Source: Sporocytophaga sp.
Lineage (GTDB): Bacteria; Bacteroidota; Bacteroidia; Cytophagales; Cytophagaceae
Length of the DNA: 64,000 nucleotides
Assembly: GCF_017745095.1 (NCBI RefSeq)
Contig: NZ_JAGHZZ010000003.1
Span: 124,001 to 188,000, forward strand
Reading direction: 5' to 3'
A model generated the notes under the pieces. It did not search any database, was not told the origin of the DNA, and was given only the letters and a program-made list of their open reading frames with translations. A program made the position numbers and the translations under genes. Below are positions 1 to 64,000 of the stretch, piece after piece (the first letter of the stretch is position 1; each line of letters opens with the position of its first letter).

Positions 1-251
1 ACCTTAGAAGAAATCAACCGGCCAATTTCCCAAAGAGGGGATGAATATGTTAAATCTTTTAAAGAAGGATCAAATACCCTTCTACCCATTTCAGAAAAGG
101 GGCCTCTTAATCTGGACAATTTAAACAAAGGATCGTCTGGGAACACTGCAATTGACGTATGAAACTCATTCAATAATCCAGCCTCTTTCATTCCAACTGC
201 CGCCGCCCTGACATTGGCATTCCCCGTCGGATGGGATAAAATTATTTTCAT
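1..251 (-). CDS. Glycosyltransferase N-terminus, partial (runs off left edge)
   Basis: An open frame starts with ATG at 251 and stays open to the window edge (83 codons seen). It begins MKIILSHPTGNANVRAAA, a beta-strand followed by a small-residue loop as at the N-terminus of GT-B glycosyltransferases. The start lies 3 bases after the stop of the upstream glycosyltransferase gene, so the two are probably co-transcribed in the polysaccharide operon. The conserved C-terminal donor-binding domain lies outside the window, so family and substrate cannot be named. That it is a glycosyltransferase is inferred from the N-terminal pattern and its neighbours. Confidence 0.6.
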   Translation of the reverse strand, partial: MKIILSHPTGNANVRAAAVGMKEAGLLNEFHTSIAVFPDDPLFKLSRLRGPFSEMGRRVFDPSLKDLTYSSPLWEIGRLISSK

Positions 252-254
252 TTT

Positions 255-1277
255 TTATGTCCTTGCAGATTCAATAACTTCCAGATACTTTTGTGCGACG
301 ACCTCTGGCAAATGATTTCTTAAATGATTAACTGAATTACTTTTTAATTTCCCTCCTAGCTCTTCATCAGAATAAACCGCTTTCATCGTTTTAATCAAGT
401 CATTCAGATTCCCTCGTTCGAATACTAAACCGGCATCTCCTACCGCGTCCGGTAATCCCCCTCCATTCGATACAATTGGAATACACCCACAAGCCATCCC
501 CTCCAATGCTACATTTCCAAATGGCTCTTCCCATAAAGAGGGAACCAAAAGGAATTTATGTTCATTAATCGCTTTTACCAATGCTTCTCCTGTTAATGGT
601 CCAGTAAAACAAATATTTGATTTCATCTCAAGTTGATTTACTAGTGAATTTAAACTGCCAAATTCAGGTCCATCTCCAATAATAGTCAAAGTAGTTTTTT
701 CAACTGAGTCATTTTCTTTTATTATTGAATGCAAGGCTTTAATTGCAAGATCTGCTCCTTTGTCTGAAACTAATCTCCCAATAAATACAAAATCTTTCGA
801 CCTTTTCAAACCTAAATCTTTGAACAATCCGTTTCGAAATGGATTTCCAATAACTATAGCTCTGTTGCTTGAACGTTTTTGTACCGAATTACTAATCGCA
901 ATGATACCATTAGCGTATCGTAACCAATAAAGTTTCAAATAATCTTGCCAAGCCTTGCTACCGTCAATTCTTCGGATCCAGGTTCTTATTGCTACTACAT
1001 TCTTTTTTCTTAGAATAAGTGCTGGCCAAGCTAAACGAATACAAGGGTTATTTTCAAATACTACATCCGCCCAGATATGCAACTTCAACAAGTTAAAAAA
1101 ATCAGGATTTCGAATAACTTCAAATGGGAATTTTTTTGTGCTGTCTCGATCCTCTGTCCAGGTTACTACGATAACTTCATGTCCCTTTTTTTGGAATTCG
1201 AATGCTAATATTTCTGAATTTATCTCTATACCACCAATAAACGGGTAAAATTTATGTGTAATTAATAAAATCTTCAT
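255..1277 (-). CDS. GT4-family glycosyltransferase
   Basis: A 340-residue cytoplasmic GT-B glycosyltransferase, probably adding one sugar to the lipid-linked repeat unit. The N-terminal acceptor domain has the Gly-rich loop FYPFIGGIE (residues 10-18). The C-terminal donor domain has FIGRLVSDKG (165-174), IIGDGPE (199-205) and the EX7E motif with Glu251 and Glu259 in EEPFGNVALEG, followed by GCIPIVSNGGG. Length and motif order are normal for GT4. The ATG at 1277 overlaps the stop of the upstream gene by 4 bases (ATGA), which suggests coupled translation. Sugar specificity cannot be read from the sequence. Confidence 0.88.
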   Translation of the reverse strand: MKILLITHKFYPFIGGIEINSEILAFEFQKKGHEVIVVTWTEDRDSTKKFPFEVIRNPDFFNLLKLHIWADVVFENNPCIRLAWPALILRKKNVVAIRTWIRRIDGSKAWQDYLKLYWLRYANGIIAISNSVQKRSSNRAIVIGNPFRNGLFKDLGLKRSKDFVFIGRLVSDKGADLAIKALHSIIKENDSVEKTTLTIIGDGPEFGSLNSLVNQLEMKSNICFTGPLTGEALVKAINEHKFLLVPSLWEEPFGNVALEGMACGCIPIVSNGGGLPDAVGDAGLVFERGNLNDLIKTMKAVYSDEELGGKLKSNSVNHLRNHLPEVVAQKYLEVIESART

Positions 1278-2116
1278 AGTGAAATATGGCGTTGGAATTG
1301 TTTTTTAATCCAATCCATTTTTCCAACATTTCTGGCTTGGTTAAAAATTGGATCATTTTCTTCATAACCACTTTTATAAACCGGATCTTGCCAATCCACA
1401 ACTTTGTCTTTTAATCCAATTAAATGAATAGCAAAAGTTGTCTCATCAGGTCCCTTATAAGGATTTCGACAGATAAATTGATTAATATCCGGACAATCAA
1501 TTCTCTTTTTACTTCTTCCAAACAATAATGCCCAACAAGACTGTTCTGAGAGCCAATTTATCTTTCTGACATCTGGCAATCCAAGATAGTATTCAATAAA
1601 ATCCAAATCAAATTCATCTGTATGGTAGGAAAAATAACCAGAATTAAACTGTAAAGGTATTTTCCATTTGTATTTAAATAAGCCATCTCTGAGAGTAAAT
1701 GATAATTTTATTCCATCAGTAATCAGATAGGTATTTTCTTTGCGTTGAAAATATGCTTCACATTTTTTTAGATAAAGTATATCCCCGTCTGTAAATATAA
1801 ACCTAGGACTTTCGTTCATGGCCAATAATGGGACATCTAATAATTTAAATGCCAAAGGAAAACTTTCTCTATATCTAAGACAATTTGGATGTTTAGAAAG
1901 AATAGTTGTTATCAATTGTTCCCTTTGAGAACGCAGAATTACTGTTATTTTAGGAGAAATGGAGCGGACCTCATGGGCATTTTCTTCAGAAAAAGAACCG
2001 TCGTCAATAACAATAAGTTTTTGATCTTGAGATAAAAATTGTATAATCTTTGGCAATGTGATCTTCGCCATTTCTAAATCTCTCTTACACAAAAGAGTAT
2101 ATATATTAGGATTCAT
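1274..2116 (-). CDS. Putative GT-A-like glycosyltransferase, family not recognised
   Basis: A 280-residue protein with no membrane segment. It has features of a nucleotide-sugar-binding GT-A fold: an early strand ending in LIVIDDGS (residues 34-41) and, near residue 110, FTDGDILYL, where D-G-D could be the metal-binding DxD motif. The C-terminal half is rich in aromatic residues and matches no motif I know. It lies between two glycosyltransferase genes, overlapping the downstream one by 4 bases and starting 6 bases after the upstream one. The position and the DxD-like site support a glycosyltransferase. A glycan-modifying enzyme of another kind is not excluded. Confidence 0.55.
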   Translation of the reverse strand: MNPNIYTLLCKRDLEMAKITLPKIIQFLSQDQKLIVIDDGSFSEENAHEVRSISPKITVILRSQREQLITTILSKHPNCLRYRESFPLAFKLLDVPLLAMNESPRFIFTDGDILYLKKCEAYFQRKENTYLITDGIKLSFTLRDGLFKYKWKIPLQFNSGYFSYHTDEFDLDFIEYYLGLPDVRKINWLSEQSCWALLFGRSKKRIDCPDINQFICRNPYKGPDETTFAIHLIGLKDKVVDWQDPVYKSGYEENDPIFNQARNVGKMDWIKKQFQRHISL

Positions 2117-2122
2117 ATTACT

Positions 2123-3235
2123 TCAAATAGTTTTCAATTGTGCCATAAATTGAACTGCGATATTAGATAACCTTTCTTCTGGTCCTAGCTTTTCAATTCG
2201 ACGAACTGCTTCGTATAAATTGGAATAAATGATTTCCCTTCGAAAATCAAAATCCAGAAGATCATTTCCATTTAATTTGGGGAGCCAAACAGGCAAACCA
2301 TGTTCAAGCATTGATATAGCAGAACCACTTTTTCCTAACAAATCAGGCTCAGATCGAGCAATCCCTACAGTTGCTCCATACTGCATTATGGAGCTTAGAT
2401 CCTTTTCCTCCAAGAACCCTAAATCAATAATTTTAAATTTATCGGGTATTAGTTCCAATAATTTCTGGACAAAAATAGTTTTGTCTAAATTTTCATTGGT
2501 TGCTAATAAAAGTTCGCATGACACCCCGATGCCATATACAAATTCTACAATCTTGTTGATCAAAACATCTCTGAAGTCTGCTCTAGGTGAGACTCCAAAA
2601 TAAAGTAATTTTATAGAATCAGAATTTGTAACTAAACAATCATGGGATATATCAGATGTAACAGGAATATTTCCAAACAATTCTAAAATAGAAGAAGATA
2701 TTCCATTTTGAGTTAGCTTATTTTGATTTTTCTTGATTGAAACGTTTATAACCGAAGGCTTTATCTTTCTTACCAATGTAGCAATAATTTTTTGTTGCAA
2801 AATTGAAATTATCCTTTGCTTTAATGCACCTCGATTTTCTAACCATAGTTCGTGGAACATGATGTGCCAATTACAGCACTTATAGATTTTCTTAAGATCA
2901 TTTACCAATTGATATGGTAATCCTCTGGATTGATATGCATATGGAACAAATTGGAGTGAGATATAGTCCGGTTTAAATTCTACAGCAAAGTTGTGGGCTA
3001 TTTGTATCTTTTCATTCCTGGAAATAGTAGAGGAAAATCGCAAAACATCAATAGGAGTTTCACGGTCTAAATGAACCTCACGAATTGAGTTATTTACAAA
3101 ATTATCATTTAATGCAATTATCTTCGCATTGTGTCCTATTCGGATTAACTCACCTGATAATCTCCTACAATAATCTCCTACCCCGTCTTTGCCCACTTCC
3201 AGAGATCCACTTAAAAACAATATTTTCAAAGTCAA
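2123..3235 (-). CDS. GT-B-like glycosyltransferase
   Basis: A 370-residue protein beginning with ILFLSGSLEVGKDGVGDYCR, the beta1 strand and Gly-rich loop of a GT-B glycosyltransferase acceptor domain. Near residue 295 is RSEPDLLGKSGSAISMLEHG, a diverged form of the donor-site EX7E region. The first codon is TTG at 3235. A second TTG two codons in (3229) would give the more typical N-terminus MKILFLSG, and no ATG is available. The frame starts 2 bases after the stop of the acyltransferase gene upstream. It probably acts in the cytoplasm on the repeat unit; donor and acceptor are unknown. Confidence 0.7.
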   Translation of the reverse strand: MTLKILFLSGSLEVGKDGVGDYCRRLSGELIRIGHNAKIIALNDNFVNNSIREVHLDRETPIDVLRFSSTISRNEKIQIAHNFAVEFKPDYISLQFVPYAYQSRGLPYQLVNDLKKIYKCCNWHIMFHELWLENRGALKQRIISILQQKIIATLVRKIKPSVINVSIKKNQNKLTQNGISSSILELFGNIPVTSDISHDCLVTNSDSIKLLYFGVSPRADFRDVLINKIVEFVYGIGVSCELLLATNENLDKTIFVQKLLELIPDKFKIIDLGFLEEKDLSSIMQYGATVGIARSEPDLLGKSGSAISMLEHGLPVWLPKLNGNDLLDFDFRREIIYSNLYEAVRRIEKLGPEERLSNIAVQFMAQLKTI

Positions 3236-3237
3236 AT

Positions 3238-4356
3238 TTATTTATTACCCAACAATTCCTTTTTTATAAAAAAAGTCCGGACCTTTTCAAATCCATTATT
3301 TAGCATATTGGTCCAGAGCACCCTTTGAGAATCCAAAATCTTGCCGAGGAAAGAAACCACTATTAAAACTACCATCGATGCGATAGCCATATCTATATAA
3401 TCATTTACCTTAATTCCAAACACTACCTTCCACAGTGATAAAAATGGAAAATGTAGAACATAAATCGGGAATGTCAGATCTGCTAATTTTCTGACCTTCT
3501 TGGCTAATTTATCTTTTTGGATCTTTTTTTCATCTTGAACAGGTATGAACCAAAGTCCAATTGACACGAGTACTCCAATAGTCCAATCAGTCACAAATTG
3601 AGCGGCAAAAACCAATGGAAATGTTCCAAGGGGGGCAGGAAATGACGGCATAAAAGAAACTACGATACCACAAATTCCAAAGAATAATATAACCAATAAC
3701 CAGGACCAAATTGCTTTAATATTTATTGGTTTCAATTTATAGGAGAAATATCCCATAAACCATATTGGCATTAAGACCATAATTTTCGGCCCGGCACATA
3801 AAACTGCGACAATTGGTAGTATTATTCCTTTCCATCCTATACTTCTATAAAACCAAAATCCGAATATAAGATAATACCAACCTTCAAAACTAAGTGACCA
3901 TAATGGTCCATTCATTCTGGGACCGGCGCACAAAAACCAAGTCTCATTCTGAAAAAAAAAAGTCAAAATATATCTTGGCCATGATAGTCCCCTTGAGTAA
4001 TCAAGACTATGAATCTGAGGATCTAAAAGATAAATATTAAACTCTATTAAAGCTGTGATTAGAATTGCAGGTATGAGTACTGAATATAACCTACTGAGTC
4101 TGGCGATTGTGTATTGCCTCCACCCTCTGTTATTGGCAGTAGTAGTGTATCCGATTACATAGCCAGATAAAACAAAGAATACGACTACAGCTACGTGAGA
4201 TAAATTTACTCCGGTAAAAATCTCTGATTTTGACTGAAACCAGATTTCATCTGCATGCACCCAAAATACAAGAAGAGCAGAACTCAGCCTCAAAAAATCA
4301 AGTACGATACTTATATTTGCTGAAATTGGCTTTACCTGACTTTGCTTGATATTCAT
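3238..4356 (-). CDS. Acyltransferase 3 family membrane O-acyltransferase
   Basis: A 372-residue polytopic inner-membrane protein of the acyltransferase-3 (OafA/NodX-like) family, which moves acyl groups, often acetyl, onto surface sugars. It starts with the family pattern LDFLRLSSALLVFWVHADEIW, shown here in part: His34 in FWVHAD corresponds to the conserved catalytic histidine. VVFFVLSGYVIGY (about 58-70) is the typical second helix, and GPLWSLSFEGWYYL (about 149-162) is the conserved middle motif. About ten hydrophobic segments follow, and the C-terminus is basic. Its place among glycosyltransferases suggests O-acylation of the exported polysaccharide. Confidence 0.88.
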   Translation of the reverse strand: MNIKQSQVKPISANISIVLDFLRLSSALLVFWVHADEIWFQSKSEIFTGVNLSHVAVVVFFVLSGYVIGYTTTANNRGWRQYTIARLSRLYSVLIPAILITALIEFNIYLLDPQIHSLDYSRGLSWPRYILTFFFQNETWFLCAGPRMNGPLWSLSFEGWYYLIFGFWFYRSIGWKGIILPIVAVLCAGPKIMVLMPIWFMGYFSYKLKPINIKAIWSWLLVILFFGICGIVVSFMPSFPAPLGTFPLVFAAQFVTDWTIGVLVSIGLWFIPVQDEKKIQKDKLAKKVRKLADLTFPIYVLHFPFLSLWKVVFGIKVNDYIDMAIASMVVLIVVSFLGKILDSQRVLWTNMLNNGFEKVRTFFIKKELLGNK

Positions 4357-4381
4357 TAGAATTTTATTACGAATAAATAGA

Positions 4382-5260
4382 TCAGTTAAATGAAACTGAA
4401 TTAATTATAATTTTTCTACCTTCCATTTTTTCCTTATACATTTCATTATTGGGTTTTACCATTAATAACCCCTTCAATAACACCCATTCGAAATATAATC
4501 TACTCAAAATTACTTTTTTTACAATGCTAGAAACCCCCAGTTTATTGTGTTTTTTTAATAACCTCCATCGGCTGTTATAAAACAATAATACCCTTTTATA
4601 ATTAATCTGGTAGGAATTGCCGCCTTTATGAGAAACTGTTATGTCTGAATCATACTTTAAGATCCAATTTGAACGATGTATTCTCATACTTATATCATGG
4701 TCAGCATCTAATACAGGGAAATTTATTTCATCCAGATACTCCATGTCTTCAAGGCATTTTTTGCGAAAGGCAACGGCACAGGAATAAGGTAAAAGATTTC
4801 CTTTTTTACCATTTAGAAAACTTAACTTTGCTTCTAATTTTTGTCCCAACATTAACCCATATACATTGGGCTCATATCTAAAATTTCCAACGGGGCTCCC
4901 TTCGTCATCAACCGTAGCAAATCCAATACACCCTAATCGCTTATTCTTTCGAAAAGCATCAATGACTTTCCTTATAAATGATTCAATTGGGTAAGCGTCA
5001 GAATCTAGTAAGACAACAATATCTGAGCTTGCTTTTTTCAGTCCAACATTTACCGTTCCAGCATATCCTTTATTAGTAATATTTAAAACCTCCTTAACGA
5101 TCGAATCATCAAATACATATGGATTTTTTTCTGGAGAACAATCATTTACAAAAATTATTTCATGAATTAAATCCTTATCAAACTTAATCAATGAATCTAT
5201 ATTTCGCTTTAACAAGTGCCATTGTCCATATACAGGAATTACAATAGAGACCTTATCCAT
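4382..5260 (-). CDS. GT2-family glycosyltransferase
   Basis: A 292-residue GT-A glycosyltransferase. VSIVIPVYGQW (residues 4-14), EIIFVNDCSPE (34-44) and the metal-binding region VVLLDSDAYP (about 87-96, DSD as DxD) give the order expected for GT2. A late His-containing stretch (SHKGGNSY, about 210-217) is common in rhamnosyl- or galactofuranosyl-type GT2 enzymes, but that does not fix specificity. No transmembrane helix is evident. It starts with ATG 66 bases downstream of the hexapeptide acyltransferase gene and ends 25 bases before the acyltransferase-3 gene. Confidence 0.85.
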   Translation of the reverse strand: MDKVSIVIPVYGQWHLLKRNIDSLIKFDKDLIHEIIFVNDCSPEKNPYVFDDSIVKEVLNITNKGYAGTVNVGLKKASSDIVVLLDSDAYPIESFIRKVIDAFRKNKRLGCIGFATVDDEGSPVGNFRYEPNVYGLMLGQKLEAKLSFLNGKKGNLLPYSCAVAFRKKCLEDMEYLDEINFPVLDADHDISMRIHRSNWILKYDSDITVSHKGGNSYQINYKRVLLFYNSRWRLLKKHNKLGVSSIVKKVILSRLYFEWVLLKGLLMVKPNNEMYKEKMEGRKIIINSVSFN

Positions 5261-5326
5261 AATTAAATCAAATTACCATACTTAAAACTTCAAACTGACC
5301 CATCTTAGGATTCTTTCAGTCAATCA

Positions 5327-5896
5327 TTATTGACGAATCCCTATTCTTTTTGCAGGGACCCCTCCCCAAATTTCATTCGCGGGAACCGATTTGGTAACTA
5401 CTGCTCCTGCAGCTATTACTGCTCCATCTCCAATTGTTACTCCTTTTAAAACGGTTACATTTGTGCCTAGCCATACATCTTCACCTATGCTTATAGCAGC
5501 CTTTACTGACTCCTGGGGGCCAATTCGCATTCCTAACTTTATGCCATGATCATGGTCAATAAAAGAACACCTTGATGCTATATTACTATATTTTCCAATA
5601 TTGATACCAGAACTAATGTTGAACTCTGTATCAAAACCAATAAATACATTGTCTTCAATTACGATTGAAGGACCTTTTTCCCAAATTCCATCATATTTAA
5701 ATTTGATCCCGGTTTCAAGAACACAATTACTTCCAATCGAAGTCTGATGCGGCCACGTAGTAAAGATAGAAGGCAATAAAGTATTCTTTCCTACCTGCAT
5801 CCCTTGTAACAAATAATATTGAGTCCTTACTAATTTAAACAGAGGATTAAAATACCTATACCTAAGTACAAAAAAACACTTATGAATAAATTTCAT
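5327..5896 (-). CDS. Hexapeptide-repeat O-acetyltransferase (LbH, WbbJ/Maa-like)
   Basis: A 189-residue protein of the left-handed beta-helix acyltransferase group. From about residue 50 it shows imperfect [LIV]-G-x4 hexapeptide turns ([52 protein letters not shown]). It contains IDHDHGI (about 113-119), with histidines at the usual catalytic position, and ends in the family signature [16 protein letters not shown]. Such enzymes move acetyl from acetyl-CoA to sugar hydroxyls in the cytoplasm. With the membrane acyltransferase nearby, it suggests that the polymer is acylated at two steps or positions. It starts with ATG 29 bases after the upstream gene. Confidence 0.88.
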
Positions 5897-5925
5897 AATG
5901 AATCCAATTTACTTTATAACGCATA

Positions 5926-7011
5926 CTAGGAGTTTTTCAAGACAAAGTTAGCTACCTCATCTGACACCAATTTCCAATTAAAATTCTTCATTTTTTCTTT
6001 TGCGCTCAACCCAATTGTTTGACATAGTAGTGTATCTAAAACACAACGTTTAATTAATAAAGCAAGCTCTTCATGATTTCCAGGTTCAAAAAGCAAACCA
6101 TCAATATCATTTGTAATTATATCTTTTTGTCCACAACAATTAGTCGTAATACAACATTTCCCTATTGCCATTGCCTGAAGTAAACTTAAAGGTTGTCCCT
6201 CTGAAAAACTGGGAAGTATGAATAATAAAGCTTGACTTAGCAATTTGACTTCCTCGTTCTGAACAAATCGAGGAACTACAGTGATAAATGAGTGCAAATA
6301 TTCTGGCCAATCAGCTAATACTTCTTCTTTATTCTTAATAGTACCAATTAATAAATACTTTATTATAATATTTTCTTGATATAGTAAATTGGCAGCTTTT
6401 ATTAGAGTATGTATACCCTTTCTTTCTATCCAGGTACCGTTAAAAACAATAGTATAACTAAAATTCTCCTCAATTTTAGCATCAATATCAGGAACGAAAT
6501 TTACTCCATTCTTGAAAACAAATATATCTTCATTATTCCTTTTATACTTATACTTCACGTACTGACTATCATCACTATTAATTAGCAATAATTTATCTGC
6601 ATGTTTCAGCCCTTTATCACAATTATGTAATCGCCATAATGGAAATAGGAGTCTCGTCTTATATGACGAAATCTGCTCCTTTAAATTGTTACTTTTAAAA
6701 TTCTTATTTTCCCATGCACGCCTTTCCACTCCATGACTTTCCACAAAACAAGGAATGCCTCTATTTACAAATAACCCGGAAGTTGGTTCATGGGCAATGA
6801 TTGCACGTGGATGGATGTTAAGGTTCTTAAAATATTTAAAAGCAGCATAGGGAAATAATCCTTTATGGGAAACATGCCCAACTTCCTTTGGACCAATATG
6901 AATGAAATTCATTCCAAAATCTTCAAACGCCTTTTTCCAATGCGTTTCAACTCTTCCCATCCCTGTCTCTAGAGAAATATCAACCTCTGAAATATGAACA
7001 ATAGATTTCAT
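5926..7011 (-). CDS. GT4-like glycosyltransferase with variant EX7Q site
   Basis: A 361-residue GT-B protein. I start it at the ATG at 7011 (MKSIVHISEVD), because TTGGAGG sits just upstream as a Shine-Dalgarno-like site; a TTG 9 bases earlier lies within that site. The donor domain has FNGTWIERKGIHTLIKA (about 190-206), followed by LLIGTIKNKEE and LPSFSEGQPLSLLQAMAIG. In that last motif the usual second glutamate of EX7E is glutamine (E-x7-Q). The rest of the fold looks intact, so it may be active with altered donor handling. A 188-base gap separates it from the next gene upstream. Confidence 0.8.
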   Translation of the reverse strand: MKSIVHISEVDISLETGMGRVETHWKKAFEDFGMNFIHIGPKEVGHVSHKGLFPYAAFKYFKNLNIHPRAIIAHEPTSGLFVNRGIPCFVESHGVERRAWENKNFKSNNLKEQISSYKTRLLFPLWRLHNCDKGLKHADKLLLINSDDSQYVKYKYKRNNEDIFVFKNGVNFVPDIDAKIEENFSYTIVFNGTWIERKGIHTLIKAANLLYQENIIIKYLLIGTIKNKEEVLADWPEYLHSFITVVPRFVQNEEVKLLSQALLFILPSFSEGQPLSLLQAMAIGKCCITTNCCGQKDIITNDIDGLLFEPGNHEELALLIKRCVLDTLLCQTIGLSAKEKMKNFNWKLVSDEVANFVLKNS

Positions 7012-7199
7012 TACCTCCAACTTTTCTGCAATTTTCTGACTGATTATTTTACTGTATATTCCTCTCTAAAATGTTCAAAATATTTAATAATCTTGATTCA
7101 ACTCTGTCAATTCACTTTCAAGATATCCAACAACCTTTTCCCATTATATAAAATATCCATTAAACGGGTAAGATGTAGGAATTTAATTATCTCGTTCGA

Positions 7200-8045
7200 T
7201 TACATTTTAGAACTTTCTAGTCTATATTTTTCAAATGCATTCAATAATATTCTAAATGAAATTTTGCCTTTGATTAATTCAAAAATTAATTGGGATGTTG
7301 TTGAATATACATTAAAGATAGAAACTTGATGTTTAAATGTTAGCATCAGCATGCAGAAGATTCTACATTCTTCAATTGTTTTATTCTGCAATTCAGAGGC
7401 TGTGGTTGCATAACTTTTATGAATTACAAAAGTAGATTGAATATGCTTTATGTTAAAGCCATTCTTTTTCAATCTTATTCCATATTCTAAATATAATATT
7501 CCAAATTTATAAGTCTCCAGATTTAAAACCTTGCTTTCAATCACAGACCTAGGATATATAGTTGCTCCGCATGAAATTCCAAAATATCCATTCATATCTG
7601 CAGGAACGCAAGAATATCCTTTGGGATGCAATTGTCCTGGTATAGGTGCCGGCAAGGATCTTTCTTCATTGGGAGGACAATATTCTCCAATCGTCCAAAT
7701 TGCATCAGGGTCTCTTGCTATTGCATCAAAACACTCCTTCAAATGGTTTTCAGGGAATTCATGATCATCATCCATTGTCCTGATATGAGAGCCATTGCAC
7801 TTTTCCGCCACAAAATTCCGATTTGCATATAATCCTTTTCTAGGACCTGTAAAATAAATACAATTATAAGATTTACATATCTCAATGTTCTGTTTAATCA
7901 CAGAATCAATATCAGAATCATCTGACACCAATATTTCATAAGGTTGAATTGATTGCCCCTTTAGAGACTCAATAGCACTTTTCAAATTTTGAGAGCGATT
8001 CCTTGTCACCAAAGCAATAGATAATTTATAAAAATCAGACTCCAT
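7200..8045 (-). CDS. GT2-family glycosyltransferase
   Basis: A 281-residue GT-A protein: LSIALVTRNRSQNL (residues 8-21), EILVSDDSD (37-45) and the DxD region RTMDDDHEFPENH (about 88-100). These are the nucleotide and metal sites of GT2 transferases, acting in the cytoplasm on lipid-linked intermediates. The C-terminus carries several moderately hydrophobic stretches but no certain membrane helix. Its start overlaps the upstream gene's end by 11 bases, so the pair is probably translated together. A 188-base AT-rich stretch follows before the next gene. Confidence 0.83.
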   Translation of the reverse strand: MESDFYKLSIALVTRNRSQNLKSAIESLKGQSIQPYEILVSDDSDIDSVIKQNIEICKSYNCIYFTGPRKGLYANRNFVAEKCNGSHIRTMDDDHEFPENHLKECFDAIARDPDAIWTIGEYCPPNEERSLPAPIPGQLHPKGYSCVPADMNGYFGISCGATIYPRSVIESKVLNLETYKFGILYLEYGIRLKKNGFNIKHIQSTFVIHKSYATTASELQNKTIEECRIFCMLMLTFKHQVSIFNVYSTTSQLIFELIKGKISFRILLNAFEKYRLESSKM

Positions 8046-8988
8046 AAAATCTATTTAAGAGTGAATATATTTTTATAAGAATTTTTTTTCTCCTGATACT
8101 GTTTTTGGAATAACATTTAATCACACTGCCTTCGGCAAAATCCCAGTATAGTTTATGAACAGGCGCTATTTTTCGTCCTGAAATGAAAGTTTTAAAAAAA
8201 TTGATATTCCATGGCTTGACACTCCCAGTAGCATGAAACATTGTCCAACCGCCTGGTACAAACCCCATTGCTTCAGGCCCCATTTCAGAAAGCGGCACAT
8301 CGCAACACATTGCAGTAATATTTAGAGCGTCCTGATCCTGGGCCTGAAACGGATGTGTTCTATCTAATTTATGTTTCCATTGATTGTTTGCCAATTGAAA
8401 ATGCGCCTTTCCAGTTTCAAATATTCTAACCCATGTATGCAAGAAAGACATATTGCCTCGGGAGACTCCTACAAACCCACCATTAAAATAGCTGTTAAGG
8501 TTATTATTAATTACTTTTAAACCGGCTTTATCAATTACATTTCGCCAAATTCCTCTAATGGGATGGTTACTAGGCATATCTAACAACGCTATTTCATGAA
8601 CTAAAGCTACACCGAAACTGGCCCATTGTTGGTAAAAGTGCCAAGGTGCGGTATTAACAATATCAGGGTCAAAATAAAAAATAGATTCAGCATCTTTAGC
8701 AGGCCCCTCCCATAACTGAAGCATAAAATTAGGTTTATAATTTGTAAGGTGCCAATCAATTTCTAGTGGTAGAAAATGAATTTTGAAATCATTCGTCACT
8801 TCCAGTGTTGTTCCGCCATTCCAATCAGGGAATCGACTATTTTTTCCTGAAGAAACCCAATCAGGTAGCGTGCCTCGATATCCTGCATAAATGGCCCCCC
8901 GGAAACCATGTTTGTAAAGAGAATTTGCCAATGCAGCTACTCCATAATGATAATTCCCTTCAAACAAAGTACAAATAATTGATTGCAT
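8035..8988 (-). CDS. GT-A-like protein, putative glycosyltransferase
   Basis: A 317-residue protein. It begins with SIICTLFEGNYHYGVAALAN, as in GT8-like transferases that start with a 'cultural' ASLF-type strand and conserved Gly/Ala. IFYFDPDIVNTAPW (about 101-114) contains D-P-D, a likely DxD metal site. Later Trp/His-rich stretches (WTMFHATGSVKPWN) resemble the C-terminal HFxGxxKPW motif of GT8 family enzymes, here HATGSVKPW. That match, though partial, makes a retaining GT8-like transferase my best reading. It lies 56 bases downstream of the flippase gene and overlaps the GT2 gene by 11 bases. Confidence 0.65.
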   Translation of the reverse strand: MQSIICTLFEGNYHYGVAALANSLYKHGFRGAIYAGYRGTLPDWVSSGKNSRFPDWNGGTTLEVTNDFKIHFLPLEIDWHLTNYKPNFMLQLWEGPAKDAESIFYFDPDIVNTAPWHFYQQWASFGVALVHEIALLDMPSNHPIRGIWRNVIDKAGLKVINNNLNSYFNGGFVGVSRGNMSFLHTWVRIFETGKAHFQLANNQWKHKLDRTHPFQAQDQDALNITAMCCDVPLSEMGPEAMGFVPGGWTMFHATGSVKPWNINFFKTFISGRKIAPVHKLYWDFAEGSVIKCYSKNSIRRKKILIKIYSLLNRFYGV

Positions 8989-9044
8989 ATATATTAATAA
9001 AAATTAGAGAGTTTCAGAACCTTTTTTCAATTGATTATCTGCGT

Positions 9045-10343
9045 TTATAACTTAAGTATCCTAAATATGCAGTAAGAGCCATTTAATAAAACCTGAACTG
9101 AGCATATAAAGATATTGAAAGTTAAAAACCCCTGAAGGGTTGATATATCTATTAGTAATAAACCTGATATAATAGACAAAATGCTTACGGGAATTGACAC
9201 GAATGGACTTATTATCCATCCTCTGCATGTCAGTAATGAAAATGAAAGACCAGCAAATAGTACTAAGCAGCTTCCGATTATATTGAGGAATAATTCAATT
9301 TGTAAATTTGAATATTCACGACCTAATACCCATAACACCTCTTCCGGAAATAACCAAACTACTCCAATTATAGAGAGTAATAAAAAAAATAAACCCGTAT
9401 GGAGTTGGATCGCACGGGATAAAAGTAACTTTTTATTTGCCTCCAGGCGCGCAAACCGGGGAACTGCAAGAGTAGTTAAAATAGTACCTACAAGACTAAG
9501 AATCATAGCTAATCGGCTTAGTGCTCCTATCTGTGCAACCGAATCTATAGATCCAAAGATTGAAATAAGCCAAATTGTAATCTGACCATAAAGGCAATAA
9601 TAAACTGCTCCTGGAAGAATCCGCTTAACTATTACCAGCATTTCTTTTTGAACACCCTCATCTACTTTTTGATCCCAGTCTGCGTGCTCATCAGAAATTT
9701 TCCTCAATCCGATATTCGCCCAAATTTGGGATAGCCCTCCTGCCAATACTGCAATCCATGCAAAAGGGAAAAAAAACAATAAAATTGACAGTAATATTAA
9801 ACGCAAAACATTTACACTTACTTGATTTTTCTGCAATGGCAGGATGTCTTGCCGAAGTTTAGGGGTAACCTGAAGCAATGAACCAGTAAGAGATGTAAAA
9901 AATGAAGGTATAAGCGCAGCAACAATTAGTAATGACATTTGCCATTTTATATCATGTTTATAAAACATATACATGAGTACAGGAACAGCAATAGCCAAAC
10001 TTCCTATTGCAAATTTTCGTCGTAGACTTAATCCTGTAACTAAAACAGCACCCAATTTCCCTCTATCCCTCCATACTTGTCCTCCAAGAGCCATTACTCC
10101 AGATGAAATACCCCCGTCGGCAAGAAGTATCATTGTTCCCAGCATTGAATTTGCTAAGGTATATAATCCGTATTCCTGCGTTGACAATAATCTTATCACT
10201 AAAATTCCCGAAACAAACCCTATTGCTTGAATGATAATCTGAGCACTACCACTGATTGCAAGAAGTTTACTCCATTCAGTAACTTTTTGAAGAGAAAGAT
10301 TATTTTCTCCTGAAAAACGATTAAATAGGACTTTCATTCGCAT
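9045..10343 (-). CDS. Wzx-type polysaccharide flippase (MATE/MOP superfamily)
   Basis: A 432-residue integral membrane protein with about twelve hydrophobic helices. It belongs to the polysaccharide-biosynthesis/O-antigen flippase group, which moves undecaprenyl-linked repeat units across the inner membrane. Early features are SGSAQIIIQAIGFVSGILVIRL (30s-50s, shown in part) and the family-like STQEYGLYTLANS (about 55-67), where E-Y-G-x-Y is typical. The start is ATG 10343, with a second Met two codons on. Together with wza and wzc it points to a Wzx/Wzy-dependent export route, although no Wzy is visible. Confidence 0.85.
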   Translation of the reverse strand: MRMKVLFNRFSGENNLSLQKVTEWSKLLAISGSAQIIIQAIGFVSGILVIRLLSTQEYGLYTLANSMLGTMILLADGGISSGVMALGGQVWRDRGKLGAVLVTGLSLRRKFAIGSLAIAVPVLMYMFYKHDIKWQMSLLIVAALIPSFFTSLTGSLLQVTPKLRQDILPLQKNQVSVNVLRLILLSILLFFFPFAWIAVLAGGLSQIWANIGLRKISDEHADWDQKVDEGVQKEMLVIVKRILPGAVYYCLYGQITIWLISIFGSIDSVAQIGALSRLAMILSLVGTILTTLAVPRFARLEANKKLLLSRAIQLHTGLFFLLLSIIGVVWLFPEEVLWVLGREYSNLQIELFLNIIGSCLVLFAGLSFSLLTCRGWIISPFVSIPVSILSIISGLLLIDISTLQGFLTFNIFICSVQVLLNGSYCIFRILKL

Positions 10344-10373
10344 TTTTTAAATCCCTCCCTTATATACTTCGGG

Positions 10374-11300
10374 TTAAGATTTTACTTTTCTAAATACCTT
10401 CCGCACCACAAATGTGGGTAGTTTTAAACTAGAAAATGAAAACAATTCATTATCGGAAGCTTTTAACAATTGCCATCCGCTTGGCTTTCCTTTTAGAATG
10501 TCTTTTATACCCAGATAATATAGCATAAATCTGCAATCTCGAATTTTCTTATGAAGAATCATATCGCAAAATCCATAATTATCAGACTTTAGCAGACTTG
10601 TATAAAAATAGTACATTGCCAACAAGCTTTTATTGTTTGCAAACTCATGCGACACTTGGGTTGGATGAGACCTGTTTTGGGTTAGTATTTCATCAATTAT
10701 AAATAGGTTTCCATTCAACAATAACCTAAACCATAAGTCCATATCAGACCACCAAGTAGAAGCAATATTAAACGTTCCTAAATATAAATGATCTCGTCTG
10801 AAAATGACCTGAGTGGGACATCCTATATAATTTTGAGTTTGAAGCAATTTACTAATTGCTATTTTTCCATCTTGTTTTTCCGCTCCTTTAGATGTGATAT
10901 ACATTTTTTCTTCATCACCGAAAGATTTGTAATGGGATGTCACAAGACTCACATCTTTATGTTCATCAAGAATTTTAACAAAGCATTCCAAAGCTCTGTT
11001 ATTTAAAATATCATCAGCATTTAGAAATTTTATGTATTCGCCTTTTGCATAATACAAACATGAATTCCAATTCTGAACCATGCCTAGATTTCTTTCATTC
11101 TGATATATTTTTATATTAGGGTTGTTATTGTATTTGCTTAATTTCTCATATGTATTATCAGTCGACTTATTATCTACAATAATTATTTCAAAGTGAGTAA
11201 ATGTCTGATTTAAAACTGAATTAATTGCATCTTCAATATATGATTCCATGTTATACACAGGTATCAATACTGATACTTTGGGAGTATTATCTAATGACAT
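10374..11300 (-). CDS. GT2-family glycosyltransferase
   Basis: A 308-residue GT-A transferase. I place the start at ATG 11300 (MSLDNTPKVSVLIPVYNMES, in part) because the frame's longer start at 11318 is TTG and adds six residues not expected in the family. Motifs in order are VSVLIPVYNMESYI, FEIIIVDNKSTDNT and KFLNADDIL (DD as the metal site), followed by WWSDMDLWFRLL, a region common in GT2 enzymes. Rossmann-like N-domain and length are normal. It lies 31 bases upstream of the flippase gene. A 178-base gap without any recognised signal separates it from rfbH. Confidence 0.85.
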   Translation of the reverse strand: MSLDNTPKVSVLIPVYNMESYIEDAINSVLNQTFTHFEIIIVDNKSTDNTYEKLSKYNNNPNIKIYQNERNLGMVQNWNSCLYYAKGEYIKFLNADDILNNRALECFVKILDEHKDVSLVTSHYKSFGDEEKMYITSKGAEKQDGKIAISKLLQTQNYIGCPTQVIFRRDHLYLGTFNIASTWWSDMDLWFRLLLNGNLFIIDEILTQNRSHPTQVSHEFANNKSLLAMYYFYTSLLKSDNYGFCDMILHKKIRDCRFMLYYLGIKDILKGKPSGWQLLKASDNELFSFSSLKLPTFVVRKVFRKVKS

Positions 11301-11478
11301 AAATGGTTCATATTTCAACTTTAAGATTTAAATATTTGAATTGCAGTCTTTCCATAAATTCAGTCTCTAATTTTTATGTTCGACTTGCTTAAATATTTTC
11401 AATCTGTTTAATATCGTAGCATTGCAGAAGCTCTATTAATTGGTCCAACAGATATTGAGAAGATCTTACGAAGCGACA

Positions 11479-12777
11479 TTATTTCAAATATTGGTTTATG
11501 ACAGATGCTAAATATTCATAATGTTTCTCCTCAAGACCTGGCCATACACCTAACCAAAAAGATCTGTTCATTACAATATCTGTGTTTGTCAATTCACCAA
11601 CAACCCTATATTGAGTATTCGAATATGCCGGCTGTTTAATCAGATTACCAGCAAATAATAATCTTGTGCCAATTTTATTACTTTCAAGATGCCTGGTCAA
11701 CGCCGTTCTGTCTATTTTACTGTTTTCCCTTACGGTTACCATAAAACCAAACCAGCTCGGATTGGAATCCGAAGTTGGCTCATGAAGGATAAATTCATTT
11801 TCAAATGGTTTTAGATAAGAATAGAGTAACTTGTAATTCTCCCTTCTTCTGGCTATAAATCTGTCTGCTTTATTCAATTGACTCAAACCAAGTGCGGCCT
11901 GCATATCTGTTGCTTTCAGATTGAATCCTATATGAGAATAAATATATTTATGATCATATCCGTCTGGCAATTCACCTAATTGATGTCCGAAACGCTTGCC
12001 GCATGTATCATCTTTACCTGGCGCACACCAGCAATCACGCCCCCAGTCTCTGAAGCTTTCTACTATCTTCTTTAATTGAGCATTGTTAACAAGCACTGCC
12101 CCGCCTTCTCCCATTGTAATATGATGCGCCGGATAAAATGACAGAGTTGACAAGTCTCCGAAAGTCCCTGTCTTTATACCTTTGTATTCTGCACCCAAAG
12201 CATCACAATCATCCTCTATCAACCATAGGTTATACTTCTTTGCAATAGCTGTTACTATCTCCAGGTTAAAGGGATTTCCCAATGTATGAGCCATCATGAT
12301 TGCCTTGGTCTTGGGCGTTATAGCTTGCTCTATCAATTCTGCCTTTATATTATAAGTGGGGATGTCTATATCCAGAAATACAGGAACACAGCCAAATTGC
12401 ACCATGGGATTTATTGTAGTCGGAAATCCTGCTGCTACTGTAATAACTTCATCTCCTGGCTTCAATGCTCTTTCACCTAATTTGGGAGATGTTAATGCGT
12501 AAAATGCTACCAGGTTTGCCGACGATCCGGAATTTACCAGATAAGCCCATCGTGCGCCGGTCCACTTAGCCAACGCCTTTTCAAAAGCCTCACCATACCT
12601 TCCCGTAGTAAGCCAACCATCTAGAGAGGCATCTACTGAATGTAATAAATCTTCTGCATCCAATACTTTACCTGTAACAGGAATATAGTCCTTTCCAGGC
12701 TCAATGGTTTTACAAGTGTTTTTTTCGGCTATAGCTGACAACTCAGCTTGTAATTCTGGATGAAAATTTTTATACAT
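11479..12777 (-). CDS. rfbH: CDP-4-dehydro-6-deoxyglucose 3-dehydrase (E1/RfbH/DdhC)
   Basis: A 432-residue PMP-dependent iron-sulfur dehydrase that removes the C3 hydroxyl in CDP-3,6-dideoxyhexose synthesis. Its fold is the DegT/aspartate aminotransferase type, but the catalytic lysine position is histidine: [12 protein letters not shown] has His218 where aminotransferases have Lys, the hallmark of E1 enzymes. Cys191 (EDDCDALG), Cys249 and Cys251 (RDCWCAPG) and Cys259 match in spacing the four cysteines of the E1 [2Fe-2S] cluster. It follows the SDR gene by 2 bases. The NADH-dependent E3 reductase partner (DdhD) is not in this window. Confidence 0.93.
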
Positions 12778-12779
12778 CT

Positions 12780-13682
12780 TTAATCTACTTTTAAATACTC
12801 CTTTATTCCCTCTGTTATATTAATTTTAGCATTCCAATTTAGCTGATTTCTAGCCTTTTGGGTATCTAGCATTAAAACATCCATCGATTGATCCTGTTTT
12901 TTTAATGTCCCAAAGTTAAACTTCCCGTCTACTCCTACCACTTCGCTTATTTTCAAAACTAACTGCTTTACAGTTACCACTTCTTCTCCCGCAAGATTAT
13001 AAATTCCTTTCAACTTTTCACTCTCTATTAATTCCGCAATAAGATTATTCACATCTTCAATATGAATATATTGTCGTATTTGTTCGCCAGAGGTAAGAGA
13101 TATTTCCTCATTTTGAAGAAGTTTATCTATTACAAAAGGTATAAGTCTGTTCTCATTTTCACCCTTACCATATACTGTAGCGAGCACTAAATGATAATAA
13201 CAGAAGGGTAGCGATGTACTAGCAAAAAAACGGGTCAATATTCTTTTAGAAATACAATAGTCATTAGGAACCAGCGATTCGGCCGATATTACCTCCTCCT
13301 CACTGTAATGGTCTTTTTTAGTGTTATAACCAATTTCAAAGTAGGAGCCGAAACTGATAAACTTTCCTTTGAAGGATTTTTCTGATAGAAAATTAAGTAT
13401 CCTGATTGGTTCAAAAGCGTTCACCTCATAGATAAGGTTTTTCTCATAAGTCTTACTAGATTGAACACCTGCACCTGCTGCGTAAATAATTACATCAGAA
13501 TTCAATAATCCTTCATATTTAAGCGGAGCATCTGGGATTCTAAATAAATGAAAATCGCCATCAGTATACAAATTTTGGCTACCGAACAATTGGAACCTAA
13601 AATTACCTTTCTTTTTGAAGGAAGCAATAACTCTCTTTGCGAGAAATGAATTACATCCAATTATAGAAATTAATTTTTCCAA
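12780..13682 (-). CDS. NAD(P)-dependent SDR reductase/epimerase (CDP-dideoxyhexose step candidate)
   Basis: A roughly 300-residue extended SDR protein. [17 protein letters not shown] is a diverged nucleotide-binding start, and [10 protein letters not shown] carries the YxxxK catalytic pair. A late [16 protein letters not shown] stretch and NLAGEEV are typical of sugar-nucleotide epimerases and reductases. No ATG lies near the Rossmann start. TTG at 13682 (giving MEKLISIIG) fits best and overlaps rfbG by 13 bases; a longer frame reaches 13748 but would overlap rfbG by 79 bases. Lying between rfbG and rfbH, it is a good candidate for the final C4 reductase (abequose/paratose-synthase-like), but the exact sugar cannot be told. 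Confidence 0.75.
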
Positions 13683-14761
13683 TTGAAATAAGAATTGATT
13701 TGACTTTCGGTAAACTCTACTGGATTCGCTTCGAAATGTCGATACCATTCCATAGTGAACTCTATTGCTTTTTCAGCATTTAATCTGGGATACCAACCTA
13801 ACTCATTAATAGCTTTGTTAATATCAAGTTTCAATAACCCAGCTTCATGAACTGCATTGGTCAATTGCAAGTGTTCAAATGTTCCCTTCCCCCATTTGGA
13901 AATAGCAATCTCTACCAACTCATGGACAGTCCGGGTATCTTCTATAAAAGGGCCAAAATTGAACGAATCCGCAAATTTTACCGGATTTTCAACCATTCGT
14001 GCACCAAGAAGCAAATATCCTGTTAATGGCTCCAGAACATGCTGCCAAGGTCTGACAGCTTTGGGGTTCCGGATCTTAATCGGATCATCCTTTTGTAAGG
14101 CCTTTACTATATCAGGTATTATTCTATCTTTTGACCAGTCTCCACCTCCGATTACATTTCCTGCCCTGGTGCTTGCTATCGATTTCTTATGAAGATGATA
14201 ATCATTCGGATTAAAAAAAGATTGTCTGAATGAATTGATAACAATCTCTGCGCATGCCTTGCTTGCACTATAAGGATCATAACCTCCTAATCTGTCATTT
14301 TCCCTGTAAGGATAAACCCATTCCTTATTCTCATAAACCTTATCTGTTGTAATCAGAATAAGCTTGCATTCTTTATTCAGAGCTCTTACAGAATTAAGTA
14401 AATTCGCTGTCCCAATTGAATTTACAGCAAATGTTTCCACAGGTATCTCATAGGATAATCTGACTAAAGGTTGTGCGGCAAGATGAAAGATAAAATCCGG
14501 TTGAAAATTTAGTATCTCCTCACCAAACTTCTTCGCGTCCATAATATCTCCTATGACGGAGTCTGCGTAACTTTTTATGTTCAAAAGGTTATAAAGATCG
14601 TTGTCATGTTCAGGGTCCAAAGCATATCCTTTTATCTGCGCACCTGCCATTTTTAGTACTTGGCAAAGCCAAGCTCCTTTAAAACCAGTATGGCCAGTAA
14701 CAAGGACTTTTTTATCTCTATAGGTTGACTTTAAAAGTTCTTTTAAGTCCATAGCTTCCAT
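13670..14761 (-). CDS. rfbG: CDP-glucose 4,6-dehydratase
   Basis: A 363-residue SDR enzyme that turns CDP-D-glucose into CDP-4-keto-6-deoxyglucose. The NAD-binding motif is VLVTGHTGFKGAWLCQVL (residues 19-36). The active site includes TTDKVYEN (about 137-144) and the YSASKACAE stretch with its YxxxK pair (about 159-167). RVRPWQHVLEP-like residues (RPWQHVLEPLTGYL) and the conserved RAGNVIGGGDW are those of RfbG/DdhB. Its start overlaps the end of rfbF by 19 bases. ATG is at 14761, with a second Met three codons later. Confidence 0.94.
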   Translation of the reverse strand: MEAMDLKELLKSTYRDKKVLVTGHTGFKGAWLCQVLKMAGAQIKGYALDPEHDNDLYNLLNIKSYADSVIGDIMDAKKFGEEILNFQPDFIFHLAAQPLVRLSYEIPVETFAVNSIGTANLLNSVRALNKECKLILITTDKVYENKEWVYPYRENDRLGGYDPYSASKACAEIVINSFRQSFFNPNDYHLHKKSIASTRAGNVIGGGDWSKDRIIPDIVKALQKDDPIKIRNPKAVRPWQHVLEPLTGYLLLGARMVENPVKFADSFNFGPFIEDTRTVHELVEIAISKWGKGTFEHLQLTNAVHEAGLLKLDINKAINELGWYPRLNAEKAIEFTMEWYRHFEANPVEFTESQINSYFNWKN

Positions 14762-15516
14762 TTAGCGGTTCCGTTATTCCATTCATCTTCCAATTCAATC
14801 TTATCCCTCAACGTGTCCATTGGTTTCCAGTAACCTGTATGCTTAAATGCTACCATCTGACAATCTTTGGCGATTCGTTCCATAGGATCTCGCTCCCAGA
14901 TTGTAGCATCATTGTCTATATAATTAATAACTTCTGGTTGACAAACAAAAAATCCACCATTAATCCATGCACCATCACCTTTAGGCTTTTCATAAAAGGA
15001 GGTTACCTCGTCGCATTCTCCCAAATTCAAAGCACCAAACCTTCCGAGGGGTTGTACAGCTGTCACTGTCAATAACCTTTTACTCTCTTTGTGAAATTCT
15101 ACCAACTTCTTAATATCGACATTACCAACGCCATCTCCATAAGTCAATAGGAAAGGCTCATTATTCAGATATTTACTTGCTCTTTTAATCCTTCCTCCGG
15201 TCATGCTATTATTTCCTGTATCAGCAAGCGTTATTTTCCAGGGTTCTGCCTCTGAGGAATGAACTTCCATTTTATTTTCCACCATATTAATTGTTACATC
15301 TGATTGATGTAAAAAATAATTGGCAAAATATTCTTTGATCACATATCCTTTATATCCCAGACATATAACAAATTCATTAAATCCCTGCTGAGAATAAATT
15401 TTCATAATATGCCATAATATTGGTTTACCTCCAATTTCAACCATAGGTTTAGGCTTTAAAGAAGTCTCTTCAGACAATCGAGAACCAAGTCCCCCCGCAA
15501 GTATTACAACCTTCAT
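14743..15516 (-). CDS. rfbF: Glucose-1-phosphate cytidylyltransferase
   Basis: A 257-residue nucleotidyltransferase that makes CDP-glucose from CTP and glucose-1-phosphate, the first committed step of the CDP-3,6-dideoxyhexose route. The N-terminus VVILAGGLGSRLSEETSLKP (residues 3-22) is the nucleotide-binding signature with the conserved Lys. VEIGGKPILWHIMKIYSQQG and LLTYGDGVGNVD (metal site) follow, as does WINGGFFV. Length and motifs match RfbF/DdhA. It lies 35 bases downstream of wzc and begins the sugar-nucleotide part of the operon. Confidence 0.95.
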   Translation of the reverse strand: MKVVILAGGLGSRLSEETSLKPKPMVEIGGKPILWHIMKIYSQQGFNEFVICLGYKGYVIKEYFANYFLHQSDVTINMVENKMEVHSSEAEPWKITLADTGNNSMTGGRIKRASKYLNNEPFLLTYGDGVGNVDIKKLVEFHKESKRLLTVTAVQPLGRFGALNLGECDEVTSFYEKPKGDGAWINGGFFVCQPEVINYIDNDATIWERDPMERIAKDCQMVAFKHTGYWKPMDTLRDKIELEDEWNNGTAKWKLWT

Positions 15517-15551
15517 TGATCTAAAAATTATGACAAACTAATTTAATAAAA

Positions 15552-17918
15552 TCATTTTTTTATTTGAGTCCATTTGAATAGATACCTTTTCAAACTATTA
15601 ATCCTTTTATATTTTGTATCCCCTTCCTCATAATACCCATAGCCGTAACCATAACCATAATCGTAACCATACCCATACTTGCCATCACTACTATAAAGAT
15701 CATTAATAATAATATTCATATTATTTATTTTCCCCTCACTGACAAAGTTATTGACCTTATCCAGTAATTTTATTTCTGTATACTTGTGTCGTACGATGTA
15801 TAAATTGATATCAGAATACTTCATCAGGATAAAACAATCCGATACCAGTCCTATTGGTGGTGTATCAATAATTATGTAATCGTATTTCTGTTTCAAATCC
15901 TCCATCAGTACATTTAATCGGGTTGACAGAATCAACTCTCCTGGATTAGGTGGCACTGGTCCTGCAGAAATAATATCAAGGTTATTCACTTGTGTCTTGA
16001 GTATTATTTGTTCCATTTTATGCTTACCTGCAAGGTAAGTGCTTAGTCCGTTAGAATTTTCCAACCCAAAATCTTCAAAAATTTTGGGTTTTCGTAAATC
16101 ACCACCGATTAAAATCGTATTCTTTCCAGACATGGCAATAATAGAGGCAAGGTTAATTGATGTAAATGTCTTTCCTTCACCGCTAATGCTGGAGGTAATA
16201 CAGATAACCTTTTTTTCTTTATCTGGAGCAAGATATTGCAAGTTAATTCTTATGGACCTAAAAGATTCCGCTATTCCTGACTTAGGACTATTTAATACAG
16301 CCAGATTTGAGAGATTATCATTATGGCCAACTATGCCTATAACAGGTATATCTGTTCGTTCTTCAATACTTTTTCTAGATTGAATCTTGTTATTAAAATA
16401 GCTCCTGAAAAATAAAAATACCAATGGTATTGATAGACCTACAAATAAAGCATTTGTGTAGATCATATTTGTCTTAGGGCCAACTTGAAAAGCATTAAAA
16501 CTCCTAGCTTTTTCGACAATTCTGTTATCTGGAATATTGGAGGCTTTAGCTATTCCCGATTCTGCCTTCTTTTCAAGTAGATAATTATATAGGTGATCGT
16601 TGAGGTTAAACCGCCTTTGAATATCAACCAGTTCACGTTCATTCTTTGGAAGATTTCTGACTTCTTTTTCCAATTTTACAATTCTCTTTTCAATATCATC
16701 AAGGGAAATTCTGGAGCCATTAATGATATTTTTAACGTTTTCCAAAAGAGCTTCCTTAGAGTTTTTTATTTTGATTTCAAGAGAATTTAGAAATGGATTG
16801 TTTCCTGTCGTATTTCTTCCTAATGAAGACTTTTCCCTATTCAACTCAACAAGATTTAATGTAAGACTATTTAACAGTGGATCCTCTATACCCATAGTTG
16901 AAGGAGCTACAACGCTGCTGAGATCCTTGTTGGTACTTACATATTCAAGAACATAGTGATAATACTTATCTTTCAGCAATAATATTGCCTTTTCCGCTTC
17001 CAGCTCGTCAAGTTTGGCAAATACTGAAGTTGCCGCGGAAGATATGTCCATCACCTTATTGTTCCTCCTGAAGCTCTCCAGTTCTGTCTCAGCATTATTT
17101 AAAGAAGAAGCTATTGATGCCAATTGACTATCTATGAAATTAATAGTATTACTCGCTATCTGATTTTTTTCATCTAATCCGCTTTGAATATAGACTTCAG
17201 TAAGCTTATTCAGATAATCACACTCTCGCTGAATATTATTTCCAACCGTAGATAACTCAAGAATACTGGATTCTTTTCCTCCCGAATTAGTGATTTGCAA
17301 TTTATTTCTATAAAGGATTGCCAAACTTGCCGGATCATGTAGCTTAAAGTAATAATGATCTGAGACCTGAAGATTTTCCTCTGTCTTGACAATTGTGAAA
17401 GATAAATTTTCGAGCTTTACCGGTTCTCCAAAAGAAAAGGTTTCTTTTAATTCAGCGGATTTCCCTATTGTCAATTTATAATCATTGGAAGAAATTATAT
17501 TTATAAAAATTGGGATATTATAACCCTGTTTTTTAAAAGTAGTATCAATGATTACCTTGAAAGGAGTTGCCTGATATAATTCGATATCCCTTACTTGTCC
17601 CTTATGAAAATATGAAACATTAAATTCCAACTGGAGTAGTGTCTTATAAGCCATTTCATAAGAATTCAGAATCGCCATTTCATTGGCCTTCTTTTTATCC
17701 TGCCGAAACAAGTCTATCTCTTGAAATCCTGAGATCTTTTCATTTGGTTTTATAAGTATTGTAGATACAACATTGTAATAAGGTTCTGTATAATACCGGA
17801 TGTATATATAAGCATAACCAAGTGACAGGAAAAGACTTAAAGCAAATAAAGGCCAATACTGGTAAGCCTTACTTAAAATTGCTTTAATATCAATTGTTTC
17901 ATCTTCTCTCTTTTTCAC
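15552..17918 (-). CDS. wzc: Wzc-like polysaccharide co-polymerase with BY-kinase domain
   Basis: A 788-residue inner-membrane protein that controls polymer length and export together with Wza. It has a short cytoplasmic N-terminus, TM1 at about 23-42, a long periplasmic coiled-coil domain, TM2 at about 486-506, and a cytoplasmic tyrosine kinase. Walker A is SSISGEGKTFTS (about 570-581). The Walker A' region reads IGGDLRKP, with Gly where DxD is usual. Walker B is IIIDTPPIGLVSD. The tail holds nine tyrosines in a 17-residue GY repeat (about 752-769), the autophosphorylation cluster. The start codon is GTG at 17918, one base after the wza stop. Confidence 0.93.
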   Translation of the reverse strand: MKKREDETIDIKAILSKAYQYWPLFALSLFLSLGYAYIYIRYYTEPYYNVVSTILIKPNEKISGFQEIDLFRQDKKKANEMAILNSYEMAYKTLLQLEFNVSYFHKGQVRDIELYQATPFKVIIDTTFKKQGYNIPIFINIISSNDYKLTIGKSAELKETFSFGEPVKLENLSFTIVKTEENLQVSDHYYFKLHDPASLAILYRNKLQITNSGGKESSILELSTVGNNIQRECDYLNKLTEVYIQSGLDEKNQIASNTINFIDSQLASIASSLNNAETELESFRRNNKVMDISSAATSVFAKLDELEAEKAILLLKDKYYHYVLEYVSTNKDLSSVVAPSTMGIEDPLLNSLTLNLVELNREKSSLGRNTTGNNPFLNSLEIKIKNSKEALLENVKNIINGSRISLDDIEKRIVKLEKEVRNLPKNERELVDIQRRFNLNDHLYNYLLEKKAESGIAKASNIPDNRIVEKARSFNAFQVGPKTNMIYTNALFVGLSIPLVFLFFRSYFNNKIQSRKSIEERTDIPVIGIVGHNDNLSNLAVLNSPKSGIAESFRSIRINLQYLAPDKEKKVICITSSISGEGKTFTSINLASIIAMSGKNTILIGGDLRKPKIFEDFGLENSNGLSTYLAGKHKMEQIILKTQVNNLDIISAGPVPPNPGELILSTRLNVLMEDLKQKYDYIIIDTPPIGLVSDCFILMKYSDINLYIVRHKYTEIKLLDKVNNFVSEGKINNMNIIINDLYSSDGKYGYGYDYGYGYGYGYYEEGDTKYKRINSLKRYLFKWTQIKK

Positions 17919-17919
17919 T

Positions 17920-18690
17920 TTAGTTTGATTTAATAAAATTTATAATGAGAAACAATGCAGAAAGTCCTGCAAATACTGTCGTAACTAATACTAGGTTATT
18001 CCTGTCAATTTTTGCCTTCATTGGAGCAACGTAAATTACATCGTTCGGTTTCAAATAAAAATATTGAGACTTCAGGAGATCCTTATCAGTAAGATCCAGA
18101 TGTACTATTTCCATTCCACTTTCTTTAGGGCGCATTAACTTAATATTTTTTCTGCTCCCATACTCAGATAGATCACCAGCCATCCCTAACGCCTCCAACA
18201 GAGTAAAACGTTCATTGTACATGTAATGCATTCCCGGATTTCTCACCTCTCCAAGCACTGTTACTCTGTAACTTAACAACTTAACAACGACAGTTGCATC
18301 CGAAACTTGTTCTCTTACAATTTTTTCAATATTACTTTGAATCTCTGATAATATCTGGTCTTTAACTCTCACTTTCCCAATTATTGGAATATTCACAAAT
18401 CCGGAATCACTTACTAAGTAGCCATTTAAATATATGCTACCCGGAGTTACAGTTTGACTTGGGGTCTGTTGAATATTATAAAAAGAAGTCACTCTTGTAT
18501 CAGGACTGACAATACTAATATGCAAAATATCCCGTGGTTGGATTTTATAAACAAACTGCTCCTGCTCAATAAACATTGAATCATTTTGCTTACCTTGAAA
18601 ATAAACGACTTTTTTTTGCGGAACACAGGAAAAAATGGAGATGGCTAAAAGAAAAAGATATATAAATCTTAAATAAAATTTCTTATTCAT
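17920..18690 (-). CDS. wza: Wza-like polysaccharide export lipoprotein
   Basis: A 256-residue outer-membrane export protein. The signal peptide ends in a lipobox at Cys22 (AISIFSC). Next comes the polysaccharide-export domain YKIQPRDILHISIVSPD (about 48-64) and an SLBB-type domain VTVLGEVRNPGMHYM (about 149-163). The C-terminal hydrophobic stretch LVLVTTVFAGLSALFLIINF (about 233-252) would be the membrane-spanning helix. It is shorter than E. coli Wza and typical of Bacteroidota versions. It is the first gene of the polysaccharide operon, and a TATATTTG -7 box lies about 113 bases before its ATG. Confidence 0.9.
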   Translation of the reverse strand: MNKKFYLRFIYLFLLAISIFSCVPQKKVVYFQGKQNDSMFIEQEQFVYKIQPRDILHISIVSPDTRVTSFYNIQQTPSQTVTPGSIYLNGYLVSDSGFVNIPIIGKVRVKDQILSEIQSNIEKIVREQVSDATVVVKLLSYRVTVLGEVRNPGMHYMYNERFTLLEALGMAGDLSEYGSRKNIKLMRPKESGMEIVHLDLTDKDLLKSQYFYLKPNDVIYVAPMKAKIDRNNLVLVTTVFAGLSALFLIINFIKSN

Positions 18691-19467
18691 TTTTACAATT
18701 CTAAACTTAGATATTTTCGAACTCGAAAGGCAAACTACGTTCTGACAAATGAAAGGTTCTTCAGCAGTGTAAATTTTTCCTTTGATTTTATGACAATAAC
18801 TGCAAATATATATAAAAAGACTTTATCGCCTAAACTTAATTTTGTTATAATTTTGAATAAGGATCTGAGACAAAACAGTCTTCATAAAGTGAATTACCAT
18901 CATGAAGCGGATACATTTTTTCCGTAATTATAACTTTCACATAATTAAAATATTACACAGTGATGATTTAATTTTTTCGGAAATCATTTCCAATTAAAGG
19001 TCAACCCAAATTGAATAATTATCTAACATCTACGAAGAGGTATAAAAAAATGAAATATACCAATTCCTCGTCTAAACAAGTTTTATGACCGGAGAATTTA
19101 ATATCCTGCGCTTTCCGAATAATAAAAGTTACTTCAACCTATACAATTATATTTCCGTATACCTGTCAACTGCATAAATCTTAAAAAAAGACAAAAAAAT
19201 CAGCAATAAATTCACACCTTAACTCTCATTACAGAGAATCTCTTTGCCTGATAAGTAAAACAATTTCCGAAGTCATCGATTGTATAATGATTTTGGTCTA
19301 AACTGCATAGAAAAATCATAAAACTATTCGTATATTTCCTTGAAAATTACTGCCCATCAAAAGGGATATTTTTCAGGGAATTGGCTTCTAACTCATTAAA
19401 AAAATAGACCATCATATAATTAACTAAAATCTATTCAGTTCTTTTGTACAGAAAATAAATCATAATT
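18691..19467. other. 777-base divergent intergenic region
   Basis: This AT-rich region separates the polysaccharide operon (minus) from the T9SS/exosortase locus (plus). It holds the wza -7 box and two plus-strand TAATTTTG half-sites at 18837-18844 and 18848-18855. These are over 600 bases from the next plus-strand gene and lack -33 partners. I see no open frame, tRNA, clear terminator or strong inverted repeat. Its length is unusual for this gene-dense window, so it may hold operator sites for both sides (inference). Confidence 0.5.
18803..18810 (-). promoter_or_regulatory. Candidate -7 box (TATATTTG) of the polysaccharide operon
   Basis: On the minus strand the sequence reads TATATTTG, an exact match to the Bacteroidota TAnnTTTG element, followed by CA. 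Transcription from here would give a leader of roughly 105 bases before the wza ATG at 18690. I found no TTTG at the expected -33 distance, so the call rests on one half-site in AT-rich DNA. Confidence 0.4.
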
Positions 19468-22400
19468 ATGAAAAAAATTTTTACACTTTTGGTAATAATC
19501 TTCCTACTGTATGCTGGGCCGGGGTGGGCAACAGTGTATTATTCCAAAGCTACTCTAGGATTTGTAGGTTTAACCTCCAGTTGGGCTGATGGATCAGGAA
19601 TTTCTCCTGCAAATTTTTCTAATCCTGCAGATGAGTTTCATATAAAAGGAACTCATATAATGAGAGCAAACAATATCTGGACTGTAGCAGGAAAAGTTGT
19701 TATTGAAACTGGAGGAACATTTAATGCGGCGACCTATGATCATGATATCACTATAGATATGTGGGCAAACGCAAAATATAACATAACGGTCCCAGAATTT
19801 GATATTTATACATATGACAATTTGAAATTTGGGACTTTGGATAACTCAAGTACTATCAGGATAACCCTTTCAGGTGCAGGAGATGGAGCTATAGTTTTAA
19901 GAAGTCTCACCTATCCCACACTTACTTTAGCAGGAGCTGGGTTTGCAATCATCGATTCTGATATCCAAACTAATAAAGATTTTAATATCGAAGGAGCAGT
20001 AAACACTTATTTAACCAGCTCTCTAATTATTAACCAAAATCTTTCTGTAAAAGGTGGGATTTTAAATATAGATAATCCTGCATCTATATCAATTGGAGGA
20101 AATTTAAATGTTATTGGAGGGGAACTAACTGGAAATACGGCTGGAGGAGGAGCAACAACAATCAATATTACTGGAGATTTAATTATTTCATCTGGTATTC
20201 TTAGTGGTTCTTTCTCTGATGATGCTTTAGGTAATTCTATTTTTAATATTGGAGGCAATTTTAATATGACAGGGGGAACTTTCAATGGTGTTGGAGGGAA
20301 CTCAAATTCAATCTTTAATATAACAGGAAGCTTTTTATATCAAGGGGGAACATATAATGGAAAAAGTGGGGTTGGAACTGGTTTAACGACTCTTTCATTA
20401 AATGGCACTGGAGATATTTCGAGTCTAACGATGACCAATAGAAACCAAAAAGTTAACATTGCTGGAAGTTATGGACTACAAACTGACTTTACTGTGGGAA
20501 ATGTATTAACACTTTCTTCTGGAAATTTGAGCTTAAATGGTCATACTTTAACCCTGAATAATGCACTTACAATAACCGGAGGTACTCTTACTGGAGACAA
20601 TAGTGCGGGAATGACTTTTGGCCCAGCCTCAGTTGGAGCAAGTCTTCCAGCTGTAACACTTGGGACATTAACGATAAACAGAAGTGGACAAACAATTTCA
20701 CAAGCTGGAAATGTGACTGTCGCTAACACATTGAGCTTATCCACCGGAACCCTTTCAATTGGGGCAAACACACTTACCTTAGCAGGTTTAATCAGTGGCA
20801 CTGGGGCAATAACCGGAGGAATTAGTTCAAACTTAGTTTTGAATGGATCGGGTTCATTAACCTTACCTTCCATCATATTGCAAAACCTTACAATCAACAG
20901 AGGAACATCAGATATTGTAACGCTTTCAGGAAATGTCACTGTTAATAATTCTCTAAACCTTACCAAAGGGCAATTAGATAATTCTAGCTTTTTATTATTA
21001 CTGGCTAATAATGCTACAATTTCTAAGGACCTTGGAGAACTTGTAGCAATACCAACCTTTGGAACCAAAGTAAATTTGATCTACGTTGGAAATGTAGCTG
21101 TAAATACCGGTTTTGAACTCCCTACAGATCAGGTAACCTTAAATAATTTAACTGTTTCTAAAACCGGAGCTACGGGGTTAACTCTTAATACAGATGTTAC
21201 TGTTAACGGAAGCCTAACAATTGCAGCTTCTTCAAAATTGAACGGAGGTTCTCAGGTATTAACAGTAAAAGGTAATTGGATTAACAATGGGACATTCACT
21301 CCTTCGACAGGTACTGTGGAATTTGCTGGTTCTACAGCTTTGTCTGGTACGGTAGTAAATACAACCTTTAATAACCTTTCATTAGCATCCGGAGCATCTT
21401 TAACTGTACCTGTTGGCTCCATAACTTCTATTACTGGAGATTTTACGGTATCACCAACAGCTTCCTTCAATCATAATAACGCTACAATTGCATACACTGG
21501 GACTGCGACACAAAACATAGCAGGTATAAACTATTATAACTTAAGTAGCTCGAATACCGGTGGCAGAGTTTTAAACGGCACGATTGGAGTAGCTAATACC
21601 TTTACTCCTGGCACCAATGTCTATATAACAACCGGAAGTACCGTTAACTATAATGGGACCAACCAAACAATCAGCACATTTACCTATAATAATCTTAGTC
21701 TGTCTAACAGCGGCACCAAAACTCCTGCCGGTATTAGTTTAACTACTAATGATTTGACACTAGCAGGTTCTGCTGTATTGGATGGCAATGCTAAAACCAT
21801 CAATGTAGCCGGTAACTGGATAAGCTATGGAGCAACAGCATTCTCTGAAACCGGCAGCAAAGTTGTATTCAATGGATCTGCACCACAATCAATTACAACT
21901 GCAGGAGGAGAAATATTTAATGATCTTACTATAAATATGACCATCTCTTCTACTGTTTCTTTAAATTCTTTAGTTACAGTAAACGGAATACTTGCACTTA
22001 CAAACGGTACCCTGGCATCTGCAGGAAAACTGACAGTTAACCTAAACTCTGGAAGTGTTGCGTATGCACCTACTGATGCCGGAATTGTTACCGGCAACAT
22101 TAAGATCTCAAAATCAATAAATTCAACAAAAACTCATTACCTTGCATGCCCACTTACAGGTACTACAGCTAACGATTTTGCGGACAACACTCCAGTAACT
22201 GATCCATCTAAACCTGGCGGTACGAGATTGTTTGAATATATAAATGGTTCTTGGTCTCAAATCACAGATATGAACACAGGGTTGGCTCCGTTTAAGGCGT
22301 ACTCATTATACTTTACAGCTCCAACTACACTTGATTTCACAGGCAATTACGAACATGGATTTAATCCATCCGAAATTACGTTTCCTAATTCGACTTCTGA

Positions 22401-23367
22401 ATTCAGAATGGTTGGTAACCCATTCCCTTCTACAATTGACTGGTCAAAGGCTGGATGGACAAAAAATAACATCAATAATGCTATCTACTACTGGGATGCT
22501 GCGACTAGCAAATATGCTACTTATGTTAATAATTCAGGGACCAACGGTGGAACTCCATATATTCCGGCTTTGCAGGGGTTCTTTGTTACAACAAGCGGCT
22601 TAGGTGGTACTGCAAGTTTATCGATGAATAATAATGTAAGAACATCAACTCAGAATCCTTCCTTGTGGAGAACTTCGATTGAAAATCAGCCTGTATTAAA
22701 TTTAACTGCTCAAAATGGAACTTATTCTGATGAAACTGTTTTAAAATTTACTGAAGACGCCTCTGATTTATTTGACGGCAATCTTGATGCACTGAAATTA
22801 AAAAATGCTGGTGATAACCCAAATTTATCAACCTTGACCAATGGAAAAAGCTACTCAATCAATAGTCTACCTTTAAATTACATTGATTCTACTATCCCTC
22901 TTAAACTTGAAGCTCCAGTAACAGGAAACTATGTAATTGCTGCGAATCAATTCTCAGGTTTTGATACAACAGACATCATTCTTATAGACAAATTGTTAAA
23001 CATTTCATATGATTTAAAGTCTTCAAATGGCTACTCTGCTGCAATCACAAAAGGAGATACAACATCTAGATTTTATATAAAATTCAGGAAATCAGACGTT
23101 GTTACTGGAATAAGTGACCAAGTTGAAGGAAAGGTAGCAGTAAATGCTAATGGAAAAACAGTAAATGTATATTTTTCAAATATTGAAGAAAAAGAAGCAT
23201 CAATTGTATTCCTTAACATTATAGGTCAGGAAGTAGATAGGGCAGAGAATGTGAATATTTCACAAGGTCTTTACACAAAGAACCTAAATGTATCGACTGG
23301 AGTCTACATTGTAAAGGTAAAAGCCGGAGCTAAAGTATATACAGAAAAAGTTTACATAAACAACTAA
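19468..23367 (+). CDS. T9SS-sorted beta-solenoid surface protein (1299 aa)
   Basis: A secreted 1299-residue protein with signal peptide MKKIFTLLVIIFLLYAGPGW (onward to about residue 21). Residues about 60-870 are made of Gly/Asn/Thr/Ser-rich imperfect repeats with strand-turn patterns (LTLSSGNLSLNGHTLTLNN; TVANTLSLSTGTLSIG), as in beta-solenoid adhesins. Residues about 870-1050 hold a conserved unit with MVGNPFPSTIDW. The last 85 residues form a T9SS type A C-terminal domain ending in GVYIVKVKAGAKVYTEKVYI. It should be exported by T9SS and fixed to the cell surface. Its C-terminal 450 residues resemble those of the 851-residue protein at 24510-27065. Role unknown; a sheath, adhesin or matrix protein is plausible. 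Confidence 0.85.
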   Translation: MKKIFTLLVIIFLLYAGPGWATVYYSKATLGFVGLTSSWADGSGISPANFSNPADEFHIKGTHIMRANNIWTVAGKVVIETGGTFNAATYDHDITIDMWANAKYNITVPEFDIYTYDNLKFGTLDNSSTIRITLSGAGDGAIVLRSLTYPTLTLAGAGFAIIDSDIQTNKDFNIEGAVNTYLTSSLIINQNLSVKGGILNIDNPASISIGGNLNVIGGELTGNTAGGGATTINITGDLIISSGILSGSFSDDALGNSIFNIGGNFNMTGGTFNGVGGNSNSIFNITGSFLYQGGTYNGKSGVGTGLTTLSLNGTGDISSLTMTNRNQKVNIAGSYGLQTDFTVGNVLTLSSGNLSLNGHTLTLNNALTITGGTLTGDNSAGMTFGPASVGASLPAVTLGTLTINRSGQTISQAGNVTVANTLSLSTGTLSIGANTLTLAGLISGTGAITGGISSNLVLNGSGSLTLPSIILQNLTINRGTSDIVTLSGNVTVNNSLNLTKGQLDNSSFLLLLANNATISKDLGELVAIPTFGTKVNLIYVGNVAVNTGFELPTDQVTLNNLTVSKTGATGLTLNTDVTVNGSLTIAASSKLNGGSQVLTVKGNWINNGTFTPSTGTVEFAGSTALSGTVVNTTFNNLSLASGASLTVPVGSITSITGDFTVSPTASFNHNNATIAYTGTATQNIAGINYYNLSSSNTGGRVLNGTIGVANTFTPGTNVYITTGSTVNYNGTNQTISTFTYNNLSLSNSGTKTPAGISLTTNDLTLAGSAVLDGNAKTINVAGNWISYGATAFSETGSKVVFNGSAPQSITTAGGEIFNDLTINMTISSTVSLNSLVTVNGILALTNGTLASAGKLTVNLNSGSVAYAPTDAGIVTGNIKISKSINSTKTHYLACPLTGTTANDFADNTPVTDPSKPGGTRLFEYINGSWSQITDMNTGLAPFKAYSLYFTAPTTLDFTGNYEHGFNPSEITFPNSTSEFRMVGNPFPSTIDWSKAGWTKNNINNAIYYWDAATSKYATYVNNSGTNGGTPYIPALQGFFVTTSGLGGTASLSMNNNVRTSTQNPSLWRTSIENQPVLNLTAQNGTYSDETVLKFTEDASDLFDGNLDALKLKNAGDNPNLSTLTNGKSYSINSLPLNYIDSTIPLKLEAPVTGNYVIAANQFSGFDTTDIILIDKLLNISYDLKSSNGYSAAITKGDTTSRFYIKFRKSDVVTGISDQVEGKVAVNANGKTVNVYFSNIEEKEASIVFLNIIGQEVDRAENVNISQGLYTKNLNVSTGVYIVKVKAGAKVYTEKVYINN

Positions 23368-23398
23368 GAATCAATTGATAATTTTTATCTTTGATATA

Positions 23399-23617
23399 AT
23401 GAAAAGAACAATAAAATTTCTGACACTAATCACGTTGTTTACAACTAGTATAGTGTTTTCAGCAAGTGCTCAGGATGAACCTCCTTGCCCTCCAGGAGGC
23501 TGTGATGACGAAGACCCTATCGACATCCCTTTCGATGGCGGAGCCAGCTTACTGCTTGCTGCCGGTCTAGGGATAGGTGGAAAGAAAATCTATGACGGTT
23601 TTAAAAACAGAAAATAA
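23399..23617 (+). CDS. Mini protein with exosortase-type (PID-CTERM-like) sorting tail
   Basis: A 72-residue protein starting at ATG 23399; a TTG at 23375 also opens the frame but adds a non-signal stretch. A signal peptide (1-24) ends in SASA before Gln. About 18 residues follow, QDEPPCPPGGCDDEDPID, with two cysteines and many acids. The tail is IPFDGG (43-48), a short hydrophobic helix (49-61) and a basic end starting KK (62-63). This motif-helix-basic layout is that of exosortase sorting signals, and it resembles the Bacteroidota class I recall as PID-CTERM (name unverified). It lies 31 bases after the T9SS protein gene and overlaps the exosortase gene. Confidence 0.75.
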   Translation: MKRTIKFLTLITLFTTSIVFSASAQDEPPCPPGGCDDEDPIDIPFDGGASLLLAAGLGIGGKKIYDGFKNRK

Positions 23618-24203
23618 GAAATATTCTACCCCATATGAGAAAGTTCCTCAATGGGGTAGAATTCCTTTATTTATTTTTTTTACCCTCCTAATTTTCTTCT
23701 CTTTAAAATATACTTTCTATGCCTATGTGGGTCTGTTAGATCCTAAAGGTGAATATTCATTGCCTTTCCTGGAAAAATTCAGCCTTATTCAAGGTATCCT
23801 TAATCTTTTAGTTTATCCCTCTGGATTTTTCTTAAATCTTCTGGGCTATGATACAATCCTGACCTATAACTCAGTAAAAATCGCAGGATCCGGGGCTGTT
23901 AGAATTGCCTTTCCATGCATGGGGATTGAAATCATGCTTTCCCTCATAGCTTTGATTCTTGCTTACCCAGGAAAAAACAAGAAGATTTATCTCTTCGCCG
24001 GAGTAACAGGAGTTCATACTATCAACATCATACGGGTTACAGGTTTAGCTCTGTTAAGACACTTGGATACAAAGGTGAAATTCCCAGGTCATGATGTATT
24101 TAATTTCATTTGCTACTCTTTCATTATAATAATTTTTTATTGGTGGGTAAAAAATCACTCTACAGATTTGTTGTATTCCCCAAAAAGGAAGCAACAGCAA
24201 TAA
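23592..24203 (+). CDS. Exosortase/archaeosortase-family transpeptidase
   Basis: A 203-residue polytopic membrane protein. The likely catalytic set is visible: Cys109 in AFPCMGIEIM, Arg148 in INIIRVTGLALL and His167 in FPGHDVFNF. Each lies at the start or end of a hydrophobic helix, as in exosortases, which cleave C-terminal sorting tails at the inner membrane. ATG at 23592 gives MTVLKTENKK; GTG at 23577 is an alternative. The frame overlaps the mini-protein gene by 26 bases, so enzyme and substrate are probably translated together. I do not assign it to a named exosortase subtype. Confidence 0.87.
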   Translation: MTVLKTENKKYSTPYEKVPQWGRIPLFIFFTLLIFFSLKYTFYAYVGLLDPKGEYSLPFLEKFSLIQGILNLLVYPSGFFLNLLGYDTILTYNSVKIAGSGAVRIAFPCMGIEIMLSLIALILAYPGKNKKIYLFAGVTGVHTINIIRVTGLALLRHLDTKVKFPGHDVFNFICYSFIIIIFYWWVKNHSTDLLYSPKRKQQQ

Positions 24204-24509
24204 TCTAAAAGCCATACCTATTTTAGTGTATAACTCAAATATAGTTCTCACTTACTTTAACCGTTTCTTTATAATAAGCTACTTCTTACTGTTTGCTTTA
24301 TGAATTAACCACACCTTCACCCAAAATTCAAAAACTGCACTACGATTCTCCTTACGTTTTGTTACATACTTTTTCCTCCATCCAGAAATTCTAGTGGCTA
24401 TTATCTGTAACTTTATACCCAAAATTCCCCCCTCCACCGAAAGCTTCTTTCTGTGTTACAACCTTTTTTGTAAATTAAACTTTTTAAAGGCTACTAAAAA
24501 ATCTTTTAT
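24204..24509 (+). other. 306-base intergenic region between exosortase and second T9SS gene
   Basis: AT-rich, with no coding frame I trust and no clear terminator hairpin. A TACGTTTTG sequence at about 24353-24361 is one base longer than a TAnnTTTG element, so I do not call it a promoter. The gap is long for genes in one operon, which leaves open whether 24510-27321 has its own promoter. Confidence 0.4.
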
Positions 24510-27065
24510 ATGATCAAAAATTACCGCATCAGGCTAATATTTTTTATCCTGATAATTTTTCATTCATCATTAGTCTTTTCTCAAACTACATTAGGCTTAT
24601 ACCAGTTCACCGGTAATACCTGTGCGTCTCCGAAATTTGGAGTAACCACTCAGCCTGCTTATGCTACGTTTGGAAATTTGACTACCAACCTTATCTGCAA
24701 TGAAGCTGCAAATAAGTATCTGTCCTCTAACTGGAGTATGAATAATTCCGGACCGAGTAATACCTATGTTCAGTTTTCTTTAACAGCAAATTCGGAAACC
24801 AATCTTATTATCTCCGGAATAAAATATACCAGATATAGATCCGCTACAGGTCCTGGTGCCGTGATTCTAAAATACAGCACTGATGGTGTAAACTTTTCTG
24901 ACTATGCCACAACTGTTGATTCTGTTAAAACCACAAGCTCCAGAAAGTCACTAACAAAATCTATTATCACTGAAAAAGGAGCAACCTTAACCTTTAGACT
25001 TTATGGATGGCTGGCTACTGACGCTGCAGGACAATTATCTTTGGATGAAATAGAGGTATTGGGAACAATCCTTACCGGTCCAATTACCTTTTACAGCCAG
25101 GCTTCAGGAAATTCCAATGCCAGTATCTGGGCGACCTCTGTTACAGGTACAAAAATACCAGCAGTCTTCAACTCCGAGAACTCTTTTGTAATTCAGACAG
25201 GGCATTCCGTAAAGGCTTTGAATAACATAGTTGCAAAAGACCTCTCTATTGCCAGCACTGGTAAGCTTTATGCCGGTTCAGCTACAGAATTTTCGGTAAC
25301 TCTTTATGGCAACTTGGTGGTGAACGGAAACTTCGGAAACGGAGCATCTGCTTCTGATAAACTGACTCTGAAAACAATTAACAATGCGACTATAACCGGG
25401 ACCGGAATATTTCATACCTATGGCCTGCAAAACTCTGGGACTCTATCAGTAGGTCTTCCAACCTATATTCAGGGGAGTTTAGTAAGCTCGCAGCCAGTAA
25501 ACTTTAATAATTATCCCGTAACTTTCAAATCTCCTTCTTCTCCTTATGAAGCCCAATATATTTCCGGAAGCCCTCTGACTGTTAAAAATATCTATATTTC
25601 CAATTCAGTTGGAGTTACCAACCAGACTTCCATTACTATAACAGGAGTCCTTAATTTAACGTCAGGAACATTCAATACTTCCAATAATGTAATACTTGAC
25701 CTGAACACTGGTTATATCTCAAGATTTGGTACTGGCACGTTGTCAGGTAAGATCAAAATAAAGAAAAATATTTCAGGAAATGAACCAGGGTATCACCATG
25801 TATCATTCCCACTTACTAATGTAACATTATCAGAACTTGCAGATAATGCAACCCTGGAAAAGGGCGGATATTCTTGGATTTACACTTACAATGAAGCTGA
25901 TAAACATCCCAGTATCGACAGCGGCTGGGTGGCGGTTTCAGGCCTAAGCACACCTTTAGTAAACACTACCGGTTATACTTTCTACTTCAACAAACCGACT
26001 TCACTTGATTTGTCTGGTAACTTTGTTAATACCAGCTCTCCGGTTAAATTCAATGTAACGAATACGAATTCTGGAGATAGTCAGAGCGATGGATGGAATC
26101 TGATCGGGAATCCTTTTCCTTATCCAATCAGTTGGGTGCAGGATACCGGGTGGAGTAAAACCAATGTAACCAACGCCATCTATATCTGGGATACAAAAGC
26201 CAACAAATACAGAACATACATCAATGGTGCAAGCCTTAATGGCGGCAGCCCAGTCATTCCTTCGATGCAGGCTTTTTTCATAAAGGCATCAACAGGTTTA
26301 AAACCAACTTTGTCTGTTAACAGAAAAGCATTTACCAACCTGTCCAACCCAGCAGTGACCAGAACAGAAGTAGTTTCATCCGGGTTAAAGCTTAGTGTTT
26401 CAAGCAACATTGGCTCTGACGAGACCCTTATTCGCTTAAGTACAGAAGCGGACACCTCATTTAACGAAGAATTTGATGCTTATAAATTATTAAACTCCGG
26501 TAACTGCCCGTCAATCTTCACTCAATTGAATGGGATTGATTATGCAGTAAACTCAATTCCCGATGAATTTAATTCAGTTGAAATTCCATTAGTGATTGCT
26601 GCAGCATCTGCTGGTAATTATCTGATTTCAGCCTCAGATCTAAGCTCAATCGGAGAGGATTACAATATATCTCTTACTGACAAACAATTTGAAAAAACAC
26701 AAAATCTAAGAACTAATCCGAATTACTCTACTTATATTAATCAAAATGAAAACCCGGAAAGGTTTTATCTGACATTGGAAAAAGCAAGAACAGATGTTGT
26801 AACTGGAGTGAATGGTAACACTGCTCAAAACCTGAGTCTGTATTGTTTTGACAAAAAAATATTCTTCAATTTACCTGAATCGGTAAATTCATCTTTAAGC
26901 TTAAGTATTTCAGACGTCTCAGGGAATCAATTGCTAAGCAATAAAGAATTGACTGTTGATGGCTCAACCGCGGTTTATAATGTTGAAAATTTAAAACCAG
27001 GGATGTACCTTGTTTCCGTTTTTGACGGACAAAAGTTTGTGACTAAAAAAATTATCCTTTATTAA
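24510..27065 (+). CDS. T9SS-sorted surface protein (851 aa), paralogue of the 1299-aa protein
   Basis: A secreted protein with a signal peptide ending near residue 25 (SSLVFSQ). Residues about 25-190 look like a beta-sandwich (YTRYRSATGPGAVILKYSTD) such as an LTD- or discoidin-like domain. Residues about 190-410 are beta-solenoid-like repeats. Then comes the unit shared with the 1299-residue protein: GWNLIGNPFPYPISW (about 528-542), followed by NAIYIWD and IPSMQAFF. The end is a T9SS type A domain finishing in KPGMYLVSVFDGQKFVTKKI. It is followed 10 bases later by a second mini protein with a sorting tail. Function is not known. Confidence 0.85.
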   Translation: MIKNYRIRLIFFILIIFHSSLVFSQTTLGLYQFTGNTCASPKFGVTTQPAYATFGNLTTNLICNEAANKYLSSNWSMNNSGPSNTYVQFSLTANSETNLIISGIKYTRYRSATGPGAVILKYSTDGVNFSDYATTVDSVKTTSSRKSLTKSIITEKGATLTFRLYGWLATDAAGQLSLDEIEVLGTILTGPITFYSQASGNSNASIWATSVTGTKIPAVFNSENSFVIQTGHSVKALNNIVAKDLSIASTGKLYAGSATEFSVTLYGNLVVNGNFGNGASASDKLTLKTINNATITGTGIFHTYGLQNSGTLSVGLPTYIQGSLVSSQPVNFNNYPVTFKSPSSPYEAQYISGSPLTVKNIYISNSVGVTNQTSITITGVLNLTSGTFNTSNNVILDLNTGYISRFGTGTLSGKIKIKKNISGNEPGYHHVSFPLTNVTLSELADNATLEKGGYSWIYTYNEADKHPSIDSGWVAVSGLSTPLVNTTGYTFYFNKPTSLDLSGNFVNTSSPVKFNVTNTNSGDSQSDGWNLIGNPFPYPISWVQDTGWSKTNVTNAIYIWDTKANKYRTYINGASLNGGSPVIPSMQAFFIKASTGLKPTLSVNRKAFTNLSNPAVTRTEVVSSGLKLSVSSNIGSDETLIRLSTEADTSFNEEFDAYKLLNSGNCPSIFTQLNGIDYAVNSIPDEFNSVEIPLVIAAASAGNYLISASDLSSIGEDYNISLTDKQFEKTQNLRTNPNYSTYINQNENPERFYLTLEKARTDVVTGVNGNTAQNLSLYCFDKKIFFNLPESVNSSLSLSISDVSGNQLLSNKELTVDGSTAVYNVENLKPGMYLVSVFDGQKFVTKKIILY

Positions 27066-27075
27066 TTTTTCACAT

Positions 27076-27321
27076 ATGAAGATGAAATCAATAATTAAAA
27101 TAGTATCAAAAGTTATATTTATAGTATTGCTTGCGATAGCCGCAGAAACAGCATATGCACAACCTGGCGGTGGTGGAGGTGGCCCTGGAGGATCTGGAGG
27201 TCCGGGTGGAACGGGTAACATACCAATGGACGGAGGTATTGGAGCTTTTCTGATCGCGGGTGCTGCATTTGGAGCAAAAAAAATTCACTCTCATTATAAG
27301 AAAAACAAAGAATTGAAATAG
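27076..27321 (+). CDS. Gly-rich mini protein with exosortase-type (PID-CTERM-like) sorting tail
   Basis: An 81-residue protein. The signal peptide (1-28) ends in ETAYA before Gln29. The mature part is a nearly pure Gly/Pro stretch (residues 29-48). The tail is IPMDGG (49-54), a hydrophobic helix (55-67), then KK (68-69) and a Lys-rich end. Aligned with the other mini protein over the last 30 residues without gaps, 14 positions are identical, including I-P-x-D-G-G and K-K-I. It is the last gene of the plus-strand block and is followed by a strong terminator. It is probably the second substrate of the exosortase. Confidence 0.75.
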   Translation: MKMKSIIKIVSKVIFIVLLAIAAETAYAQPGGGGGGPGGSGGPGGTGNIPMDGGIGAFLIAGAAFGAKKIHSHYKKNKELK

Positions 27322-27325
27322 CACT

Positions 27326-27354
27326 AAAAGCGCAGTCAACAAGGCTGCGCTTTT
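27326..27354 (+). terminator. Rho-independent terminator after the T9SS/exosortase block
   Basis: A perfect 10-bp stem (AAAAGCGCAG at 27326-27335 with CTGCGCTTTT at 27345-27354) has a 9-base loop and runs into a T-rich tail. It lies 5 bases after the mini-protein stop and is oriented for the plus strand. Confidence 0.85.
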
Positions 27355-27459
27355 TATTTAATGATATCTATTTATCCAAAGGCATGATAGATGTTTAGTA
27401 ATCTCATATATACTGCGATTTCAGTGGGAGACCCTAACATAAATTTAAGCTTCCAGATT

Positions 27460-28032
27460 TTAAAACCTATTCAACTCCTTCCCTACAATACAGTAATTCA
27501 TTGGAATATCATATTGATCCACATCTTCAATAATATCTACCGGGGGGAAATAAGCCAAGCCTACTTTTAATACATCCACACGACAGGTAGCCAAAAACCT
27601 GTCATAAAACCCTTTACCATACCCCACTCTGAACCCATGGTTATCAAAGGCAAGCATAGGTAAAAACACAAGGTCTATCAACTCATGGGGCGTAGGGCGA
27701 GCATTGATAGGTTCAGGAATTTTCCAGGGATTTTCTTCTAAAACAGTGGTAGGTGTAAAATAATAACTATCAATTGTATGATTATCCACATTAGATTTAG
27801 GAATTGAAATATCAATCGAAGGATAGTTTTTCCAGAACCTGTCGATAATGTATTTGGTATTTATTTCAGCTTTTAAAGGAATGGGGAGAAATATGTGAGC
27901 ACATTTCACATTCTTCAAATCAAAGTTATTAAAAAAACAATCTGCAGATTCCTGGCTCAGCTCTTCGAGCTTTTGGGAAGAAATGTTTTTCCTTTCATTT
28001 AAAAAGTGTGACCTTATTTCTTTCTTTGTCAT
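27460..28032 (-). CDS. 5-formyltetrahydrofolate cyclo-ligase
   Basis: A 190-residue cytoplasmic enzyme that uses ATP to turn 5-formyl-THF into 5,10-methenyl-THF. The N-terminal Lys/Arg-rich helix KKEIRSHFLNERKNIS matches the family, and the C-terminal signature FRVGYGKGFYDRFLA (about 156-170) holds the ATP/folate-binding GYGKGFYDR motif. Length is typical. Its ATG overlaps the end of bshC by 4 bases (ATGA), so the two are co-translated. The link between folate recycling and bacillithiol is probably only operonic. Confidence 0.92.
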   Translation of the reverse strand: MTKKEIRSHFLNERKNISSQKLEELSQESADCFFNNFDLKNVKCAHIFLPIPLKAEINTKYIIDRFWKNYPSIDISIPKSNVDNHTIDSYYFTPTTVLEENPWKIPEPINARPTPHELIDLVFLPMLAFDNHGFRVGYGKGFYDRFLATCRVDVLKVGLAYFPPVDIIEDVDQYDIPMNYCIVGKELNRF

Positions 28033-29588
28033 TCCGGCAACAAAACTTTAAACCTGAAATCAAATGGATCTGCAGTCATCAATTTGTTTATCAAATCCGG
28101 ATCATTGATGTAAAAATTAAGGAAATTATCATAACGTTCCTGAAGTGTATTTGCCGGAAACAACTTCTCTTTCAAACCAAGTAATTGGTGAATTCCTTGT
28201 TCATGCTTTTTCTCCAAAGCTTTCTTAAATCGCTTTTCTACATTATTAATTATATCACCTGCCCTCTTTGCTTCTGCTTCTGTAAAGGCAACCAGAGTCG
28301 GGTCTATATCAGCAGCTTTAGTCTGAAGCATTTTAAAAATATATTCCAACAGTGCATGCTCCTCTACAGTTTCAATATGCTCTGAAGAATGCTTTTCCAG
28401 ATATAATTCTTTTAATTCAAAAGCTGATTTAAATAAGTCTTCTTCTGTAAAATTTAGTTTAGCTATCTTTTTACTATTCGCTGAATTGATAATTAAGAAA
28501 AACAATCTCGGCATCAACATTGGAAATGTTATTCCGAAGTGATTGAATACGCCTTTAAGCTGCAGCCAGTATGTCACCTCTGCTGGTCCTCCGACATAAG
28601 CAAGGTTAGGTAGCAACATTTCCTGATACAATGGCCTCAAAGCCACATTAGGACTAAAAACTTCCGGCTGTTCTTCTGCAAGCTTATATATTTCTGATTT
28701 ACTGAAAACAATGTCTGTATTATTAACACTAAAATGATCTCCCTCATTGATAATTCTTTCTCTCAAGCCTTCTTTTAAGTAAAAAAGATTTATCTCTCTT
28801 GGAAATATCTGTCTATCATAGCCAAGATCTTTCAGAGCTGTGGTTGTTTTTTCTACAATTTTACAAACCTTATCTCCTTCAATTTCTTCCTTGATTACTG
28901 GCTTCAATACTTGCTTTAAAGATTGATCATCACCATCAAGTACTACCAATCCATAATCTCCGAAGAGTTCATTAAGAATGTAGCGTGTAGCATCTGTTAA
29001 AGTTCTGCCGTTTTCTAAATATGCTTTTTCAAACAGCTCAACCTTTTCCGGAAGTTCATTTAATATCTTTTCAATACCTTCGCAAGTCAACCTCCCTACT
29101 GCTCCTTTTTGCTTGGTTTCCCAAGTATATTTTTTTCCGAAAAGATGAAAATGGTTAATTTCTTCGAAATCATGATCCTCAGATGCGATCCAGAATATGG
29201 GAACAAATGAACATTTCGGATATTTACGTTTTAAAATCTCGCAAGCTTTAATGATAGCAACAGTCTTGTAAATCAAATACAAAGGGCCTGTAAACAGATT
29301 TAACTGGTGGCCAGTGGTAATTGTAAATGTATTTTCTTTTAATAAATCTCCAATCCCCTTACTTGCTGTGTCCTTTATTACAATATTTGAATATTGCCTT
29401 TTCAAAGCATCAGTCAAAAGCACTCTTTGATCTGCATTAAACTTCTTCTGAGCTATTTGCTGCTCAATATTTTCTATTGAAGGAAAAAGATTATAAAAAG
29501 GCGAGAGATCCTCTTTCTTTGAAATGTAATCAATATATAATTTTGAAAAAGCACCGGTTTTTTCAGCTTCAACAGGAAGTATTTTCAT
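28029..29588 (-). CDS. bshC: Bacillithiol biosynthesis cysteine-adding enzyme BshC
   Basis: A 519-residue protein matching BshC, which adds cysteine to GlcN-malate in the last step of bacillithiol synthesis. Conserved stretches include FTITTGHQLNLFTGPLYLIY (about 87-106), PIFWIASEDHDFEEINHFHL (about 129-148) and PNVALRPLYQEMLLPNLAYV (about 313-332). A Lys/Glu-rich C-terminal coiled-coil region at about 440-470 is also typical. The other bsh genes are not in the window, but ytxJ, a bacillithiol-linked redox gene, lies at 52895. This supports bacillithiol as the thiol of this organism. Confidence 0.93.
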   Translation of the reverse strand: MKILPVEAEKTGAFSKLYIDYISKKEDLSPFYNLFPSIENIEQQIAQKKFNADQRVLLTDALKRQYSNIVIKDTASKGIGDLLKENTFTITTGHQLNLFTGPLYLIYKTVAIIKACEILKRKYPKCSFVPIFWIASEDHDFEEINHFHLFGKKYTWETKQKGAVGRLTCEGIEKILNELPEKVELFEKAYLENGRTLTDATRYILNELFGDYGLVVLDGDDQSLKQVLKPVIKEEIEGDKVCKIVEKTTTALKDLGYDRQIFPREINLFYLKEGLRERIINEGDHFSVNNTDIVFSKSEIYKLAEEQPEVFSPNVALRPLYQEMLLPNLAYVGGPAEVTYWLQLKGVFNHFGITFPMLMPRLFFLIINSANSKKIAKLNFTEEDLFKSAFELKELYLEKHSSEHIETVEEHALLEYIFKMLQTKAADIDPTLVAFTEAEAKRAGDIINNVEKRFKKALEKKHEQGIHQLLGLKEKLFPANTLQERYDNFLNFYINDPDLINKLMTADPFDFRFKVLLPE

Positions 29589-29703
29589 TGATGGTGGTGG
29601 AAATTTAAGGCCAATTTAAGCCTGATTTTTCAATAGACAAATACAACGAAAAAAAATGAAATTCTGGTAACATCGGAAGGTATTGGAAACGGAGGACTTA
29701 AGC

Positions 29704-29744
29704 ATAAAAAAAAATTGGTTCTGGTGAAATGCCAGAACCAATTT
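29704..29744 (-). terminator. Rho-independent terminator of the rimO end
   Basis: A perfect 13-bp stem (29712-29724 with 29732-29744) has a 7-base loop. Read on the minus strand it is followed by an uninterrupted run of T (29711 downward). It lies about 32 bases beyond the rimO stop. Confidence 0.85.
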
Positions 29745-29775
29745 CGTACTTTAATTAATCCTAAGTTTTATCTGA

Positions 29776-31089
29776 TTAGCTGACAATTTTACCATAAAGA
29801 TCAAATTCAGAAGCAGAATCGATTTTTACGTTTGCAAAATCACCAACTCTTACATAAGTATTTTCTGCTGAAACCAAAACTTCATTGTCTACTTCAGGAG
29901 AGTCTGATTCTGTTCTTCCAATGAAATATCCACCTTCTTTTCTGTCAAAAAGTACTTTATATGTATTTCCAACCTTTGCCTGATTTAATTCAAGAGAAAT
30001 GCCTTCCTGAATACCCATAATAGTGTCTGCTCGCTCTCTTTTTATTTCAGCAGGGATATCATCATTTAAAGTATATGCATGAGTATGTTCTTCGTGAGAA
30101 TATGTGAATATTCCCAGCCTGTCAAATTTCATTTCCTCTACAAACTGGCAAAGCTCTTCAAAATCCTCCTCTGTTTCACCTGGATGCCCGGCAATCATCG
30201 TTGTTCTTAAAGCTATATTCGGCACTTTATCTCTAATAGCTTTTATCAACTCTTCAGTTCTGTTGCGGGTGATGCCTCTTCTCATAATCTTCAACATATT
30301 TGAAGAGGCGTGCTGAAGCGGCATATCCAGGTATTTGCAGATGTTATCTCTTTCAGCCATTACATCAAGTACATCCATTGGAAACTGAGACGGATAAGCA
30401 TATTGTAAACGTATCCAGTCAATTCCATTAACGTCAGACAGTTTCCTTAACAGTTCCGCAAGATCGCGTTTGCCGTAAATATCAAGACCGTAATAAGTAA
30501 GATCTTGAGCAATCAGAATTAATTCTTTCGTTCCATTTTTGGCCAGGTTCTTTGCTTCCGTTACTAATTCATCAATACCTCTTGATACATGTTTGCCCCT
30601 CATTACTGGTATTGCACAAAAAGAACACGGACGATCACAGCCTTCTGCTATTTTCATAAAAGCATAATGTCGAGGAGTTGTGATCAGACGCTCTCCCAGC
30701 AATTCATGTTTATAGTCAGCTTTAAACTTTTTGAGAAGTATTGGAAGATCGCTTGTACCAAAAAAAGCATCCACCTGAGGGATTTCCTTTTCAAGATCAT
30801 CTTTATATCGCTGAGAAAGGCAACCAGTCACATAAATCTTTTCTACAAGTCCGCTTTCTTTCGCATCTACATATCTTAAAATTGTATCTATAGACTCTTG
30901 TTTGGCATTGTCAATAAAGCCGCAGGTATTGATCACTACCACATTGGCGTCATCCTTTCCTGATTCGTGCGCAGCATCAATATTATTACCTCTCAATTGG
31001 GTTAGAATATTTTCCGAGTCTACCAGATTTTTAGAACAACCTAATGTAATGATATTTACCTTTGTCTTTCTTGTGCCTTTAGTTTTCAT
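29776..31089 (-). CDS. rimO: Ribosomal protein S12 methylthiotransferase RimO
   Basis: A 437-residue radical-SAM enzyme that methylthiolates an aspartate of ribosomal protein S12. The N-terminal MTTase domain has Cys18 (TLGCSKNLVDSE), Cys56 (NTCGFID) and Cys90 (VTGCLSQRY) for one [4Fe-4S] cluster. The radical-SAM motif CDRPCSFC (Cys151, 155, 158) binds the second. A C-terminal TRAM domain follows from about residue 370. The TLGCSKN start distinguishes RimO from MiaB (usually TxGCxxN). It is last in the rpmB-to-rimO series and is followed by a clear terminator. Confidence 0.95.
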   Translation of the reverse strand: MKTKGTRKTKVNIITLGCSKNLVDSENILTQLRGNNIDAAHESGKDDANVVVINTCGFIDNAKQESIDTILRYVDAKESGLVEKIYVTGCLSQRYKDDLEKEIPQVDAFFGTSDLPILLKKFKADYKHELLGERLITTPRHYAFMKIAEGCDRPCSFCAIPVMRGKHVSRGIDELVTEAKNLAKNGTKELILIAQDLTYYGLDIYGKRDLAELLRKLSDVNGIDWIRLQYAYPSQFPMDVLDVMAERDNICKYLDMPLQHASSNMLKIMRRGITRNRTEELIKAIRDKVPNIALRTTMIAGHPGETEEDFEELCQFVEEMKFDRLGIFTYSHEEHTHAYTLNDDIPAEIKRERADTIMGIQEGISLELNQAKVGNTYKVLFDRKEGGYFIGRTESDSPEVDNEVLVSAENTYVRVGDFANVKIDSASEFDLYGKIVS

Positions 31090-31176
31090 CTTTAATACTG
31101 GAATAGTGATTAGAAGCCGGAATAAATGGCTATTCCATCAGCGCTCCAATCCCCAAAATTACTTATTATTTTTAAA

Positions 31177-31683
31177 CTATTCAGAGTAGTGTGCCATGTA
31201 GTCTACTTCAAAAACTACATTTGTAAGTTTATTTTTTTCCACCTTTACTGGAAACAGGTAATAATCAGGAGAAATTTTAGAATACAATCTTCCCCCCTCA
31301 TTTATGACCAGTGAATATTTTCCAACTTCCAAAGGCAACTTGAAAGTTCCGTCTTGTTGGCTTAGAATTGTGTCTAAGGGAGTTGTTGAGATGGTTTTAA
31401 AAAAATCTCTCTCGGCAAGTTCCGATTCTTTTAATGAAGTAAGCGGATATACATAGATTTCTCTTTCGATACCCAAAATTTTACCTTCCTCAGGAAGCTC
31501 TTCGGTTGTGAAGAAATTACCCTCTTTGAATATTAATTTGCCTGTAATGCCTTGACTTGTGTCTGCTGAGACAGAAACTGTTTTTCGGGAAACGCAGGAA
31601 TACTCTGAAAAAGAAAACAGAAATATTAACCCCAGAATCAGGATTAATTTATTGCCTGTTAAAGAGAGAGTCAACGAACTCAT
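31177..31683 (-). CDS. Lipoprotein of unknown function
   Basis: A 168-residue predicted lipoprotein. I take ATG 31683 as the start, giving a basic-hydrophobic signal with the lipobox at Cys30 (SFSEYSC); a start at 31707 would overlap ftsY by 59 bases. The frame overlaps the ftsY end by 35 bases. The body contains two beta-rich stretches (GSFKLPLEVGKYSLVI-like, actually GTFKLPLEVGKYSLVI), which resemble a carboxypeptidase-regulatory or transthyretin-like fold. No enzyme motif is visible. It is probably co-transcribed with ftsY and rimO. Confidence 0.65.
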   Translation of the reverse strand: MSSLTLSLTGNKLILILGLIFLFSFSEYSCVSRKTVSVSADTSQGITGKLIFKEGNFFTTEELPEEGKILGIEREIYVYPLTSLKESELAERDFFKTISTTPLDTILSQQDGTFKLPLEVGKYSLVINEGGRLYSKISPDYYLFPVKVEKNKLTNVVFEVDYMAHYSE

Positions 31684-32605
31684 GTTTATTAAAGACCTGA
31701 AGGTCATCTACCTTTTCTCCTACTCCGATATATTTTACTGGTATTTTAAACTGGTCTGATATTCCTAAGACCACACCGCCTTTTGCTGTACCATCTAACT
31801 TTGTGATTGCCAGAGCTGATACCTCGGTAGCTTTAGTAAATTCGGTAGCCTGAACGAATGCATTTTGGCCGGTACTTCCATCCAAAACTAAAAGGACTTC
31901 ATGAGGTGCTTCAGGTATAAATTTCTGAATAACCCTCTTTATTTTAGAGAGCTCATTCATAAGATTTACTTTAGTATGCAATCTTCCTGCAGTATCAATG
32001 ATTACTACGTCAGCTTGCTGATCAACACCTTGCTTTGCGGCATCAAATGCTACTGAAGCTGGGTCTGTGTTCATGCCGTGAGATACTACAGGTACTCCAA
32101 CCCTTTCTCCCCACATTTTCAATTGGTCTACAGCGGCAGCCCGGAAAGTATCTGCAGCTCCCAGAACTACTTTTTTTCCTTTCTTTTTAAACTGCGCTGA
32201 TAGTTTACCAATGGTAGTCGTTTTACCGACACCATTCACTCCGACAACAAGAATTACATATGGCCCGGATACTTTTGGAACTTCATAGTCAGACAAATCC
32301 TCTGAGTTATTTTCAGCGAGAAGGCCTGCAATTTCTTCCTTCAGAATTTTATCAAGATCGGAAGTAGTTACATAGTTATCCTTTTCAACTCTCTGTTCAA
32401 TTCTTTTGATAATCTTTAAGGTAGTCTGTACGCCGACATCAGATGTAACCAGCATTTCTTCCAGATTATCCAAGACCTCGTCATCAACCTTGGACTTTCC
32501 CACCATGGCCTTGGTTAGCTTAGAAAAGAAGCTATCCTTGGTTTTCTCCAGACCTTTATCCAGAGACTCCTTTTTATCCTTTGAAAAGAAATTAAACAGC
32601 GCCAT
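31649..32605 (-). CDS. ftsY: Signal recognition particle receptor FtsY
   Basis: A 318-residue SRP-receptor GTPase that docks ribosome-SRP complexes at the inner membrane. It has a short N-terminus without a long acidic A domain, an N domain to about 110, then the G domain: G1 GVNGVGKTT (122-130), ADTFRAAA, VIIDTAGRLHT, ITKLDGTAKGG and GVGEKVDDL. Length and motifs are normal for Bacteroidota. It starts 84 bases after the DUF4295 gene, with a hairpin in between, so it may be read through from the ribosomal-protein promoter or have its own. Confidence 0.95.
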   Translation of the reverse strand: MALFNFFSKDKKESLDKGLEKTKDSFFSKLTKAMVGKSKVDDEVLDNLEEMLVTSDVGVQTTLKIIKRIEQRVEKDNYVTTSDLDKILKEEIAGLLAENNSEDLSDYEVPKVSGPYVILVVGVNGVGKTTTIGKLSAQFKKKGKKVVLGAADTFRAAAVDQLKMWGERVGVPVVSHGMNTDPASVAFDAAKQGVDQQADVVIIDTAGRLHTKVNLMNELSKIKRVIQKFIPEAPHEVLLVLDGSTGQNAFVQATEFTKATEVSALAITKLDGTAKGGVVLGISDQFKIPVKYIGVGEKVDDLQVFNKHEFVDSLFNRQ

Positions 32606-32641
32606 GAAATAATCTTTTTCTTAAAACACTAAAATAATAAA

Positions 32642-32662
32642 AAAGTCCCGTTAAGGGACTTT
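32642..32662 (-). terminator. Hairpin between DUF4295 gene and ftsY
   Basis: An 8-bp stem (AAAGTCCC 32642-32649 with GGGACTTT 32655-32662) has a 5-base loop. On the minus strand it is followed by a T-rich run. It probably ends or attenuates the rpmB-rpmG-DUF4295 transcript before ftsY. Confidence 0.7.
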
Positions 32663-32688
32663 ATCATTAATAATTTACAAAGAAGCAA

Positions 32689-32844
32689 TTATTTCTTCAA
32701 TGCTTCTTGAACCTGATCTACTGGTACGATTTCTTCTTTGAAAGCGTAAGCTCCAGTTTTATCGTTCTTTACTGCCTTAATAATTTTGGCAAACCCTTTT
32801 CCAGCATCAGCCTTCTTCAGGGTAGCAACTACTTTCTTTGCCAT
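32689..32844 (-). CDS. DUF4295 small basic protein (ribosomal-protein neighbour)
   Basis: A 51-residue frame read directly from the sequence, starting ATG at 32844 and ending TAA at 32689-32691. It begins MAKKVVATLKKADAGKGFAK and ends EALKK. It is basic with an N-terminal Lys cluster, and matches the short DUF4295 proteins that follow rpmB and rpmG in Bacteroidota. It lies 3 bases after rpmG, so it is surely co-transcribed. A role at the ribosome is inferred from the conserved linkage only. Confidence 0.88.
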   Translation of the reverse strand: MAKKVVATLKKADAGKGFAKIIKAVKNDKTGAYAFKEEIVPVDQVQEALKK

Positions 32845-32847
32845 GGG

Positions 32848-33030
32848 TTATTTAATTTCTTTATGAGTGGTCACTTTTTTTAACACAGGATTGTATTTTT
32901 TTAATTCAATCCTTTCAGGAGTATTTTTCCTGTTTTTAGTAGTGATATATCTGCTTGTACCAGGTAGACCACTGTTTTTGTGCTCGGTACACTCCAGAAT
33001 CACCTGAATCCTGTTACCTCTTTTTGCCAT
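32848..33030 (-). CDS. rpmG: 50S ribosomal protein L33
   Basis: A 60-residue ribosomal protein. It starts [20 protein letters not shown] and continues with [20 protein letters not shown], the L33 signature. Only one cysteine (in LECTEH) is left, with no CxxC pairs, so this is the zinc-free type. It lies 35 bases downstream of rpmB and 3 bases upstream of the DUF4295 gene. Confidence 0.96.
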
Positions 33031-33065
33031 GATTTATTGCAATTTCTCTTGTAAAAACCAAATAA

Positions 33066-33302
33066 TTAAACGGCCATTCCGTTTGCCTTAGCCTCTTTTA
33101 ATACAGCGCTAATGCCTTTTTTTGTAATTGTTCTTAAAGCAGATGCAGACACTTTAAGAGTTATCCATTTGTTTTCTTCAGGAATAAAAAATTTCTTAGT
33201 CTGAAGATTAGGATAGAATTTTCTCTTTGTCTTGTTGTTGGCGTGAGAAACATTGTTTCCTACTCTAGTTCTCTTTCCTGTAATTTGACAAACTCTAGCC
33301 AT
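33066..33302 (-). CDS. rpmB: 50S ribosomal protein L28
   Basis: A 78-residue ribosomal protein. [20 protein letters not shown] (2-21) is the L28 N-terminal signature, and [12 protein letters not shown] follows. The second half carries the typical [14 protein letters not shown] stretch. It is the first gene of a short operon, and a full promoter-like site lies about 30 bases before its ATG. Confidence 0.96.
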
Positions 33303-33330
33303 TTTTCTAATTTTTTATATTATAGGGTTG

Positions 33331-33361
33331 CAAAGATGCGAAAATAAAATCTAAATACAAA
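33331..33361 (-). promoter_or_regulatory. Candidate promoter of the rpmB operon
   Basis: On the minus strand TTTG (33361-33358) is followed after 19 bases by CATCTTTG (33338-33331) and then CA. This is the Bacteroidota -33/-7 pair with one mismatch in TAnnTTTG. Transcription would start near 33325, about 22 bases before the rpmB ATG, which suits a highly expressed ribosomal operon. Confidence 0.55.
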
Positions 33362-33756
33362 ATTTAGATTTATTTTTTCTTTCGAAGAAAAGTAATTTAT
33401 CCTTTACATATATGGAGTAAATGTTCTTTAGCCTCAATTCTTCCTAAACAAAATTACGTCAAAAAACTCTTTGTGAGAAATATTTTTTCGAGAAGTCAGC
33501 CCAGAAATCCCCTCTCCTTTTTAAAATTTCATTGCCATCTCCTTAATTTTCTGCACTATATAATACCAATTAAAAACTCATTTCTATTTTTCAGGAAACC
33601 ATTCAATTCATTAAGAAAAGAATACTTTTATTTCTAAATTTGAAATTCTTTCCTGAAAAATTTCCTTATAATCCTGACATATTTATTCTGTGGAAGATTA
33701 GATGGAAAATTAATGATTTCAGGATATTTTCCTTTTTAAATTTAAAATACAAACTT
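33362..33756. other. Divergent intergenic region before the ornithine aminotransferase gene
   Basis: AT-rich DNA with no convincing gene. A plus-strand TAAATTTG at 33635-33642 exactly matches the -7 element, but no TTTG sits at the -33 distance. It would give a leader of about 107 bases. The frame of the next gene is open from 33640 (TTG), but the residues there look unlike the family and are better read as leader. Confidence 0.4.
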
Positions 33757-34989
33757 ATGATGGGGACTATTTCCGCAACTGCACAGGCTATTGAGCTGGA
33801 AGAAAAATATGGAGCACATAATTATCACCCTCTGCCGGTTGTCCTTTCTAAAGGAGAAGGAGTATTTGTCTGGGATGTTGAAGGAAAACGTTATTACGAC
33901 TTTCTTTCTGCATATAGCGCTGTAAATCAAGGACATTGTCATCCTAAAATTATTAATGCACTGGTGGCACAGGCCCAAAAACTTACTTTAACAAGCCGGG
34001 CATTTTACAATGAGAGACTTGGGGAATGTGAGAAATTTATCACCGAATACTTTGGATATGACAAGGTGCTGATGATGAATTCTGGTGCTGAAGCAGTTGA
34101 AACTGCTATTAAGCTAGCAAGAAAATGGGGCTATACCGTTAAAAATATTCCAACAAATCAAGCTTTAATAGTTGCTGTAGAAAAAAATTTCCACGGCAGA
34201 ACAACGGGAGTCATTGCTGCTTCTACGGATCCTGATTCGACAAAAGATTTCGGACCTTTCAATCCAGGATTCCAGATTATTCCATACAGTGATACTACAG
34301 CACTTGAAAATGCACTGAAGAATCCGAATGTCTGTGCATTCCTTGTAGAACCTATTCAAGGTGAGGCAGGGGTTTATGTACCTACCGAAGGCTATCTGAA
34401 AAAAGCTGCAGAACTTTGTAAAAAACATAATGTTCTATTCATCGTGGATGAGATCCAGACAGGAATTGGAAGAACCGGAAAGCTACTTGCCTCTCAATAT
34501 GAAGATGTAAAAGCTGATATTCTGATACTTGGCAAAGCGATATCAGGTGGAACATATCCTGTATCCGCAGTACTTGCAGATGACCCTATCATGCTCACAA
34601 TCAAACCAGGACAGCACGGATCCACATTTGGTGGAAATCCGATGGCTTGCGCTGTGGCTCAAGCTTCTCTGGAAGTAATTCGTGATGAAAAACTTACTGA
34701 AAATGCATTCAAAATGGGTGAGTTATTCAGAAAGAGAATGACAGAGCTGCAGAAAAAATCTGATCATGTGCTAGCGGTAAGAGGAAGAGGATTATTAAAC
34801 GCAATCGTAATTAAACCTACAAATGACGGTAGAACTGCGTGGGATGTATGTGTGGCGCTAAAGGATAATGGTCTTTTAGCTAAACCTACTCACGGAGATA
34901 TTATAAGGTTCGCTCCTCCTTTAGTAATTAATGAGACTCAGTTAAACGAATGTTGCGATATTATCGAAAAAACAATACTTGAATTTTAA
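33757..34989 (+). CDS. rocD: Ornithine aminotransferase
   Basis: A 410-residue class III PLP aminotransferase that turns ornithine and 2-oxoglutarate into glutamate semialdehyde and glutamate. I start it at ATG 33757 (a second ATG follows at once). The frame opens 39 codons earlier, but those residues do not fit the family. [20 protein letters not shown], then [15 protein letters not shown], are hallmarks of ornithine aminotransferase. The PLP sites are [30 protein letters not shown] and [14 protein letters not shown], with the Schiff-base Lys in LGKAISGG. hemB follows after 19 bases, so the two are probably one transcript. Confidence 0.93.
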
Positions 34990-35008
34990 CTTCAAAACCT
35001 GAATAAAC

Positions 35009-35977
35009 ATGCGTCGTCCGAGAAGAAACAGAAAGTCTGAAGCGATCAGATCTATGGTAAGAGAACATCAGGTAAGCACTAACGACCTGATTTATCCAAT
35101 GTTTATGCAGGAAGGTAAAAATGGGAGATCTGAAATAACCAGTATGCCTGGAATTTTCAGATATACACCTGATCTTTTAATCAAAGAAATTGAGCTTTGC
35201 ATGAAGCTTGGATTAAAGACGTTTGCGCTTTTTCCTAAAATAGAAGATTCTTTAAAAGATCCTCTTGCTAAGGAAAGCTATAATGAGAAAGGTCTGTATT
35301 TAAAGACAATCAAGGCTATAAAATCAGCACTTCCTGAAGCTTGTATAATGACAGACGTAGCAATGGATCCATACAGTTCTGACGGTCACGATGGCATATT
35401 AAAAAATGGCAAAATTCTGAATGATGCCACACTTGAAGTGTTAGGAAAAATGGCTTTAGCGCAAGCTGAAGCCGGAGCAGACATTATCGGCCCTTCAGAC
35501 ATGATGGATTTTAGGGTAGGATACCTTAGAGAAATGTTAGACACCGAAGGCTTTGATGATGTATCTATAATGTCTTATACTGCTAAATATGCAAGTGCAT
35601 TTTACGGACCATTCAGAAATGCTCTGGATTCTGCCCCAAAGGCTGGTGATAAGAAAACATACCAAATGGACCCGGCAAATCAGGCTGAAGCATTGATAGA
35701 AGCTGAACTTGACTTTGCTGAAGGTGCTGATTTCCTGATGGTAAAACCTGCATTGGCTTATCTTGATGTCATTAAACTTTTATATGACAATTATGAGCTT
35801 CCGATTGCAGCTTACAATGTAAGTGGAGAGTATGCCATGATAAAAGCAGCTTCTGAAAAAGGTTGGATTGATGGAGAAAAAGCAATGGCTGAAGCTTTGC
35901 TAAGCATGAAAAGAGCAGGAGCCAAAGTGATCCTTACTTATTTTGCAAAAGAATTTGCAGTTCTTTCAAATTATTAA
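35009..35977 (+). CDS. hemB: Delta-aminolevulinic acid dehydratase (porphobilinogen synthase)
   Basis: A 322-residue enzyme that joins two 5-aminolevulinate molecules to porphobilinogen in heme synthesis. The two active-site lysines are Lys193 (SYTAKYASAFYGPFR) and Lys246 (LMVKPALAYLD). The metal-binding segment reads DVAMDPYSSDGHDG (116-129): the three cysteines of zinc-type enzymes are replaced by Ala, Asp and Asp, so this is a zinc-independent, probably Mg-activated, form. RNRKSEAIRSMVRE at the start is typical. A strong hairpin lies 24 bases past the stop. Confidence 0.95.
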   Translation: MRRPRRNRKSEAIRSMVREHQVSTNDLIYPMFMQEGKNGRSEITSMPGIFRYTPDLLIKEIELCMKLGLKTFALFPKIEDSLKDPLAKESYNEKGLYLKTIKAIKSALPEACIMTDVAMDPYSSDGHDGILKNGKILNDATLEVLGKMALAQAEAGADIIGPSDMMDFRVGYLREMLDTEGFDDVSIMSYTAKYASAFYGPFRNALDSAPKAGDKKTYQMDPANQAEALIEAELDFAEGADFLMVKPALAYLDVIKLLYDNYELPIAAYNVSGEYAMIKAASEKGWIDGEKAMAEALLSMKRAGAKVILTYFAKEFAVLSNY

Positions 35978-36115
35978 AGCGAAAAGCAGAGTGCTGAAAG
36001 TAAAAAGAGGTAAATGAAAACACATTTACCTCTTTTTTTATAAACCTCAACGTATAGAGTGGCGTTGAATTTCTTTTCACTTTAAGCTTTTTGCTTTACG
36101 CTTTCAGCTTTTACA
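35976..36115. repeat. AAAGC-rich intergenic repeat flanking a terminator (copy 1)
   Basis: Between the convergent ends of hemB and the GroES-like gene, one arm (about 35976-36000) carries AAAGCGAAAAGCAGAGTGCTG. The other (about 36078-36114) carries the reverse-complement-like series of AGCTTT/TGCTTT/CGCTTT units. The same unit type, roughly seven bases built on AAAGC/GCTTT, recurs at 47401-47480 and 55985-56100. The arms can pair imperfectly around the strong terminator at 36002-36037. Confidence 0.6.
36002..36037 (+). terminator. Strong hairpin terminator after hemB
   Basis: A perfect 15-bp stem (36002-36016 with 36023-36037) has a 6-base loop and A/T runs on both sides. It should work in both directions, for hemB and for the convergent GroES-like gene. 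Confidence 0.88.
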
Positions 36116-36482
36116 AATCCTCTCTCACAAGCATTAATATACTTGGCTGAGGCACTATAAAATACTTCTCATTATTAAAGGTAATCTCATAAGCGCCATT
36201 CTGTAGATAAATTGCAAGATCGCCTTCCTGAGCCTGCAATGGTATATACTTAGTTGAGTCCTGCTTTTCTTTCCAAGGTTCCTGATTACTTTCATCCGGG
36301 ATAGGAATAGGATAGCCTGGTCCAACTTTGATAACATATCCGCTCTGGATCCTATCTTTTTCAATTACTCCCGGAGGCAGATATAGTCCCGAAGAAGTTT
36401 TATCAGTTAATGTTTTTGGCTTTATTAATACTCTATCTCCTACTACAATTAGTTTGTCAAGAGATCTGTCTATTGAAAGCAT
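36111..36482 (-). CDS. GroES-like co-chaperonin family protein
   Basis: A 123-residue protein with the chaperonin-10 fold: LIVVGDRVLIKPKTLTDKTS (in part, residues 11-30), then GLYLPPGVIEKDRIQSGYVI, where the mobile-loop region of GroES would be. Near the C-terminus come EGDLAIYLQNGAYEITFNNE and KYFIVPQPSILMLV, matching the GroES end. It is longer than true GroES (about 95) by an insertion of about 25 residues (PIPIPDESNQEPWKEKQDS). No groEL is next to it, so it is probably a divergent paralogue. It starts with ATG 15 bases after a -7-like box. Confidence 0.82.
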   Translation of the reverse strand: MLSIDRSLDKLIVVGDRVLIKPKTLTDKTSSGLYLPPGVIEKDRIQSGYVIKVGPGYPIPIPDESNQEPWKEKQDSTKYIPLQAQEGDLAIYLQNGAYEITFNNEKYFIVPQPSILMLVREDL

Positions 36483-36502
36483 TATGAAATTATTTTTTTC
36501 TA

Positions 36503-36510
36503 CAAATTTA
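36503..36510 (-). promoter_or_regulatory. Candidate -7 box (TAAATTTG) of the GroES-like gene
   Basis: The minus strand reads TAAATTTG, an exact TAnnTTTG match, placing a start about 15 bases before the ATG at 36482. No TTTG was found at the -33 distance, so it is a half-site only. Confidence 0.4.
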
Positions 36511-36569
36511 ATAAAGGCAATTCAATTATACATAAGCCTCCATAACAAACAGGGGAAAAGCCTGAATAA

Positions 36570-36596
36570 AAAAGGAGCTGTATTGCAGCTCCTTTT
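36570..36596 (-). terminator. Terminator of the lipoprotein gene at 36621
   Basis: An 11-bp perfect stem (36570-36580 with 36586-36596) has a 5-base loop. On the minus strand it is followed by TTTATTC. It lies 25 bases beyond the stop of the lipoprotein gene. Confidence 0.82.
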
Positions 36597-36620
36597 AATT
36601 AGTTTATCATTGAAATGAAA

Positions 36621-37436
36621 TTATCTCTTCACATTAAGCAGAATCTTATCATCCTTCCCCCCCGGAAGATCTATCACATCTGTTATTTTAATAGCAGCGT
36701 AAGAAGAATTCGATTTTCTTCCTAGCCTGGTTAAAATAATCTGGCCTGGTTCCAGGTTCGAAATTTTATCTACTTTTTGTCCCGAGTTATATGCATCCTG
36801 CAAAGTCAAAGCTGTTGCATTTACATAGTCAAAACCATTGAACAGTACAAACTGCCCACCTGCAGGACTAATAATAGATTTGGATAAAACCGAAGATGTA
36901 TCACTTGCTGAATACATCTGGATATCTCTTAAACTGTCAGGTGAAAGACCGGAGAATTTTGCAGTCATGGCCACCAGGTCAAAAGCATCAGCATTTCCAG
37001 AAGCTTTGGAATATAAAGAAGCGCCAGAAAATTCTGTCAGTAAAATTTCCTTGCCTTTGACAAGAATCTTTCTTGCTTCTGTTTTATCACGGCCTTCATT
37101 ATCAATAATCCTGAACGTTAACAGAAGGGTATAATCTTTCTGTTTTTCAGGAATAACATACTCAAGTTTATAAGTTGAATTTCTAATCCCATTCATCATG
37201 GAATCTAATATGATCTTTGATGCACTACCAACTTCCTGTTGTGAAATAATTAATCTATTAAGCCCGTCTTTAGATGATGCATTAAAATAAAAGTTTTTAA
37301 CTTCGCCGCCATATCCATTCAATACTATTTCTGAAGGGTCAACGGATGTTATCAAAGGATCCGGATCTTCTTTTTTACAGTTTTGAAAAAGTATAGCCGA
37401 AAGAAGAAATACAAAAATTATTCTGAATTTTATCAT
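36621..37436 (-). CDS. Lipoprotein of unknown function
   Basis: A 271-residue predicted lipoprotein with the lipobox at Cys20 (SAILFQNC), followed by KKEDPDP, a negatively charged stretch of the type linked to surface lipoprotein export in Bacteroidota. The body, from about residue 30, starts with SVDPSEIVLNGYGGEVKNFY and holds beta-rich segments, suggesting an Ig-like domain followed by a second domain ending in VKR. No enzyme motif is seen. It is a single gene between two terminators. I do not recognise the family. Confidence 0.65.
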   Translation of the reverse strand: MIKFRIIFVFLLSAILFQNCKKEDPDPLITSVDPSEIVLNGYGGEVKNFYFNASSKDGLNRLIISQQEVGSASKIILDSMMNGIRNSTYKLEYVIPEKQKDYTLLLTFRIIDNEGRDKTEARKILVKGKEILLTEFSGASLYSKASGNADAFDLVAMTAKFSGLSPDSLRDIQMYSASDTSSVLSKSIISPAGGQFVLFNGFDYVNATALTLQDAYNSGQKVDKISNLEPGQIILTRLGRKSNSSYAAIKITDVIDLPGGKDDKILLNVKR

Positions 37437-37450
37437 TTGATTTAAAATTA

Positions 37451-37481
37451 AAAAAAACCTAAGAAGATCTTAGGTTTTTTT
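37451..37481 (-). terminator. Terminator of the 37513-38741 gene pair
   Basis: A 14-bp A/T- and CCTAAGA-based stem (37451-37464 with 37468-37481) has a 3-base loop, and T or A runs lie on both sides. It ends the minus-strand pair of lipoprotein and beta-barrel genes. Confidence 0.82.
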
Positions 37482-37512
37482 TATGGTTTAATTTCAGGCA
37501 ACAAAGTTGTTA

Positions 37513-37938
37513 CTATTTTTCTTTTAATTTAAAAGCTTTTGCTTTTACCTGGATTGTTATCTTTCTTCCAAGGAACATTCTATCTACCACTTGAGTAAAG
37601 CCCAAAGGAAGAACGAAATCAGCCTCTGGTTTAGATTGCAATGCATCATAATATGCATTGTTAAATCCTCTTCCACGAAGTCTGAAGTTGAATACCCCTG
37701 TCGGATTTAGTCCAGGAGAACTGTAGTAAAATCTTCTTCCGCCTACAGGAATAAATCCTAAAAGATAACTTTGAGTGGCAGACCCTTTTATTTCACCCAG
37801 ATATTCAAGATCTGCGGTTGTGAAATTAACTCTGGCATCCAAAGGAGCAACTGGCACTGCTTTATAATACATTCTGCATGAAGTAGCCAGGCTCAATAAT
37901 AGGGCGCCTATGAATAATTTATTAAAAATGCTCTTCAT
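37513..37938 (-). CDS. Small lipoprotein of unknown function
   Basis: A 141-residue predicted lipoprotein with the lipobox at Cys21 (LSLATSC). The mature part is rich in aromatic and Gly residues (FIPVGGRRFYYSS; FNFRLRGRGFNNAYYDAL) and ends in Lys-rich KAKAFKLKEK. The alternation suggests beta strands facing a membrane or a small beta-barrel or TRL-like fold. It follows the beta-barrel gene by 5 bases, so it is probably made with it. Its job cannot be told from sequence. Confidence 0.65.
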   Translation of the reverse strand: MKSIFNKLFIGALLLSLATSCRMYYKAVPVAPLDARVNFTTADLEYLGEIKGSATQSYLLGFIPVGGRRFYYSSPGLNPTGVFNFRLRGRGFNNAYYDALQSKPEADFVLPLGFTQVVDRMFLGRKITIQVKAKAFKLKEK

Positions 37939-37943
37939 CCTGA

Positions 37944-38741
37944 TTAGTTAAAATAAATATTTAAGATTAATCTAAAGTTGCTGTTTGTATCCCAGGTTGT
38001 AGATCTTTTCTTCAGCTTGCTGTATTGATATGGGTCAGCATTACCTGCACCATCTGTAGTCTGAGTATAATAATCCTGAGATGTTGTTACACCACCAACT
38101 CTTTGTTCAGACTCAACGTGTGTTTTTCCTCCTAGAGTCCAAAGACCTTGCAAACCATATTCCATACCAACAGACAAAGGTAGATTAAGAACGAATACGT
38201 TAAAACCTACAACTCCACCAAGACCAACTAAGGTAGAAGGTGTTTTAGCAGAATAGTGATCAAAATCTCCATCGACATAATCGATTTCGTCTTTGTTCAC
38301 TTCTCTTTTGAAACCTAGATAAAGATCACCACCAGCGTATACATCGAAGATGTTTTTGTTACTGAAATGTTTTTCAAGACCTGGTACAAGTACATACTCT
38401 CTAACACTTGCCTTTGATGATGTACTTTTTACAGTAGGGAAATTTGTTGGATCTACATCTCCTTTAGAAGTCGTAGACTCTTTTGTGATTCTGATACCGC
38501 CTCTTACAGCTACATCATCTTTAATGAAATACTTACCGCTAATAAGCCCGCCTTGTCTAAGGTCGTTATAATTGTCAAATACACTTTGGTTCATGTTAAA
38601 TCCAAATGTAAGGACTTTAGATCCTTTCAAAGGTCTGGCTCCAATGTTGTAAACACTAGTATCGTTTAGCCTCTCTGATAATTGGGCAAATGATGTACTG
38701 GCAATTAATACCAGCAAAAAGATTACTGAAATTTTCCTCAT
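37944..38741 (-). CDS. Outer-membrane beta-barrel protein candidate
   Basis: A 265-residue secreted protein: signal peptide MRKISVIFLLVLIASTSFAQ, then alternating-pattern strands (LTFGFNM-, GGIRITKESTTS, GLEKHFSNKNIFDVYAGGDLYLGFKRE) and a C-terminal aromatic end (FRLILNIYFN), as in outer-membrane barrels. Strand count is about ten by eye. It starts the two-gene operon with the small lipoprotein, and a full promoter-like site lies just upstream. No substrate can be inferred; a porin-like or surface-anchored role is a guess. Confidence 0.72.
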   Translation of the reverse strand: MRKISVIFLLVLIASTSFAQLSERLNDTSVYNIGARPLKGSKVLTFGFNMNQSVFDNYNDLRQGGLISGKYFIKDDVAVRGGIRITKESTTSKGDVDPTNFPTVKSTSSKASVREYVLVPGLEKHFSNKNIFDVYAGGDLYLGFKREVNKDEIDYVDGDFDHYSAKTPSTLVGLGGVVGFNVFVLNLPLSVGMEYGLQGLWTLGGKTHVESEQRVGGVTTSQDYYTQTTDGAGNADPYQYSKLKKRSTTWDTNSNFRLILNIYFN

Positions 38742-38781
38742 GGTTAGAATTAAAATATGTACTTAAAAATAATTAATGTTT

Positions 38782-38811
38782 CAAAAATACAGTTTTTTAA
38801 TGTTATGACAA
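38782..38811 (-). promoter_or_regulatory. Candidate promoter of the beta-barrel/lipoprotein pair
   Basis: On the minus strand TTG (38811-38809) is followed after 19 bases by TATTTTTG (38789-38782), a fair -33 and an exact TAnnTTTG -7 match. The start would lie near 38776, about 35 bases before the ATG at 38741. The site touches the end of the upstream mnmD gene. Confidence 0.5.
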
Positions 38812-39480
38812 CTATTTTCTTCCTCTTGTCATCTCCTTTTTTCCCGGAGGGCCAGGAAGCGTCTCAACAAAAAAGCCTGCAGCCTTCAAATTTCTTTTAA
38901 ATTGACCACTGGCACAATAACTTACGATTACGCCTTTATTTTTCAACCATCCATAAATTCTTTCAAAATTCCCTAACTCCCAAAGTTCAGGTTGTTTTGA
39001 AGGTGCAAATGCGTCGAAGTATACGAGGTCAAGAAATTCAGGTTGCATTTGCAAGTGTTCAAGCTTTTGCAAATGCTTTTGAAAGACGAAATCTTTGCTA
39101 AACTGTATTTTTTCACCAAAAGGAACCTTATGAAAGTCATAAAAAAAACTGCTTTTATCCGGAGCTATTATATCGGGATAATTCAGTGCTGAAAAAATAT
39201 TTTCTTCTAATGGATATGGCTCGATTGTCTGATAAAAAATTTTCATTGCATTTTTTTCACTTTCAAGAAAAGTTAAAAATGTATTGAGCCCAGTCCCAAA
39301 GCCTACTTCAAGAATATTGATTTCGTTACCTGTATTTATTAAATCCAGTCCGTTTTTTATAAATACATATTCTGATTCACGCAATGCTCCGTGAGTTGAG
39401 TGATAGGTCTCTTTCATGTCAGGTATATAAAGAGAATGAGACCCATCTTCTGTTTTTATTATTTCAATTTTAGATTGCAT
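38812..39480 (-). CDS. mnmD: tRNA mnm5s2U34 methyltransferase MnmD-like protein
   Basis: A 222-residue SAM-dependent methyltransferase of the MnmD group, which methylates the wobble uridine precursor of some tRNAs. Visible are ILEVGFGTGLNTFLTFLESE (55-74), the SAM-binding motif I with the typical GFGTGLN, and LVYFDAFAPSKQPELWELGN (about 152-171), with the conserved DAFAP. The C-terminal FAD-domain found in proteobacterial MnmC is absent, as is usual for Bacteroidota. It overlaps the sulfotransferase gene by 11 bases, so it is in that operon even though its work is unrelated. Confidence 0.9.
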   Translation of the reverse strand: MQSKIEIIKTEDGSHSLYIPDMKETYHSTHGALRESEYVFIKNGLDLINTGNEINILEVGFGTGLNTFLTFLESEKNAMKIFYQTIEPYPLEENIFSALNYPDIIAPDKSSFFYDFHKVPFGEKIQFSKDFVFQKHLQKLEHLQMQPEFLDLVYFDAFAPSKQPELWELGNFERIYGWLKNKGVIVSYCASGQFKRNLKAAGFFVETLPGPPGKKEMTRGRK

Positions 39481-40540
39481 GCTTTTTTAAAATTTTATAT
39501 ACCGATTCAAACTGATAATGCTTTTCTATTTCTTTACTTGAAAATCTATCTGTCTTTAGAAGGCCCGCCCTTTTAATTTCCATATTTTGATTTATTTCAC
39601 TGACCGAATAATCATGCTGAAACAAATCATTGTCTATGGGGAATGGTTCTTTAAATACTTCGAAAACTTCTTTTAGATCTTTAACATCTTCACATTCATA
39701 ATTCAAATATTTTAATTCGGGAGTGCAAAGCGTATTGACATACACAATGGAATTATCATCGAGAATCTCTTTATACTTGCCAATTGATGAAGAGGAGATC
39801 AATTCACTTTTCCCAAATGATGAATTGCTTTTCCAAATATTCCCCTGCTGATCTATGAGCCTCGACTGCAATTCTATTTCTTGGACATTCATAAACCCAG
39901 CTAATTCTTTCATTACAGACATAGGAGACGTAACAAGATCTTCATATCTGATAGAGTAAAAAAGTGGATGTTCAGAATAATGAATACGAAATGCAACAGA
40001 CTTCCTCCACATTCTTATTGTATACAGCAATGGCCTGACTTTACCTGTATACTCTTTTCCTAATGCTGCAGAACTGAGCACATCTCTAGGATCTCTTATT
40101 ATGTGAATTACACGTATACCATTTTCAAGAAGTGTTCCGATAAAATCTTCACACAATATCTCCTTACTACCCACATATAATGTTTCCTTTGTTATTAAGT
40201 CCTTTCCTGCTGCTACCTGAAGCTGTTTGAATAAATCAATAAAGCCATCGCTGGAATGAAGTAAAGATTCACTTCCTAAGTTTACCTTATCTGTTTCGCT
40301 AAGCTTATAGCGATTGAGAAATTCAATAAAATCCTGCATTTCAAAATACTCATTATCCAATCGAGTATTGATAGGATAAACGGATGAAATATTTTGCATT
40401 TCATTAAATCTCTTTTTCACTAAATGATAAAAAGACGGATACGGCTGAAATGCAATGCTGACAGAAGGGTGCTGGAATAAAAGCTTTTCCAGGAGGGTTG
40501 TTCCTGACCTATATAAACCGGTGACGAAAAAAAATTTCAA
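39470..40540 (-). CDS. Sulfotransferase family protein
   Basis: A 356-residue PAPS-dependent sulfotransferase. The 5'-phosphosulfate-binding loop is VTGLYRSGTTLLEKLL (6-21), with Arg11, Ser12 and Thr14-15. The 3'-phosphate site is HIIRDPRDVLSSA (about 147-159). It lies in the cytoplasm and lacks a membrane helix. The start is TTG at 40540, overlapping the WbqC stop by 4 bases (TTGA). With cysC-cysD-cysN and cysQ nearby, it probably sulfates a sugar or lipid-linked glycan; the acceptor is unknown. Confidence 0.85.
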   Translation of the reverse strand: MKFFFVTGLYRSGTTLLEKLLFQHPSVSIAFQPYPSFYHLVKKRFNEMQNISSVYPINTRLDNEYFEMQDFIEFLNRYKLSETDKVNLGSESLLHSSDGFIDLFKQLQVAAGKDLITKETLYVGSKEILCEDFIGTLLENGIRVIHIIRDPRDVLSSAALGKEYTGKVRPLLYTIRMWRKSVAFRIHYSEHPLFYSIRYEDLVTSPMSVMKELAGFMNVQEIELQSRLIDQQGNIWKSNSSFGKSELISSSSIGKYKEILDDNSIVYVNTLCTPELKYLNYECEDVKDLKEVFEVFKEPFPIDNDLFQHDYSVSEINQNMEIKRAGLLKTDRFSSKEIEKHYQFESVYKILKKHAI

Positions 40541-41226
40541 CTTTTATAACTTTTAAGGAATTCGATCGAGTGTTTTCCTTCATTAAATATAAGGTCTAGA
40601 ATGCTTACTTCATGAATGAAGGGAGGAAAGAGCTGATTGTATTCTTTATAACCGGAATAATCAAAGTATCTCAATGATATCCCTTTTTCTTGTATTGATT
40701 CTTGCTTCAAATAATTTTTCACTGCGGGCCCACACAAAAATTCTGTTGCTTCAGTCTTTAAAAGAATATCTATTAAACGACCTATTTTATCTCCTTCCGG
40801 AGCATATATGGAAGAATCATTAAATATGGTTTCTATTCCCAAACAAGTAGAAATTTCTTTTATTGCAAACTGATTATACTCTGATAATGTCTCAATTTCA
40901 TTAAAATACAATTTATTAATCAGAGGTAGTGAAACCTCATAGAATGGCGCTTTAGAATAATATTTTTCAAGTATCTGGAAGTGCTTTCTTTTCCAATCAT
41001 TATTTATAAACCTTACTTCTTTTATCGTTCTTTTAATATTATCTCCAACAGGAATGGAAAGCCACTTTGTACCTTCATCTGTTTTTATTTTATTTCTGTT
41101 TCTCCAGTCGCCAGTAGTGTATTGAACGTCATCATAAAAAATAAATTCATCAGCACTATTGATTAAATCAAAATATCCTTTCCAGGGAATATAATTTGAC
41201 TGAAGAATGACTACAGTCTTTCTCAT
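40537..41226 (-). CDS. WbqC-like family protein
   Basis: A 229-residue protein of the WbqC family, found in O-antigen and capsule loci but with unclear biochemical role. It starts KTVVILQSNYIPWKGYFDLI (3-22), the family's conserved stretch, with the D-E-F-I-F-Y-D-D-V-Q-Y-T stretch at about 27-38 and NRNKIKT at about 44-50. It has no membrane segment. It sits between sulfotransferase and GT2 genes with tiny gaps or overlaps (4 and 1 bases), so it is co-translated with them, which supports a role in making a sulfated glycan. Confidence 0.85.
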   Translation of the reverse strand: MRKTVVILQSNYIPWKGYFDLINSADEFIFYDDVQYTTGDWRNRNKIKTDEGTKWLSIPVGDNIKRTIKEVRFINNDWKRKHFQILEKYYSKAPFYEVSLPLINKLYFNEIETLSEYNQFAIKEISTCLGIETIFNDSSIYAPEGDKIGRLIDILLKTEATEFLCGPAVKNYLKQESIQEKGISLRYFDYSGYKEYNQLFPPFIHEVSILDLIFNEGKHSIEFLKSYKS

Positions 41227-41227
41227 C

Positions 41228-42163
41228 TCAGTCTACTGATTTTTCCCTGACAACATAGGCAGGCTTCAATTCTACACCATTAATGATCCTGATCAGATAT
41301 TCTCCAACTATGCCAATTGAGAAAAGCATAAGCCCTCCGATAAATAAGGTCACTGTCACCAAAGATGCATAACCTGGAACCGGTATTCCTACAGTAAGCT
41401 TTTTTATAAAATAGATCAAGGCTAACAGAAAACTAAAAAACGAAATAGAGATACCGACATATGCAATTAGCTTCAACAAAAAACTACTATTATTAAAAAG
41501 CATATTCGCAAAGGTAGCAAACATCTTTTTCAGTGTAAAGCCGGATTTGTCATAAGGCCTTTTTGCGTGGCGAACATTTACATTCTTTACATCTTTGGTA
41601 ACATAAAAGAGCAATGCACTTACAGATGGATTTGGAGTTTTAATTTGCAAAAAGGCTTTAACAACTTCCGCCTTTATAAGCTTGAAAGGACTATTTCTGA
41701 TATGTGCAGGTTTACCAAGCAGCTTAGCCTCAAACCAGTTATTAATTCTGCTAAAAATTCTTTTGCTTATGGTGTGTTCTTTTTTATCAAACCTACCAAT
41801 AACCACATCATGAGAATTTAGCGCAGTAAGAGAAGGAATATCTTCCGGAAAATGCTGTAGATCGTCATCTATTGTAATGATATAACGACCTTTAGCATTG
41901 GTGAAACCACAAAGCAAAGCGCCCTGCTTGCCGAAATTCCGCATCAGACGGATGCTTGTAACTTCTTTGTATTTTTTTGAAAGACCATTAAGAAACGGCC
42001 ATGTCAGTTCATTTTCAGAGCCATCATCAATAAAAATAAGTTCGTATGTTTCCTTCAATTCATTTTTGAAAACAGCATCAATTCTGTCTCTCAGCTCCAC
42101 AAGAGAGTGAGAACTGTTAAATACAGGTACAACAACAGAATAACTAATTTCAGAGGAAATCAT
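41228..42163 (-). CDS. Membrane-bound GT2 glycosyltransferase (GtrB/DPM1-like)
   Basis: A 311-residue GT-A transferase with two C-terminal membrane helices (about 236-260 and 270-296), the layout of GtrB, ArnC and polyprenyl-phosphate sugar transferases. VVPVFNSSHSLVEL (11-24), ELIFIDDGSE and GRYIITIDDDLQHFPEDI (about 91-108, DDD-type metal site) are the family motifs. It probably makes a polyprenyl-phosphate-linked sugar for use on the periplasmic side. It lies 20 bases after the cysQ start region's end and 1 base before wbqC. Confidence 0.88.
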   Translation of the reverse strand: MISSEISYSVVVPVFNSSHSLVELRDRIDAVFKNELKETYELIFIDDGSENELTWPFLNGLSKKYKEVTSIRLMRNFGKQGALLCGFTNAKGRYIITIDDDLQHFPEDIPSLTALNSHDVVIGRFDKKEHTISKRIFSRINNWFEAKLLGKPAHIRNSPFKLIKAEVVKAFLQIKTPNPSVSALLFYVTKDVKNVNVRHAKRPYDKSGFTLKKMFATFANMLFNNSSFLLKLIAYVGISISFFSFLLALIYFIKKLTVGIPVPGYASLVTVTLFIGGLMLFSIGIVGEYLIRIINGVELKPAYVVREKSVD

Positions 42164-42183
42164 ACAAAAACTTTACGCAACTT

Positions 42184-42966
42184 TCAGCTAAGAAATACTT
42201 CATCAGAAGCACAGATAAAACTACTGTTAAGCAATGACTCTTTGTTGTATTCAAATCTTTTTTTACCCAGATTTACTACAACCCCACCACTTGCTTCCAC
42301 AATGGCCTGGCCTGCGCCAGTATCCCACTCCATAGTCGGGCCATGTCGATAATAAAGATCAGCACTTCCTTCAGCAAGGAGACAAAACTTCAATGAACTT
42401 CCTTTGGAAATTCTGTCTGCCACATTAAATTTTGAGAAAAAATCTTCTTCCTCTTTTGCAGCATGTGAGCGGCTTCCAACACCAATTAGATCGGTTTTTC
42501 TGTCGCTTACTTTAATGGGGAAAGTTTTCCCGTTACTGCTTTTAAAACTTCCTTTGCCAAGCTGACCGAAATACATTTCATCCAAAGCAGGCGCATAAAT
42601 AACACCAGCAACCGGATAACCATTTACAATCAAACCTATGTTTACAGTAAATTCACCGTTTCTTTTAATAAACTCCTTTGTTCCATCAAGAGGATCTACC
42701 AACCAGAAAATTGACCAGTTTTTTCTTACGTCAAATGGAACTTCTTTTTCTTCTTCTGAAATAATAGGAATTTGCGGGGTAAGACTCTTTAAGCCAGCAA
42801 CAATAAAATCATTGGATTTTCTATCAGCGAGCGTTAATGGTGAATTATCGGCTTTAGTATCAATAAGGTCAGTAAAGTCGGGCAGACTGTAGACTTCCAT
42901 GATTAATTTGCCTGCCCCCAGGGCTATTTCTTGAACTTTATCAAAATTAATTTCAGGCAGTTGCAT
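42184..42966 (-). CDS. cysQ: 3'(2'),5'-bisphosphate nucleotidase CysQ
   Basis: A 260-residue Mg-dependent phosphatase that turns PAP, the by-product of sulfate transfer, into AMP. Motifs: SEEEKEVPFD (70s; metal-binding acids), WLVDPLDGTKEFIKRNGEFT (about 89-108, the D-P-L-D-G-T signature) and WDTGAGQAIVEASGGVV (about 214-230). Length matches CysQ. It heads the minus-strand sulfotransferase operon and is divergent from cysC, 104 bases away, so both arms of the pathway may share control. Confidence 0.93.
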   Translation of the reverse strand: MQLPEINFDKVQEIALGAGKLIMEVYSLPDFTDLIDTKADNSPLTLADRKSNDFIVAGLKSLTPQIPIISEEEKEVPFDVRKNWSIFWLVDPLDGTKEFIKRNGEFTVNIGLIVNGYPVAGVIYAPALDEMYFGQLGKGSFKSSNGKTFPIKVSDRKTDLIGVGSRSHAAKEEEDFFSKFNVADRISKGSSLKFCLLAEGSADLYYRHGPTMEWDTGAGQAIVEASGGVVVNLGKKRFEYNKESLLNSSFICASDEVFLS

Positions 42967-42988
42967 GATTCCTCTATTTATTGAGTTT

Positions 42989-42996
42989 CAAATTTA
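42989..42996 (-). promoter_or_regulatory. Candidate -7 box (TAAATTTG) of the cysQ operon
   Basis: The minus strand reads TAAATTTG, an exact TAnnTTTG match 23 bases before the cysQ ATG, in the 104-base divergent region with cysC. I found no TTTG at the -33 distance on this strand. On the plus strand TATTTTTA (about 43039-43046) differs from the consensus only at the last base and might serve cysC. Confidence 0.4.
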
Positions 42997-43070
42997 GATA
43001 ATTTTGATCATTCTCTCTTTTTTTTACTGAAAATGTAGTATTTTTACAGATTAAAATTTCTTAACATCCA

Positions 43071-43667
43071 TTGGAAAATATTCATCCTATATTTGATCGA
43101 ATTCTTAAAAGAGAAGATAAGGAAACGATTTTACACCAAAAATCTGTTGTGATCTGGATGGTGGGTCTTTCTGGTTCCGGGAAAAGCACTTTGGCTAAAG
43201 CCATTGAACAAGAACTACATAAAAACGGATTCCTGACACAGCTGCTGGATGGCGACAATTTAAGGACAGGTATAAATAACAATCTTGGTTTTTCTGAATC
43301 TGACAGGATAGAAAATATCAGAAGAGCAGCAGAGGTATCAAAATTATTTCTTAATTGCGGAATTGTAACTATCTGTTCTTTAATAAGTCCAACAGAAGAA
43401 ATCCGTAATATGGCCAAAAATATTATCGGTGCTGAGGATTATTTCGAACTTTATGTGAATTGTCCATTCGAGATATGTGAACAAAGAGACGTAAAGGGAT
43501 TGTATCGCAAAGCCAGAAATGGGGAATTAAAGAATTTCACTGGATTGGATTCACCTTTTGAAGAACCCCAGAATCCTAGTCTGGAAGTAAGGACAGATCT
43601 TAAGCCTTTGGATATGTGCAAGGAAGAGATCTTAACGGCAGTTTACAAAAAGATAAAAATAAATTAA
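43071..43667 (+). CDS. cysC: Adenylylsulfate kinase CysC
   Basis: A 198-residue kinase that makes PAPS from APS and ATP. Walker A is GLSGSGKST (32-40), followed by LLDGDNLRTGINNNLGF (about 58-74) and the lid region GLYRKARNGELKNFTGLDSP (about 143-162). The start is TTG at 43071: an in-frame stop lies just upstream, and the next Met is at Walker A, so a truncated ATG form is unlikely. It is first of the plus-strand set cysC-cysD-cysN. Being separate from CysN, it is the single-domain type. Confidence 0.94.
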   Translation: MENIHPIFDRILKREDKETILHQKSVVIWMVGLSGSGKSTLAKAIEQELHKNGFLTQLLDGDNLRTGINNNLGFSESDRIENIRRAAEVSKLFLNCGIVTICSLISPTEEIRNMAKNIIGAEDYFELYVNCPFEICEQRDVKGLYRKARNGELKNFTGLDSPFEEPQNPSLEVRTDLKPLDMCKEEILTAVYKKIKIN

Positions 43668-43719
43668 CCTTAAAATTGTAATAGTTAAGCCATATTTGGC
43701 TTTTCAAACCTTATAACCT

Positions 43720-44625
43720 ATGATTTCCTACAATTTAAGTCACCTGAAACAGCTTGAGGCGGAAGCGATATTCATCATGAGAGAAGTGGCCGCACAGTTT
43801 GAGAGACCAGCATTACTTTTTTCGGGAGGAAAAGATTCTATTGTGATGGTAAGACTTGCACAGAAAGCATTCTGGCCAGCAAAACTACCATTCCCATTGA
43901 TGCATATTGATACAGGACACAACTTTCAGGAAGCTCTGGACTTCAGAGATGATCTTGTGAAAAAAGTTGGAGCAAGACTTATTGTCAGAAATGTACAGGA
44001 CTCAATAAATCAAGGAAGAGCTGTTGAGGAAAAAGGACCAAACCCAAGTAGAAATGGACTTCAGACCATCACCCTTCTTGATGCGATTGAAGAGTTTAAA
44101 TTTGATGCATGCTTCGGCGGAGCCAGAAGAGATGAAGAAAAAGCTAGAGCGAAAGAGCGCTTTTTCTCTCACAGAGACGAGTTTGGTCAGTGGGATCCAA
44201 AAAATCAAAGACCAGAACTTTGGAATTTATTCAATGGCAAAAAAAGCCCAGGAGAACACTTCAGAATATTTCCTTTAAGTAACTGGACTGAAATGGATGT
44301 GTGGCAATATATCGCCATGGAAAAACTTGAAATTCCAACAATTTATTTTTCTCATAAAAGAACCATTGTTGACAGAAACGGAATGCTTTTAGCAAAATCT
44401 GATTATATCACTCTTTTAAAAGATGAGCATTATGAAGAGAGAACTATCAGATTCAGAACTGTTGGTGATATGACTTGTACAGGTGCTGTTGAATCAGAGG
44501 CGTCTACCCTTGATGAAATCATCCAGGAAGTTGCTGCTGCGCGTCAAACAGAGCGTGGTACCAGAGCTGACGACAAAAGATCAGAAGCTGCAATGGAAGA
44601 CAGAAAGAAACAAGGATATTTTTAA
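43720..44625 (+). CDS. cysD: Sulfate adenylyltransferase subunit 2
   Basis: A 301-residue PP-loop ATP pyrophosphatase subunit that, with CysN, makes APS from sulfate and ATP. The PP-loop is LLFSGGKDSIVMVRLA (32-47). DIDTGHN-like MHIDTGHNFQEALDFRD follows, then FDACFGGARRDEEKARAKER and the C-terminal TCTGAVESEASTLDEI. Length and motifs are normal for CysD. It starts with ATG 52 bases after cysC and is followed by cysN after 67 bases. Confidence 0.96.
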   Translation: MISYNLSHLKQLEAEAIFIMREVAAQFERPALLFSGGKDSIVMVRLAQKAFWPAKLPFPLMHIDTGHNFQEALDFRDDLVKKVGARLIVRNVQDSINQGRAVEEKGPNPSRNGLQTITLLDAIEEFKFDACFGGARRDEEKARAKERFFSHRDEFGQWDPKNQRPELWNLFNGKKSPGEHFRIFPLSNWTEMDVWQYIAMEKLEIPTIYFSHKRTIVDRNGMLLAKSDYITLLKDEHYEERTIRFRTVGDMTCTGAVESEASTLDEIIQEVAAARQTERGTRADDKRSEAAMEDRKKQGYF

Positions 44626-44692
44626 TAAATCAATTTCAAGACGTACAATTTTCAAACAGTTAGCCGACTGAAATTATAACAGCCTTAATGCA

Positions 44693-45970
44693 ATGACTGA
44701 AACACAAACTAAAAATAGCTATCTTGAAATGGACCTTCTAAGGTTCACCACAGCGGGAAGTGTAGACGACGGAAAAAGTACCCTGATTGGAAGACTGCTT
44801 TACGATTCAAAATCTATCTTTGAAGATCAGCTGGAAGCCATTGAAAGAACCAGTGAGCAGAGAGGTGACGGATATGTTAACCTGGCATTACTCACAGACG
44901 GACTTAGAGCTGAAAGAGAACAAGGTATTACCATAGATGTGGCTTACAGATATTTTGCCACTCCAAAAAGAAAGTTCATTATAGCAGATACTCCGGGCCA
45001 TATTCAGTATACAAGAAACATGGTAACTGGAGCTTCTACAGCAAACCTAGCTATCGTACTTGTAGATGCAAGACATGGTGTTGTGGAACAAACTTGCAGA
45101 CATGCATTTATTGCATCTTTGCTTCAGATAAAACATATTATCATTTGCGTTAACAAGATGGACCTTGTTGACTATAAAGAAGAAGTTTTCGAAAAAATAA
45201 AACAACAGTTTTCCGACTTCTCTTCAAAATTATCTGTACCAGATATCCGTTACATTCCTATCTCTGCGTTGCATGGAGATAACGTAGTGGATGAGTCTGA
45301 AAACATGCCTTGGTATAAAGGAGGAACACTTCTTTATACATTGGAAAATGTAAACATCAATTCTGATCTTAACTATGTTGATTCAAGATTCCCGGTTCAG
45401 TGGGTGATCCGTCCGCTAAGCGAGGAGTATCATGACTTCAGAGGTTATGCAGGAAGAGTTGAAGGTGGAGTTTTCAAACCAGGCGATGAAGTGATTGCAC
45501 TTCCTTCAGGATTTACTTCCAAAATTAAAACTATTGAAACCATTGATGGAAAACTTGAAGAAGCATTTCCTCCAATGTCAGTTACAATAACACTTGAAAA
45601 TGATATTGATATCAGCCGTGGAGATATGATTGTGAAGCCAAACAATCAGCCAAGTGCAAGTCAAGATGTTGAATTGATGATCTGCTGGTTGAATGACAAA
45701 AAATTAAACCCGGCAGCAAAATATATTATCAGACATACTTCAAGAGAAGCTAAATGTGTTGTAAAAGATGTTCGTTACAAAGTTAACATCAACACTTTAC
45801 ACAAAATTGAAGATGATAAAACTATCGGACTTAATGACATTGGAAGAATCCTTATTAGGACTACCAATCCTTTATTCTTTGATAGCTATAAGAAAAACAG
45901 ATCTACAGGAAGCGTAATACTTGTAGACGAGTTTACCAACGAGACAGTTGGAGCTGGAATGATTATCTAA
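44693..45970 (+). CDS. cysN: Sulfate adenylyltransferase subunit 1 (GTPase)
   Basis: A 425-residue EF-Tu-like GTPase that drives APS synthesis with CysD. G1 is GSVDDGKST (22-30), then RAEREQGITIDVAYRYF, ADTPGHIQYTRNM (G3) and VNKMDLVDY (G4). Beta-barrel domains follow to the end. No APS kinase domain is fused at the C-terminus, in agreement with the separate cysC. It is last in the plus-strand operon and is followed by a strong terminator. Confidence 0.96.
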   Translation: MTETQTKNSYLEMDLLRFTTAGSVDDGKSTLIGRLLYDSKSIFEDQLEAIERTSEQRGDGYVNLALLTDGLRAEREQGITIDVAYRYFATPKRKFIIADTPGHIQYTRNMVTGASTANLAIVLVDARHGVVEQTCRHAFIASLLQIKHIIICVNKMDLVDYKEEVFEKIKQQFSDFSSKLSVPDIRYIPISALHGDNVVDESENMPWYKGGTLLYTLENVNINSDLNYVDSRFPVQWVIRPLSEEYHDFRGYAGRVEGGVFKPGDEVIALPSGFTSKIKTIETIDGKLEEAFPPMSVTITLENDIDISRGDMIVKPNNQPSASQDVELMICWLNDKKLNPAAKYIIRHTSREAKCVVKDVRYKVNINTLHKIEDDKTIGLNDIGRILIRTTNPLFFDSYKKNRSTGSVILVDEFTNETVGAGMII

Positions 45971-45994
45971 GAATTATCTGATTAAAAAATATCA

Positions 45995-46026
45995 AAAAAA
46001 GCGAAGAGAAACCTCTTCGCTTTTTT
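45995..46026 (+). terminator. Terminator after cysN
   Basis: A 14-bp perfect stem (45995-46008 with 46013-46026) has a 4-base loop, the right arm ending in six T. It lies 24 bases after the cysN stop. Confidence 0.88.
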
Positions 46027-46199
46027 ATTTAGCGACTTTCGTTCTTCTAAATTAATTGCTACGCTTGTCAATAAAGATTAGCTTTTCTACTGTACAATTT
46101 TTCACGCGACTGAACCATAGCACAGAAGGATTATGTTGAGGGTTTATAAATAATTCAGGGCTCTATATCACAGCCAGATTTAAATTTCAAATATCCTCT

Positions 46200-47399
46200 A
46201 TGTTTTCAAATCTTTTAAGAAAAGGAAAAAAAATCATCCCCTATTCGCTTGCATTGACGCTACTATTTTCTGCTTGTAAAAAAGAGAAAGAAGTGGAGCC
46301 TACAACGCAAACCCCTACTTCACCAACTACACCTCCATCAAGCGGAAACAAAGACGAATGTCTGACAGCATCAGCACTGGACAACGGACAAGTCATTCCA
46401 GGCCAGTATATTGTAAAATATGCTGAAACAGGTGAAAAACTGGGTACAAGGACTTTTCATAAAGTACTAAGATCAAATAAAATTGATCCGGAAAAGATAC
46501 TTCGTACTTTTGACGGTAATCTTAAAGGCGTTGCCATAAAGCTTGAAACAGGAGAAGTAGAAAAATTAAAAAAGGATCCTAATATAGAATATCTTGAACA
46601 AGATAAGATTGTCTCTATCAGTGATTGCCCTGCCCGGGTTGAATATCAGGCAGCAGGCTGGGGAGCAAAGAGGGTTGGTCACGCCGAAGGATCTGGAAAA
46701 TATGTTTGGATAATCGATACAGGTGTTGATCTTAGCCATCCAGACCTGGTAGTAGACGCATATAAATCAAAGTCATTTATTCCCGGCACAACTGTTAATG
46801 ACGACCATGGCCATGGCACCCATGTTGCCGGGATCATAGCAGCTAAAGACAATGGATTCGGAGTTGTCGGAGTTGCTTCAGGAGCTACTGTAATTGCTCT
46901 GAAATCTATGGATGCTCAGGGGAAAGGAAGTATTTCAAATATTATAGCAGCTGTACAGCATATTGAACAGAATGGAAAAGCCGGAGATGTAGTAAATATG
47001 AGCTTAGGAGGAGGATATTCTCCCTCTCTTGATAAAGAAGTGCTTAACGCTGCCAATAAAGGCTTTGTATTTTCAATAGCAGCAGGAAATTCAGGTATTA
47101 AAGCAGATAGTTCTTCTCCTGCCAGAGTCGACCATCCAAATATCTACACTGTTTCAGCCATGGATTCAACGGACACTTTTGCGTCATTCTCTAATTATGG
47201 GAAAACTGTTGACTATTGTGCTCCAGGAGTAAAAATTCTTTCAACATACAAGAATGGAGGTTATGCAACGATAAGCGGCACTTCTATGGCAGCTCCTCAC
47301 ATGGCTGGAATCCTTGTGATGCGTGGCAAGAACTTTAAGAAAGATGGATCGGTAAAAAATGATCCTGACGGGTCAGCAGATCCGATACCACATTTATAA
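46200..47399 (+). CDS. Lipoprotein subtilase (S8 family peptidase)
   Basis: A 399-residue secreted serine protease. The lipobox is at Cys26 (TLLFSAC) and is followed by a Pro/Thr-rich linker. An I9-type inhibitor prodomain spans about residues 68-138 (GQYIVKYAETGEKLG onward). The S8 domain has Asp173 (WIIDTGVDLSH), His205 (DHGHGTHVAG), Asn297 of the oxyanion hole (AAGNSG) and Ser362 (SGTSMAAPH), all intact. It has no T9SS tail, so it is probably held at the outer membrane by its lipid. A convergent repeat-containing stretch separates it from ispF. Confidence 0.93.
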   Translation: MFSNLLRKGKKIIPYSLALTLLFSACKKEKEVEPTTQTPTSPTTPPSSGNKDECLTASALDNGQVIPGQYIVKYAETGEKLGTRTFHKVLRSNKIDPEKILRTFDGNLKGVAIKLETGEVEKLKKDPNIEYLEQDKIVSISDCPARVEYQAAGWGAKRVGHAEGSGKYVWIIDTGVDLSHPDLVVDAYKSKSFIPGTTVNDDHGHGTHVAGIIAAKDNGFGVVGVASGATVIALKSMDAQGKGSISNIIAAVQHIEQNGKAGDVVNMSLGGGYSPSLDKEVLNAANKGFVFSIAAGNSGIKADSSSPARVDHPNIYTVSAMDSTDTFASFSNYGKTVDYCAPGVKILSTYKNGGYATISGTSMAAPHMAGILVMRGKNFKKDGSVKNDPDGSADPIPHL

Positions 47400-47400
47400 G

Positions 47401-47480
47401 CTGAAAGCACAAAGCGAAAAGCTGAAAGTTAAAGTTCTGTTTTTCGCTTTGTGCCTTATGGTTTTCGCTTTCAGTTTTTA
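47401..47480. repeat. AAAGC-rich intergenic repeat, hairpin-forming (copy 2)
   Basis: Between the convergent subtilase and ispF genes, GCACAAAGCGAAAA (47407-47420) pairs perfectly with TTTTCGCTTTGTGC (47441-47454). Outside this, CTGAAAG (47401-47407) matches CTTTCAG (47468-47474). The arms are built from AAAGC/GCTTT units like copy 1. It covers the last bases of ispF and can end transcription from both sides. Confidence 0.65.
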
Positions 47481-47950
47481 AAAATAAGAGCAACAGCAAA
47501 AGCATTCGCACCTTCCTCCCTCCCAATGTATCCCAACTTTTCATTAGTAGTTGCTTTGATCGAAATATCCTCTTGTGGGATATTCATTGTTTCTGACAGG
47601 ATCTCCTGCATTTTAGGAATATGAGGATTAATTTTAGGCCTTTCCATTGCAAGACTGGCGTCTATATTACTTATTTCCCAACCTTTTTCTCTTATCAGTC
47701 TGCACACTTCCTTAAGAAGAATTTTACTATCAGCGCCTTTCCATCGAAGATCAGTATTGGGGAAATGAAAGCCTATATCTCTCATATTAGCAGCGCCAAG
47801 AATAGCATCGCAGATTGCATGAATTAATACATCCGCATCACTGTGCCCAAGCAAGCCTAACTTCGCTTCTATCTTTACTCCACCTAGCCAAAGGTCGCGT
47901 CCTTCGGTCAGTTGGTGTACATCATACCCAAACCCAACTTTAATTTTCAT
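47471..47950 (-). CDS. ispF: 2-C-methyl-D-erythritol 2,4-cyclodiphosphate synthase
   Basis: A 159-residue enzyme of the MEP isoprenoid pathway that cyclises CDP-methylerythritol phosphate. Zinc ligands Asp10, His12 (GYDVHQL) and His44 (HSDADVLIHAICDA) are visible, as is the C-terminal ATTNEKLGYIGREEGANAFA stretch. Length is normal. Its start overlaps the M16 peptidase gene by 11 bases, an arrangement suggesting coupled translation but no functional link. Confidence 0.96.
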   Translation of the reverse strand: MKIKVGFGYDVHQLTEGRDLWLGGVKIEAKLGLLGHSDADVLIHAICDAILGAANMRDIGFHFPNTDLRWKGADSKILLKEVCRLIREKGWEISNIDASLAMERPKINPHIPKMQEILSETMNIPQEDISIKATTNEKLGYIGREEGANAFAVALIFKN

Positions 47951-49193
47951 TTACTTTTGATTTTGCTCTGTAATAAAGAGTACTGCTATTTTCAGGTTTG
48001 AATGTTCTTTTAGCAGCAGCTATAATTGAATCTTTCGTAACATTTTGAATCATTTCAGATTCCTTATTTACTATTTCCGGATCTCCTAAAAATGCAGCAA
48101 ATGCAAGGTTCATAGAACGATTAAGCAATTCCACTTCACCAAATAATACTGAGGCTTCCGATTGATTTTTCACTTTTGTTACTTCATCATCTGTAATATT
48201 ACCAGCTACAAGCTCATCAATTATTTTCTGTACTTCAGCCTCTCCAACTTCCAATGTATAACTGCCATTAAGCTTTCCCTCTATAATAATTAATCCAGGA
48301 TCTGCTGTACCTGACACATGTGCAGAGATTGAGCTGAATATTTCTTTTTCTTTTACAAGTCTATCGTAAAGCCTTGAAGACTTTCCCCTCCCGAGAATAT
48401 CACTTAAAAGATCATAAGAATAATATTCAGGATCTATTCTACCTGGCATGTGGTATACTTTATAAAGAGCATCCAAAGGAACGTCAACAATAACTTCCTG
48501 TCGTCTTTCTTCCTTTTGGACAGGCTCTGCTGGCAGATTCCTCAAATAAGGTTTTCCTGCAGGTATAGGGCCGAACCATTTCTCTGTCAATGCTTTTGCT
48601 CGATCAAAAGTAATATCCCCAGCAATAACAAGGATTGCATTATTGGGAATGTAAAATTTATAGAAGAAGTCTTTCACATCTTGCATCTCAGCGCTTTCAA
48701 TGTGACTGATTTCTTTACCGATGGTTGCCCATTTATATGGATGGTTCTTGTAGACTAGTGGGCGCAACTTCAGCCAAACATCTCCATAAGGCTGATTTAA
48801 ATATCTCTGCTTAAACTCTTCAATCACCACGCTTTTCTGAACATCCAGTGTTTTTTGTTCAAAAGATAGAGAGAGCATTCTGTCAGATTCCAACCAGAAT
48901 GCAGTTTCAATATTTACTGAAGGAATTGTGATGTAATAGTTAGTGATATCAGTGGAAGTAAAAGCGTTATTTTCTCCACCAGCCCTTTCTAATGGTTCGT
49001 CGTAAGAAGGGATATTAATTGACCCACCGAACATTAAATGTTCGAATAAGTGTGCAAATCCGGTTTTTTCTTCCGACTCATCCCTTGAACCTACATTATA
49101 CAAAATATTAATTACCGCCTGGGGACTGGATGGATCTTCATGCACAAAAACTTTCAATCCATTATCCAACACAAAACTCTTATATTCTATCAT
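47940..49193 (-). CDS. M16-family zinc peptidase (processing-peptidase-like)
   Basis: A 417-residue protein with the inverted zinc motif HLFEH (His48, Glu51, His52) in GFAHLFEHLMFGG and a downstream acidic ligand region (SVVIEEFKQRY, near 124). Residues 1-200 form the active half, and about 210-400 form the second, inactive half that closes on it. It has no signal peptide, so it is either cytoplasmic or exported by another route. Single-domain M16 proteins often work in pairs with a non-catalytic partner; none is in view. ispF follows, overlapping by 11 bases. Confidence 0.9.
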   Translation of the reverse strand: MIEYKSFVLDNGLKVFVHEDPSSPQAVINILYNVGSRDESEEKTGFAHLFEHLMFGGSINIPSYDEPLERAGGENNAFTSTDITNYYITIPSVNIETAFWLESDRMLSLSFEQKTLDVQKSVVIEEFKQRYLNQPYGDVWLKLRPLVYKNHPYKWATIGKEISHIESAEMQDVKDFFYKFYIPNNAILVIAGDITFDRAKALTEKWFGPIPAGKPYLRNLPAEPVQKEERRQEVIVDVPLDALYKVYHMPGRIDPEYYSYDLLSDILGRGKSSRLYDRLVKEKEIFSSISAHVSGTADPGLIIIEGKLNGSYTLEVGEAEVQKIIDELVAGNITDDEVTKVKNQSEASVLFGEVELLNRSMNLAFAAFLGDPEIVNKESEMIQNVTKDSIIAAAKRTFKPENSSTLYYRAKSKVNEN

Positions 49194-49303
49194 CTAACAC
49201 TCCTGATTTTAAACAATAACCCTCTTTAATCATTAATGATCATATTTGGGGGCGAAAAATAAAAAAACCTTCCCATTTAATAACAGGAAAATTGCGAATA
49301 CTT

Positions 49304-49311
49304 TATTTTTG
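49304..49311 (+). promoter_or_regulatory. Candidate -7 box (TATTTTTG) of the E1 dehydrogenase gene
   Basis: TATTTTTG, an exact TAnnTTTG match followed by CTAA, lies 20 bases before the ATG at 49332. No TTTG lies at the normal -33 distance (a TTG at 49292 is too near), so this is a half-site only. Confidence 0.4.
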
Positions 49312-49331
49312 CTAATCTACTTTTTAAAAAT

Positions 49332-51311
49332 ATGAATTTCAATAGGAAATTATATTCCGACGATTTACTGAAAAGCCTTTACTCAGGGCTTTTAAAACCC
49401 AGGCTTATAGAAGAAAAAATGCTTATTCTGCTTAGACAGAATGAAATAAGCAAATGGTTTTCGGGAATTGGCCAGGAAGCAATAGCTGTTGGTTCTGCAA
49501 TGGCGATGGAAAAAGATGAATACATTCTTCCCCTTCATCGAAATCTTGGAATTTTCACCTCCAGGGAAGTGCCTTTGTTCAGACTATTTTCTCAATTCCA
49601 GGGAAAACTCTCCGGCTATACCAAAGGGAGGGACCGTTCCTTTCACTTTGGAACAAAAGAACATCACATCGTTGGAATGATTTCCCACCTTGGCCCTCAG
49701 CTCGCGGTGGCTGATGGTATTGCTCTGGCCGATTTGCTTGAAAACAAGAATAAAGCTACCCTTGTATTTAGCGGAGACGGAGGAACCAGCGAGGGAGACT
49801 TTCATGAAGCTCTAAATGTGGCTGCAGTCTGGAACCTGCCTGTAATTTTCATGATAGAAAACAATGGCTATGGTTTATCTACTCCCAATAACGAGCAATT
49901 CCGATTCAAAAGTTTTACGGATAAAGGTCCCGCATACGGTATCGATGCCTTGCAAATTGATGGGAATAACATTCTTGAAGTATATGATGCTGTAAAAAAG
50001 GCAACTGCCAGCATTCGCAGCAAACCTCGTCCGATCCTTATCGAAGCTCTTACTTTCAGAATGCGAGGCCATGAAGAAGCCTCTGGAACAAAGTATGTAC
50101 CTCAAGAACTTTTTGAAAAATGGTCACAAAAAGATCCGGTAGAGAATTATGAAAAATACTTGCTTGAACAGAATGTTCTCACTTATTCTGAGTTACAGGA
50201 AGTTAGAAAAGAAATTAAAAAAGAGATTGATGAAGCCTGGGCTCAGGTAGCCAAAGCCCCTACAGCAAGTGCAGATACTGCTGTTGAATTAAGTGACGTC
50301 TATGCTCCCTTTGACCAAGTCGTGATCAAGCCATCTTCTGAAAAAAAAGTTAAAAGGAGATATGTAGATGCAATCTCCGACAGCATCAGGGAAAGCATGG
50401 AAAAGTATCCCAAACTAGTGCTCATGGGACAAGATGTAGCAGAATATGGAGGAGTATTTAAAGTTACCGAAGGCCTGGTTGAAAAATTCGGAAAAAAAAG
50501 AATCATCAATACTCCCCTTTGTGAGTCTGCAATTCTTGGTACAGGATTAGGTTTGTCAATCAATGATTACAAGGCAATTATAGAAATGCAGTTTGCCGAC
50601 TTTGTAACAAGCGGTTTTAATCAGATAGTTAATAATTTTGCAAAAATTCATTACCGCTGGGGACAAAATGCTGATGTAGTAGTAAGAATGCCAACGGGAG
50701 CAGGAACGGCGGCGGGACCGTTTCATTCTCAGTCCAATGAAGCCTGGTTTGTTCATACGCCGGGGCTTAAAGTAGTTTTTCCATCTTCACCTCATGATGC
50801 AAAAGGTCTTCTGAATGCATCAATTGAGGATCCGAATCCTGTTCTTTTCTTTGAACACAAATTCCTATATCGTTCTGTTTCAGAAGAAATTCCGGAAAGT
50901 TATTATACAGAACCTATTGGTAAAGCCAGAATGGTAACTGAGGGAAATGATATATCCATAATTACTTATGGCCTTCCGGTAATATGGGCCAAAGAAATTG
51001 TTGCAAACCTGGGGAATTACACTGCGGACCTTATTGATTTAAGAACTTTATTGCCCTGGGACAAGGAAACTGTAGAAAACAGCGTTAAGAAAACCGGAAG
51101 GGCAATTGTTATTACTGAAGATACACTTACAGGAAGTATTGCTTCAGAAATAGCAGCATATATTGGAGAAAAATGTTTTCAATACTTGGATGCACCTGTG
51201 GTAAGGGTCGGTAGTCTGGATACACCCGTTCCATTTTCTCCGGCTTTGGAAGAAAACTTTCTGCCTAAAAAACGTATGAAAGAGAAGATCGAAGAGCTAC
51301 TTCTTTACTAA
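49332..51311 (+). CDS. Fused alpha/beta E1 component of a 2-oxoacid dehydrogenase
   Basis: A 659-residue thiamine-diphosphate enzyme. The alpha half (to about 320) has SGDGGTSEGDFHEALN (about 147-162) and IENNGYGLSTP, the TPP/Mg site. The beta half starts at about 341 (RRYVDAISDSIRESMEKY) and has MGQDVAEYGGVFKVTEGL, TPLCESAILGTGLGLSI and MPTGAGTAAGPFHSQSNEAW. Beta halves of this type belong to the branched-chain/acetoin/pyruvate group of E1. Alpha-beta fusions of this kind are common in Bacteroidota and usually called 2-oxoisovalerate dehydrogenase. Substrate is therefore probable, not certain. No E2 or E3 gene is next to it, but lipA, which makes the lipoyl cofactor E2 needs, lies at 54539. 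Confidence 0.9.
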   Translation: MNFNRKLYSDDLLKSLYSGLLKPRLIEEKMLILLRQNEISKWFSGIGQEAIAVGSAMAMEKDEYILPLHRNLGIFTSREVPLFRLFSQFQGKLSGYTKGRDRSFHFGTKEHHIVGMISHLGPQLAVADGIALADLLENKNKATLVFSGDGGTSEGDFHEALNVAAVWNLPVIFMIENNGYGLSTPNNEQFRFKSFTDKGPAYGIDALQIDGNNILEVYDAVKKATASIRSKPRPILIEALTFRMRGHEEASGTKYVPQELFEKWSQKDPVENYEKYLLEQNVLTYSELQEVRKEIKKEIDEAWAQVAKAPTASADTAVELSDVYAPFDQVVIKPSSEKKVKRRYVDAISDSIRESMEKYPKLVLMGQDVAEYGGVFKVTEGLVEKFGKKRIINTPLCESAILGTGLGLSINDYKAIIEMQFADFVTSGFNQIVNNFAKIHYRWGQNADVVVRMPTGAGTAAGPFHSQSNEAWFVHTPGLKVVFPSSPHDAKGLLNASIEDPNPVLFFEHKFLYRSVSEEIPESYYTEPIGKARMVTEGNDISIITYGLPVIWAKEIVANLGNYTADLIDLRTLLPWDKETVENSVKKTGRAIVITEDTLTGSIASEIAAYIGEKCFQYLDAPVVRVGSLDTPVPFSPALEENFLPKKRMKEKIEELLLY

Positions 51312-51381
51312 AAGTGCTAAAGGGTTGCTTTTGAAAGATTTGATTCTTACTTTAGATTTCTTTATTTTATCCTATAATTAA

Positions 51382-51642
51382 ATGGTGAAAAAATTACATT
51401 ATTTCTCGTTAATAGTTCTTTTTGTCGGATTAATCCTTGGAACAGGATGTAGAAAAAAAGACTATCCATGCCCTGGTTTGGGTAAAAACAACGAGGCCGA
51501 CTTCAGCATGTTTGATGAAAGCGGAGAAGTGAAAGATCCTAAGCTTGCCAAAAAGAAAAGAGGCAGAATCGATAAAACCACAGGCCTTGTAAACAAGAAA
51601 AAACATAAGAGACTTAACGCTCCAAGGAAAACGCATATTTAA
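51382..51642 (+). CDS. Small basic lipoprotein
   Basis: An 86-residue predicted lipoprotein with the lipobox at Cys23 (LILGTGC), followed by RKKDYPCPGLG with a second cysteine (Cys29). The rest is short and very Lys/Arg-rich (LAKKKRGRIDKTTGLVNKKK, in part). I do not recognise the family. It lies 11 bases before the start of the secreted basic-repeat protein, so both are probably expressed together, and both end in strongly basic residues. Confidence 0.65.
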   Translation: MVKKLHYFSLIVLFVGLILGTGCRKKDYPCPGLGKNNEADFSMFDESGEVKDPKLAKKKRGRIDKTTGLVNKKKHKRLNAPRKTHI

Positions 51643-51653
51643 ATCTTCCTGCC

Positions 51654-52892
51654 TTGAACTTACTCCGCTCATACAAAATTCAAAAATATCCAAACAGGCG
51701 CCTTCTGGTATGCCTGTTTTCTTTGTTGCTGGCATTCAGCATTCCACATTTGGCCTCTTCCCAGAGCTCAGATGGAGGGCCAACAGTTAAAGTAAAACAA
51801 AGAACAGGAAAGGGTGATAAACAATCACTTAAGAAGTCGACCAAATCAAAGTCGATTGAAACCAGAGAACAAGGTCCGAGAAGTGGAAATGGGACAGTAA
51901 AGGCAAGAGATGGAGGCAAAAAAACCTCACAAAAGATCAATAAGAGTTCTGGAGGAGATGTGAAGCAGTCAGATTCCAGACAACAGGCACCAAGAAGCGG
52001 AGATGGAACTGTAAAGGCAAGGGATGGAGGCAAAAAAACCTCACAAAAGATCAATAAGGGGTCGGGTGGAGACGTTAAACCATCAGAATCCAGACAACAG
52101 GCTCCTAGAAGCGGCGATGGAACTGTAAAAGCTAGAGACGGAGGCAAAAAAACTTCGCAAGCTATAAATAAAGGGTCCGGAGGCGATGTAAGGCCAATGG
52201 AATCCAGACAACAGGCTCCTAGAAATACGGCAGGGACAACAGTTCTTGTTAATAATAAAAAAGACCGTAAGCTGAATAAGCAAATGGCTAAATACCAGGG
52301 AGATTTAGCACAACCTGAATCCAGAATGAAACCTCCTATTCATGATAACTATGTAGTAGTTAATCATAAAAAGGAGCGAAAGCTTAGCAAGCAAATGTCT
52401 AAATATCAAGGGGACATAGTTCCTGGAGAATCCAGAATGCAAGGACCAAGGAACTCAGATGCTTTAGTGGAAGTAAGAGAAATTGACAGAAAACAAGGTA
52501 AGCAGATTGCTAATTACAAAGGAGACCTTGCAAACAATTTTCTTGAGAAACGAACAGCCATGCGTGTGGAGAAGAGCAGGCAGATGTCAAACTATAAAGG
52601 CGATATCTTAGTTAGATCTTTAAACCAGAAGGCGAGAAAAATACGGAAGAAGCAAAAGGATATTGCTAACTACCAAGGAGACATTGTTGTAAGAGGAAAG
52701 AGAAAAGGAATGCATCCTAGCTCTGTGTACAGAGGCGGCAAGGTTAAAAATTCATACCAGGCCAAAGAAAGATACAGAAAACGCATGTTGAAAAAGTATG
52801 GAAGAAACAGTGGTGTTGAAGATGCAAATTACATGAAGAAGAAGGATAGAAAACCTAGACACGATAAAAAAGAAGGCGAAATTTGGTATTAA
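51654..52892 (+). CDS. Secreted Lys/Arg-rich protein with 38-residue repeats
   Basis: A 412-residue protein starting at TTG 51654; an in-frame stop lies upstream at 51615 and no ATG occurs near. A signal peptide (about 15-37, RRLLVCLFSLLLAFSIPHLA) ends before SSQS. Three near-identical 38-residue units follow (QAPRSGDGTVKARDGGKKTS core), then diverged copies with KQMxKYQGDL cores, and a basic tail (KKKDRKPRHDKKEGEIWY). The protein is strongly positively charged. No known domain is seen. It lies between the small lipoprotein and ytxJ (2 bases away). Binding of an acidic or sulfated polymer or DNA is only a guess. Confidence 0.7.
   Translation: MNLLRSYKIQKYPNRRLLVCLFSLLLAFSIPHLASSQSSDGGPTVKVKQRTGKGDKQSLKKSTKSKSIETREQGPRSGNGTVKARDGGKKTSQKINKSSGGDVKQSDSRQQAPRSGDGTVKARDGGKKTSQKINKGSGGDVKPSESRQQAPRSGDGTVKARDGGKKTSQAINKGSGGDVRPMESRQQAPRNTAGTTVLVNNKKDRKLNKQMAKYQGDLAQPESRMKPPIHDNYVVVNHKKERKLSKQMSKYQGDIVPGESRMQGPRNSDALVEVREIDRKQGKQIANYKGDLANNFLEKRTAMRVEKSRQMSNYKGDILVRSLNQKARKIRKKQKDIANYQGDIVVRGKRKGMHPSSVYRGGKVKNSYQAKERYRKRMLKKYGRNSGVEDANYMKKKDRKPRHDKKEGEIWY
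51870..52210 (+). repeat. Tandem 114-bp repeats within the basic protein gene
   Basis: Three copies with a period of 114 bases (38 codons) can be followed by the GGAGGCAAAAAAAC core at about 51913, 52027 and 52141. The first two are nearly identical over most of the unit; the third differs mainly in synonymous and a few coding positions. Later units keep the length at protein level only. The repeats are in frame, so loss or gain of units would keep the protein intact. Confidence 0.8.
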
Positions 52893-52894
52893 TT

Positions 52895-53236
52895 ATGGAA
52901 TGGCAGGAATTAAAAGAAGAGCAGCAACTAAACCATATTAAGGATTTATCCTCCGGAGAGCCTGTGGTTATTTTCAAGCATAGTACCAGATGTTCAATAA
53001 GTTCAACAGCATTGAACAGACTGGAAAGATCCTGGAAACCAGAGGAAGTCAATGGAATTAAACCATTTTATCTTGACCTGATATCTTTTAGAAATATTTC
53101 TAATAAAATTGAGGATGTGTTTAAAGTAAGGCATGAATCACCGCAATTGCTGATTATTAAAAATGGCAACTGCGTGTACCATGCCTCACATATGGGAATA
53201 AATTACGAGGAAATTAAGAAACAGCTTTCCGCTTAG
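52895..53236 (+). CDS. ytxJ: Bacillithiol system redox-active protein YtxJ
   Basis: A 113-residue thioredoxin-fold protein of the YtxJ (monothiol bacilliredoxin-like) type. FKHSTRCSISSTAL (27-40) has the single active-site Cys33 in the RCSIS motif. HESPQLLIIKNGNCVYHASH (about 83-102) carries the cis-Pro region. I start it at ATG 52895, 2 bases after the repeat-protein stop; a TTG at 52883 also opens the frame. Such proteins may remove bacillithiol from mixed disulfides. It matches bshC in this window. Its stop overlaps the convergent osmC gene's end by 4 bases. Confidence 0.88.
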   Translation: MEWQELKEEQQLNHIKDLSSGEPVVIFKHSTRCSISSTALNRLERSWKPEEVNGIKPFYLDLISFRNISNKIEDVFKVRHESPQLLIIKNGNCVYHASHMGINYEEIKKQLSA

Positions 53237-53640
53237 TAATTAAATGATACTATCTGCTTAATTGCAGGATCTAAGCTCAATGCAACCGGACAAGTATGAG
53301 CGGCGTGTTCAAGTTTTCCTTTGAATTCATCGCTCAGACTTAGGCCAGTAGGGAAAGTAAAGTTTACATGAATTTCGGAAATCTTTCTCGGATTGGCAGT
53401 CATAATCTTGGTTACCTCCGCTTCCACTCCATCAATAAGAAGGTTTTCCTTTCTTGCAGTAATTCCCATGATAGTCATCATGCAACTGCAAAGCGCAGCA
53501 GAAACCAAATCTGTGGGTGAAAAAGCTTCCCCTTTTCCGTTATTGTCAAGAGGAGCATCAGTAATAATCGTATTACCAGACTTCAGATGAACCGCTTCGG
53601 TTCTCAAATCTCCCAGATATTTATTTTTTATTGAAAACAT
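53233..53640 (-). CDS. OsmC-family peroxide reductase
   Basis: A 135-residue OsmC/Ohr-type protein that reduces peroxides with two cysteines. Cys51 or Cys53 (SAALCSCMMTIMGI) and Cys117 (HAAHTCPVALSL) are at the family positions; the first has an unusual CSC pair. The N-terminal part is the beta-strand region with SPTDLVSAAL. It lies on its own on the minus strand, its last 4 bases overlapping ytxJ. A shared role with ytxJ in thiol or peroxide stress would be plausible. Confidence 0.9.
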   Translation of the reverse strand: MFSIKNKYLGDLRTEAVHLKSGNTIITDAPLDNNGKGEAFSPTDLVSAALCSCMMTIMGITARKENLLIDGVEAEVTKIMTANPRKISEIHVNFTFPTGLSLSDEFKGKLEHAAHTCPVALSLDPAIKQIVSFNY

Positions 53641-53692
53641 CAGACCAAAACTTGATTTTTAAGTTAAGTTTAAAAATAGAAAATTAATTAAA

Positions 53693-54427
53693 ATGAAATT
53701 TATAAAGGTTGTTTTTTATATCCTAATGCTTGTTTCTATCTGTATATCAGAAACAAAGGCTCAGGTGCTGGAACCACCCTATAAAAGGGAATTTCTTATT
53801 GGCTTGAATTTTAATACCAATGCCGGATTTATAGGTGGATTAAACGGAAGATATTCAAGATTAAAAAAGAACAATATTTACGAAACGTTCGGAGTCGAAA
53901 TAGTAAATGTAAAACATCCCAAAGAAGCTAAGTATGCAAGCTCTAACGGCAGCCCTTACGTTCAGCAAAAGAAAAACTATCTCTTTCCTGTCAGATTGCA
54001 ATATGGTCGAACTATAATTTTATTCCATAAAGCTCCTGAAGAAGGTGTGCAGGTTGATGCAGTTTTTGCCGGAGGACTAACTATTGGAATCCTTAAGCCA
54101 TACACTATTGAATATGATTATGACTCCTATACTGCAATAGAACCCTATGATCCAGAGAAGCATACCAATACTAACAAAATTCTGGGCACAGGGGGCATTT
54201 TCTCCGGTTTTGATCAAATGAAAATAGTTCCTGGATTGAACGTGAAAGCAGGGATAAGCTTTGAGTTCGGAAGTTTTATAAGCAATGTATCCGGCATAGA
54301 AATAGGAACTTTGATTGAGGCTTATCCTCAGAAAATGGTCATCCTTGACGACATCAATCATTCCTATCAAAATAAATCTGTATTCACGTCTTTATACGTG
54401 ACAATATTTTACGGAAGAAGAAAATAG
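53693..54427 (+). CDS. Secreted protein, probable outer-membrane beta-barrel
   Basis: A 244-residue protein with signal peptide MKFIKVVFYILMLVSICISE (cut near ETKAQ). The rest is rich in alternating hydrophobic and polar residues with frequent Gly and aromatics (EFLIGLNFNTNAGFIGGLNG; FTSLYVTIFYGRRK at the end), like small outer-membrane barrels. The last residues (FYGRRK) are not the classic C-terminal Phe/Trp. No catalytic motif is seen. It is a single plus-strand gene 111 bases before lipA. Confidence 0.6.
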   Translation: MKFIKVVFYILMLVSICISETKAQVLEPPYKREFLIGLNFNTNAGFIGGLNGRYSRLKKNNIYETFGVEIVNVKHPKEAKYASSNGSPYVQQKKNYLFPVRLQYGRTIILFHKAPEEGVQVDAVFAGGLTIGILKPYTIEYDYDSYTAIEPYDPEKHTNTNKILGTGGIFSGFDQMKIVPGLNVKAGISFEFGSFISNVSGIEIGTLIEAYPQKMVILDDINHSYQNKSVFTSLYVTIFYGRRK

Positions 54428-54538
54428 TTACTTTTTACCAAATTAATTGATTCTCTGCATTGTTAGGGAGAAGCAGGTCTGTGCTTAGGATTTGGCAAAA
54501 ATCTTTCTTATTTTTCGTAAATTTCAAATAGTAATAGA

Positions 54539-55411
54539 ATGGCCGAAGAAGTTGTAAACAACTCAGAACCAACGAGAAAAAGCAAACCCGATTGGTTAAG
54601 GGTAAAGCTTCCTGTTGGAAAAGAGTATGCAAAAGTAAGGCAGCTTGTTGATGATCATAAACTTCATACAATCTGTCAGAGCGGAAATTGCCCAAATATG
54701 GGTGAATGCTGGGGAGCAGGAACAGCCACGTTTATGATCCTTGGTAACGTATGCACAAGAAGTTGTTCGTTTTGTGCTGTTGCAACAGGAAGACCCACCG
54801 AATATGATATCGATGAACCAAGAAGGGTTGCTGAAGCAGTAAAATTGATGACAGTAAAGCATTGCGTGATCACATCGGTTAACAGAGATGAGCTGAAAGA
54901 TCGTGGTGCTGAGGTCTGGTATCAGACAGTAAAAGCCATTAAAGAAGTTTCTCCTCAAACGACCATCGAAACACTTATTCCAGATGTGAAAGGCAACTGG
55001 GAGGCGCTTGAAAGAATGATCAGTGCAGGCCAGGAAGTTGTATCTCATAACATGGAAACAGTAAAGAGGCTGTACAGACTTGTGAGACCACAAGCCAAAT
55101 ATGAAAGAAGCCTTGAGCAGATACACAGAATAAAGAACTTCGGAAAAAGAACCAAGTCTGGTATTATGTTGGGATTAGGCGAAACGGAAGAAGAAGTTTA
55201 TGAAGCAATGGATGATCTTCTGGCTCATGGCCTGGACGTATTAACACTTGGTCAATATCTTCAGCCTACCAAGATGCACCTGGGTGTTGTTAACTTCATA
55301 CATCCGGATCAATTCAAAAAATATAAAGAAGTAGGTCTTCAAAAAGGATTTAACTATGTTGAATCCGGACCATTGGTAAGGTCTTCTTACCATGCAGAAA
55401 GACATATTTGA
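54539..55411 (+). CDS. lipA: Lipoyl synthase
   Basis: A 290-residue radical-SAM enzyme that inserts two sulfurs into octanoyl groups on E2 or GcvH proteins. The auxiliary cluster cysteines are Cys46, Cys51 and Cys57 ([13 protein letters not shown]); the radical-SAM triad is Cys72, Cys76, Cys79 ([10 protein letters not shown]). The late RSSYHAERH is also the family end. The substrate complexes fit other genes here: the fused E1 at 49332 and gcvP at the right edge both belong to lipoate-dependent systems. Confidence 0.97.
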
Positions 55412-55416
55412 TGATT

Positions 55417-55472
55417 ATATAAAATGAATGTTGATTTGCTTATTGATTTGTAAATCAACATTCATTTTATAT
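55417..55472 (+). terminator. Long A/T-rich inverted repeat after lipA
   Basis: A perfect 21-bp inverted repeat (55417-55437 with 55452-55472) has a 14-base loop and starts 5 bases after the lipA stop. It lies between convergent genes. There is no clean T-tract, so it may act as a terminator or as an mRNA 3'-end stabiliser for both sides. Confidence 0.7.
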
Positions 55473-55493
55473 AGATTTCAGCAAACTATTTTC

Positions 55494-55925
55494 TTATTTA
55501 AAGAGCCCTCCAATTTTTTCTGTCACAGAACCCACTCCTCCTATACCGACCTTATTCAATAAATCCCCGCTATCTTTTGCTTGTCCACCTTCTGAAGTAA
55601 ACTTATCTAACAAAAACGGAATTACTGAATTGCCAATAGACTGAGCTTTAGATTCATCAATACCTAACTTGGAAGCTATAGAAGGAACGAATTTCTTCAT
55701 AATTGAATTAGAGAAATTCTGTTTTCCTTCCTGATCGCTCTTGCCGTTAAATAAGTTCAACAGTTGATTGCCATTTCCTGATGAGGCCATACTTTGCAAA
55801 CCTCCTTTAAAAGAGTCTCCCGCAACCTCCATTGTTTTATCCAGCTGTTGAGAATTCAAATTTTCCTTTTGTTGAAGAACCGGTCCTAAATTGTCCTTGG
55901 CTAACTTTAAAATCTGATCAATCAT
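55494..55925 (-). CDS. DUF937/YidB-like protein
   Basis: A 143-residue soluble protein. It begins MIDQILKLAKDNLGPVLQQK and has Gln/Asn/Gly-rich helices (KTMEVAGDSFKGGLQSMASS) and a Gly-rich end (GDLLNKVGIGGVGSVTEKIG, in part). The pattern is weakly like DUF937/YidB proteins, whose role is unknown. No signal peptide or membrane helix is seen. The upstream space holds the third AAAGC repeat, and the downstream end faces lipA across the 21-bp inverted repeat. Confidence 0.65.
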   Translation of the reverse strand: MIDQILKLAKDNLGPVLQQKENLNSQQLDKTMEVAGDSFKGGLQSMASSGNGNQLLNLFNGKSDQEGKQNFSNSIMKKFVPSIASKLGIDESKAQSIGNSVIPFLLDKFTSEGGQAKDSGDLLNKVGIGGVGSVTEKIGGLFK

Positions 55926-55984
55926 ATTCTTTCTGCTTTATTATCTCTTCTAAGAAAAACCAGGCTTATTATAATTAGGTTCTT

Positions 55985-56100
55985 TTTAAGCATAAAGCAC
56001 AAGGCACAAGGCAAAAAGCGGAAAGCTTATGTATCCTATTTTATACTTTTAGCTTTGTGGCCTTATGCTTTGAGCTTTCGGCTTTGAGCTTTACGCTTTA
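55985..56100. repeat. AAAGC-rich intergenic repeat, hairpin-forming (copy 3)
   Basis: The left arm (about 55988-56025) has AAGCATAAAGCACAAGGC and similar units; the right arm (about 56048-56099) has AGCTTTGTGGCCTTATGCTTTG and further GCTTT units. The arms pair imperfectly. The type of unit is the same as copies 1 and 2. Here it lies between two minus-strand genes rather than convergent ones. Confidence 0.6.
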
Positions 56101-56132
56101 AAAAAAAAGAGCTACCCTTTCGAGCAGCTCTT
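56099..56132 (-). terminator. Terminator of the GH8 gene
   Basis: AAGAGCT (56107-56113) pairs with AGCTCTT (56126-56132) around a 12-base loop. On the minus strand it is followed by eight or more T. It lies 47 bases beyond the GH8 stop. Confidence 0.8.
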
Positions 56133-56178
56133 CGTGTTTCACTAAAAAATTAACCTTACTGTAACCTACTTAAAAACA

Positions 56179-59100
56179 CTAATTCTTTATAATCCTTGTC
56201 GTATAGCTATTCTCTTCATAGGTCACCGTAACAATATAAGTTCCTATTGCTAGCCCTTTACCTATTGGTAATAATTGGCCTTCAAACGTAGTCGTATAAA
56301 CTGTTACTGGCTTTCCATATACATCATTAATACTAACTGTTGCCTCAGATACCCCATTACCAGCAAAAGGAATAGAAACTAATGTTTCATCATTAAATGG
56401 ATTAGGCCCTGCAATGGTCATTCCAAGTGCTGCTCTGGCTGCAGAAGGCATAGCTATTTCTTCGCATATAGAGATATTTTTGACATAATTTACAAGCTGT
56501 TTATTTGGTTGTCCATTCCAGTTTAGTTTAAGTACCAGATAATAGCTTCCTGTTGAAAGAGCATTAAAGCTAACTGACTTATTTACAAAATCAGATGAAG
56601 TAAAATCTCCTTCAATCTTTGCTAATGGCTGCACATTTTCTGCACCATACCATTCAATTGACTTTGCAAACCCTGTTTCTATTGAAGCAATATTAACATC
56701 GGCATCATCTTTAAAATCAAATGAGATAGTATAAGATTTTCCTGCTTCCACAGAATGCTTTGCTCCGCTTTCTATGACGTACAGATATGATTGTCCCCAT
56801 TGTCTCTGAGTTACCTTCAGAGCGTTATTTTCATTACTTGCACCAGCTCCAAGATATTGATCGGTAAACTGATTTCTTACCACAAATTTTGAAGCATCAG
56901 GAACTTCAGTAAGTTGACAAGCTCCGCTTGGCAGGCTTGGAGTTGATGCAGGATTGAACTCGACATAGTTAAGGTTAAACTCTGCTGAATCCAGTACTAT
57001 CTTCATGGTCTGAAGACCAGCTGTAAGCTGAACATTAGAAATTTTCACAGTAGTATACTTCTGCCAATCACCTGTATTTGGTACTGTAACTGGCCCAGAA
57101 ATATTCACACCATTCATTTCAACATGCAACGTTTTTCCTGAATTCGGAGAAGCAACTCTCACTCCCAGTTCATAGGTTCCTGTTTCTTTCACTTCTACTG
57201 AGTAGTTTAGCCACTCCCCAATATCCATGTACCCAATATCATAGCCACCTTCAGAACAACTTTCTATATCTACATATTCATCAGTTCTATACTGGCCTCC
57301 TTTATTATCCTTTGTATCGTCATAGTAAGCAATATTCAAACCTCCAAGGTCAAAATTCTCTGCTTCGATTTTTCCAGGGATTAAAGCTGGACTGCCTTTA
57401 TAAGGAGAAGATACTGTCGGGGATGATGATGTCTTTTTAAATTCAACATAGTTTAAGTTAAACTCTGCTGAATCCATCACTATCTTCATAGTCTGTAGAC
57501 CCGCTGCAAGTTGAACATTTGAAATCTTCAGAGTTGTATACTTCTGCCAATCGCCAGTATTAGGAATTGTTACAGATCCAGAAATATCCACACCGTTCAT
57601 CTCAACATGCAATACTTTTCCTGAATTTGGAGAAGCAACTCTCACTCCCAGATCATAGGTACCTGTTTCTTTCACTTCTACTGAGTAGTTTAGCCATTCA
57701 CCAATATCCATGAATCCGATATCATAGCCACCTTCAGAACAGGTTTCTATATCGACATATTCATCCGTTCTATATTGGCCGCCCTTATTATCCTTTGTAT
57801 CATCATAGTAAGCAATATTCAATCCACCAAGATCAAAATTCTCTGCTTCGATTTTTCCAGGGATTAAAGCAGGAGTTCCTTTATATGGAGATGATACAGT
57901 CGGGGATGATGACTTTTTAAATTCTACATAATTAAGGTTAAATTCTGCTTCATCCATAACTATCTTCATAGTTTGTACACCTGCAGTAAGCTGAACATTA
58001 GAGATCTTTACTGTTTTATACTTCTGCCAGTCTCCTGTATTGGGTACTGTAACCGGTCCAGAAATATCTACACCATTCATCTCAATATGCAATACTTTTC
58101 CTGAATTCGGAGAAGCAACTCTCACTCCAAGTTCATAGACTCCTGTTTCCTTTACTTCTACCGAGTAGTTTAGCCATTCGCCGATATCCATATAACCAAT
58201 GTTATAACCACCTTCTGAACAGGTTTCTATATCAACATATTCATCTGTTCTGTACTGACCGCCTTTATTATCCTTTGTATCATCATAGTAAGCAACATCC
58301 AATCCGCCAAGATCAAAATTCTCTGCTTCAATTTTCCCAGGAATTATGGCTGGAGTTCCTTTATAAGGAGAAGATACTGTCGGAGATGATATCTTCTTAA
58401 ATTCAACATAGTTTAGATTAAACTCTGCGGAATCCATTACTATCTTCATAGTTTGTATACCAGCAGTAAGCTGAATATTGGAAACCTTTACTGTTGTATA
58501 TTTCTGCCAGTCCCCTGTATTTGCTACTGTTACAGGACCAGAAATATCTACTCCATTCATCTCAACATGCAATACTTTCCCTGAATTCGGAGAGCCAACT
58601 CTCACTCCCAGTTCATATGTTCCGGTTTCCTTTACTTCTACAGTATAATCCAGCCATTCTCCAATGTCCATGTAACCGATATCATAACCTCCTTCAGAGC
58701 AGCTTTCAATATCAACATATTCATCTTTTCTATACTGGCCACCTTTATTATCCTTTGTATCATCATAATAAGCAACATCCAATCCTCCAAGATCAAAATT
58801 CTCTGCTTCAATTTTCCCAGGAATTATAGCTGGAGAACCTTTATAAGGTTCTTTTTGAGCAGTGTTTTCCGTAACAATGATTGTGATTGGGCCTGCCTCT
58901 GAAGACAAACCTGAATTATCAATTGCTTTTACAGTAACTGTATGAGTTCCTACTGACGCATTATTCCACAATAGCGAATATGGCTCAAGCAATTCCTCTC
59001 CGATTTTAACAGTGCCTTCATAATACTCTACCTTTGCAATTGTTCCATCAACATCAGAAGCATCTGCATTGATAGTTATCGTTTTACCTTTGACGAACGT

Positions 59101-62100
59101 CGCATTGTTAGCTGGCGAAGTTATGACAACTGTAGGAGCTTTCCCATCCAGAGCCTTAACGACAATATTAATCACAGAAGAAGTAGTCGCTGCCCCTTTA
59201 TCATCAGTCGCTTTTGCTGTTATTGAATAATTTCCTGCAGCAACATTAGTCCAACTGAAAGAATATGGGCTTGATGCATCTTCTCCTATCTTCGTTGCTC
59301 CTTGATAAAACTCAACTTTAGCTACAGATCCATCGGCGTCAGATGCATTAGCGGAAAAGGTAATAGTAGCTCCTGCGTCAAATGAGGTATTGGTAAGAGG
59401 AGAAATAATTGAGACTGCAGGAGAAAGATTTTCTTTTGCCTGAACAAATATTGTGACGATAGAAGAAGTAGTCGAAGCTCCTTTGTCATCTGTTGCTTTA
59501 GCTGCAATTGAATAACTTCCTGCAGCTATACCTGTCCAGCTAAATGAATATGGGCTTGATGAAACTTCACCTATCTTGGTTGTTCCTTGATAAAATTCAA
59601 CCTTTGAAATAGATCCATCCGGATCCGATGCATTTACGGAGATATTAATCACTTCTCCCTCTCCAAATACAGCATTAGGAACCGGGGTAACAATTGAAAC
59701 AGTTGGCAATGCATTATCTTTAGCATTAACTGTAAAATTTATTGCAGTAGAAATTGTGGAAGCACCTTTATCATCAAATGCTTTTGCTGTAATGGTATAA
59801 CCACCCACAGGCACATCGGTCCAACTTATGCTGAAAGGACTTGAAACATCTTCGCCTATTTTAAGGTCTCCAAGATAAAACTCAACTTTAGCTACAGATC
59901 CATCGGCGTCAGATGCGTTTGCGCTAATAATAACAGCTTCTCCAACCGTAAATACTTGATTGGAAGTCGGAGCTGTCAATGATACTGTTGGTGAAACATT
60001 GGTTTTTTCATTAACAGTAATTGCAACTGAAGATGAAGTCGTTGAAGCACCTTTATCATCTGTTGCTTTTGCTGTAATTACATAAGAACCTACTGCTGCA
60101 TTTGTCCAGCTGAAAGAGTATGGACTTGTTACATCCTCTCCCAATTTGGTGTTTCCCTGATAAAACTCAACTTTAGCAACTGAGCCATCTGAATCGGCGG
60201 CATTAGCACTAATGGTGATCGTTTCTCCTGCTGTAAATACAGTATTAGCAGTCGGAGTTGTCAATGATATTGTTGGTGAAACGTTTGCTTTTTCATTCAC
60301 CGTAATCATAACTGAAGAAGAAGTTGTTGAAGCACCTTTATCATCTGTGGCTTTTGCCGTGATTACATAAGAACCTGCTGCTGCATTTGTCCAGCTGAAA
60401 GAGTATGGACTTGTTGCATCCTCTCCTAATTTAGTTGCTCCCTGATAAAATTCTACTTTGGAAACTGAACCATCAACATCAGATGCATTAGCACTAATCG
60501 TAATCGTTTCTCCTACTGTAAAAACAGTATTAGCGGTCGGAGCTGTCAATGATACTGTCGGAGCTACATTTGCTTTTGCATTCACTGTGATCGTAACTGA
60601 AGCCGAGGTCGTTGAAGCACCTTTATCATCTGTGGCTTTTGCTGTGATTACATAAGAGCCTGCGGCTGCATTTGTCCAGCTGAATGAATATGGGCTTGTT
60701 GCATCCTCTCCTATTTTGGTTGTACCTTGGTAAAACTCCACTTTGGCAACTGAGCCATCGGAATCAGAAGCATTAGCATTAATGGTGATCGTTTCTCCTA
60801 CTGTAAAAACAGTATTAGCGGTCGGAGCTGTCAATGATACTGTCGGAGCTACATTTGCTTTTGCATTCACTGTGATCGTAACTGAAGCCGAAGTAGTTGA
60901 AGCACCTTTATCATCTGTGGCTTTTGCTGTGATTACATAAGAACCTGCTGCTGCATTAGTCCAACTGAAGGAATATGGACTTGTTGCATCCTCTCCCAGT
61001 TTGATTGTTCCCTGATAAAACTCCACTTTGGAAACTGAGCCATCGGAATCAGAAGCATTAGCATTAATGGTAATCGTTTCTCCTACAGTAAATGCAGCAT
61101 TAGAAGTCGGAGCAGTCAATGAAACTGTTGGTGAAACATTTGCACTTTCAGTGCTAAGAGGATTATAAAAATTTCCTGATAGCAGATAAAGATAAAGCGT
61201 TTTTAAAGTTTGATTGAAGTACCAGTTTGCTTCGTTAATTCCTTTTAAGTCGGAATAAGAATCATCCAGGTGAGATTGGTTCTCACCACCCATTGCAGCA
61301 CATGCAAAGGTACCAACGAAGGTACAATTATGTGCAGTACCATAAGCAGAACCATTCTGGTTGTAGCCGTCTTTTACATTTTTGGTACCACCATTAGTTC
61401 TTATAAAATCTGAAGTCTTTTTAACATAGGCTTTTGCTTCCGGTGTACCAAACCATAAATAATCTACAGCAATCCTCCATGGCGTCCTAACTGCATCATA
61501 GTGGAATTTGGTTCCTCCTGAATAATATCCGCTTGCATTAGAGGAATATGTTCCGTCAGCTTTGCACCAGTCAGAAACAAAACCACCGGCAGCGTTATTT
61601 TTTGAAAGGTTTGCGTTGATGATCTCATAACACTTATCAGCTGCTGAGTTCCAGAAAGCTTCGTCATTGGTAAACTTTCCAAATACTCTGAAATATCCTG
61701 GAGTAAAGTAAGAAGGATTAGTCAGGTTACTTCCGCCAAACTGATCTCCTGGCTTTACTACTTTTGTACCACTCTCAAGTTCGTGAGTTTTAATTGCTGA
61801 GATAAGAGTTTTAGCATCGTTCTGATAGTTAATACTACCGGCACTTCCCCACTGACTATGAGCAACGATGAGTGCCATTGCGGCATCAAATTCCGCATCA
61901 GAAGCTCCGTTTGATCCTACGATTGAAGAACATTCGTTTATTTTCCAATGCATAACACCATTGGAATTTCTAAATGACTTATAATAATTCCAGAAACCAT
62001 CGAAATAAGTTTTGTCGCCGGCATAAGCTGCCATCAACATTCCATAGCCAATACCTTCAGATACTGTTTGATTGGGGGTATCGAATTTCACTCTGTATCT

Positions 62101-62295
62101 ACCATCTCCGCAGGCGGCTGTCCAATTGGACTTCCAGACACTATAGTTAGATGAAGCATCCGAAGCATTTCTGTTTGTTGGCATTATACCATTGGGGTAA
62201 ATTTTATTTTGGGGGAAAGGCATATTCTGCCCATTTGCATTCCAGACATTCCCCAGAATGGCCAGCGATAAAAAGAGTAAAATTTTTCTTTTCAT
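56179..62295 (-). CDS. Multimodular GH8 glucanase/cellulase with Ig-like and CBM6 modules and T9SS tail
   Basis: A 2038-residue secreted enzyme. The signal peptide spans 1-23. The GH8 catalytic domain (24-385) has the likely acid Glu in TVSEGIGYGML and acids in SDAEFDAAMAL and FHYDAVRTPWR; GH8 enzymes cut beta-1,4-glucan, xylan or chitosan, so cellulose is probable, not certain. Eight Ig-like modules of about 95 residues (386-1149) form a long stalk. Four CBM6-like modules of about 160 residues (1150-1785), each starting PYKGxPAxIPGKIEAENFD, should bind beta-glucan or xylan. A further beta-sandwich precedes the T9SS type A tail (about 1955-2038). The protein is probably fixed to the cell surface. 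Confidence 0.93.
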   Translation of the reverse strand: MKRKILLFLSLAILGNVWNANGQNMPFPQNKIYPNGIMPTNRNASDASSNYSVWKSNWTAACGDGRYRVKFDTPNQTVSEGIGYGMLMAAYAGDKTYFDGFWNYYKSFRNSNGVMHWKINECSSIVGSNGASDAEFDAAMALIVAHSQWGSAGSINYQNDAKTLISAIKTHELESGTKVVKPGDQFGGSNLTNPSYFTPGYFRVFGKFTNDEAFWNSAADKCYEIINANLSKNNAAGGFVSDWCKADGTYSSNASGYYSGGTKFHYDAVRTPWRIAVDYLWFGTPEAKAYVKKTSDFIRTNGGTKNVKDGYNQNGSAYGTAHNCTFVGTFACAAMGGENQSHLDDSYSDLKGINEANWYFNQTLKTLYLYLLSGNFYNPLSTESANVSPTVSLTAPTSNAAFTVGETITINANASDSDGSVSKVEFYQGTIKLGEDATSPYSFSWTNAAAGSYVITAKATDDKGASTTSASVTITVNAKANVAPTVSLTAPTANTVFTVGETITINANASDSDGSVAKVEFYQGTTKIGEDATSPYSFSWTNAAAGSYVITAKATDDKGASTTSASVTITVNAKANVAPTVSLTAPTANTVFTVGETITISANASDVDGSVSKVEFYQGATKLGEDATSPYSFSWTNAAAGSYVITAKATDDKGASTTSSSVMITVNEKANVSPTISLTTPTANTVFTAGETITISANAADSDGSVAKVEFYQGNTKLGEDVTSPYSFSWTNAAVGSYVITAKATDDKGASTTSSSVAITVNEKTNVSPTVSLTAPTSNQVFTVGEAVIISANASDADGSVAKVEFYLGDLKIGEDVSSPFSISWTDVPVGGYTITAKAFDDKGASTISTAINFTVNAKDNALPTVSIVTPVPNAVFGEGEVINISVNASDPDGSISKVEFYQGTTKIGEVSSSPYSFSWTGIAAGSYSIAAKATDDKGASTTSSIVTIFVQAKENLSPAVSIISPLTNTSFDAGATITFSANASDADGSVAKVEFYQGATKIGEDASSPYSFSWTNVAAGNYSITAKATDDKGAATTSSVINIVVKALDGKAPTVVITSPANNATFVKGKTITINADASDVDGTIAKVEYYEGTVKIGEELLEPYSLLWNNASVGTHTVTVKAIDNSGLSSEAGPITIIVTENTAQKEPYKGSPAIIPGKIEAENFDLGGLDVAYYDDTKDNKGGQYRKDEYVDIESCSEGGYDIGYMDIGEWLDYTVEVKETGTYELGVRVGSPNSGKVLHVEMNGVDISGPVTVANTGDWQKYTTVKVSNIQLTAGIQTMKIVMDSAEFNLNYVEFKKISSPTVSSPYKGTPAIIPGKIEAENFDLGGLDVAYYDDTKDNKGGQYRTDEYVDIETCSEGGYNIGYMDIGEWLNYSVEVKETGVYELGVRVASPNSGKVLHIEMNGVDISGPVTVPNTGDWQKYKTVKISNVQLTAGVQTMKIVMDEAEFNLNYVEFKKSSSPTVSSPYKGTPALIPGKIEAENFDLGGLNIAYYDDTKDNKGGQYRTDEYVDIETCSEGGYDIGFMDIGEWLNYSVEVKETGTYDLGVRVASPNSGKVLHVEMNGVDISGSVTIPNTGDWQKYTTLKISNVQLAAGLQTMKIVMDSAEFNLNYVEFKKTSSSPTVSSPYKGSPALIPGKIEAENFDLGGLNIAYYDDTKDNKGGQYRTDEYVDIESCSEGGYDIGYMDIGEWLNYSVEVKETGTYELGVRVASPNSGKTLHVEMNGVNISGPVTVPNTGDWQKYTTVKISNVQLTAGLQTMKIVLDSAEFNLNYVEFNPASTPSLPSGACQLTEVPDASKFVVRNQFTDQYLGAGASNENNALKVTQRQWGQSYLYVIESGAKHSVEAGKSYTISFDFKDDADVNIASIETGFAKSIEWYGAENVQPLAKIEGDFTSSDFVNKSVSFNALSTGSYYLVLKLNWNGQPNKQLVNYVKNISICEEIAMPSAARAALGMTIAGPNPFNDETLVSIPFAGNGVSEATVSINDVYGKPVTVYTTTFEGQLLPIGKGLAIGTYIVTVTYEENSYTTRIIKN
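56940..58848 (-). repeat. Four tandem CBM6-like modules (about 480 bp each)
   Basis: Starts lie at 58848, 58368, 57888 and 57405 on the minus strand, a period of 480-483 bases. Long blocks are close to identical at DNA level, for example the part encoding CSEGGYDIGYMDIGEWL. All four keep the acidic Glu of KIEAENFD and the Tyr/Trp positions typical of CBM6 clefts, so all may bind. Confidence 0.85.
58849..61140 (-). repeat. Eight tandem Ig-like modules (about 285 bp each)
   Basis: Eight units starting at residue 386 carry the core KVEFYQGTTKIGEDATSPYS and PTVSLTAPT-type strands. Modules 1-5 are much closer to each other than to 6-8. Blocks at about 60510-60665 and 60795-60950 are nearly identical over some 150 bases, which implies recent duplication or gene conversion. 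Confidence 0.85.
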
Positions 62296-62728
62296 AGTTT
62301 ATGTGTTTTTCATGCGGTAAAGAAACTATTACTTAAATGCAAAATCCGAAACCTGAATAAAGCTTATTTCGTATGCACCATCAAATCAAAAATATAAATA
62401 TTTTGATAAAAAATTATAATTAAAAAACTCAACAATAACCTAAATTGTTAAAATTATAATTATAGCAATATTTTATTTTATTTTTTCAACAGCTTAAATA
62501 ACTAGAAAAACATAGGGCAGCAGAGTCCTAATCCAGATTTTGTACAAAAATAAAATTCATTAAAAAGTACAACAAAAAAAATTTAGATGCTGTAACACTT
62601 ATATTGAGATATCACTCAGAGAGGACTTAACATATAAATTACCTGCCATTTTTAAACACTTTGCATTTTTACAAAATCCAGTGCAAATTCAACTATAAAC
62701 TATTGATTACAATTTCACCTGTAACTTC
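62296..62728. other. 433-base AT-rich divergent intergenic region
   Basis: It separates the GH8 gene (minus) from the HAD-like gene (plus). Besides the promoter candidate at 62545-62576, a second half-site TATTTTTG lies on the minus strand at 62387-62394. I see no gene, RNA or terminator. A leader of about 240 bases for the GH8 mRNA would result if the distal promoter is used. Confidence 0.45.
62545..62576 (-). promoter_or_regulatory. Candidate promoter of the GH8 gene
   Basis: On the minus strand TTTG (62576-62573) is followed after 20 bases by TATTTTTG (62552-62545), the full Bacteroidota -33/-7 pair. The start would lie near 62538, giving a leader of about 240 bases to the ATG at 62295. 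The surrounding DNA is very AT-rich, so chance matches are possible. Confidence 0.45.
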
Positions 62729-62992
62729 ATGACAATATCATTTGATCTGGATGACACACTAATTCCCGGAACTAAACTATTTGAAACTGAAAAGCGAAAT
62801 ATCTTTCAAACGCTGACAGGCCAGGAAAAAATAAGGTTAGGAACGATCGCTCTATTTAAGGAATTACGCACGAGAGGACATACAATATGTATCTATACAA
62901 CGTCATTACGGTCAATTGCAGGAATTAAACTAATGTTTTACTCTTATGGAATTCCTGTTGACAAAATAATTAACCAACAAAACATAATATGA
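62729..62992 (+). CDS. HAD-like phosphatase, N-terminal part (frame-split)
   Basis: An 87-residue frame starting TISFDLDDTLIPGTKLF: DLDDT (Asp6, Asp8) is HAD motif I, and CIYTTSLRS (about 53-61) is motif II. It stops at TGA 62990-62992 before the rest of the fold. The missing end, including an acidic DDSPG loop, is encoded in the overlapping -1 frame at 62989-63165. Alone it would be too short to fold as a HAD enzyme. Either the gene is broken, a base was miscalled, or the two parts are made by frameshifting or coupling. Confidence 0.75.
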   Translation: MTISFDLDDTLIPGTKLFETEKRNIFQTLTGQEKIRLGTIALFKELRTRGHTICIYTTSLRSIAGIKLMFYSYGIPVDKIINQQNII

Positions 62993-63165
62993 CACTTAAA
63001 GAAAGGCAAACAATGGCTTCAAAGTTTCCTCCTTCATTTGACATAGACATTCATGTAGATGACTCTCCAGGCTTGAAAATTGAAGGGGATAGATTTCAGT
63101 TTAAAACGATCATCATTCATGAAAGTGATAAGAATTGGGTGAATACCATTCTGAATAGCTTATAA
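62989..63165 (+). CDS. HAD-like phosphatase, C-terminal part (frame-split)
   Basis: A 58-residue frame read directly from the sequence, starting ATG at 62989 (overlapping the upstream TGA as ATGA) and ending TAA at 63163-63165. It contains IDIHVDDSPGLKIEGDRFQF; the DDSPG piece is HAD motif IV, which fits the motif I half upstream. Joined, the two parts give about 145 residues, a normal length for a small HAD protein. See the preceding entry for interpretation. Confidence 0.7.
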   Translation: MTLKERQTMASKFPPSFDIDIHVDDSPGLKIEGDRFQFKTIIIHESDKNWVNTILNSL

Positions 63166-63192
63166 TATTTTTTCAGGGGTATCTTAAATTAA

Positions 63193-63225
63193 AAAGGGAG
63201 GTTATCCAATGGACAACCTCCCTTT
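63193..63225 (-). terminator. Terminator between HAD gene and gcvP
   Basis: An 11-bp perfect stem (63193-63203 with 63215-63225) can be lengthened by inner pairs (TCC/GGA). A/T runs lie on both sides. It serves the convergent gcvP gene, and perhaps the HAD gene on the plus strand. Confidence 0.82.
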
Positions 63226-63264
63226 ATTTTATCTTTACCCTTCTCTTAAAAAGATCTAAATGAT

Positions 63265-64000
63265 TTATTGAACCACTTCTTCATGTGAAGCATAATCTTC
63301 AACAGGAAGGCAAGTACAAACAAGATTTCTGTCACCATAAGCATTATCAATTCTGCTCACAGAAGGCCAGAATTTCCTGAGCCTGATCCAATCTATTGGG
63401 AATGCTGCTTTTTCTCTTGAATATGGTCTTGTCCATTTATCAGCCATGATTACCTCTGCTGTATGAGGAGCATGTTTAAGTACGTTATCTGCTTTATCAG
63501 CTTTTCCGTTTTCAATTTCTCTGATCTCTTCTCTTATCTGAATCATTGCTTCACAGAATCTGTCAAGTTCTTCTTTTGACTCGCTTTCAGTAGGCTCAAT
63601 CATTAGAGTCCCCGGAACCGGGAATGAAACAGTCGGAGCATGGAAACCATAATCCATTAATCTTTTTGCTATGTCTTCTACCTCAATACCCACTGTGTGT
63701 TTGAATTCTCTGCAATCAAGAATAAATTCGTGAGCACAACGACCTTTGGTATTGGTATATAATATTGGATAGAACTTCTCTAGTCTTGCCTTTATATAAT
63801 TTGCATTAAGAATTGCGTGCTGTGTCGAGCTCTTTAAGCCTTCAGCTCCCATCATCGCGATATATGCATATGAAATTGGCAATATGCTTGCACTACCCCA
63901 AGGTGCTGCAGAGACCGCATGAATAGCCTTTTCACCACCAGTTTTTACTATTGGATTTCCTGGAAGGAATGGTTTCAGATGAGCGGCCACTCCAATCGGT
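63265..64000 (-). CDS. gcvP: Glycine dehydrogenase (decarboxylating), C-terminal part
   Basis: The last 245 residues or so of the PLP-dependent P-protein of the glycine cleavage system, running off the right edge. At the edge the frame reads [16 protein letters not shown], a conserved GcvP stretch; the Met seen in a shorter frame is an internal GTG codon. Other family stretches are [40 protein letters not shown] and [20 protein letters not shown]. The PLP-lysine lies outside the window. It needs lipoylated GcvH, thus lipA. Confidence 0.96.

Follow-up and report, generated by a model that had tools for sequence, protein, structure and literature searches.

What does a single short exosortase do between two T9SS type A proteins, each of which is followed by a tiny PID-CTERM protein? 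The question is raised by one locus of Sporocytophaga sp., a gliding soil bacterium, in the stretch of 64,000 nucleotides analysed here (the window; contig NZ_JAGHZZ010000003.1, positions 124,001 to 188,000). The answer developed below suggests that two sorting systems usually treated apart would work together, in this bacterium and in many of its relatives.

Anatomy of the locus

The five-gene order given in a preliminary description of this DNA, namely a large protein (Big1), a mini-protein (mini1), the exosortase, a second large protein (Big2) and a second mini-protein (mini2), is found with all five genes in place (Table 1). The proposed paralogy of the two large proteins is likewise borne out, by an alignment confined to their C-terminal ~480 residues with 32% identity. 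As for the terminator placed after mini2, a stem-loop is indeed present, but such sites number 5 in the region against a mean of 5.8 in shuffles. Both mini-proteins begin with a signal peptide and finish with a hydrophobic stretch and a basic end; between these lie, in mini1, a ~24-residue Pro/Asp/Gly-rich part and an IPFDGG tail and, in mini2, a ~26-residue Gly/Pro part and an IPMDGG tail. The two can be aligned in their tails only. The start of the exosortase overlaps the end of mini1.

Table 1. Features of the locus and its divergent neighbours (positions in the window)
Feature	Position	Strand	Basis
Wzc-like polysaccharide co-polymerase and tyrosine kinase	15552..17918	-	TIGR01007 168.1, cut-off 108.05
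Wza-like polysaccharide export protein, divergent neighbour	17920..18690	-	NF011658 54.3 bits, below cut-off 333
Big1, T9SS type A surface protein, 1299 aa	19468..23367	+	ORF; TIGR04183 25.2 bits, cut-off 23
Big1 RemA/RemZ-type pre-CTD domain, ~320 aa	22129..23085	+	alignment A5
Big1 T9SS type A C-terminal signal	23155..23358	+	TIGR04183, residues 1230-1297
mini1, 72 aa	23399..23617	+	ORF; PID_CTERM NF046080 31.9 bits, cut-off 26
Short exosortase, XrtY/XrtX-like	23592..24203 (ATG; alternative GTG 23577)	+	TIGR04178, PF09721
Big2, T9SS type A surface protein, 851 aa	24510..27065	+	TIGR04183 28.7, PF18962 31.8
Big2 RemA/RemZ-type pre-CTD domain	25788..26777	+	alignment A5; AlphaFold2 model
Big2 T9SS type A C-terminal signal	26865..27056	+	TIGR04183, residues 786-849
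mini2, 81 aa	27076..27321	+	PID_CTERM NF046080 26.7 bits, cut-off 26
Terminator-like stem-loop, end of locus	27326..27354	+	12 pairs, then T-rich tail

Profile searches assign these proteins to named families to different degrees. Specifically, both large proteins pass the T9SS type A model TIGR04183 and are predicted substrates; against PF18962 (cut-off 27), Big2 scores above the threshold and Big1 below it (19.7). Both mini-proteins of the window lie above the PID_CTERM cut-off, and the same search gave no match for the third mini-protein of the genome. The exosortase exceeds the cut-offs of TIGR04178 (39.6 versus 23) and PF09721 (31.5 versus 25.7). Among the named exosortases its best score is to XrtY (NF046083, 93.1 versus a cut-off of 160), below threshold, as are its scores to XrtX (NF046081, 66.4 versus 170) and to the EpsH model TIGR02602 (22.9 bits, cut-off 105.55); another exosortase of the comparison, C11, reaches 147.5 against the XrtX cut-off of 170. 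In an alignment of 11 exosortase sequences C109 and R148 are invariant and H166 is nearly so. We take these Cys, Arg and His columns to be the exosortase active site, and cleavage of a CTERM substrate is predicted.

The C-terminal ~430 residues of the large proteins are homologous to RemA and RemZ of Flavobacterium johnsoniae (E 1e-43 to 1e-50); in particular, alignment A5 matches RemZ with E 1.1e-47 and RemA with E 1.5e-43. An AlphaFold2 model of the Big2 region encoded by 25746-27062 is nearly all beta, with a mean pLDDT of 89.3. In a Foldseek search the domain model returned partial matches only, with TM-scores below 0.2 by query length, and the T9SS signal part matched 8glk. No Pfam domain was found in the N-termini of Big1 and Big2, and neither protein has a Pfam lectin match at E 1, unlike RemA with its lectin domain. 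By eye, the N-terminal two thirds of Big1 consist of repeats and look adhesin-like.

The same genome carries a third unit of large protein plus mini-protein, beside another short exosortase (L009), and this further copy supports the earlier suggestion that the unit has been duplicated. The RemA/RemZ-type domain precedes a T9SS signal in three proteins of the genome, and a mini-protein follows all three; at least 150 T9SS signals were matched, yet the domain was found in those three proteins only, and three mini-proteins were found. Type III effector names attached to a leucine-rich-repeat protein of L009 were set aside as repeat cross-matches far below the cut-offs.

Pairing and co-occurrence across genomes

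The pairing is conserved within the order, as the preliminary description had anticipated: 53 of 68 proteins upstream of mini-proteins match TIGR04183. Of the 73 mini-proteins, 50 have a T9SS signal that ends no more than 400 nt before them on their own strand, and the other 23 have none at that distance; the mini loci are a non-random set, comprising loci around exosortases, 30 from a search and 40 chosen regions. As a background, exosortase loci without mini-proteins were scored with the T9SS profile of this study, which matched 14 of their 1519 genes of at least 100 aa, the genes being called mechanically. The T9SS, domain and mini profiles were all trained on loci from this analysis. Two frames of ~990 aa with PID-like tails (L259, L260) were considered as fusions of a mini tail to a T9SS protein and rejected, for by eye they look like VIT-type CTERM proteins; both come from genomes of one genus, probably Hymenobacter.

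Three of the 52 paired T9SS proteins seeded a profile that detects the RemA/RemZ-type domain in 49 of them. As a control, T9SS proteins counted as "unpaired" were scored too, 23 of 42 having the domain, but this set was discarded as useless: many of its entries repeat paired loci in the form of short second copies. The domain is not an exclusive partner of the mini-protein: among the matches listed, 85 of 150 domain proteins had no mini-protein found behind them, and at 77 domain loci in named genomes one is present 14 times. Cytophaga aurantiaca and a Hymenobacter isolate are among the named hosts of the module. The mini profile misses some members, since the PITG-type mini-protein of L090 was not found by it.

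Co-occurrence was counted without tree correction, with genus counts given beside the genome counts. Among 241 genomes of the order, 66 have both mini-protein and exosortase, 5 a mini-protein only, 14 an exosortase only and 156 neither. Mini-proteins thus rarely occur without an exosortase, in agreement with what had been expected: the enzyme is present in 66 of 71 genomes with a mini-protein, in 61 of 62 once nine genomes with weak mini-proteins are dropped, and in 31 of 35 genera. A mini tail lies within 400 nt upstream of 36 of the order's 95 exosortases. The domain follows the exosortase as well, occurring in 72 of 80 exosortase genomes of the order versus 19 of 161 others, and in 32 of 37 exosortase genera versus 8 of 66 others; in the phylum the figures are 95 of 142 versus 25 of 253, and 26 of the 47 exosortase genomes without the domain belong to one family. 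Conversely, among genomes picked from those found through the domain, 38 of 39 have an exosortase. In a sample of the phylum, the profile detects a mini-protein in 7 of 98 exosortase-centred loci, or 8 with L090. T9SS content was rejected as a confounder of the exosortase link: in a control of 40 hand-picked genomes, whose top counts are at least 109 signals, 19 of 20 exosortase-negative genomes have at least 21.

What the exosortase may do for the T9SS protein

Sequence comparison establishes how the locus is built, that the module recurs and is conserved in the order, and that mini-protein and domain co-occur with short exosortases. On these grounds we tentatively favour a reading in which a conserved two-gene module occurs twice in the locus, one exosortase serves both copies and a mini-derived peptide anchors a RemA-type adhesin. 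The coupling of exosortase and T9SS is well supported; the chemistry we infer. The module would have two products, a large T9SS protein whose C-terminus combines the RemA/RemZ-type domain with a type A signal for secretion, and a mini-protein made up almost entirely of two sorting signals. Because this class of substrate has almost nothing between those signals, we argue that the sorted peptide is itself the product. Specifically, after export by Sec the mini-protein would be cleaved at PxDGG by the exosortase within the inner membrane, leaving a peptide of ~25 residues that would be attached to a carrier, either a lipid or a glycan. The conjugate would then reach the surface, perhaps with the polysaccharide of the neighbouring Wza/Wzc system, and could keep the RemA-type protein in place there after T9SS export, as its partner or anchor, in adhesion and biofilm formation. 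Of the interpretation offered in the preliminary description, cooperation between exosortase and T9SS is retained and the surface layer or sheath stays conjectural; the polysaccharide link stands as a neighbourhood and goes no further.

The Wza/Wzc neighbours can also be read differently. The locus may hold two independent surface systems that share position and regulation, the mini-protein and exosortase modifying or organising the exopolysaccharide and the T9SS protein binding it as a lectin without need of any exosortase product. Some mini-proteins do lie behind Wzc or inside sugar-gene clusters (L151, L153-L155, L157), those of L151 and L153-L155 behind Wzc in genus g178, and in the loci viewed the XrtY-like exosortases above cut-off (L011-L015, L018) sit in sugar-gene clusters where no T9SS signal or mini-protein was found. 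We nevertheless consider such independence unlikely, as the T9SS gene is followed by its mini-protein in one-to-one order, often with no exosortase found in that locus, the start of the mini gene overlaps the T9SS stop by four bases in L090, L204, L233 and L254, and the domain itself is phyletically linked to the exosortase.

An uncut mini-protein could also be the working form, in keeping with the gene pairing and with the translational overlap of some loci: it would be a single-span inner-membrane helper through which the T9SS partner is handed from Sec to the T9SS, the exosortase serving for turnover only. The mature part, ~15-35 residues by eye and too short to fold, fits such a helper. 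However, the tail has the kind of motif found in exosortase substrates and occurs together with an exosortase, and three mini-proteins face at least 150 T9SS signals in this genome, so that we hold this role to be improbable. An automatic parse of the mature peptide (64 of 73 rows) gave a median of 19 residues, which is too low because it often stopped at an earlier GG. A peptide of the length estimated by eye could in principle be a secreted signal or regulator, Gly/Pro/Asp-rich and freed by the exosortase, with the T9SS protein as its sensor or target; since the mature part is of low complexity and variable apart from G, P and D, and no recurring receptor gene was noticed, this seems very improbable. 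Finally, these genomes readily give rise to short ORFs, but that the small ORFs lie here by chance or by hitch-hiking is contradicted by the pairing counts and by conservation across genera and families, and hardly deserves consideration.

Relation to known systems

The finding links two questions, the role of exosortases in Bacteroidota and the anchor of T9SS adhesins in gliding bacteria, and the link rests on a defined gene pair and a defined RemA/RemZ domain. It also points to F. johnsoniae, a genetically workable host whose exosortase mutant, in the published table, resembles attachment-complex mutants. XrtF of Flavobacterium would belong to the same exosortase branch. In that table, deletions of xrtF and of the neighbouring Fjoh_1449 share a row with those of porU, porZ, Fjoh_0334 and Fjoh_0651, a row that records less sand colonisation, much less biofilm and no zorbs; porU and porZ are given there as the T9SS attachment complex (PMC10936215). 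The xrtF mutant is described as still spreading, which speaks against the favoured reading given that RemA serves as an adhesin in gliding.

No paper on the pairing of T9SS proteins with mini-proteins was found in the literature searched. The initial remark that no function has been described accordingly holds, within that search, for the gene set as a whole, but not for its parts, as relatives of the tail and of the exosortase are named in NCBIfam, where PID-CTERM, XrtX and XrtY already exist. Both mini-proteins of the window pass PID_CTERM and the exosortase scores best against XrtY; on the other hand, it falls below both Xrt cut-offs and the T9SS pairing is absent from the models' names. 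The PEP-CTERM/EpsH (XrtA) system is similar in having a motif, a hydrophobic stretch and a basic end, an exosortase, and polysaccharide genes nearby. It differs in that the motif here is another one and the exosortase is short, and the substrates lack a folded domain and mostly stand behind a T9SS gene.

RemA and RemZ, as characterised for F. johnsoniae, are T9SS type A proteins (PDB 8gl6, 8gl8; PMC10994853), and their C-terminal region is homologous to that of Big1 and Big2, whose N-termini are other. A last parallel is offered by type B T9SS substrates, which according to PMC12618676 pair with PorP/SprF shuttles. There too, in the account given by that source, a T9SS adhesin gene is paired with a partner of its own, on which the adhesin's final location depends; at the locus described here, by contrast, the signals are of type A and a CTERM mini-protein stands in the partner's position.

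Organization of the locus in the window and in its own genome

Big1 and Big2, the large T9SS type A surface proteins of the window, are each followed by a tiny PID-CTERM protein (mini1 and mini2), in which a signal peptide, a short Gly/Pro/Asp-rich stretch and an exosortase-substrate tail succeed one another. The start of the exosortase frame within mini1 makes it probable that these two genes are translationally coupled. The window exosortase keeps the conserved Cys, Arg and His and falls below the cut-offs of the curated XrtY and XrtX models. To the left of Big1, in divergent orientation, are Wza- and Wzc-like genes and, past them, an extended series of genes that by eye encode glycosyltransferases and other surface-sugar functions.

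Features of the window and of individual compared loci (L numbers)
Sequence	Feature	Position	Strand	Remark
Window	Big1	19468-23367	+	passes T9SS type A model
Window	mini1	23399-23617	+	passes PID_CTERM model
Window	exosortase	23592-24203 (23577 if GTG start)	+	passes general exosortase model
Window	Big2	24510-27065	+	passes T9SS type A model
Window	mini2	27076-27321	+	passes PID_CTERM model
Window	terminator-like hairpin	after mini2	+	
Window	repetitive basic protein	51654-52892	+	412 aa; several near-identical ~30-residue units (by eye)
Window	multidomain protein	56179-62295	-	2038 aa; Ig-like and carbohydrate-binding-like repeats (by eye); C-terminus fits our T9SS profile
L009	membrane protein (by eye)	11513-11959	-	149 aa; directly 3' of XrtX-like exosortase
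L010	XrtO, adjoining TIGR02921 VIT-type PEP-CTERM protein	1979-6257	-	344 bits, above cut-off of 250
L146	identical minis of two tandem units	7706-7921; 12072-12287	-	
L259	~990-aa membrane protein	402-3341	-	VIT-type by eye
L260	~990-aa membrane protein	180-3158	+	VIT-type by eye

When the C-terminal 425 residues of Big1 were used as query against the same genome, three places were found: Big1 and Big2 themselves, and a gene on contig C11 for an LRR protein. The latter lies about 0.5 kb from a second short exosortase, which is XrtX-like (147.5 bits, below the cut-off of 170). A 71-aa mini gene starts five bases past the stop of the LRR protein; its product displays a signal peptide, IPLEGG, a hydrophobic stretch and RKRKK, and does not match the PID_CTERM model. 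All three proteins found with the Big1-type C-terminal region have a mini behind them and a short exosortase close by, in a genome where at least 150 T9SS signals were matched. This genome has one more exosortase, its third, which is XrtO and adjoins a VIT-type CTERM protein. Behind short exosortases elsewhere, as in L022, L030, L052, L090 and L105, lie proteins similar in size and position to the one behind the C11 exosortase (L009); the window exosortase has none.

Conservation of the T9SS gene-mini pair and of the exosortase

A search of 241 Cytophagales genomes with eight aligned mini tails gave matches in 71 of them, mostly in frames below 160 aa. From exosortase-centred and mini-centred loci, 73 distinct minis were pooled, and for 50 of them a same-strand T9SS signal ends no more than 400 nt upstream. 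Five minis have no same-strand frame of at least 120 aa within 1.2 kb; among the remaining 68 upstream C-termini, 53 match TIGR04183 at E 0.01. At exosortase loci without minis, our profile detected a T9SS signal in 14 of 1519 called genes of at least 100 aa. All four Sporocytophaga genomes have the same arrangement, so that the mini rows are not all independent. The loci compared also include Cytophaga aurantiaca, Hymenobacter and Chryseolinea.

Outside the order, in the same class, L021 and L052 show the succession T9SS gene, mini, exosortase. In the sample of the phylum Bacteroidota, minis were recognized by profile in 7 of 98 exosortase-centred loci, or 8 with L090, whose mini overlaps the stop codon of the T9SS gene and carries a PITG tail, not PIDGG. 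Minis of this kind are found behind T9SS genes in L204, L211, L223, L233 and L254, the two genes overlapping in L204, L233 and L254 as in L090. Moreover, a GGG-type mini stands behind a T9SS gene in L214, L247 and L253 (Bacteroidales or Bacteroidetes MAGs); here the tails are GGGA(P/S)-type, off the PID_CTERM motif, and may represent a separate tail family, the T9SS genes ahead being RemA-type.

Other arrangements were also observed. L146 comes from G460, whose genus (g172) also includes Cytophaga aurantiaca, and holds two tandem T9SS-mini-exosortase units. In L151, L153, L154 and L155, all from a single genus within the same family as the window, the mini follows not a T9SS gene but a Wzc-like gene with a YGYGYG tail. 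The two ~990-aa proteins of L259 and L260 end in a PID-like tail, as large substrates for the same tail kind.

The short exosortase occurs in 80 of the 241 genomes: mini and exosortase are both present in 66, mini alone in 5, exosortase alone in 14 and neither in 156, with profiles built from loci where the two mostly adjoin, each searched separately. Once nine weak-mini genomes (best mini E-value above 1e-4) are left out, all remaining mini genomes but G471 carry the exosortase (61 of 62); per genus, it is found in 31 of 35 mini genera. A mini tail lies within 400 nt upstream of 36 of the 95 exosortases and within 10 kb of 47.

A RemA-type domain in the paired T9SS proteins

A region of about 320 residues before the T9SS signal is common to 49 of 52 mini-paired T9SS proteins. 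Its profile was begun from three of the paired proteins and then refined on that set. Fifteen members matched no Pfam or NCBIfam model at E 0.01; in the PDB, the domain matches RemZ and RemA, T9SS type A proteins of Flavobacterium johnsoniae, and, when queried together with the T9SS signal, also Mfa5 of P. gingivalis (1e-12). The AlphaFold2 model is confident (pLDDT 89.3) and almost all-beta, with no good whole-length structural match.

Searched alone, the domain turns up in 91 Cytophagales genomes out of 241, with 72 hits among the 80 that have the exosortase against 19 among the 161 that lack it; among the matches listed, a mini follows within 2 kb in 65 of 150 places. Across 395 genomes of the phylum, where any exosortase was called by TIGR04178, it is found in 95 of 142 with an exosortase against 25 of 253 without, and 26 of the 47 exosortase-only genomes belong to one family (f19). 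The XrtY model matches at 1e-8 in 97 genomes, 88 of which have the domain. In addition, of 39 genomes hand-picked out of 80 loci found via the domain, 38 contain an exosortase (13 of 13 chosen for a following mini, 25 of 26 without one). Some of these genomes, such as those of Chitinophaga in L187, L225 and L240, have an exosortase of the long kind.

T9SS abundance as the cause of the domain-exosortase link is ruled out by T9SS-rich exosortase-negative genomes. In particular, 19 of 20 such genomes have at least 21 T9SS signals each, up to at least 109, and the domain occurs in 2 of these 20 as against 19 of 20 exosortase-positive genomes.

Probable function and relation to known systems

Exosortases are thought to cut the tail of their substrate and join the product to an envelope component. 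If the window-type exosortase acts likewise, the product would be the peptide of the mini joined to such a component. The mature stretch of the minis, about 15-35 residues long, has a high content of Gly, Pro and Asp (55% combined) and in most is too short to hold a fold. The pairing with a T9SS protein, together with the gene overlaps, points to a joint product.

A F. johnsoniae screen (PMC10936215) lends independent support. In it, deletions of xrtF and Fjoh_1449 share a table row with porU and porZ, which are attachment-complex genes (PMC12618676), as well as with Fjoh_0334 (an aminotransferase) and Fjoh_0651 (hypothetical); porV and sprA differ from this row in one column. Since xrtF falls in the row of attachment-complex genes, the simplest interpretation is that the exosortase acts in attaching T9SS proteins to the surface. 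Contrary to this reading, the same source has the xrtF mutant among the 8 of 9 that still spread on agar.

In the searched literature, which included few subscription journals, we found neither the T9SS-mini pairing, nor the domain as its marker, nor the phyletic link, nor any use of the term 'PID-CTERM'. Exosortase and T9SS are mentioned together in PMC7468200, PMC10936215 and PMC12645872. Among the components described here, PID_CTERM, XrtX and XrtY, compared via NCBIfam models and names alone, are already named, as are T9SS type A and RemA.
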